A DNA stretch of 20,172 nucleotides. Source: a virus. Under the pieces are notes generated by a model. The model made no database searches and had not been told where the DNA came from. It saw only the letters and a program-made list of their open reading frames with translations. The stretch lies in the IMG/VR virus record IMGVR_UViG_3300000153_000011, positions 1 to 20,172 of that record; one strand, 5' to 3'. Shown in pieces: positions 1-20,172 of the stretch; the first letter of the stretch is position 1, and every line of letters begins with the position of its first letter. A program made the translations under genes and the position numbers.

Positions 1-805
1 GTTTGGTAAAAAGAAACAGTATAGTGATATTAAAGGTGTAGAAAACGTTGAAGATTTATTTTTTGAATTTTTAAGAGTGGCAAATGAAATTAAACCAAAA
101 GTTATTATTGGAGAAAATGTTGAGGGTTTGACAATGGGAGAAGCAAAAGAATATTTCCATAAAATTCAAAATAGATTTGAAGAACTTGGTTATCTTGTTG
201 TTGCTGATGTATTAGACGCAAGTTACTTTGGTGTTCCACAATCTCGTAGAAGAACTTTCTTTATTGCGGTAAGAGAAGATGTAGCAGAGAAAGTAGGTAT
301 TAATTTTATGACAATGTATCAATTGTATCCTGATAAGAATAATTTTAGAACTACATTGGGTGAAGCCATTAATGATATTGTTAATCAAGACCCAGAGGAA
401 ATAGAATACTTAAACAAGGCTTTAGGTCCAGATAAAGCAGTAGGTAAAACTTTGGCCAAAATGCCAAAAGATCCTGAGAAAGTTTTAAGTGGTATGGATT
501 ACCACGATAAAGGTCATCACTTTAACTTAAAGAGAACTAGTAGAAATAAACCTTGTCCAACAATAACAGCTATGGGTAATCTTCCAGGTGTTGCTGGTAC
601 TTGTCACCCAACAGAAAATAGAAAATTTACTATTAAAGAATTAAAAAGAATTATGTCATTACCTGAAGACTTTAAATTGACAGGAAAACATATAAAACAA
701 TCAGAACGTATAGGGCGTATGGTACCACCGTTAATGATGAAGGCACTATCTGAAAGTGTATATAATAAAGTATTAAAACCATATAAGGAGATAACTAATG
801 GCTAA
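1..805 (+). CDS. C5-cytosine DNA methyltransferase, C-terminal part (5' truncated by window edge)
   Basis: The reading frame is open from base 2, so this is the 3' part of a gene that begins outside the window. The GTG at 77 should not be taken as the start. Visible C5-methyltransferase motifs are ENV (motif VI, about 113-121), QSRRR (motif VIII, about 239-253), a KPCPTIT stretch that resembles the target-recognition end of the family, and a C-terminal RMVPP that corresponds to the motif X G-x-x-V-P-P segment. The motif IV Pro-Cys that carries the catalytic cysteine would lie upstream and cannot be checked. The family transfers a methyl group from SAM to C5 of cytosine in DNA. In a phage this usually protects against restriction or marks phage DNA. 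The last codons overlap the next gene's ATG by 8 bases, which suggests translational coupling. Confidence 0.9.
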   Translation, partial: FGKKKQYSDIKGVENVEDLFFEFLRVANEIKPKVIIGENVEGLTMGEAKEYFHKIQNRFEELGYLVVADVLDASYFGVPQSRRRTFFIAVREDVAEKVGINFMTMYQLYPDKNNFRTTLGEAINDIVNQDPEEIEYLNKALGPDKAVGKTLAKMPKDPEKVLSGMDYHDKGHHFNLKRTSRNKPCPTITAMGNLPGVAGTCHPTENRKFTIKELKRIMSLPEDFKLTGKHIKQSERIGRMVPPLMMKALSESVYNKVLKPYKEITNG

Positions 806-1475
806 ATTTACATTCGCAACATCAAAAGAAGGATTTGATAATCATATTGACAAATCAATTAGAGGATATAGTGACCTATGGAGTGATATACTTTCTCTAT
901 CACAATATTTTGTTGAAGATTATACGCAAGTTGTTGATCTAGGTTGTTCTAGTGGTAAACTACTAAAAGGTATGATAGAACAAAATAAAAAACATATACC
1001 ACATGCACAATATACAGGTATAGAAATTGAAGCTGATTTTTTTGGTGACTATAATGATGATGAAAGCAAATATGAAATGTTAAATTATTTTAGAGGTGAT
1101 GTAAGAGATTTTGATTTTGAAAATTGTTCACTAGTAACTTCTATATTTACATTACAATTCATGGCTCCAAAAAATAGACAAGAGATAATTCAAAAAGTTT
1201 ATGATGGATTAAATACAGGTGGTGCTTTTGTCTTTTCTGAAAAGACTCTTAGCTGTAATCCAAGAGTACAAGACATGATGACTTTTTGTTATTATGACTA
1301 CAAAAGAAAAAATTTTAGTGATAAAGAAATACTAGATAAAGAAGTACAATTACGACATATGATGAAGTTAAATACCAAGACTGAACTCTTTACAATGTGT
1401 GAAGATGTTGGATTTGAAGTACATACGTTCTGGCAAAACTATAACTTCTTAGGTTTCATTTGTTTAAAAAAATAG
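798..1475 (+). CDS. CmoA-like class I SAM-dependent methyltransferase
   Basis: A 225-residue Rossmann-fold methyltransferase with the SAM-binding motif DLGCSSG at residues 47-53. It resembles bacterial CmoA (carboxy-SAM synthase of tRNA wobble uridine modification) along its length. Shared features are an N-terminal HIDKSIRGYS-type segment, a GDVRDFDFENCS segment followed by FTLQF, NTGGAFVFSEK, a DYKR segment and a C-terminal NFLGFICLKK. Length is close to CmoA (about 247). By my alignment from memory, the E. coli Arg199 that contacts the carboxyl of carboxy-SAM corresponds to Glu182 here, so it may use ordinary SAM or another ligand. The start at 798 has a good AAGGAGAT site and overlaps the upstream methyltransferase. 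No CmoB homologue is visible in the window. The product and substrate are unknown; the fold and the CmoA likeness are the solid part. Confidence 0.8.
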   Translation: MAKFTFATSKEGFDNHIDKSIRGYSDLWSDILSLSQYFVEDYTQVVDLGCSSGKLLKGMIEQNKKHIPHAQYTGIEIEADFFGDYNDDESKYEMLNYFRGDVRDFDFENCSLVTSIFTLQFMAPKNRQEIIQKVYDGLNTGGAFVFSEKTLSCNPRVQDMMTFCYYDYKRKNFSDKEILDKEVQLRHMMKLNTKTELFTMCEDVGFEVHTFWQNYNFLGFICLKK

Positions 1476-1477
1476 AC

Positions 1478-1506
1478 TTGACAATATAGTAAAAATGTGG
1501 TATTAT
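1478..1506 (+). promoter_or_regulatory. sigma70-type promoter upstream of uvsX
   Basis: TTGACA at 1478-1483, a 17-base spacer, and TATTAT at 1501-1506 give a near-perfect sigma70 promoter in the 53-base gap before uvsX. It implies early or middle transcription of the recombination/replication genes by unmodified host polymerase. Confidence 0.8.
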
Positions 1507-1528
1507 AAGTATTACAAAATAGGAGATA

Positions 1529-2566
1529 ATGAGAATGAGTAACTTTTTAAAAGATATAATTAAAGAAACTGGTAATGAATACGCTGGTTTAGTGAGTGAT
1601 GGTATTGACAGCGCTGACGTAACAAGTTTTATAGACACAGGTTCATATTCTTTTAACGCATTATTATCCGGTAGTATCTATGGAGGTATGCCAGGGAACA
1701 AGATTACTGCTATCGCAGGTGAGGCAGCAACAGGTAAAACATTTTTTGCTTTAGGTATATGTAAAGCATTTTTAGATAAGGATCCTGAAGCAGGTATTAT
1801 CTACTTTGAATCAGAAAGCGCAATCTCAAAAGACATGATTGAAACTAGAGGCATTGATTCGAAAAGAATGGTTGTTGTTCCAGTTTCAACAGTACAAGAA
1901 TTTAGAAGTCAATCTATAAAAATTTTAGACAAATATATCGAACAACCATTAAAAGAAAGAAAACCTTTGCTGTTTGTGTTAGACAGTTTAGGTATGTTAT
2001 CAACCACAAAAGAAATGGAAGATACTGCTGCTGGTAAAGAAACAAGAGATATGACAAGATCGCAAATTGTCAAATCAACATTTAGAGTATTGACATTGAA
2101 ACTTGGTAAAGCAAATGTACCAATGATTATGACCAACCATACATATGATGTTATAGGTTCAATGTTCCCTCAAAAAGAAATGGGTGGAGGAAGTGGTTTA
2201 AAATATGCTGCTTCATCAATTATCTATCTATCTAAAAGAAAAGAAAAAGATGGTACTGAAATTATTGGTAACATTATACATTGTAAAAATTATAAATCAA
2301 GGTTAACAAAAGAAAACGCAAAAATAGATGTAAAACTAACTTACAAAAGAGGCTTAGACAAATACTATGGTCTTATTGAACTTGCTGAAGAAGCTGGTAT
2401 CTTTAAGAAAGTATCTACAAGATACGAAATGCCAGATGGTGTTAAAGTCTTTGGTAAGAACATCAATGATAATCCTGAAAAATATTTTACAAAAGAGGTA
2501 TTAGATAAAATAGATGTCCAAGCAAAACGAAAATTTAGTTACGGAACAGAAGAATCAGACGAATAA
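1529..2566 (+). CDS. uvsX: UvsX-like RecA-family recombinase
   Basis: A T4 UvsX-type strand-exchange ATPase that coats single-stranded DNA for recombination-dependent replication and repair. Walker A is GEAATGKT at residues 64-71 and Walker B is LLFVLD ending at Asp152. Further matches to T4 UvsX are YFESE, the [10 protein letters not shown] stretch with DMTR after it, NHTYD, and the MGGGSG loop (DNA-binding region). Length is 345 residues against about 390 for T4 UvsX; the C-terminal tail is shorter but still acidic (EESDE). Two in-frame ATGs exist, 1529 and 1535. The AGGAG at 1521-1525 is only 3 bases from the first and 9 from the second, so 1535 (MSNFLKD) may be the true start. The gene follows its own sigma70 promoter and heads a replication block with the helicase. 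Confidence 0.95.
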
Positions 2567-2843
2567 AAGATATATCTTTGCTCAAAAAGATGGTGAAGAC
2601 TTTAGTTGTATAAAGTTAGCCGAAGGCAAGTACAAAGATATAATTTATAAGTATGATAAGGTTAAGTTTGCTCCTGAAGCAAATGCTAATGGTGAGATTC
2701 CGTTAAAGTTTACCTATGATATTTTTCTAAACCCTAACAAAGTAGAAGTTAAAGATACTGAGTTTAAGAATTATATTGGTGATATATTATTAGAATTAGT
2801 TGAAGACCAACTAAAAAATGGAACAATGGTGATTGATGAGTAA
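2514..2843 (+). CDS. Conserved small phage protein between uvsX and helicase, function unknown
   Basis: A 109-residue protein that I do not recognise as a named family. Its first 53 bases overlap the end of uvsX in another frame, and its end overlaps the helicase start by 8 bases, so it looks translationally coupled to both. The N-terminal ~18 residues (within the overlap) are Gln/Asn-rich and probably disordered. The rest, from about residue 19, alternates charged and hydrophobic residues and ends with a helix-like segment ([14 protein letters not shown]). There is no signal peptide or membrane segment. No clear Shine-Dalgarno precedes the ATG at 2514. Position between recombinase and helicase suggests a replication accessory role, but this is only context. 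Confidence 0.75.
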
Positions 2844-4221
2844 CGATAGAATTGAAAATACAATATTAACAAGTCTTTTTTATGTAGAAGAATACACTAG
2901 AAAAGTTTTACCGTTCATAAAAAGTACGTATTTTAATAAACGTGATGAACAATTATTGTTTAGTGAAATTGATACCTTTGTTCAAAAATATAAAAATCTT
3001 CCAACAAAAGAAGCAATACTAATTGAACTTAATAATACAAAAAATATAAATGAAGAAGAATTTAAGAATGTTAAAGATTTAGTAAACTCTATTTCAAAAC
3101 CAGAAGACGTAGATATTAACTGGTTATTAGATACAACAGAAAAGTTTTGTAAAGATAGAGCAGTACATAACGCAGTACTTGAAGGTATACAAATATTAGA
3201 TAACAAAGATAAGCTTAGAACACCAGAGGCGATACCAAGTATTCTAGCAGATGCTCTAGCAGTTTCATTTGATAATCACGTTGGTCACGATTATATTGGT
3301 GATGCACAAGAAAGATTTGAGTGGTACCACACAAAAGAAAAACGTTACAAATTTGATTTAAGTTATTTCAATCGTATTACAAAAGGCGGTATACCAAGTA
3401 AGACTTTAAACATTGCTCTAGCAGGCACAGGTGTAGGTAAATCTTTGTTTATGTGTCATGTTGCTTCAAGTTTCTTAACACAAGGCTTAAACGTTCTCTA
3501 TATCACACTAGAGATGTCAGAAGAACGGATTGCGGAAAGAATAGATGCAAACTTATTTGATGTTTCTATGGACGATTTACGTACCATACCAAAAGATTTA
3601 TATGATAATAAGTTAACTAAATTAGAGGATAAGACAAAAGGTAGACTAATCATTAAAGAATATCCTACTGCAGCTGCTCATAGTGGTCACTTTAAAAGTC
3701 TATTAAATGAATTAGCATTAAAGAAATCATTTAGACCTCAAGTTATTTTTATTGACTATCTAAACATTTGTGCTTCAAGCAGATTTAAAGGTGGTAATAT
3801 ATCTTCTTATTTTTATGTTAAAGCAATCGCTGAAGAATTAAGAGGTTTAGCTGTTGAGTTTGATGTGCCAATCTTTAGTGCAACACAAACTACTAGAACT
3901 GGGTTTGTAAGTACAGACATTGGATTAGAAGATACTGCAGAATCATTTGGTCTACCAGCAACTGCTGACTTTATGTTTGCTTTAATGACTAATGATGAAT
4001 TAGATGCATTAGGTCAAATGAAAGTAAAACAATTAAAAAATAGATACAACGACCCGGGTGTTAATAGAGCATTTATATTAGGGGTTGACAAAGCTAAAAT
4101 GAGATTATATGATGTTGAAAACTCAGCACAAAATATTGTAAATAGCAATCAAACAAAAGAAAAAGAAAACTATCCAAATCCAGATCAGACTTATGAGAAA
4201 TTTTCAGATTTTAAACTTTAA
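2836..4221 (+). CDS. 41: DnaB-family replicative helicase (T4 gp41-like)
   Basis: A RecA-fold hexameric helicase that unwinds the phage replication fork 5' to 3' and recruits primase. From the ATG at 2836 the protein has 461 residues. The N-terminal ~140 residues form the helical DnaB-N-like region. Walker A is GTGVGKS at residues 197-203, the following segment LYITLEMSEERIAERI matches the DnaB motif H1a, Walker B is VIFIDYLN with Asp307, and SATQTTRTG is the DnaB motif 3/H3-like segment. A TTG one codon upstream (2833) keeps the same frame, but ATG is preferred. The start overlaps the upstream gene. T4 gp41 is about 475 residues, so the length fits. Primase and the loader are not in this window. 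Confidence 0.95.
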   Translation: MSNDRIENTILTSLFYVEEYTRKVLPFIKSTYFNKRDEQLLFSEIDTFVQKYKNLPTKEAILIELNNTKNINEEEFKNVKDLVNSISKPEDVDINWLLDTTEKFCKDRAVHNAVLEGIQILDNKDKLRTPEAIPSILADALAVSFDNHVGHDYIGDAQERFEWYHTKEKRYKFDLSYFNRITKGGIPSKTLNIALAGTGVGKSLFMCHVASSFLTQGLNVLYITLEMSEERIAERIDANLFDVSMDDLRTIPKDLYDNKLTKLEDKTKGRLIIKEYPTAAAHSGHFKSLLNELALKKSFRPQVIFIDYLNICASSRFKGGNISSYFYVKAIAEELRGLAVEFDVPIFSATQTTRTGFVSTDIGLEDTAESFGLPATADFMFALMTNDELDALGQMKVKQLKNRYNDPGVNRAFILGVDKAKMRLYDVENSAQNIVNSNQTKEKENYPNPDQTYEKFSDFKL

Positions 4222-4487
4222 TGAACAAACTACAAAAAGTAAAATTTCATAGGGGTGATAGAAGACCCGGGGATAATAGTGAGGATACTTTGAATTATAA
4301 AAGTAAGATGGTAAAATCCAAAGGTGATATTCTATGGCGTGTACTAGAGTACCCAAAAAAGACAGTTGTTGCTGAATATTTTTTTGAAGAAGACGCTAAT
4401 AAATTTGTTAAATTTCAAAATAAAAATCAAGTATGGAAATTAGAGGGTGGAATACCCAAATTTCTATACATTAAAACCGTAAAATAG
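4221..4487 (+). CDS. Small basic protein of unknown function downstream of helicase
   Basis: 88 residues, starting at a TAATG junction with the helicase stop, so probably translated by coupling. The N-terminus is basic (KVKFHRGDRRPGD). The middle (DILWRVLEYPKKTVVAEYFFEEDANKFVKFQ) reads like a small alpha/beta fold. There is no signal peptide, membrane segment or recognised motif. It is the last gene before the promoter region at 4500, so it closes the uvsX-helicase unit. Confidence 0.7.
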   Translation: MNKLQKVKFHRGDRRPGDNSEDTLNYKSKMVKSKGDILWRVLEYPKKTVVAEYFFEEDANKFVKFQNKNQVWKLEGGIPKFLYIKTVK

Positions 4488-4499
4488 ATATAATATCCC

Positions 4500-4528
4500 T
4501 TGACATTAACCCCTAAATAGTATATAAT
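4500..4528 (+). promoter_or_regulatory. Consensus sigma70 promoter
   Basis: TTGACA at 4500-4505, 17-base spacer, TATAAT at 4523-4528: both hexamers match the consensus exactly. It lies in the 106-base gap upstream of the gene starting at 4594 and shares its last base with a TATAAATA box. Confidence 0.85.
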
Positions 4529-4535
4529 ATAAATA
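4528..4535 (+). promoter_or_regulatory. T4-type late promoter box TATAAATA
   Basis: An exact TATAAATA, the T4 late-promoter element recognised by the phage late sigma factor gp55, directly after the sigma70 -10 box. Predicted transcription would start near 4541, about 50 bases before the next gene. In such AT-rich DNA an 8-base match can be chance, but the intergenic position supports it. Confidence 0.55.
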
Positions 4536-4593
4536 TATACGTTGAATTATATGGAAAATGTGATTATAGTAATGGAAACACAATGAAAGAGAA

Positions 4594-5811
4594 ATGTTTA
4601 GTTTTAAGGGATTTATTACAAAAGATAGGAATACTCATTTAGAACACCTAGAAGATGCTATCATAGATAAAGGTTCTGCAGGTGGGCAAAGTGCTATTAA
4701 TTTTTTAAAGTCAGTAAGAAATATGCTGGCTGGTTCATCAAGTAATAAAGTCAACATGACCGTCAAGTGGGACGGCGCTCCAGCAATCATTTGTGGTACT
4801 AATCCTGAAAACGGAAAATTCTTTGTAGGTACTAAATCAGTTTTCAACAAAAATCCAAAAGTCAATTACACAGTAGGTGATATAAGAAAAAATCACTCTG
4901 GTGAGTTAGCAGAAAAACTAACAGTTGCATTAAGAGAATTAAGGCGTCTAGGTATCAATGGGGTACTTCAAGGTGACTTTCTATTCACTCCTTCAGATTT
5001 AAAAAAAATTAATATAGATGGTGAGAGTATGGTTTCATTTACACCAAATACTATTACTTACGCAGTACCAACTAGTTCAATGCTTGCTAAAAAAATATTA
5101 AGAGCAAGAATGGGTATAGTTTTTCATACAAAATATACAGGTAAAACTTTAGATAGTATGACAGCTGGTTTTGGAACTATTAGAGGATCAGCAACAAATG
5201 TATTTTTAGCAAGTGCTGGTTACAAAGATGTATCAGGTTCTGTAAAACTAACAAGAAGTGAACTTACACAATTTAATGCGAAGTTAAGAATGGCAGAAGG
5301 ATCTTTATTAAAAGCTTCAAAAGTAATAGATGAAATGAGTATAACTTCTTCAGAAGGTCTTGGTGTTGGATATAGATTAAAAACTTTCTTTAATCACTAC
5401 ATTAGAAACACACAAGGACACATGGCCAAGATAAAAAGTTTAGTAGATATGTTTAGAGATTACTATGTAAATATTTTACAAGCAGAAATAGATAGTAAAA
5501 AGTCACCTGCAGGTAAACAAAAATATAAAGACATATTAGAAAAGAATTTAACATTTATAGATAGAAATAAGAATGGATTATACTTTGCCATTGCTTCACA
5601 CGTAACTTTACAAAATGCTAAAAACTTTTTAGTAAATAAAATGAGTGAGATACAAAGTATAGGTCACTTTTTAAAAACTTCAACAGGATATAAAGTAACA
5701 GCTCCCGAAGGATTTGTAGCTGTTGATAAAGTTGCCGGCGCTGTTAAATTAGTAGATAGATTAGAGTTTAGTAGAGCTAACTTTACAATGCCAAAAGGGT
5801 GGAGTAATTAA
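4594..5811 (+). CDS. Putative KxDG nucleotidyltransferase/ligase-like protein
   Basis: 405 residues. The strongest signal is VKWDGAPAI with Lys58-Trp-Asp-Gly61, the KxDG motif I of ATP-dependent DNA/RNA ligases and capping enzymes, where the lysine takes AMP or GMP. It is followed by KFFVGTKSVF and later VLQGDFLF (Gly127-Asp128), which could stand for ligase motif III (usually DGE). Motifs IV and V are not obvious. I believe similar proteins are widespread in marine T4-like phages as a conserved family of unknown function (DUF6267-like), but cannot verify this here. The C-terminal half (from about residue 230) is helical. The start at 4594 has only a weak purine-rich site (AAAGAGAA). The next gene, a P-loop kinase, follows after 3 bases, which fits a nucleic-acid end-processing pair. 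Ligase activity is an inference. Confidence 0.75.
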   Translation: MFSFKGFITKDRNTHLEHLEDAIIDKGSAGGQSAINFLKSVRNMLAGSSSNKVNMTVKWDGAPAIICGTNPENGKFFVGTKSVFNKNPKVNYTVGDIRKNHSGELAEKLTVALRELRRLGINGVLQGDFLFTPSDLKKINIDGESMVSFTPNTITYAVPTSSMLAKKILRARMGIVFHTKYTGKTLDSMTAGFGTIRGSATNVFLASAGYKDVSGSVKLTRSELTQFNAKLRMAEGSLLKASKVIDEMSITSSEGLGVGYRLKTFFNHYIRNTQGHMAKIKSLVDMFRDYYVNILQAEIDSKKSPAGKQKYKDILEKNLTFIDRNKNGLYFAIASHVTLQNAKNFLVNKMSEIQSIGHFLKTSTGYKVTAPEGFVAVDKVAGAVKLVDRLEFSRANFTMPKGWSN

Positions 5812-5814
5812 AAG

Positions 5815-6564
5815 ATGATGAATGATAAAGATGTACAAGAACATCACAAAATGTTAAAAAAATTAACTAATACAAAATCTTTAACAGAATTTAGAGAATA
5901 TTTGAAAGAGGGTATTTACGATCCTGGTATATTTAAAGCATTCTTTTTAGCTGGTGGTCCAGGTTCAGGTAAATCATTTGTTACACAATCAGCCTTTGCT
6001 GGTACGGGATTAAAAGTAGTTAATTCAGATAGTGCTTTTGAAACAGGATTAAAGAAAACTAATCTATCTCTTAAAATGCCAGATGAAGAAGAATACTTTA
6101 GAAATATTATAAGACAAAAGGCAAAGACAACTACTGCCACTATGTTAGATACCTATGTTAATGGTAGACTTGGTTTAATTATTGATGCAACTGGTAGAGA
6201 TTTACCGCTTGTTACTAGACAAGTATCTATGTTAAAAGCTATAGGTTATGATTGTTATATGATATTTGTAAATACAAGTTTAGATGTAGCGATACAAAGA
6301 AATATTAATAGACCTAGAACAATTCCTGAATACCTTGTAAAAAATAATTGGGAAAAAGTACAATTAAATATAGGTACCTTTCAAAGAATTTTTAGTCCAA
6401 AAAGAATGATGATCCTTGACAATAATAGAAGCGAGAAAGAGTTAGTATCAGTAACACTAAATAGTGCGTCAAGGTTTATACGAAGTCAATTAAATAAAAA
6501 ACCAGAAAATTACATTGCGTTAAGTTGGATAAAGAAAGAACTAGATGCAAAAAGAAATATATGA
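5815..6564 (+). CDS. P-loop kinase (polynucleotide/zeta-toxin-type fold)
   Basis: 249 residues with a Walker A GGPGSGKS at residues 47-54 preceded by FFLA, then VVNSDS and a LIIDATGRD strand typical of the P-loop kinases that include polynucleotide kinase and zeta toxins, and an RNINRPRTIPE lid-like segment with arginines. It probably phosphorylates a nucleic-acid 5' end, nucleotide or small molecule with ATP; the substrate cannot be told. Residues 22-33 (SLTEFREYLKEG) resemble the capsid-targeting peptide seen at the N-terminus of several neighbours. It follows the KxDG protein by 3 bases. Two start ATGs (5815, 5818) are adjacent, and GGTGGAG about 10 bases upstream is the likely ribosome site. 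A kinase role is well supported, the substrate is not. Confidence 0.85.
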   Translation: MMNDKDVQEHHKMLKKLTNTKSLTEFREYLKEGIYDPGIFKAFFLAGGPGSGKSFVTQSAFAGTGLKVVNSDSAFETGLKKTNLSLKMPDEEEYFRNIIRQKAKTTTATMLDTYVNGRLGLIIDATGRDLPLVTRQVSMLKAIGYDCYMIFVNTSLDVAIQRNINRPRTIPEYLVKNNWEKVQLNIGTFQRIFSPKRMMILDNNRSEKELVSVTLNSASRFIRSQLNKKPENYIALSWIKKELDAKRNI

Positions 6565-6578
6565 GTAAAGGAGATGAA

Positions 6579-7031
6579 ATGAAAGTATCAAGTGAAACAG
6601 CGATAAGTATGCCAATGAAAAATTTGCTAGCTATAGTAGCAACTGTTGCTGTAGGAGTATGGGCTTACTTTGGTGTGATCGAAAGATTAAATCGTATCGA
6701 AACAAATGAAGAACTGATTAGAAAAGATTTAACTCAAGCAAGTGAGAGAATTGAAGCTGATTTAGAAAAGAATACAGAATTTAGAATCAAATGGCCAAGG
6801 GGAGAAATGGGATCTCCACCTGCTGATTCCGAACAGTATATGCTTATTGAACATATGTCCGGACAAATGGATAAAATTACCATTCGTTTAGAAAAAATGA
6901 TGAACAACGGAGTAAACATCATAAGATTACAAGAAGATGTTAAGGCCATGAGAGATGATATTGAGAAGTTGAAAGACAGTAATCGTAGTATAATTTATGA
7001 AAATGGTAACACTCATAAAAAAAAGGAATAA
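6579..7031 (+). CDS. Membrane-anchored coiled-coil protein, function unknown
   Basis: 150 residues from the ATG at 6579, which has AAAGGAG (6567-6573) five bases upstream. The frame is open further upstream and has another ATG at 6561 that overlaps the kinase stop, but without as good a site. One membrane helix near the N-terminus (about residues 10-30, NLLAIVATVAVGVWAYFGVI) is followed by a long heptad-like, charged region and a second coiled-coil stretch near the C-terminus (RLQEDVKAMRDDIEKL). The topology is N-in single-pass with a long soluble part. It resembles phage membrane proteins of spanin or tape-measure-accessory shape, but no family is recognised and a lysis role is not shown. 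Confidence 0.75.
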   Translation: MKVSSETAISMPMKNLLAIVATVAVGVWAYFGVIERLNRIETNEELIRKDLTQASERIEADLEKNTEFRIKWPRGEMGSPPADSEQYMLIEHMSGQMDKITIRLEKMMNNGVNIIRLQEDVKAMRDDIEKLKDSNRSIIYENGNTHKKKE

Positions 7032-7032
7032 A

Positions 7033-7359
7033 ATGAAGAAAATAATAACAACACTTTTTATATTATTGTTTGTGAATATTGCTATTGCTTTAGAATACAA
7101 GCCGGGTAAGGCGCATCCAAATAAAGAGGGCGTTGTTGGTCTATTGTTAATACTAAACGGTACAATAATTGAACACGTTTTTAAACCAAACATATCAACT
7201 TGTCTTAAATCTAAAAGAGTAGCACAAAGACAAATGGATTCAAATGGTAAAAGCGAGAGAGTACAATTTGCTTGTAAGATATTAGTAGCAGATTTAGAAG
7301 AAGATTCACAGACAAAATATGGATTAAGAATAACTAAAATAATATCAGGAGGAAACTAA
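7033..7359 (+). CDS. Small exported two-cysteine protein (paralogue 1)
   Basis: 108 residues from the ATG at 7033, with AAAAGGA just upstream; an ATG at 6997 in the same frame lies inside the preceding gene and lacks a site. The N-terminus is a clear Sec signal peptide (MKKIITTLFILLFVNIAIA, likely cut after residue 19). The mature part has Cys57 in a TCLKSKR motif and Cys81 in a QFAC motif, spaced 24 residues apart, probably a disulfide in the periplasm. The same pattern occurs in the next gene, so the two are paralogues. Function is unknown. Export of phage proteins to the periplasm suggests envelope modification, lysis timing or superinfection exclusion. Confidence 0.8.
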   Translation: MKKIITTLFILLFVNIAIALEYKPGKAHPNKEGVVGLLLILNGTIIEHVFKPNISTCLKSKRVAQRQMDSNGKSERVQFACKILVADLEEDSQTKYGLRITKIISGGN

Positions 7360-7787
7360 TGAACAAGTTAGAAAAGTATATAATTATATGTATGTTTTTT
7401 ACCATACTTTTTGTAGGTTTAAACGTAAAAGCAGAAACACAAGAAGCACTAGATGTTGCTGAGAAGAAAGGCCTTATAGATTTAACTCCATCTGAACCAG
7501 AAATAGGCATTGTATTTGCAGTTTGTATATTTGAAAATGAAGATGGTACAAGGAAATTAGTAGATCATAGAGAAGCTATTAATATGAGTCACTGCTTGAA
7601 AGAGAAAAGAAAAGCGGAAAAGAAATATAAACAAATGAAGATAGACGGACTAACCGTTGGTTCATTTATATTTGCTTGTGATAAAGTAAAAGCAGAGATA
7701 GAGGTATTAGAGAATGGTGATTGGCGTATTGTAAAGATATTAGATAAATATCACGAAGCATATAAAAAGAAGAAGATTTACGAGTAA
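7359..7787 (+). CDS. Small exported two-cysteine protein (paralogue 2)
   Basis: 142 residues, beginning at a TAATG junction with its paralogue and preceded by a full AGGAGG at 7347-7352. An N-terminal hydrophobic segment (about residues 7-24) with a VKA site near residue 25 looks like a signal peptide. The mature part repeats the pattern of the upstream protein: Cys79 in HCLKEKR, Cys107 in FIFAC (28 apart), then a short C-terminal strand (WRIVKIL against RITKI in paralogue 1). An additional Cys56 is unique to this copy, and the C-terminus is Lys-rich. The pair arose by tandem duplication and has diverged strongly. Function is not known. Confidence 0.8.
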   Translation: MNKLEKYIIICMFFTILFVGLNVKAETQEALDVAEKKGLIDLTPSEPEIGIVFAVCIFENEDGTRKLVDHREAINMSHCLKEKRKAEKKYKQMKIDGLTVGSFIFACDKVKAEIEVLENGDWRIVKILDKYHEAYKKKKIYE

Positions 7788-7790
7788 TAT

Positions 7791-10181
7791 ATGAAATTTA
7801 AAGATTACGTATTAGAAAGTATTATCGATATACCAAGACTTACTTATGCACCTGGTGTATTTGATAATGCTAATACGTCTAATCCAAAAATTAAAGCTAG
7901 TGTTAAGAAATTAATTAACAATCAGATTAAAGAATTTGAACAAGACTATCCTATATTGAAAATATCTTTAATTGGTTCTATTCTAACAAAGAGATATAGA
8001 AATGACGCAGACTTGGACATCAATGTATTGTTTGATGTACCAAAAGAAAAACAAGAAGATGAAAGAGTAGCACTTTCACAAAAGTATTTGTCTTCTAAAA
8101 ATCCCGACAATATTCAAGGTAAAGAAATTCCAGGAACTAAACACCCTATTAATTTTTACTTTATTACAGATCAGGAAACATATGACGATCAAAATAAAAA
8201 AGCTGATGCTGTGTTTGATATAGAAAAAGATAAGTTTGTTAAACGACCAGATGATTTTGTTTTTAATACAGACTTATATGTAAAAGAGTTTGGAAGAAAA
8301 GTACAAGAATTAGACGTAGTTAAAGGTGAACTAAAAAGAGATATAATTGACTATGATGAATTAAAAGAATTACAACCAAATGATGTTTTAGATTTACAAG
8401 ATAAACTAAACGATAAGATAGAAGAAATAGAAGATAACCTTAACGACATTATTAAGATTGGTGATACTGTTGACGCTGAAAGAAGATCAGCATTTGATAG
8501 TGATATGTCACCAGATGAGATTAGAAAGTATGGTATCAAAAATAAATTACCTAAAAATGTTATCTATAAGATGTTAGAAAAATATCACTATCTAAAATTT
8601 TATAAGAAATGTAAACAAATTTTAGATGATGGTAAAGTAACAGACGCTGAAATAGATAGTTTAAAAACTGAATCAATTGCTAGTGCTTGGAATACTCTTA
8701 TTAGAAAAACAATTAAAGCTCCAAGAATGAGAGCAGGTATTAACTTATATTTAAAATATATCAGACAAGGTATGAAAGACGCTAAAAACAAAGCGGCTCA
8801 ACATGCTGGTATAGATTATAATGAATTTAGTCTAGCAGTTAAAGACGTAGGATTACCAGAGGACTATGTAACAGAAGTCAGATCAGGTAAATTAACTCCA
8901 AATAGATCAGGTAAAACAATGGCGTTCACATTTGGTCGTTTTAATCCACCAACAATTGGACACGAAAAGTTAATCAAAAAGGTTGCTAGTCAATCAGCAA
9001 ATGATTACAGAATATTTTTAAGCAGATCACAAGATAGTAAAAAGAATCCTTTAGATCCAAATACTAAATTGAGATTTATGAAAGATATATTTAAACAATA
9101 TAGTAACAAGATAGAATTAAATTCTACCAACATGGTTTTAGATTTAGCAACTATGATCTATAAAAAAGATTATGAAAATATTATCATGGTAGTTGGTAGT
9201 GATAGAGTAAATGAATTTTCAACGATACTTAAAAAGTATAATGGTACCAAAAGCAGACATGGTTATTATTTTTTTGGTGATATAAACGTAGTATCAGCTG
9301 GCGAAAGAGATCCTGACGCTGAAGGAGCAATGGGTATGTCAGCAAGTAAAATGAGAAAAGCTGCAGCAGCTGGAGATTTTAAATTATTTAAAAAAGGATT
9401 GCCACCAACATATAGAAGTATACCTAATATTGAAAGATTGATGAAGTCAGTTAGACACGGTATGAACTTGGCTCTGGAATCAAGAGGACCTGTAGCAAGT
9501 ATGGCAGAATTTGAACAACAACAAATTAGAGATTTATATGTTAGAGAAGTAATCTTTAACATAGGAGATAAAGTAAATTACACAAAAGAAGATTTACAAG
9601 GAATAGTAAAAAGAAGAGGAACAAATTATATTGTTTTAGAAGACAATAGTAATAGTTTACATAAGGCTTGGATATGGGATTGTATTCCAATATCATCTGA
9701 CAAAGAAGCCGCTGTAAGAGAATACAATTTAGATGTAGATTACGGGTTTAAAGCTGTATCTAGTATCGAAGAAGTAACAATTAAAGTGACACCTACACAG
9801 GATAAAGTCATAAGTAAAAAGACTAAACGATTTAGCGAATTTAAGAAAGATTTAAATATGAATAAAGATAAAAAAGAATCTTATGAAATTGGACACGATT
9901 ATGCCAAACATACGATCTCATTAACTCCAGGGCAAGATGGATACGATCCAAACTACAAAGGTGGCGAATATGTCCCTAGTAAACCTGAAGATAACAAGAA
10001 ACAAGTAGTTACAAGACCTATGACGACTGATATAGGTAAAAAAGATATTGAAAAATGGGCAATGTCGGATGCTACAATTGATAAATATAGAGATAGATAT
10101 AGAGAAGAATGGCGTTCTAAACTAGACGAAGTAGTAACTAGAATGTTATCAAAATTAGAGATAAACAAGGTAGATATTTAA
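7791..10181 (+). CDS. Large fusion: pol-beta-type nucleotidyltransferase plus NMNAT-like adenylyl/cytidylyltransferase
   Basis: 796 residues. An N-terminal domain carries IGS (61-63) followed by DADLD (72-76), the GS...DxD signature of the pol-beta nucleotidyltransferase superfamily (poly(A) polymerase, CCA-adding, aminoglycoside and antitoxin-type enzymes). A charged helical linker (about 180-340) follows. A second catalytic domain starts at 377, with FGRFNPPTIGH (381-391), the HxGH-type nucleotide-binding motif of NMNAT/cytidylyltransferases, and SASKMR (517-522), equivalent to their ISSTxxR motif. A C-terminal SH3-like segment (KVNYTKEDLQGIVKRRGTN, about 592-610) and a disordered tail complete it. 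The first residues MKFKDYVLES resemble a T4 capsid-targeting peptide with a cleavage-like VLE. Possible roles are NAD or nucleotide-cofactor synthesis, or modification of RNA or protein in the infected cell. Domain calls are good; substrates are unknown. Confidence 0.85.
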   Translation: MKFKDYVLESIIDIPRLTYAPGVFDNANTSNPKIKASVKKLINNQIKEFEQDYPILKISLIGSILTKRYRNDADLDINVLFDVPKEKQEDERVALSQKYLSSKNPDNIQGKEIPGTKHPINFYFITDQETYDDQNKKADAVFDIEKDKFVKRPDDFVFNTDLYVKEFGRKVQELDVVKGELKRDIIDYDELKELQPNDVLDLQDKLNDKIEEIEDNLNDIIKIGDTVDAERRSAFDSDMSPDEIRKYGIKNKLPKNVIYKMLEKYHYLKFYKKCKQILDDGKVTDAEIDSLKTESIASAWNTLIRKTIKAPRMRAGINLYLKYIRQGMKDAKNKAAQHAGIDYNEFSLAVKDVGLPEDYVTEVRSGKLTPNRSGKTMAFTFGRFNPPTIGHEKLIKKVASQSANDYRIFLSRSQDSKKNPLDPNTKLRFMKDIFKQYSNKIELNSTNMVLDLATMIYKKDYENIIMVVGSDRVNEFSTILKKYNGTKSRHGYYFFGDINVVSAGERDPDAEGAMGMSASKMRKAAAAGDFKLFKKGLPPTYRSIPNIERLMKSVRHGMNLALESRGPVASMAEFEQQQIRDLYVREVIFNIGDKVNYTKEDLQGIVKRRGTNYIVLEDNSNSLHKAWIWDCIPISSDKEAAVREYNLDVDYGFKAVSSIEEVTIKVTPTQDKVISKKTKRFSEFKKDLNMNKDKKESYEIGHDYAKHTISLTPGQDGYDPNYKGGEYVPSKPEDNKKQVVTRPMTTDIGKKDIEKWAMSDATIDKYRDRYREEWRSKLDEVVTRMLSKLEINKVDI

Positions 10182-10489
10182 TGAGTAAAACACTAAAAGA
10201 ATTTAGAACACAGTTACATGAAGCAACAGCTTCAAAAACTAATTTACAATACATTAGAGCTAAAACTGCTAAAAACGATCATTTTGAAACTAGAAGATAT
10301 ATCGCTGCTGAAATTTTAAGAGATAAAAAATTAGCAGATACTTACTCGGCATTAGAAGTAGTACATGACAACTATGCTTCTGTCGTGGGTAATGACGCTA
10401 TTGCATTAAGACAAAAACTTGAAAGAGAGTTACAAAAACAATTAAAACAAAAAATTTCCAATTGGGACGAAGTATGGAGTGACCTATAA
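10181..10489 (+). CDS. Small helical protein with capsid-targeting-like N-terminus, function unknown
   Basis: 102 residues, starting at a TAATG junction with the fusion enzyme and ending at another TAATG. The N-terminus MSKTLKEFRTQLHEA resembles a head-targeting leader ending in LHE|A, a site of the LxE type cut by T4-like prohead protease. The rest is predicted largely helical and charged, with no signal peptide or membrane segment. I do not recognise the family. Position within the Lys/Glu-rich block suggests a structural or internal-head role, which is inference only. Confidence 0.75.
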   Translation: MSKTLKEFRTQLHEATASKTNLQYIRAKTAKNDHFETRRYIAAEILRDKKLADTYSALEVVHDNYASVVGNDAIALRQKLERELQKQLKQKISNWDEVWSDL

Positions 10490-12153
10490 TGAGTAGATAT
10501 AGAAAAACAATGAATGAGGCTTTAAATGAAGTCAATAATAGACATAATATAGAAGAAAATATTTCTGTTAAAAAATATAAAAATGCTGTAACTCCAGACA
10601 AAGATGGATTACAAATTTCAAAAAGTGGTGGTATGTCAGGTTCAATTTTTATTAAAAACAAAAAAGAATTAAAAGACTTATTAGATAAACTTAATAAAAA
10701 CTCATCTAATTTAAAAGAAGAAATTGTTTTACAAGAAGTTGATTTAAAAGAATTTGAAGAAGTTGAGTTAAATGAATTTACTGTAGATCAAATTAGTAAG
10801 TTAGCAAAATCGTATGCTGATCTTGCTGGTAAAACAATGTCAATGGCCAATGTAAATAAATTAAGAAAAATATTCGATAAAATACCTGACAGTTCTTTAA
10901 ATGATTTAAGAAAGAAAAAAATACCTTTTATATCAGGTCTTGCGTTATCACGTATGATACAAAAGAAGATGCCAGTTACTGAAGATATGTCCCAAGGATT
11001 TGTTGTAAAATTTACATCTAAAAAAGATGGTAAAATTGGTTCGGCTTGGTATAAAGATGAAAAAGATGCGAAAGAGTTTTTATCAAAATTAAAATCAGAC
11101 GGCGGTAATGGTGTTATATCTAAAAATGATGGAAAGTATTTTGATGAAACTACAGACGAAGTAATGATAGGTGAAAATAATACTCAGAAGTACACGTGGA
11201 AAGATATTAATATTGCGCTTACAAACTCTGGTATGAGCCCACAACAAATTTTAAAAGTTATCTCGGCACTCAAAGGTAAACATATTAAAGAAGAAACACT
11301 TGTAGAATTTACCGATAAACAAATCACAATGGCAAAAGGTATTGCTTTTGATAAGAGATATAAAGGTGGTAACATGACTAAAGCAACTGAGATGATTAAT
11401 AAGATTGCTAAAGGATTAGCAGACAACCCTGAAGTTGCAAATGCGTTACGACAAGCAAATGAAGAAGTGGAAGTTGAAGAAGGTAAAATGTCGGATATTC
11501 ACAATATGATGAAAGATGGTAAGTCAGCAACAGAAATAGCAAAAGCATTAAAACTTAATCCTAAAACTCTTAAAGATATTTTAGGCGAAGTACAAGAAGC
11601 AAATGATGTTCCAGCGACTGATAAAAAAGAACCTACTGAAGAAGGTGAATCTGTAGAAAAACAATTGATGGCTGCTTTAGCTCAAGTAGCATTATTAAAA
11701 CAAAAATTAGAAAATGAAAAGAACAAAGCAGTTAAACCAAAACCAAATCCAATAACTGGAGAAGTTCCATTAACTGTTGGTATTGCTCACGCAGAGTTTA
11801 AAAAAGAAAAAGAAAAAGAAGTTAAAGAAACTTACATTGTAAAATATGTAGACCCTTTAAACAAAAAGAATTTACGTATGAAACACCCTAATGAAAAAGA
11901 CGCACAAGATATGAAGGATAGATTGAAAAAAAGTGGTGTTAAAGAGATTGAAATAGTAAAAGAAGCTATGAGTGATAAAGAAAACAGAGTACAAAGAGCA
12001 AAAGATATGATTAAGTATTATGATGCTCAAAAGAAAGCCGCTCTGAAAGGTAAGAATAAAGATTTAGCAAAAAAGATGTTAAAAAATGAAATGACTGGTG
12101 CAGCTAACTTGGTAGATAAAATACTATCGAAAAAATTAAAAGGAGAGAAGTAA
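10489..12153 (+). CDS. Large Lys/Glu-rich modular protein, possible internal head protein
   Basis: 554 residues, highly charged, no signal peptide. It is built from repeated modules. An EFTxxQI module starts at residues 97 and 274, each just after an LxE-type sequence (LNE, LVE). A VKF/VKY...KDA module starts at 171 and 449. Between them, at about 334-366, is a helix-turn-helix-like segment (MSDIHNMMKDGKSATEIAKA, then LKLNPKTLKDILGE). Coiled-coil and Pro/Lys-rich linkers fill the rest. Several IxE/LxE sites suggest processing by a prohead protease into fragments, as with T4 internal proteins. The basic, DNA-binding-like composition fits a protein packaged with DNA. It could instead be a scaffold or an unrelated structural protein. 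GGAG lies 11 bases upstream of the start, which overlaps the previous stop. Confidence 0.75.
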   Translation: MSRYRKTMNEALNEVNNRHNIEENISVKKYKNAVTPDKDGLQISKSGGMSGSIFIKNKKELKDLLDKLNKNSSNLKEEIVLQEVDLKEFEEVELNEFTVDQISKLAKSYADLAGKTMSMANVNKLRKIFDKIPDSSLNDLRKKKIPFISGLALSRMIQKKMPVTEDMSQGFVVKFTSKKDGKIGSAWYKDEKDAKEFLSKLKSDGGNGVISKNDGKYFDETTDEVMIGENNTQKYTWKDINIALTNSGMSPQQILKVISALKGKHIKEETLVEFTDKQITMAKGIAFDKRYKGGNMTKATEMINKIAKGLADNPEVANALRQANEEVEVEEGKMSDIHNMMKDGKSATEIAKALKLNPKTLKDILGEVQEANDVPATDKKEPTEEGESVEKQLMAALAQVALLKQKLENEKNKAVKPKPNPITGEVPLTVGIAHAEFKKEKEKEVKETYIVKYVDPLNKKNLRMKHPNEKDAQDMKDRLKKSGVKEIEIVKEAMSDKENRVQRAKDMIKYYDAQKKAALKGKNKDLAKKMLKNEMTGAANLVDKILSKKLKGEK

Positions 12154-12716
12154 TGAATTATTTAAAACACAAACCAGGTAGTATTGAAGAAATATCAGCA
12201 AAAATGTCAAATTATGCTACTGAATCAGAATATAAAAAAGTATTCAAAAAAGAATTAGAAAAGTCGGGTAAAGGAATTGGTGCTATGACACCTGCTGAAA
12301 AAAAGAATTTCTTTAATGACATAGACAGCAAGTACACAGCAAAAAATGAAGAAGATGCTTACGAGAATGATAGATATATTATCAAAAATGGTAAAGCAAC
12401 TTTAGACAATTCAAATACACCTGATAAAAAAAATCATGTATATGCTGATGGTCATAAAGACGCTGAAAAGAAAGCAAAAGAAAAAGGCATTAAAGAAGAA
12501 GCAGTTAAACAAGAATCTATGTTAGATGCTGTTAAATCTGTATGGCAAATGGCTGCTGAAGAAGAAGAAAAAAAAGGTACAGCTGAAGGCGAACCTGAAT
12601 TTAAAAATCCTAAAAACATTAAAGGTTCAAAAAATAATACATTCAAGGGAAAAGCTGACACAGGTACAAAGAAAACACAAGTGCAACTAGAACCAGAAGT
12701 CGATTACAAAAATTAA
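12153..12716 (+). CDS. Lys/Glu-rich hydrophilic protein, function unknown
   Basis: 187 residues, preceded by AGGAGAG and joined to the previous gene by a TAATG overlap. The N-terminal ~65 residues (containing EYKKVFKKELEKSGK, then MTPAEKKNFFNDIDSKY) look like a small helical domain of a type I associate with marine T4-like phage structural proteins. From about residue 85 it becomes low-complexity, rich in Lys, Glu, Asp and Asn, probably disordered. Composition matches the preceding 554-residue protein, suggesting a related role, perhaps in the head interior. No catalytic motif is visible. Confidence 0.7.
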   Translation: MNYLKHKPGSIEEISAKMSNYATESEYKKVFKKELEKSGKGIGAMTPAEKKNFFNDIDSKYTAKNEEDAYENDRYIIKNGKATLDNSNTPDKKNHVYADGHKDAEKKAKEKGIKEEAVKQESMLDAVKSVWQMAAEEEEKKGTAEGEPEFKNPKNIKGSKNNTFKGKADTGTKKTQVQLEPEVDYKN

Positions 12717-12734
12717 TCTAAAAATCTTCACATT

Positions 12735-13229
12735 ATGAAAAATCTACCAAGAATATATTGTGATATGGATGGTGTACTTTGTGACTTTACAACACAAGTA
12801 GAGAAAGCCGCTGGAACGTCTAAAGCTAAATGGATGGCTAAAGGTGGAAGCGAAAAATGGCTTAAAGTATTAGAATATCCTAAGTTTTGGGAAAATATGC
12901 CTTGGATATCACAAGGTAAAGTCATGTGGAACTTCATCAGTAAGTATAAACCACACATACTATCAGCATATTTAGAAAAGACATTTGATCCTAATTGTAT
13001 ACCAGGTAAGTCTGCTTGGTGTAGAAAGAATTTAGGGTTATCTGGAGGTAGAGTTAATCTAGTAAGAAGATCAGATAAAAAAAATTATGCTAAAGTAGGG
13101 GGTCAACCTGCGATACTAATAGACGATTACGATAAAAACACATCACAATTTACACAAAAAGGCGGTATAGGGATTACATTTAAATCTGCTAGTCAAGTCA
13201 TCGCTGAGTTAAAAAAACTGGGCTTCTAA
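12735..13229 (+). CDS. HAD-superfamily phosphatase, 5'(3')-deoxyribonucleotidase-like
   Basis: 164 residues. Motif I is CDMDGVLCD with Asp10 and Asp12 (nucleophile and acid/base), motif II is the ILSA strand (about residues 74-77), a lysine-containing SDKKNYAK segment can serve as motif III, and motif IV is LIDDYDKN with Asp130-Asp131. Length and the DMDGVLxDF signature match small 5'(3')-deoxyribonucleotidase-type HADs, which remove phosphate from nucleotides or nucleic-acid ends. No Shine-Dalgarno is obvious before the ATG (12717-12734 is AT-rich), unlike its neighbours. It is the last gene before the late-promoter region at 13240, in the same cluster as a kinase and a KxDG protein. Confidence 0.85.
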   Translation: MKNLPRIYCDMDGVLCDFTTQVEKAAGTSKAKWMAKGGSEKWLKVLEYPKFWENMPWISQGKVMWNFISKYKPHILSAYLEKTFDPNCIPGKSAWCRKNLGLSGGRVNLVRRSDKKNYAKVGGQPAILIDDYDKNTSQFTQKGGIGITFKSASQVIAELKKLGF

Positions 13230-13239
13230 TATCTATTCT

Positions 13240-13247
13240 TATAAATA
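13240..13247 (+). promoter_or_regulatory. T4-type late promoter box TATAAATA
   Basis: An exact TATAAATA in the 68-base gap before a virion-type gene, with expected start near 13253 and a 45-base leader that ends in AAGGAGAT. It overlaps a 7-bp inverted repeat (CTAATAT 13226-13232 / ATATTAG 13245-13251). A palindrome TTAAACGTTTAA lies at 13272-13283 in the leader. Confidence 0.65.
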
Positions 13248-13297
13248 TTAGGGTTATATAACAAAAACAAATTAAACGTTTAAATTAAGGAGATTTT

Positions 13298-13870
13298 ATG
13301 AGTTTATGGGGAAATGACATTAAACCTAAAAATCTAACTACTGCAGAAGCCAAAGAAGTTTTTGCGACACCACAAGGGTGGGTTAGAGAAGCAGGTTCAA
13401 TACTTTCTGGTAATGGCAATACGAGTGCTGATCCAGAAGTATTAGTAGCAATCGGAGGATTGAACGTGAATATGGGTACGGCAAATATTACAGAAATTGA
13501 ATGGATTACTACAACAGCAGATGTATCAGCAGGATACCTTATGTCTGTTAGAGTAAGATTTAATGAAGCAGTAGATATTACTAGTACACCGTATGTTGCG
13601 GTACAAAATAATAACGCAGGTTCTGGTTCAGGACGTGGACCTTACAACTTGCAATACGCAAGTGGTACAGGAACAAATGAAATTGTATTTACTTCAACAA
13701 TAGCTGCAGCTTCAGCAGCAACAGCCGCAGATGATGTACTTAGCATTGGCGCTAACGCAATGAATCTTGACGGTGGTACAGTTAAAGATGCAGGTACAAC
13801 AACAGCATCAGCTATTACTAATGCAGTAGGCATTGGTACAGCGGCTGGTACAGTTACAGTAGTAGCATAA
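13298..13870 (+). CDS. Virion structural protein, Ig-like domain
   Basis: 190 residues. The N-terminus MSLWGNDIKPKNLTTAEAKE followed by VFATPQGWV is a head segment I associate with decoration/structural proteins of marine T4-like phages. Residues from about 60 on form a beta-sandwich-like region: ITEIEWITTTADV, VRFNEAVDITSTPYV, an NLQYASGTGTNEIVF strand pair, DDVLSIGANAMNLDGGTVKD, all typical of bacterial Ig-like (SwmB-type) domains. It is rich in Ala, Thr and Gly. It stands behind a late-promoter box, has a good AAGGAGAT site and is followed by a hairpin terminator, so it looks like a single highly expressed late gene. Exact place in the particle (head decoration or fibre) is unknown. Confidence 0.75.
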   Translation: MSLWGNDIKPKNLTTAEAKEVFATPQGWVREAGSILSGNGNTSADPEVLVAIGGLNVNMGTANITEIEWITTTADVSAGYLMSVRVRFNEAVDITSTPYVAVQNNNAGSGSGRGPYNLQYASGTGTNEIVFTSTIAAASAATAADDVLSIGANAMNLDGGTVKDAGTTTASAITNAVGIGTAAGTVTVVA

Positions 13871-13880
13871 TAACAAAATC

Positions 13881-13909
13881 ATATAAGGGCGCTCAAAGTG
13901 CCCTTATAT
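13881..13909 (+). terminator. Strong hairpin, probable transcription terminator
   Basis: A perfect 10-bp inverted repeat ATATAAGGGC (13881-13890) / GCCCTTATAT (13900-13909), which can extend inward by three more pairs around a CAA loop. It sits 11 bases after a stop codon. It lacks a clean T-run after the stem, the downstream being TATA-rich, so RNA end protection is an alternative. Confidence 0.65.
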
Positions 13910-13929
13910 ATACTATATGAATAAATTGA

Positions 13930-13946
13930 TCTAGGAATTACCTAGA
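13930..13946 (+). other. Small leader hairpin before 13983 gene
   Basis: TCTAGG / CCTAGA form a 6-bp stem with an AATTA loop, followed by a weaker CCC-GAAAA-GGG stem (about 13954-13964), all in the 5' leader of the next gene and just before its AGGAGA site. They may stabilise mRNA. I see no clear promoter between the terminator and the gene. Confidence 0.35.
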
Positions 13947-13982
13947 GTAGCATTCCCGAAAAGGGTTAACAGGAGAAAAGAA

Positions 13983-14444
13983 ATGGCAGATAAGAAAATA
14001 ACAGCGTTGTCGGATATAGGTAACGCCCTTGCAAGTGCAGACTTGTTTCACGTGGTTGATGATCCAGCAGGAACACCAATCAATAAAAAAATAACAGCAG
14101 AAGATGTATTTAATAATGTACCCTCATGGTTAGGTTTAAAACAAGCTTCTCAAACAATCACAGCAGATGGTACAGCAACTACAGCAGTTGATATACTATC
14201 AGCAATAACAGAAATCAATGCAACTTCAGCAACACACGCTTGTGCTATAGCTGATGGAGCAGATGGTCAAGTAAAGACAATTATCAATACTTCAACATCT
14301 GGAACTTATGCAGTAACTATCACTCCAGCAAATTTAAGAGGTTATACAACAATAACATTAAATGCGCCAGGTGAAACTGTGACTTTATTATTTAAAAATT
14401 CAAACTGGAATGTTATCGCCAATCAAGGCGCTGTTGTTGCATAA
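13983..14444 (+). CDS. Virion structural protein, tail-fibre/decoration type
   Basis: 153 residues, preceded by AGGAGA. The N-terminus (KKITALSDIGNALASADLFH, then VVDDPAGTPINKKIT) is the trimerisation-leader-like segment common at the start of phage fibre and decoration proteins. The C-terminal ~95 residues (QTITADGTATT..., ADGADGQVKTIIN, TYAVTITPANLRG, LLFKNSNWNVIANQG) are a beta-rich module often found at the end of marine phage virion proteins. It follows a terminator hairpin after ~70 bases and so must have its own transcript or depend on read-through. Probably particle-exposed. Confidence 0.75.
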   Translation: MADKKITALSDIGNALASADLFHVVDDPAGTPINKKITAEDVFNNVPSWLGLKQASQTITADGTATTAVDILSAITEINATSATHACAIADGADGQVKTIINTSTSGTYAVTITPANLRGYTTITLNAPGETVTLLFKNSNWNVIANQGAVVA

Positions 14445-14464
14445 TATATAATAGGAGTATATAA

Positions 14465-14704
14465 ATGAGTATTGATACAAATACATTAGTAACTGAAGGA
14501 GAAACATTAAAAAAAGATTTTGATTCTCTATCACAAAAGATTGCGAAAGTTGAAAAAGATTTAGGTACAATGAAAAGCAATTTGAATGCTGTTTTTGGAG
14601 CTATTCAATTAACAGATAAATTAATCGCAGATTCAACTAAATCTGATCCCGTACCAGATGAAGTAACGGCAACAGAAGTAGAAGATGTACAAAACCCGAG
14701 TTAA
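14465..14704 (+). CDS. Small coiled-coil protein
   Basis: 79 residues, preceded by TAGGAG at good spacing. Residues about 10-45 are heptad-like (LKKDFDSLSQKIAKVEKDLG), a short coiled coil, followed by an acidic tail with Pro and Val. No signal peptide or membrane segment. Likely a structural accessory protein given its virion-type neighbour, but the function is unknown. Confidence 0.7.
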   Translation: MSIDTNTLVTEGETLKKDFDSLSQKIAKVEKDLGTMKSNLNAVFGAIQLTDKLIADSTKSDPVPDEVTATEVEDVQNPS

Positions 14705-14706
14705 AA

Positions 14707-14844
14707 ATGAAAACATTTAAAACTTATACGAAAGAACAAGATATAAAAGATTTTGAAGAAGATGTATTAGGTAAAGACACATCATCTGATAAAACTGTAT
14801 CTAAAGAAGAAGAAACAAAAGAGGAAACAAATGAAAACGTTTAA
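14707..14844 (+). CDS. 45-residue peptide with capsid-targeting-like N-terminus
   Basis: A short ORF starting 2 bases after the previous stop, encoding MKTFKTYTKEQDIKDFEEDV and an acidic Glu/Thr-rich tail. The start MKTFKTYTKE strongly resembles both the next protein's start (MKTFKQHIKE) and T4 internal-protein leaders (MKTYQEFIAE). It overlaps the next gene by 14 bases and supplies that gene's ribosome site within its end. The ribosome site for this ORF itself is weak (GAG). It may be a truncated duplicate of the targeting leader or a real small head peptide. Confidence 0.55.
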   Translation: MKTFKTYTKEQDIKDFEEDVLGKDTSSDKTVSKEEETKEETNENV

Positions 14845-15274
14845 ACAACACATAAAAGAATACACAGGGTATACTGGTGATGCACAAGGAGTTGGTACAC
14901 AAGTACAAAACTCTATTGAAGATGGTTCAATAGGTGCTCATAACATACATGATCCTGCAGTATTGGAAAGAGTAAATGCTTTCGTTAGCTCAATTGGCGC
15001 TAGAGAATTTTTAAATCCTCAACAGGCAATAGACGAGTTAAGAGAAAAGTTACAAAGAATCGGGTTAACCGTATCTCCTTGTAACCTACAAGGTGAAAGC
15101 GGAAAAATAACAACTGAAGTGAAACAATTTGGTGGGAGATTTGGTAAAGACACTGATGGTTCTGATATAAATGATGATGGAGTATCTCATAAAAAAGAAG
15201 GTGGAATAAAGATGGAAGTATCTTATGAAGCTTTAAAAAATGGAACATCAAAGGTCTACGCTAAATTAGTGTAG
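14831..15274 (+). CDS. Conserved small phage protein with capsid-targeting-like N-terminus
   Basis: 147 residues with AGAGGAAA before the ATG. It begins MKTFKQHIKEY (IKE|Y would be a prohead-protease-type site), then a Gly/Gln-rich stretch (TGDAQGVGTQVQNSIEDGSI), then helices (VLERVNAFVSSIGAREF, PQQAIDELREKLQRIG) and a C-terminal beta-like part. There is a single Cys (about residue 84). The family has no function I can name. The Gly-rich segment plus helices and the leader suggest a head or neck component. Confidence 0.75.
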   Translation: MKTFKQHIKEYTGYTGDAQGVGTQVQNSIEDGSIGAHNIHDPAVLERVNAFVSSIGAREFLNPQQAIDELREKLQRIGLTVSPCNLQGESGKITTEVKQFGGRFGKDTDGSDINDDGVSHKKEGGIKMEVSYEALKNGTSKVYAKLV

Positions 15275-15277
15275 TTC

Positions 15278-15640
15278 ATGTTTAAAGAGATAACAAAAGA
15301 TAACTGGTTACTTTTTGCTCAACATAATTACGATAATCCGACATTATCTAAAGAGCAAGAATTTTATGAGGATCTTAAAAGATTTAAATATCTTAAAAGA
15401 CTTTTTCGTAAATATCAGATAACTGGTAATATAAAAGTACGATTGGCAGTCAATCATATTATTGTATTACAAAATATTTTTGGCGTGGAAGCTGCTTGTA
15501 CTCTACTATTACATAAAGTAGATAAGATATATTGGTCTCCACTAAAAACAATATTAGTTTATCTTGGTTATCTATATCCACATGAACTTAATGATATTGA
15601 GTTGGATATGAAAATAAAGAAACTTTTAGAGGAAGTATAA
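15278..15640 (+). CDS. Conserved helical phage protein, function unknown
   Basis: 120 residues, 3 bases after the previous stop without its own clear ribosome site, and joined by a TAATG overlap to the next gene. It is rich in aromatic and hydrophobic residues and predicted all-helical (FYEDLKRFKYLKRLFRKYQ, RLAVNHIIVLQNIFGVEA, WSPLKTILVYLGYL). The central HIIVLQNIFG and the later YWSPLKTIL segments are of a type conserved among marine T4-like phages (DUF7207-like, from memory). No catalytic motif. Probably part of a complex with the next gene's product. Confidence 0.75.
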   Translation: MFKEITKDNWLLFAQHNYDNPTLSKEQEFYEDLKRFKYLKRLFRKYQITGNIKVRLAVNHIIVLQNIFGVEAACTLLLHKVDKIYWSPLKTILVYLGYLYPHELNDIELDMKIKKLLEEV

Positions 15641-16119
15641 TGGCGAATAGAGTTGTTGATTTAGTTATAACTTATAGAGTTATCAAATTACTTACCACTC
15701 CTTTTGAAAAACAAGAGGCGTTTAAGTATGGTATAATTGATAAAGATGGAACAGTTTTGAAGAAGTATAGAACTTTAAAATCAACAAAAGAAAAAAAATC
15801 ATACACTATTCTTCATAGATTTGTTTTTAATTTAAAACGAATACTTAAAAAAGTAGGAATGGGTGGAAGACTTGGCTCATTTGCTATTGCTCTAGCACTT
15901 TTATTAAGAGAAAATACTGAGTATAAAGAATACAAAACTTTACTAGAAAGTGCTGTTGTTACATACTTAAAAGAAACTAATCAATATAATACTTTACTTA
16001 ATGAACAAGGTGATGTAGTATCTATTGATGAAGAACCAATAATGACCTGTTTTGGAATTGATATATATGAAAGAGAAGGTCAAATAATATCGGAGGACGA
16101 ATATGCCAAAAAATTATAA
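15640..16119 (+). CDS. Conserved phage protein, function unknown
   Basis: 159 residues, begun at a TAATG junction with GAGGAAG in the upstream gene's end. N-terminal segment (VVDLVITYRVIKLLTTPFEK) followed by FKYGIIDKDGTVLKKYRTLK, a basic helical region around HRFVFNLKRILKKVG, and GGRLGSFAIALALLLRE, which is hydrophobic but probably a buried helix rather than a membrane span. The acidic C-terminus overlaps the next gene by 17 bases. Similar proteins accompany the preceding gene in marine T4-like phages as far as I recall. No function can be assigned. Confidence 0.75.
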   Translation: MANRVVDLVITYRVIKLLTTPFEKQEAFKYGIIDKDGTVLKKYRTLKSTKEKKSYTILHRFVFNLKRILKKVGMGGRLGSFAIALALLLRENTEYKEYKTLLESAVVTYLKETNQYNTLLNEQGDVVSIDEEPIMTCFGIDIYEREGQIISEDEYAKKL

Positions 16120-16453
16120 AGACATGATAGACGAGCTTATCAATAAAATGGGCGAAGATGCTCCAGCTAATTCAGCTGGTGGTGGAGGCGTAGCTGGTAT
16201 TGGAGTAGGGCCAGATGGTGAGCCAGGGGTTAATAAAAAAGATAAAAAAGATCCTTTGTTGTTTGGGAAGTATAAAACTTTTAAAAAAAAATTAAAAGAA
16301 AATTCTGATAATAATAATATAATGTTAACACAAATATTAGATACTATTGATAAAGTTGAAGTAAAAATAGATAATAAAAATGGTATCAAAACGGAAATTG
16401 TTGTTGAAGAAGAAAAACAATACAAATCGTTTAAGGAGAAATATAATGCCTAA
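16103..16453 (+). CDS. Gly-rich/Lys-rich small protein, function unknown
   Basis: 116 residues, with GGAGG (about 16092-16096) before the ATG. The N-terminus MPKNYKDMIDELINKMGED has a weak likeness to the targeting leaders, then a Gly-rich flexible stretch (SAGGGGVAGIGVGPDGEPG), a basic segment, and a C-terminal coiled-coil-like region with an EVVEEE-type acidic end. No membrane or export signal. The last 8 bases overlap the next gene. Probably structural. Confidence 0.65.
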   Translation: MPKNYKDMIDELINKMGEDAPANSAGGGGVAGIGVGPDGEPGVNKKDKKDPLLFGKYKTFKKKLKENSDNNNIMLTQILDTIDKVEVKIDNKNGIKTEIVVEEEKQYKSFKEKYNA

Positions 16454-16736
16454 ATCATTTAAAGAATATATAGGTGTAAGTGGAGCAAGAGTAGGTGGCA
16501 TAAATAATGTACATCCTATTGCTGATTTAGGAGATACTCCACCAAAAGGTAGAAGTAGTAAAGGTATAGGATTAAATGCGAGTACGAGTGCAAACTTTAA
16601 CTCTGCAGAACCAACAACTTTAAAACCAATGGTAACAGGATCTAAAAAGATTCAAGTAGTAAGTAAAGACGAAAAAAAGAAACTTAAAGAAACACCATTA
16701 TACAAATATATGGTAAAAAGAGGATTAATAAAATGA
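16446..16736 (+). CDS. Small basic protein with targeting-like N-terminus, function unknown
   Basis: 96 residues from the ATG at 16446, which has TAAGGAGA upstream; the frame is open further upstream to an ATG at 16380 without such a site, so the shorter form is preferred. It starts MPKSFKEYIGVSGARVGGIN, reminiscent of the SFKEY-type leaders, then a Pro/Gly/Ser-rich region and a basic C-terminal helix (LYKYMVKRGLIK). It overlaps the holin gene by an ATGA junction. Function unknown. Confidence 0.7.
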   Translation: MPKSFKEYIGVSGARVGGINNVHPIADLGDTPPKGRSSKGIGLNASTSANFNSAEPTTLKPMVTGSKKIQVVSKDEKKKLKETPLYKYMVKRGLIK

Positions 16737-17113
16737 TTTGGTTTAGTGCAATTAAGCTAGCGATAAACGCTGGAACACATATTTACAAAAAGAAACAGGA
16801 AACTAAAATGTTAATGGCTGATGGCGCAGCAAGACACGCTCAAAAAATGGCTAGTGGTGAGATAGAATATTCTGGTAAACTATTAGAAGCTAGACAATCA
16901 GACTGGAAGGACGAATTTATTTTGATAATCCTTTCCATGCCTTTAGTATTATTAGGTTGGGCAGTTTTTAGTGATGATCCAACAGCAATGGTTAGAATGA
17001 AGCTTTTCTTTGAATACTTTTCACAATTACCTTTTTGGTATCAAACAATTTTTGTTGGTGTAATTGCAAGTGTTTATGGTTTAAAAGCAACAGATTTAAT
17101 TAAAAGAAAATAA
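16733..17113 (+). CDS. Putative holin, 3TM type
   Basis: 126 residues. An amphipathic N-terminal helix (1-14) is followed by a charged stretch that contains ARHAQKMASGEIEYSGKLLE, then two clear membrane spans: about residues 62-79 (FILIILSMPLVLLGWAVF) and 101-117 (FWYQTIFVGVIASVYGL), and a basic end (KRK). The order QSDWKDEFIL, span, short loop, LPFWYQT, span matches the three-TM phage holin family first described for gene transfer agents (GTA_holin_3TM). A holin permeabilises the inner membrane at the time of lysis. No endolysin or spanin is recognised nearby. It starts by ATGA overlap. Confidence 0.75.
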   Translation: MIWFSAIKLAINAGTHIYKKKQETKMLMADGAARHAQKMASGEIEYSGKLLEARQSDWKDEFILIILSMPLVLLGWAVFSDDPTAMVRMKLFFEYFSQLPFWYQTIFVGVIASVYGLKATDLIKRK

Positions 17114-17131
17114 CAAAAAAAAGGAAAAACT

Positions 17132-17242
17132 ATGAAAAACTTAAAAAAAATAGTAAAAGACCAAGCAGTACATTTGTGGGCAGAACATAAAGTATTTACA
17201 ATTACTGTAGGTATCTTATTAGTGATTGCAATAATTATATAA
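17132..17242 (+). CDS. 36-residue single-span membrane peptide
   Basis: A short ORF with AAGGAAAAA before the ATG, encoding a basic, amphipathic first part (MKNLKKIVKDQAVHLWAEHK) and a hydrophobic C-terminus (FTITVGILLVIAIII), which would be N-in. It is immediately after the holin. Could be a holin modulator or a small membrane toxin; no family is recognised. Confidence 0.55.
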   Translation: MKNLKKIVKDQAVHLWAEHKVFTITVGILLVIAIII

Positions 17243-17250
17243 AGATTAAT

Positions 17251-17424
17251 ATGGATTTAGATTTTGCAGGACAATTGATGAAAATGTGGCCTATCTTTAT
17301 AGGGTTTATAACACTAGTAATAGTTCTTGCTAAAATGCATGCTACTATACAAGTGTTAGAAGAAAAAGTAAAGGTAGCTTTTCAATTGATAAACAAGTTA
17401 ACAGATTATAATTATCGTAAATAG
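17251..17424 (+). CDS. 57-residue membrane-anchored coiled-coil peptide
   Basis: Starts MDLDFAGQLMKMW, with one membrane span (about residues 14-28, PIFIGFITLVIVLAK) and a C-terminal helix with heptad character (MHATIQVLEEKVKVAFQLINKL). No good ribosome site (AAGATTAAT upstream), but 8 bases after the previous stop. The shape resembles small inner-membrane lysis accessory proteins such as XhlA types, without a sequence match I can vouch for. Confidence 0.5.
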   Translation: MDLDFAGQLMKMWPIFIGFITLVIVLAKMHATIQVLEEKVKVAFQLINKLTDYNYRK

Positions 17425-17427
17425 TCA

Positions 17428-17511
17428 ATGGATTACTCAACAATCAATCTTTGGTTAGTTGTAGGGTTATGTATAGTTTTTTGTTGGAATCTCTATAACT
17501 TTAAACCATAA
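17428..17511 (+). CDS. 27-residue hydrophobic micro-ORF
   Basis: MDYSTINLWLVVGLCIVFCW followed by a short polar end. Almost all of it is one membrane span (about residues 8-20) with two cysteines. It begins 3 bases after the previous stop and ends just before the late-promoter box at 17517. Without a clear ribosome site it is the weakest of the three micro-ORFs. Confidence 0.35.
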   Translation: MDYSTINLWLVVGLCIVFCWNLYNFKP

Positions 17512-17516
17512 AACCG

Positions 17517-17524
17517 TATAAATA
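17517..17524 (+). promoter_or_regulatory. T4-type late promoter box TATAAATA
   Basis: An exact TATAAATA six bases after the last micro-ORF and 15 bases before the CsgF ATG. The predicted start near 17530 would leave a very short leader with GGA as the ribosome site, which is tight; the box may still drive the curli cassette. Confidence 0.5.
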
Positions 17525-17539
17525 GTTAAAGGACTAACT

Positions 17540-17995
17540 ATGAAAAAATTACTAATAATACTATTATTTACAGCTTATACACAGGTAACTGCGTCAGAAA
17601 TGACATTTAAATTTGGGTCACCATCATTTTCAGGTAATGGTAAGTCATCACACTACCTAACAATTGAAAATATTGAGAAGACTCGTAAAGACGCTATCAA
17701 AGCACAAGCAAAAGCAGACGCTGATAAATTAATATCAGACGCAAAGAACACACCTATTGCTAAATTCAAAGCAAATATAGAGTCCAGATTTTATACTGCT
17801 CTTGCAAAACAAATTACAGACAATGTATTTGGTACAGATGGTCTTCAACAAGACTCAGGTTCATTTACAAATCCAGTTGGCGGCGAAACAGTTGCTTGGA
17901 CAACTCCTTCAGGTACAGGTAATGTAGTAGTTACAGTTACAGAAGCAGACGGAACAACAACTGTATTTACAATGCCTAAAGAGGACAATAGTTAA
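17540..17995 (+). CDS. csgF: Curli assembly protein CsgF homologue
   Basis: 151 residues (E. coli CsgF is 138). A Sec signal peptide (MKKLLIILLFTAYTQVTA, cut after Ala18) releases a mature N-terminus SEMTFKFGSPSFSGNGKSSH. This matches the E. coli CsgF start GTMTFQFRNPNFGGN, the segment that inserts into the CsgG pore and forms a second constriction. A Lys/Ala-rich helix follows (about 48-70), then FYTALAKQITDNVFG, equivalent to the CsgF helical neck, and a beta-like C-terminus (NVVVTVTEADGTTTVFTM) like the TGQTSTIQV end of CsgF. It is the first gene of the cassette and overlaps csgG by a TAATG junction. In bacteria CsgF couples curlin secretion to surface nucleation. Confidence 0.9.
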   Translation: MKKLLIILLFTAYTQVTASEMTFKFGSPSFSGNGKSSHYLTIENIEKTRKDAIKAQAKADADKLISDAKNTPIAKFKANIESRFYTALAKQITDNVFGTDGLQQDSGSFTNPVGGETVAWTTPSGTGNVVVTVTEADGTTTVFTMPKEDNS

Positions 17996-19068
17996 TGTTT
18001 AGATATATAGGAATATTCCTACTATCTTTAATGTTAGTAGGTTGTGCTGGGAAAGCAAAGTTTGATGTAAGAACACAACAAGTTGCTTATAAAGAATTAT
18101 CTACAATCAAAAGTCCAGACGGAGAACCAATTATAATTGCTGTCTATGACTTTTTAGATATGACTGGTCAAAAGAAACCAGGTGGAACTTATGCTTCAAT
18201 GAGTACGGCAGTTACACAAGGGTCGTATCAGTTATTAATTAAAGCACTTGCAGACGCAGGTGATGGTAAATGGTTTAGAGTTGTAGAGAGATCAAGTTTA
18301 CCAAGTTTATTACAAGAACGAAAACTAATTAGGTCTACAAGACAACAAGTAGATGGTGAAAAGGCAGAGTCTTTACCACCACTATTATTTGCTGGTGCAT
18401 ACATCACAGGTGGTGTTGTAGGTTATGATAGTGATATTACTTCAGGTGGTCTTGGTGCTAGAGTTTTAGGTATACAAGCAAACAAATCATTTAGAAAAGA
18501 CATAGTAACTATCATATTAAGATTAGTTAATGTACAAACTGGTGAAGTAGTTATCTCAACTACAATAGAAAAGACTATTATTTCTACATCAACAGGTTCA
18601 GATGTATTCAAATATTTTGATATGGATACAATGTTAGTAGAGATAGAAGCTGGTTATGCAAAAAACGAACCAGTTACATTTGCATTAAGAAAAGCAATTG
18701 AAAAAGGTGTAGTAGAAGTTATTGAACAAGGTGTAAAAAAAGAACTATGGGAGTTTAAAAAAATAGAAGAAGTTAAAGTTCCTGAGATAAAAGATTACAT
18801 TGATGATGGTACAAATGATGTAGAAACTATTGAAGTTGAAACTACTAATAGACATAGTGATATTGTATTTACAGATGATGGTGTTGATATGGGCGAAGAT
18901 AAGGTAGAGAAAACTTACGAAACTTACCTTGAAGAAAAGAAATTAAAGAAAGAATTAGAAGCTGAAACCACAGAAAAAGAGTGGGAAGAAGTAGATAAAC
19001 AAACGGAGGAGAATGCTGATGAAACAGATAATGATAGCGATAGTGATTCTTCTAGCGTGGACAAGTAA
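17995..19068 (+). CDS. csgG: Curli secretion channel lipoprotein CsgG homologue with acidic tail
   Basis: 357 residues against 277 for E. coli CsgG. Lipobox LMLVGC with Cys17, followed by Ala (outer-membrane sorting). Conserved core: YKEL, IIIAVYDFLDMTGQ, STAVTQGS, WFRVVERSSLPSLLQERKLI, SGGLGARVLGI, VTIILRLVNVQTGEV, NEPVTFALRKAIEKGV, ELWEF. CsgG forms a nonameric outer-membrane beta-barrel pore that exports curlin. The constriction loop differs: residues 63-69 (GGTYASM) replace the E. coli YPASNF, lacking exact equivalents of Tyr51, Asn55 and Phe56. Residues 257-357 are an extra, strongly acidic tail (ends SDSDSSSVDK) that would hang in the periplasm. Its last 50 bases contain the ribosome site and start of the next gene. 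AGAGGA precedes the start. Confidence 0.95.
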   Translation: MFRYIGIFLLSLMLVGCAGKAKFDVRTQQVAYKELSTIKSPDGEPIIIAVYDFLDMTGQKKPGGTYASMSTAVTQGSYQLLIKALADAGDGKWFRVVERSSLPSLLQERKLIRSTRQQVDGEKAESLPPLLFAGAYITGGVVGYDSDITSGGLGARVLGIQANKSFRKDIVTIILRLVNVQTGEVVISTTIEKTIISTSTGSDVFKYFDMDTMLVEIEAGYAKNEPVTFALRKAIEKGVVEVIEQGVKKELWEFKKIEEVKVPEIKDYIDDGTNDVETIEVETTNRHSDIVFTDDGVDMGEDKVEKTYETYLEEKKLKKELEAETTEKEWEEVDKQTEENADETDNDSDSDSSSVDK

Positions 19069-20113
19069 AATTTACGCTGGTAATTCCGTTTGGGTTAAAC
19101 AACAAAACCAAGACAGCGATGGTTCTATCTTTATAAAACAAGATGGTAATAATAATAAGGTTGGTGTTAGTACATCACAACCTTTCATAATAGACGGAAA
19201 TAATGTAACAGTTATTATCAAACAAATTGGTAATTATAATGTAACAGATAGTAACAGTCATTTGTCATTTAAAGGCGAAGATATGACATTGAAAGTGGAT
19301 ATTACTGGTGATACTAATAGTTTTTTGTCAGACATAGATGACGCAGACGCTACAGGACATTATTATGATCTTAAAGTTGTAGGAAATCAAAATATACTTG
19401 ACTTTGACGCTTGGGCAGCTGATGATGTATCAAAAACTAATATAGATTTAGATATTGTTGGTGACTCAAATACTTTTTGGGTAAGAAGTAGAGGTGATGG
19501 TCACTTCTTATATGTTCTTATTTCAGGTGACTCAAATAATGTACAGTTTTATAGTCCTGAATCTTCAGCAGGTTTTAATACCAATTCAAACATAGCAATT
19601 GGTCCACAAGTTGAGAGTCACGGACAGTTTGCAGACACTTCAGGTAGCGAGGGTGCAACGCTGGATTTATATATGGTAGGTAATTCAAATGAATTAGCAA
19701 CTTCATCATACGGAACAGGTAACTATCAAGTACACGACATTATAGGTTCATCAAACATTTTAGGTTTACACCCTAGCCACGAAAATGATAGTACGGATCC
19801 ATATGGTTCCGCATTGATTATTTCAGGCAACAATAACTATTTAAAAACAGTTGTCAATGGAAATGATAATGAATTAAGACTACACCAATCAGGTGGCAGA
19901 AACACAGCAAGAATTTATATCTATACATCTAATTCTGATATTAATATGGCACAAACAGGTGGTGCAAATACAGCAGACATTAATGTATCAGGCGATAGTA
20001 TTTACGATTACACTTTAAACTTCACACAAAATGGTTCTGATACTTGTAATTATTCTTACAATAGAAACAATCAAACAGCAGATGTTACCGCTACTGTGGC
20101 AAACGGATGCTAA
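19019..20113 (+). CDS. Curlin-repeat exported protein (CsgA/CsgB-like)
   Basis: 364 residues from the ATG at 19019, chosen because GGAGGAG (19005-19011) lies 7 bases upstream; an ATG at 19013 is too close. Signal peptide MKQIMIAIVILLAWTSKIYA, then about 12-13 diverged curlin-type repeats of the form hydrophobic-x-hydrophobic-x-[QGS]-x-G-x-x-N: for example FIKQDGNNNKV, VIIKQIGNYNV, KVVGNQNIL, DIVGDSNTF, LISGDSNNV, YMVGNSNEL, MAQTGGANTA, FTQNGSDTC. E. coli CsgA has five repeats in about 150 residues, so this is longer. Many repeats keep only the Gly and Asn, the Gln being lost. Two cysteines near the end may bridge. It overlaps csgG and is the expected CsgG cargo, a self-assembling fibre or a nucleator. 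Confidence 0.8.
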   Translation: MKQIMIAIVILLAWTSKIYAGNSVWVKQQNQDSDGSIFIKQDGNNNKVGVSTSQPFIIDGNNVTVIIKQIGNYNVTDSNSHLSFKGEDMTLKVDITGDTNSFLSDIDDADATGHYYDLKVVGNQNILDFDAWAADDVSKTNIDLDIVGDSNTFWVRSRGDGHFLYVLISGDSNNVQFYSPESSAGFNTNSNIAIGPQVESHGQFADTSGSEGATLDLYMVGNSNELATSSYGTGNYQVHDIIGSSNILGLHPSHENDSTDPYGSALIISGNNNYLKTVVNGNDNELRLHQSGGRNTARIYIYTSNSDINMAQTGGANTADINVSGDSIYDYTLNFTQNGSDTCNYSYNRNNQTADVTATVANGC

Positions 20114-20172
20114 ATGTTCAAACTTAAATTTTTCATAACACTTATAGTGCTATTGTGTACTACTGCCTTTGC
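20114..20172 (+). CDS. Start of another exported protein (3' truncated by window edge)
   Basis: The ATG directly after the curlin-repeat stop opens a frame MFKLKFFITLIVLLCTTAF that runs off the window and looks like a Sec signal peptide ending near AFA. Given the cassette it is probably another curli component (second subunit or CsgE-type accessory). Only 19 residues are visible, so identity is open. Confidence 0.6.
   Translation, partial: MFKLKFFITLIVLLCTTAF

Follow-up and report, generated by a model that had tools for sequence, protein, structure and literature searches.

The window, i.e., the whole stretch of 20,172 nucleotides analysed here, is a 20-kb piece of a marine T4-like phage (Kyanoviridae-type). 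In its gp41-side block lie several mutually unrelated proteins bearing a short leader (Table 1; genes are designated by their first position). The leaders of the window proteins display the determinants that genetic work mapped in the capsid-targeting sequence of phage T4, namely aromatic residues at positions 4 and 7, an aliphatic residue at position 8 and a glutamate at position 10. In the T4 tag, residues 4 and 7 serve targeting and residues 8 and 10 processing; the gp21 protease cuts after L/I-x-E, and an Asp at position 10 blocks processing while targeting stays intact (PMC9026906).

All six strings listed by the sequence-only reading, which had described a common T4-like leader, were found in place. 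The likeness stands for 7791, 14831 and 14707, the clearest leaders together with the site immediately before the kinase domain of 5815, whereas the leader of 10181 is only a spacing variant and that of 16446 has the aromatic residues without the Glu. The very N-terminal placement holds for 7791, 14707, 14831 and 10181; the kinase copy, although present, sits behind a 21-residue extension. The L/I-x-E site of T4 is altered in 7791, where a Val stands two residues before the Glu. The DUF6267 protein (4594), which also has the aromatics without the Glu, had been overlooked.

Table 1. Leaders and leader-bearing genes of the window (a slash marks the putative cleavage point)
Feature	Position	Strand	Basis
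Degenerate leader MFSFKGFITK, retaining the aromatics, without Glu	4594..4623	+	Orthologue comparison
DUF6267 protein with invariant KWDG motif	4594..5811	+	PF19782, E = 4e-119
Leader SLTEFREYLKE/G, kinase residues 22-32, directly before the kinase domain	5878..5910	+	Conservation, AF2
Putative cargo, P-loop kinase (AAA_33/zeta-toxin/PSTK-like)	5815..6564	+	Pfam, PDB matches, TIGR03574 weak
Leader MKFKDYVLE/S, nucleotidyltransferase fusion	7791..7817	+	Strict motif
Putative cargo, MNT-type nucleotidyltransferase and NadR/cytidylyltransferase-like domains	7791..10181	+	Pfam, PHROG, TIGR01526 weak
Spacing-variant leader MSKTLKEFRTQLHE/A	10181..10222	+	[LI]xE upstream of domain, 43/43 distinct orthologues
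Putative cargo, 102-aa protein	10181..10489	+	ORF
Leader MKTFKTYTKE/Q	14707..14736	+	Loose motif; orthologues MKKFKSFIKE, MKRFKTFSKE
Putative cargo, 45-aa acidic protein	14707..14844	+	ORF; four distinct orthologues
Leader MKTFKQHIKE/Y	14831..14860	+	Strict motif
Putative cargo, 147-aa protein	14831..15274	+	ORF
Leader-like MPKSFKEYIG without Glu	16446..16475	+	Orthologue N-termini

The frequency of the leader was evaluated with a strict motif set on the basis of T4 genetics, [FY]xx[FYH][ILVM]xE, and a looser one, FxxYxxE, using shuffles that preserved the composition of each N-terminus. The strict motif was present in two window genes within the first 15 residues (0.04 expected, P = 0.00075) and in three within the first 34 residues (0.12 expected, P = 0.0003). 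The corresponding counts for the loose motif were three and four genes (P = 0.0005 and 0.00085, respectively); the looser classes were widened after inspection of the data, and with the strict class, which gives smaller counts, the motif was seen in 3/26 non-structural virion proteins vs. 0/166 (p = 0.002). In seven T4-like sequences, the motif followed 21 of 2174 start-proximal Met codons compared with 2 of 4346 internal Met codons (p = 1e-8). Chance is excluded as the source of the leaders (shuffle P of about 0.0003–0.0009). A by-product of N-terminal composition, in which AT-rich ATGAAA.. starts, Lys, Phe and short amphipathic helices would create the likeness with no packaging involved, could be suggested by the Lys-rich starts of the window and of phage Melnitz and by the many genes that begin with MK. 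It is made highly improbable by the shuffles (P < 0.001), by the same leader in phage S-CREM2, whose genome has a G+C content of 47.9% (PMC10665884), by the retention of the Glu and the L/I while codons vary, the internal leader included, and by the enrichment of virions in tagged proteins.

A profile built from the marine leaders alone placed T4 61.1 at rank 1 of 1580 T4 ATG starts, with ipIII, ipII and gp24 within the top seven. The mixed-family profile performed poorly on S-CREM2, ranking the untagged ORF91 first, as its signal is blurred by spacing variants; on this genome the T4-derived pattern by itself did better. Across metagenomic orthologues the Glu is conserved and its neighbours vary, the kinase also keeping L/I two residues before the Glu. 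The leader was absent from all listed orthologues of three leaderless families of the gp41-side block (12735, 13298 and 15640). A recent gene duplication was rejected as the origin of all the leaders since cargo and leader lengths are unrelated; 14707 and 14831 are the only pair resembling a local duplication at the DNA level.

The kinase matched zeta toxin and L-seryl-tRNA(Sec) kinase among PDB entries, the TIGR03574 match being weak. Its [LI]xE site has L/I in 63/63 and Glu in 63/63 distinct sites, and the middle residue is free. In Melnitz, whose laboratory host belongs to the Methylophilales, the kinase leader reads MKTFAELQE/G. In 23 of 156 relatives' ORFs the leader follows a fused adenylate kinase domain, a position hard to reconcile with a tag that is strictly N-terminal. 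The Glu and the L/I of the kinase, and perhaps those of the nucleotidyltransferase, might belong to the enzyme fold or to a cut linker between fused domains: the motif is flush with the kinase domain, EGxYDP being invariant at the junction, and is kept between the two domains in those 23 ORFs. This explanation appears unlikely to us, as neither the length nor the sequence of the leader is fixed ahead of the site, the middle residue is variable, residues 13–33 have a pLDDT below 50 in the AF2 model, ahead of a first strand at residue 41, and the same type of site precedes unrelated domains. From its conserved leader, the kinase may be packaged.

In the 7791 product the MNT-type nucleotidyltransferase domain spans residues 43–132 and the NadR/cytidylyltransferase-like domain residues 380–476. 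Matches were to Pfam NTP_transf_2 and CTP_transf_like and to PHROG 395/3041/455, with a weak TIGR01526 match; PADLOC returned a weak MNT-like match and nothing else. Among 77 distinct orthologue sites, 75 have Glu at the junction, and V, F or M often replaces L/I before it. Leader-bearing orthologues were detected in the virions of S-SM1, S-CREM2, S-SZBM1 and S-SCSM1 (PMC3037559, PMC10665884, PMC9146016, PMC9602691), the S-SCSM1 proteome having been retrieved deliberately to test the packaging prediction. In phage S-PM2 the nucleotidyltransferase has no leader and was undetected in the virion (a single phage, whose proteome is less deep). The head packaging proposed by the sequence-only reading is therefore supported for the nucleotidyltransferase by the published virion proteomes of relatives; for the kinase, 14831, 14707 and 10181, it is suggested by their conserved leaders.

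More generally, five of the six S-CREM2 ORFs with the leader at residues 3–5 (ORF6, ORF13, ORF14, ORF136 and ORF154) are in the virion list, compared to 47 of 212 others (p = 0.003). ORF6 is an S-AdoMet lyase (2e-19) and ORF14 an APH-like kinase. The S-SZBM1 leader proteins 191 and 192 were absent from its 30-protein virion list, and CsCl-purified virions may contain contaminants according to the S-CREM2 and S-SCSM1 authors (PMC10665884, PMC9602691). S-CREM2 ORF12 is annotated as Cas9, but neither Pfam nor PADLOC nor NCBIfam lent support to this, and a packaged Cas9 is accordingly not proposed.

Of the 58 distinct orthologues of 14831, 54 have F4, 56 have Glu10 and all 58 have H, Y or F at position 7; residue 4 is F/Y in 55 and L in three, and residue 8 stays I/V/L/M. 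The Melnitz orthologue starts with MKNFKNHIAE/E. The leader of 10181 ends in ..TQLHE/A, and its aromatic determinants are weaker than in 7791, 14707 and the kinase. Neither the 102-aa nor the 147-aa protein matched a known family in Pfam or PHROG. All three small proteins would be packaged, judging from their leaders.

Deeper DUF6267 orthologues possess the Glu (MYSFKQYLNE/A and MFSFKQFLTE/E), as does that of Melnitz (MLTLINFSKYITE/D). In 16446, 36/36 distinct orthologue N-termini show [FL]xE[YF] and 0/36 a Glu at the cut position; its start has a good ribosome-binding site (aaggag), which the longer start at 16380 lacks. Protease processing is not expected in 16446 and in the window DUF6267 because the processing residue is missing. 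KWDG is invariant across 25–27 DUF6267 homologues. A sequence search against solved structures gave no match and a fold search with a model nothing significant, NAD+ ligase adenylation domains appearing at E of about 0.7; a place in the DNA/RNA ligase superfamily (nucleotidyltransferase-fold adenylation domain, KxDG) is a lead.

The leaders of 16446 and of DUF6267 in the window's clade, with aromatics and no Glu, speak for regarding the leader as a scaffold-core targeting peptide, with processing incidental or absent and the protein carried uncut in the head, as does the separation of targeting from processing by Asp10 in T4 (PMC9026906). We give this alternative only a slender chance: in the other families no leader residue is better conserved than the Glu (63/63, 75/77 and 56/58), and targeting alone would have no need of it. 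A gp21-family protease (Peptidase_S77), whose existence had been left to be checked, was found in six of nine long relatives (E < 1e-33), among them all three longer than 165 kb; the window, itself a genome fragment, gave no match. The leader sites agree with the likely capsid-protein site of the respective phage: SFLTE/A in T4, AFLSE/A in Melnitz, GLLTE/A in S-CREM2 and SFLAE/A in S-SCSM1.

We consider it likely that these common N-termini represent a marine form of the T4 capsid-targeting sequence, borne by a cargo that would be cut by the protease, carried in the head and injected. In this model, the leader aromatics would bind the scaffold core during head assembly and draw the protein into the prohead. 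A gp21-family protease would then cut after the Glu ([LIV]-x-E, like the major capsid protein site). The freed cargo, i.e., the two-domain nucleotidyltransferase, the P-loop kinase and the small proteins, would remain in the head alongside the DNA and presumably enter the next host cell. By analogy with T4 IPI–III and the S-CREM2 SAM lyase, it would most likely disable defence or reset host metabolism early in infection. A search of the open-licence literature (most subscription journals being outside its scope) found no paper naming a tag of this kind for cyanophages or for marine phages.

More tentatively, the gp41–gp61 interval of T4-like phages may be an old cargo island, with a cleavable tag and an imitation of the major capsid protein's N-terminal arm as the two routes into the prohead, and T4 61.1 a survivor combining both; we hold this to be possible, somewhat short of an even chance. 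Mimicry of the capsid arm is evident in T4 61.1, S-CREM2 ORF160 and S-SCSM1 ORF97, and reaches significance neither in Melnitz nor in a metagenomic member of the window's 16103 family. T4 gene 61.1 is uncharacterised. T4-like phages rank with the most abundant phages of the ocean; if the island reading is true, the injected effectors of very abundant phages would be predictable from sequence. The tag could serve to list the enzymes that a phage brings into its host. NMNAT-like nucleotidyltransferases, APH-like kinases and a SAM lyase in cyanophage virions have been a puzzle for several groups, contamination being possible; a tag with known T4 genetics offers a mechanism for their packaging and predicts other injected proteins.

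Compared with known systems, the anti-restriction proteins DarA/Hdf of phage P1 are likewise injected, virion-carried antidefence proteins, but they belong to another phage family and reportedly associate with the head by another mechanism. The ejection proteins of phiKZ and SPN3US likewise reside in the head and are processed after x-x-E by a protease related to gp21, and many are ejected; the phiKZ site is S/A-x-E, and their propeptides are longer and lack a short aromatic tag (PMC9026906). T4 Alt, an injected ADP-ribosyltransferase, is also an enzyme in the head with an N-terminus cut by gp21, whereas its propeptide has seven residues (MELITEL) and no aromatic pair. No window protein matched T4 ipI–III or Alt in blastp at E < 1e-3. 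The closest likeness is to the IPI–III tag, MKTYQEFIAE/A, attributed earlier to all three proteins but exact for ipII and ipIII, ipI having MKTFKEFT..STITE/A. The marine leaders differ in their cargo, which consists of enzymes and small proteins without relation to the IPs, in a more variable length and spacing (9–14 residues; internal in the kinase), in allowing V, F or T for L/I, with H common at residue 7, and in that their cleavage is predicted from sequence. They share with this tag the N-terminal location, the aromatics at 4 and 7, the aliphatic residue at 8, Glu10, a small residue often following the cut, a single tag before unrelated cargo, and a gp21-family protease in relatives. The T4 internal-protein system, with its small inhibitors of type IV restriction, would thereby come to include large enzymes.

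The window, a whole viral contig of 20,172 bases from a T4-like marine phage, carried methyltransferase, UvsX and gp41 helicase genes, then a block of small genes, and then CsgF/CsgG/curlin genes. By gene order, the best cultured relatives were the Methylophilales phages (Melnitz), in which the counterpart of the block lay between the gp41 helicase and gp61 primase genes. The putative cargo (proteins named by gene start) comprises a nucleotidyltransferase with an MNT-like and a NadR-like domain (7791), a P-loop kinase (5815) related to zeta toxin and PSTK, and small unknown proteins (10181, 14707, 14831).

The tag of T4, MKTYQEFIAE, depends on residues 4 and 7 for targeting and on residues 8 and 10 for processing, gp21 cutting after L/I-x-E (PMC9026906). 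The strict pattern [FY]xx[FYH][ILVM]xE was fixed from these published genetics. All six leader strings of the sequence-only reading were found at their positions. The strict pattern held for 7791, 14831 and the kinase and a looser one for 14707, whereas 10181 was a spacing variant and 16446 kept the aromatics without the Glu, as did the DUF6267 protein (4594), whose leader-like start had been overlooked. When the N-termini of the window's 31 genes were shuffled individually, the chance probabilities were 0.00075 (first 15 residues) and 0.0003 (first 34). N-terminal enrichment, which the same reading had suggested searching for, was found over seven T4-like sequences taken together, the pattern following 21 of 2174 start-proximal Met codons versus 2 of 4346 internal ones (p=1e-8). 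The near-identical starts of 14707 and 14831 suggest a local duplication of the leader.

Conservation was followed across about 240 related metagenomic loci. The kinase leader varied freely in length and sequence upstream of a site consisting of L (43) or I (20), any residue and Glu (63/63), immediately ahead of GxYDP. In a structure model residues 13-33 fell outside the confident fold, so that a cut at E32/G33 (the slash marks the putative cut) would spare it. An adenylate kinase-like domain was fused ahead of the leader in 23 of 156 kinase ORFs (L097, L098, L100 and others). Glu preceded S/A-I-I-D-I-P in 75 of 77 nucleotidyltransferases, [LI]xE lay ahead of the domain in 43/43 members of the 10181 family, and the 14831 family retained F4, H/Y/F7, I/V/L/M8 and E10. 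Deep DUF6267 relatives had canonical leaders (MYSFKQYLNE/A, MFSFKQFLTE/E), lost in the window's clade; PHROG 455 joins DUF6267 and the nucleotidyltransferase in a single polypeptide. Among the orthologues listed for the neighbouring families 12735, 13298 and 15640, no leader was seen.

Nucleotidyltransferases of the 7791 family are listed in virions of S-SM1 (PMC3037559), S-SZBM1 (PMC9146016) and, with the authors' caveat that contamination could not be excluded, S-CREM2 (PMC10665884) and S-SCSM1 (PMC9602691). All four genes, when read, had the leader (MKKFSAFLNE/A, MRFRQFIIE/A, MKNFSSFLTE/A and MKSFLQFLKE/A, respectively), the S-SCSM1 gene having been obtained as a test of this prediction. 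The S-PM2 protein had no leader at its annotated start and was not detected in virions (PMC3037559). In S-CREM2, six ORFs carried the leader at residues 3-5, and five of them were virion proteins (ORF13, ORF136, the APH-like kinase ORF14, the nucleotidyltransferase, and the SAM lyase ORF6, matching PF23780 at 2e-19) versus 47 of 212 others (p=0.003). S-CRM01 had five adjacent leader-bearing genes, one being the kinase reported in its virions, as cited in PMC10665884. For three phages pooled, leader proteins were virion-listed in 7/10 cases versus 92/494 (p=0.0007). For the nucleotidyltransferase, packaging in the head, as first proposed, is supported by the orthologues in four published proteomes. 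Two S-SZBM1 leader proteins were absent from its 30-protein list, which counts against packaging by the leader. The DUF6267 copies in S-SZBM1 and S-CREM2, which have no leader, did not appear in the lists, as expected.

S-SCSM1 ORF95 (MALWGN..), detected in the virion, starts like the leaderless 13298 protein; the tag is therefore not used by all virion proteins of the block. The N-terminus of S-CREM2 ORF12 (RFASFMAE/A) resembled that of S-CRM01 g128 (LDSFIKE/A). Leaders also occurred on RimK-like ATP-grasp proteins, one in Melnitz and the others in two relatives from metagenomes; a peptide ligase is therefore predicted to be packaged.

Coordinates of features in the window and in loci fetched from relatives
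Source	Position	Feature	Remark
Window	4594-17113	Small-gene block	
Window	4594-5811	DUF6267	Invariant KWDG, like ligase motif I; fold search of the model gave nothing significant (NAD+ ligase adenylation domains only at E about 0.7)
Window	5815-5877	21-residue kinase extension	Looks like remnant of fused adenylate kinase-like domain
Window	13298-13870	Leaderless protein	Melnitz orthologue 'S-layer'
Window	14707-14860	Adjacent gene pair	Near-identical starting codons (ATGAAAAC[AG]TTTAAA)
Window	17540-20113	CsgF-, CsgG-, curlin-repeat-like genes	After block; likewise in Melnitz and pelagimyophages
Melnitz, L001	82-1131	RimK-like	Leader MTQKFSQFITE
G001	148850-150262	RimK-like	Leader MQIPKFKDYITE
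G005	27879-29267	RimK-like	Leader MQVPKFKDYLTE
S-CREM2, L004	7704-10313	ORF12, virion-detected	Annotated Cas9; no Cas9 by Pfam, PADLOC, NCBIfam
T4, L007	18966-19130	Gene 61.1, uncharacterised, 54 codons	Score against gp23 82; highest in 1000 shuffles 55
S-CREM2, L005	28342-29235	ORF160	Versus MCP: score 95, best shuffle 56
S-SCSM1, L278	48121-48306	ORF97	Versus MCP: score 83, best shuffle 51

A gp21-family protease gene (Peptidase_S77), the presence of which had been named as a check, was found in Melnitz and in six of nine long relatives, among them each of the three that exceed 165 kb. The leader sites matched the probable cleavage site in the capsid protein of the respective phage: SFLTE/A in T4, the known gp23 cut at residue 65, and, as sequence readings rather than measured cuts, AFLSE/A in Melnitz, GLLTE/A in S-CREM2, GILTE/A in S-SZBM1 and SFLAE/A in S-SCSM1. 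Most likely, the leader aromatics would bind the scaffold core and the protein would be enclosed in the prohead, steps based on T4 genetics and the virion presence of orthologues; we infer that the protease would then cut after Glu, and that the freed cargo would be delivered along with the DNA.

A profile built from marine leaders only, run on the full set of 1580 candidate ATG starts in T4, placed gene 61.1 (MKTFKEFIKE) at the top, with ipIII, ipII and gp24, which are known gp21 substrates, within the top seven. Gene 61.1 sits in the interval which holds the cargo block in marine phages. Small proteins of the gp41-gp61 or gp61-side interval copied the N-terminal arm of their own major capsid protein, just past the cut site. 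Both cyanophage mimics (ORF160 and ORF97) were detected in virions, and T4 61.1 has the targeting leader in addition to this likeness.

SAM lyase is a known antirestriction type of enzyme. The tagged S-CREM2 SAM lyase, together with T4 Ip1-3, which are type IV restriction inhibitors (PMC12373910), points by analogy to a possible antidefence role for the cargo. In the papers searched, no report was found of the tag in marine T4-like phages or on large enzymes, of its spacing variants, or of a match to published virion lists. The tag as such is already known in T-even phages.

Follow-up and report, generated by a model that had tools for sequence, protein, structure and literature searches.

It has already been asked in print why fibre-building genes are carried by phages of streamlined marine bacteria. 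Curli modules in marine T4-like phages have also been published (2020, 2022), and the discovery itself is not new: such modules are described for marine T4-like phages and pelagiphages in the available text of PMC7029224, PMC9004378 and PMC9599517, in line with an earlier reading of the present DNA from its sequence only, which mentioned curli-like genes in some marine phages. SAR11 is stated to lack csg genes in the accessible portion of PMC7029224. Here, we analysed a window of 20,172 nucleotides of viral DNA, the last part of which carries such a module, and asked what the module might do for the phage.

Organization of the curli module

The sequence-only reading had proposed CsgF, CsgG and curlin-repeat proteins encoded in one overlapping unit of a T4-like phage, with an exported fourth protein following. 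All three families held up in profile searches, as detailed below. On the + strand, csgF (17540–17995) and csgG (17995–19068) overlap by 1 nt, csgG and the curlin-repeat gene (19019–20113) overlap by 50–56 nt, and the ATG of the fourth gene (20114) lies immediately 3' of the curlin stop. The T4-like assignment was upheld by a UvsX-like recombinase and a DnaB-like helicase. A longer contig (L002), 100% identical to the window across the 10,178 bp compared, extends the unit from the curlin gene through a complete FecR-domain gene to a CHASE2-adenylate cyclase; the end of the window had hidden these two members of the cassette from the earlier reading. At the sequence level, the order is late promoter motif, csgF, csgG, curlin, fecR, while the cyclase gene varies in position, being either 3' of fecR or divergent 5' of csgF. 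The five module genes are all under purifying selection (median dN/dS 0.19–0.33). No matches were obtained when the window was scanned for tRNAs and against Rfam, and sigma-70-like sites occurred at chance level (100, compared to 97.5 in shuffles).

The clade of the window phage is denoted the long type, and the other phage relatives, Melnitz among them, the short type. The long-type lineage is a variant with an acidic CsgG tail, one large curlin and an enlarged FecR protein. L066 lacks TATAAATA and was grouped with the short type in the promoter and the motif and selection counts, although its curlin and FecR are long and its CsgG is placed basally in the long-type clade.

A conserved late promoter motif precedes csgF

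The earlier reading also postulated a late promoter, which was recovered as a motif: an exact copy of the T4-type late promoter sequence TATAAATA lies upstream of csgF (17517–17524, + strand). In the long-type clade this motif, about 30 nt 5' of csgF, was found in 37 of 42 distinct upstream windows of 100 nt, compared to a mean of 1.65 and a maximum of 7 in 200 shuffles, and to 12/587 control ORFs (other + strand ORFs of at least 120 aa, 60 nt upstream). Four of the five long-type windows without an exact copy contained CATAAATA. The eight motif columns form a footprint, 87–100% identical among 45 sequences versus 36–84% in the neighbouring columns shown. The window holds three copies of TATAAATA, all on the + strand, each preceding an ORF, and all within the 589 bases (2.9%) outside the 31 listed genes. 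Since three copies are no excess over shuffles (mean 4.85), the evidence for a late promoter in the window consists of position and conservation. A hairpin and T-run immediately 5' of the motif were seen by eye in L004, L006, L007, L031 and L048, and a homologue of the annotated late sigma factor of HTVC008M was present in all four of the other large records searched.

Outside the long type, the exact motif was found in just 2 of 11 distinct windows, a set that includes L066. HTVC008M has it 13 nt 5' of the annotated csgF start; Melnitz lacks it before csgF. One earlier study looked for late promoters in pelagimyophages without success, according to the text available, and 15 late promoters are reported for Melnitz in the accessible part of PMC9004378. 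We found no report of a late promoter before csgF in the limited literature collection searched.

The conserved motif constitutes a sequence-based timing constraint for this lineage and speaks against early-acting roles. Should late expression be borne out, it would point to roles close to the end of infection, such as aggregation, progeny tethering or lysis, rather than to early blocking of superinfection. The latter, in which fibres or a matrix would alter the infected cell surface against competing phages, was proposed in the available text of PMC9599517, where curli biofilms are said to limit phage penetration. A conserved late-type motif, however, would act after most superinfection had been decided, and we consider this explanation quite unlikely. 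Furthermore, T4's own exclusion genes are early.

CsgF, CsgG and the pore

CsgF (17540–17995, + strand; 151 aa), a homologue of the exported pore cap and chaperone, matched PF10614 with E = 8.9e-12 and 45.7 bits (cut-off 25.8), and the predicted mature start, SEMTFKF, was corroborated. The N-terminal motif pattern was matched in 52 of 54 distinct viral homologues, and the median dN/dS of csgF was 0.19. CsgG (17995–19068, + strand; 357 aa), an outer-membrane lipoprotein pore homologue with its CsgG domain at approximately residues 1–258, matched PF03783 with E = 3.9e-50 and 170.5 bits (cut-off 20.8). A lipobox, LVGC, was identified by eye, consistent with its earlier description as a lipoprotein, and a profile built from 12 phage CsgG sequences matched a solved CsgG chain at 6e-72. 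The CsgG core has a dN/dS of 0.20. It is followed in the long-type clade by an acidic C-terminal tail (18769–19065, + strand, in the window), with a median length of 98 aa (46–166), 31% D+E and a dN/dS of 0.57 in 38 sequences. Eleven of the 12 other CsgG proteins examined (10 phage, 2 bacterial) end at 260–291 aa, the remaining one, from L066, being 338 aa long.

We considered the constriction residue, which we take to be F56 in E. coli, as a mark of altered pore function. This position is M in the long-type phages. However, bacterial CsgG proteins themselves differ there (F 18, L 17, Y 4, I 1 and N 1 in 41 matched rows, with 8 unmatched by the pattern); thus, the position is not diagnostic of the family and the idea was rejected. 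A CsgG tree was built from 32 phage and 55 bacterial sequences, left after thinning of 48 and 75, respectively. In it, the short-type phages and two bacteria with FecR and adenylate cyclase fell into a 15-row clade (99/89, MAG contigs included). The long-type clade was placed at an unresolved fork, and the tree therefore names no long-type donor.

The cassette had been called complete-looking. That description does not extend to CsgE (PF10627), which was found in none of the ten records searched; these included the three bacterial genomes described below and two long-type records, 171 and 177 kb in length, and the virus records may be fragments. The E. coli control was positive. A pore lacking CsgE might be ungated, which would be compatible with a use for CsgGF alone, as a holin- or secretin-like pore that times lysis or admits larger molecules, the other genes being secondary, and putative late expression would also fit lysis. 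Such a use was proposed for Melnitz and pelagimyophages in the available text of PMC9004378 and PMC7029224. Nevertheless, curlin and fecR are retained beside csgFG under purifying selection, and the premise of a missing curlin fails in the window, while the Melnitz record annotates two curlin-repeat genes. Moreover, CsgG crosses the outer membrane, not the inner one. We consider the pore-only explanation unlikely.

The curlin-repeat protein

The third gene (19019–20113, + strand, with an ATG at 19013 also possible) encodes a secreted protein of 364 aa that matched PF07012 with E = 6.7e-8 and 32.8 bits (cut-off 20.7) in three significant stretches. The dozen curlin-type repeats described earlier correspond to conserved G-x-x-N turns, with seven invariant and five nearly invariant pairs among 31 aligned relatives. 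The predicted model (pLDDT 73) consists of strand-turn-strand repeats with irregular coil spacing and long loops.

These irregularities would suit a β-helical protein of the adhesin or depolymerase-like kind, exported by way of CsgG and possibly virion-bound, rather than an amyloid subunit. Consistent with this, the model aligned with right-handed β-helix proteins, including tailspikes and polysaccharide lyases, with Z scores of 14.1–17.0 over 247–294 residues among the 50 matches shown. However, repeated β-strands align readily with any β-helix, and Foldseek gave no significant match for the model, with nothing under E = 0.19; at the level of the predicted model, the Z matches represent a shared arrangement only. 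The PF07012 matches and the position of the gene adjoining csgF and csgG also count against a β-helical adhesin, which we regard as very unlikely.

The FecR-domain protein and the cyclase

The fourth gene starts in the window with a signal peptide (20114–20172, + strand) and is complete in the longer contig (L002:10120-12270), where it encodes a 716-aa FecR-domain protein, in keeping with the exported protein anticipated earlier. A signal-peptide-like helix was assigned by eye to residues 2–19, and the FecR domain starts at about residue 28. PF04773 scored 7.4e-4 in L002 (20.4 bits, below the curated 24) and 0.001 in L004, also below the cut-off, compared to 5e-8 to 7e-12, above it, among the relatives scanned from the short type and from bacteria. 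Foldseek matched the predicted FecR domain to the FecR/PupR-type anti-sigma signalling domains 4m0h (3e-6) and 6ovk (1e-4); the overall confidence of the model is low (pTM 0.31).

In FecR anti-sigma regulators, an N-terminal cytoplasmic anti-sigma domain and an inner-membrane helix precede the FecR domain. No domain was found N-terminal to the FecR domain here. At the other end, a curlin-like β-strand was present in 44 of 45 distinct FecR proteins and in 9/9 FecR clusters, compared to 5 of 1052 other ORFs, by a pattern written after inspection of the sequences, which makes the counts descriptive. Four of those five ORFs are short curlins. The Pfam curlin repeat gave no match to the C-terminus at E = 10 in the nine proteins scanned, and the bacterial FecR protein of L168 lacks the strand. 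The lack of an anti-sigma part and the C-terminal strand together suggest that the protein docks on the curlin fibre. The common strand thereby recasts FecR from an assumed iron regulator to a testable fibre partner.

The cyclase contains CHASE2 (PF05226, 2.2e-27) and class III catalytic (PF00211, 1.5e-20) domains. The three catalytic motifs were present in 40/40 long-type sequences. The short-type count of 2/10 was low because the pattern was too strict: by eye, the residues were present in 14 short-type ORFs except Melnitz (L083), in which the last motif is altered, and L068 and L069, where the ORFs are cut short. Divergent cyclase genes have a TAAATA-type motif of their own, the reverse [N][ACT]TAAATA, in 24 of 25 distinct regions, a descriptive count for a motif chosen after viewing the regions. 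A general FecR–CHASE2 partnership fared poorly: FecR adjoined CHASE2 in 3 of 30 bacterial CHASE2 loci, sampled as the best-scoring, one per genome, rather than at random, compared to 0 of 57 csgF loci.

Proposed function

The CsgF, CsgG and curlin families support, at the sequence level, the earlier view of the module as one for fibres or secretion. In our preferred reading, which we hold tentatively at somewhat less than even confidence, the locus is a late surface-fibre operon of the type VIII (curli) kind, of bacterial origin and rewired for late phage expression. Late in infection, CsgG would form an outer-membrane pore capped by CsgF, through which the curlin-repeat protein would be exported, and adhesive fibres would cover the infected cell and debris shortly before lysis. 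The exported FecR-domain protein would dock on curlin via its C-terminal strand and might couple the state of the fibre or envelope to the CHASE2 cyclase and cAMP. The most likely benefit, we infer, would be to keep neighbouring hosts, or progeny once released, from dispersing in dilute sea water, an idea published as "sibling capture".

Alternatively, the module might be a sensor of fibre assembly, borrowed whole from a rare type of bacterial operon, in which FecR binds the growing curlin and reports assembly or contact through CHASE2 cAMP, so that the phage times or tunes its exit. We find this doubtful and rather improbable. The timing signal and the existence of a similarly designed bacterial operon help to narrow the range of purposes the module might serve.

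Comparison with known systems

HTVC008M and Melnitz, whose UvsX is 68–70% identical to that of the window phage, likewise have csgF, csgG, curlin, FecR and cyclase in similar order. Their CsgG proteins are only 38–47% identical to that of the window and differ from it in the acidic tail. The window has one long curlin of 364 aa and no second one in the unit, compared to curlins of 228–239 aa, and its lineage has a FecR protein of 716 aa, compared to 368–369 aa. In many relatives the cyclase is divergent, unlike in HTVC008M and Melnitz. No clumping was observed in Melnitz culture, according to the accessible text of PMC9004378. Podoviral pelagiphages of the HTVC023P type, compared by description from the available text of PMC9599517, have csgF, csgG, csgA/B, FecR and often adenylate cyclase, with no CsgE. 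Unlike the window, they also have a histidine kinase ahead of these genes and, in many cases, a second curlin. Myoviridae contigs were also searched in that study.

The E. coli curli system (csgBAC/csgDEFG) has CsgG and CsgF homologues and curlin repeats in common with the window, which differs in the lack of CsgE in the ten records searched and the addition of FecR and cyclase. These two are not phage inventions, since csgF, csgG, curlin, FecR and cyclase genes are adjacent in three bacterial genomes, G012 and G013 (recorded as Caulobacteraceae MAGs) and G790. No report of a bacterial FecR–CHASE2 curli operon was found in the limited literature collection searched. The gene order in G790 is exactly that of the long type, while G012 and G013 have two curlins 5' of fecR. 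The bacterial CsgG proteins lack the acidic tail, the FecR proteins (about 350 aa) have a signal peptide and, in two of three, the C-terminal curlin-like strand, and the cyclases are about 690 aa long, in a context of 52–57% GC. These operons would allow FecR and the cyclase to be studied in a bacterial setting, independently of the phage.

The Curli Genes and Their Phage Context

The curli genes fill the final 2.6 kb of the 20,172-base IMG/VR virus record and are closely packed on the + strand: csgF (17540–17995; Pfam CsgF, 8.9e-12), csgG (17995–19068; Pfam CsgG, 3.9e-50) and a curlin-repeat gene (19019 or 19013 to 20113; Pfam curlin repeat, 6.7e-8, in three stretches). All three exceed the curated Pfam cut-offs, confirming the families named in the sequence-only reading, and a CsgG profile from 12 phage sequences matches a solved CsgG chain at 6e-72. 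The T4-like context proposed there was also upheld, with UvsX, a DnaB-like helicase and other T4-like phage genes encoded upstream. Among phage records, UvsX is best matched by the methylophage Melnitz (70%), a Synechococcus phage (69%) and the pelagimyophage HTVC008M (68%). Directly ahead of the curli promoter, at 17132–17424, are two tiny ORFs of 36 and 57 aa; both contain hydrophobic stretches and may encode membrane or lysis peptides.

A Late Promoter Motif Before csgF

The T4 late promoter motif, TATAAATA, occurs three times in the window, always on the + strand and preceding an ORF, and all three copies lie within the 589 bases outside listed genes. The copies at 4528–4535 and 13240–13247, ahead of a phrog_455 gene and a phrog_11617 gene, suggest two further late units.

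The loci compared were the best 80 of 88 viral loci, plus HTVC008M and Melnitz. csgF was in view at 80 loci (78 viral contigs, HTVC008M and Melnitz); L033, L072 and L084, where it was not in view, are outside these 80. The long type, the clade of the window phage, makes up 64 of the 80 and yields 42 distinct 100-nt upstream windows. Exact TATAAATA was found in 37 of these 42, compared with a mean of 1.65 and a maximum of 7 in 200 shuffles, and in the 60 nt upstream of 12 of 587 other + strand ORFs of at least 120 aa, not all of which are genes. Four of the remaining windows (L047, L053, L058, L063) have CATAAATA, and L021 has neither. When 45 distinct sequences were aligned separately, identity was 87–100% in the eight motif columns, versus 36–84% in the adjoining columns printed. 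A hairpin and T-run were seen by eye directly upstream of the motif in five loci (L004, L006, L007, L031, L048). Homologues of the late sigma factor annotated in HTVC008M are present in all four of the other large records searched, including two of the long type.

Zaragoza-Solas et al. (PMC7029224) describe the prediction of late promoters in pelagimyophages as unsuccessful; despite this, TATAAATA lies 13 nt upstream of the annotated csgF start in HTVC008M. Since just 2 of the 11 distinct windows from the other 16 loci (short type plus L066) have the motif, and it was not found in the csgF upstream window of Melnitz, the late promoter originally proposed holds, as a motif, for the long type and HTVC008M.

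FecR and Cyclase Genes Beyond the Window

Contig L002 is identical to the window across the 10,178 bp compared and extends further. There, the exported fourth protein of the earlier reading proved to be 716 aa long. It carries a signal peptide, judged by eye, and a FecR domain (PF04773, 7.4e-4, under the cut-off, which is exceeded in short-type and bacterial relatives). The fifth gene encodes a CHASE2-adenylate cyclase (PF05226, 2.2e-27; PF00211, 1.5e-20). The phage FecR is not the textbook regulator: it has no cytoplasmic anti-sigma part, and the FecR domain comes directly after a signal peptide. In the structure model (mean pLDDT 65, pTM 0.31), the N-terminal portion has a FecR/PupR fold (4m0h, 3e-6; 6ovk, 1e-4), followed by a disordered linker, helices and nine β-strands within the final 110 residues. 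A stretch of the model also matched 5ix9 ("Cell surface anchoring domain") over 63 aligned columns (rmsd 1.0, E 3.4e-3), a weak hint of a relation to surface adhesion.

The final FecR strand (N-x-I-T-I-I-Q-T-D type) resembles the one that ends short curlins. Near the C-terminus, 44 of 45 distinct FecR sequences match the pattern [IVL][TDNKV][IVL].Q, the exception being one half of a split gene (L012), as do 9/9 FecR clusters. Among 1052 other distinct ORFs, a control set without the long-type curlins, whose C-terminal ends differ, the pattern was found in 5: four short-type curlins and one reverse-strand ORF. Both Caulobacteraceae FecR proteins share the strand, which is absent from that of bacterial locus L168; the Pfam curlin model gave no score on it. 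We infer that FecR may dock on curlin.

In many long-type relatives, the cyclase gene is divergent and ahead of csgF rather than downstream. Among 25 distinct divergent regions, a forward [N]ATAAATA is present in 24, and a reverse [N][ACT]TAAATA, defined after inspection, is likewise present in 24; L047 has neither. The two motifs suggest that the cyclase remains co-regulated despite its inversion. Three cyclase motifs are present in 40/40 long-type sequences, and the last is altered in Melnitz. In addition to the divergent cyclase, L054 (at 12503–14428), L053 and L055 each encode another cyclase-like ORF behind fecR, on the minus strand.

Median pairwise dN/dS in the long type (NG86; pairs with pS 0.05–0.65; ORFs from the first start codon) was 0.19 for csgF, 0.30 for csgG, 0.33 for curlin, 0.28 for fecR and 0.22 for the cyclase; within csgG it was 0.20 in the core and 0.57 in the acidic tail. 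By this measure, all five genes are maintained, and the tail is loosely constrained.

Related Bacterial Operons

CsgF matches were found in 7 of 385 Alphaproteobacteria (6 exceeding the cut-off), 42 of 398 genomes from the order of G012, a Caulobacteraceae MAG by title, and 37 of 398 from its phylum (36 exceeding the cut-off); these samples overlap. Gene neighbourhoods were read at 31 bacterial loci, a subset of the matches, and in only three (G012, G013, G790) FecR and CHASE2-cyclase genes adjoin csgFG. G012 and G013 were found by similarity to phage CsgG, G790 by the CsgF profile alone. The G790 operon, on a 706-kb contig, has the long-type gene order, whereas G012 and G013 have two curlins ahead of fecR. 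These genomes show that a bacterial operon type with FecR and adenylate cyclase exists. In the CsgG tree, short-type phages group with G012 and G790 (99/89), and the long type is placed at a fork without resolution. Precedents for FecR beside a CHASE2 receptor are known from a Burkholderia biofilm operon (PMC5192318) and S. meliloti (PMC5498481); the pairing, seen at 3/30 CHASE2 loci sampled here, is a minority arrangement.

Five low-GC contigs (33–38%; L085, L086, L087, L091, L092) come from MAGs whose titles name Flavobacteriaceae, Flavobacteriales, Rhodobacteraceae and Pirellulales. Their csg genes are close to those of the phages, and the contigs are probably phage DNA binned in error; the L086 genome has four CsgF matches, each on a different contig. 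L084 (OR851715.1), a 1,499-base unannotated record named Salmonella phage S.Kent 1-2-1, has at 187–1020 a CsgG that branches among bacterial sequences with a constriction motif equal to that of E. coli; the record is probably mislabelled host DNA.

Comparison with Known Systems

The phage curli finding is real and of a kind already known. The mechanism with the best support is a curli-type system for export and fibres that would be expressed late; its fibre, amyloid nature and benefit we infer. No CsgE was found in ten records searched. Purposes put forward in print for phage curli modules include uptake, sibling capture, lysis timing, superinfection defence and recombination. PMC9599517 reports phage curli expression in sea-water metatranscriptomes, and Buchholz et al. 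(PMC9004378) report no clumping with Melnitz under the conditions used.

HTVC008M and Melnitz have the same gene set, with an additional curlin between fecR and the cyclase. The long type is distinguished by its acidic CsgG tail, a FecR of about double length, a promoter ≈30 nt upstream of csgF, and a single large curlin. Near its C-terminus (window 20045–20110), this curlin has two cysteines shared by at least 90% of 31 relatives; they may form a disulphide cap.
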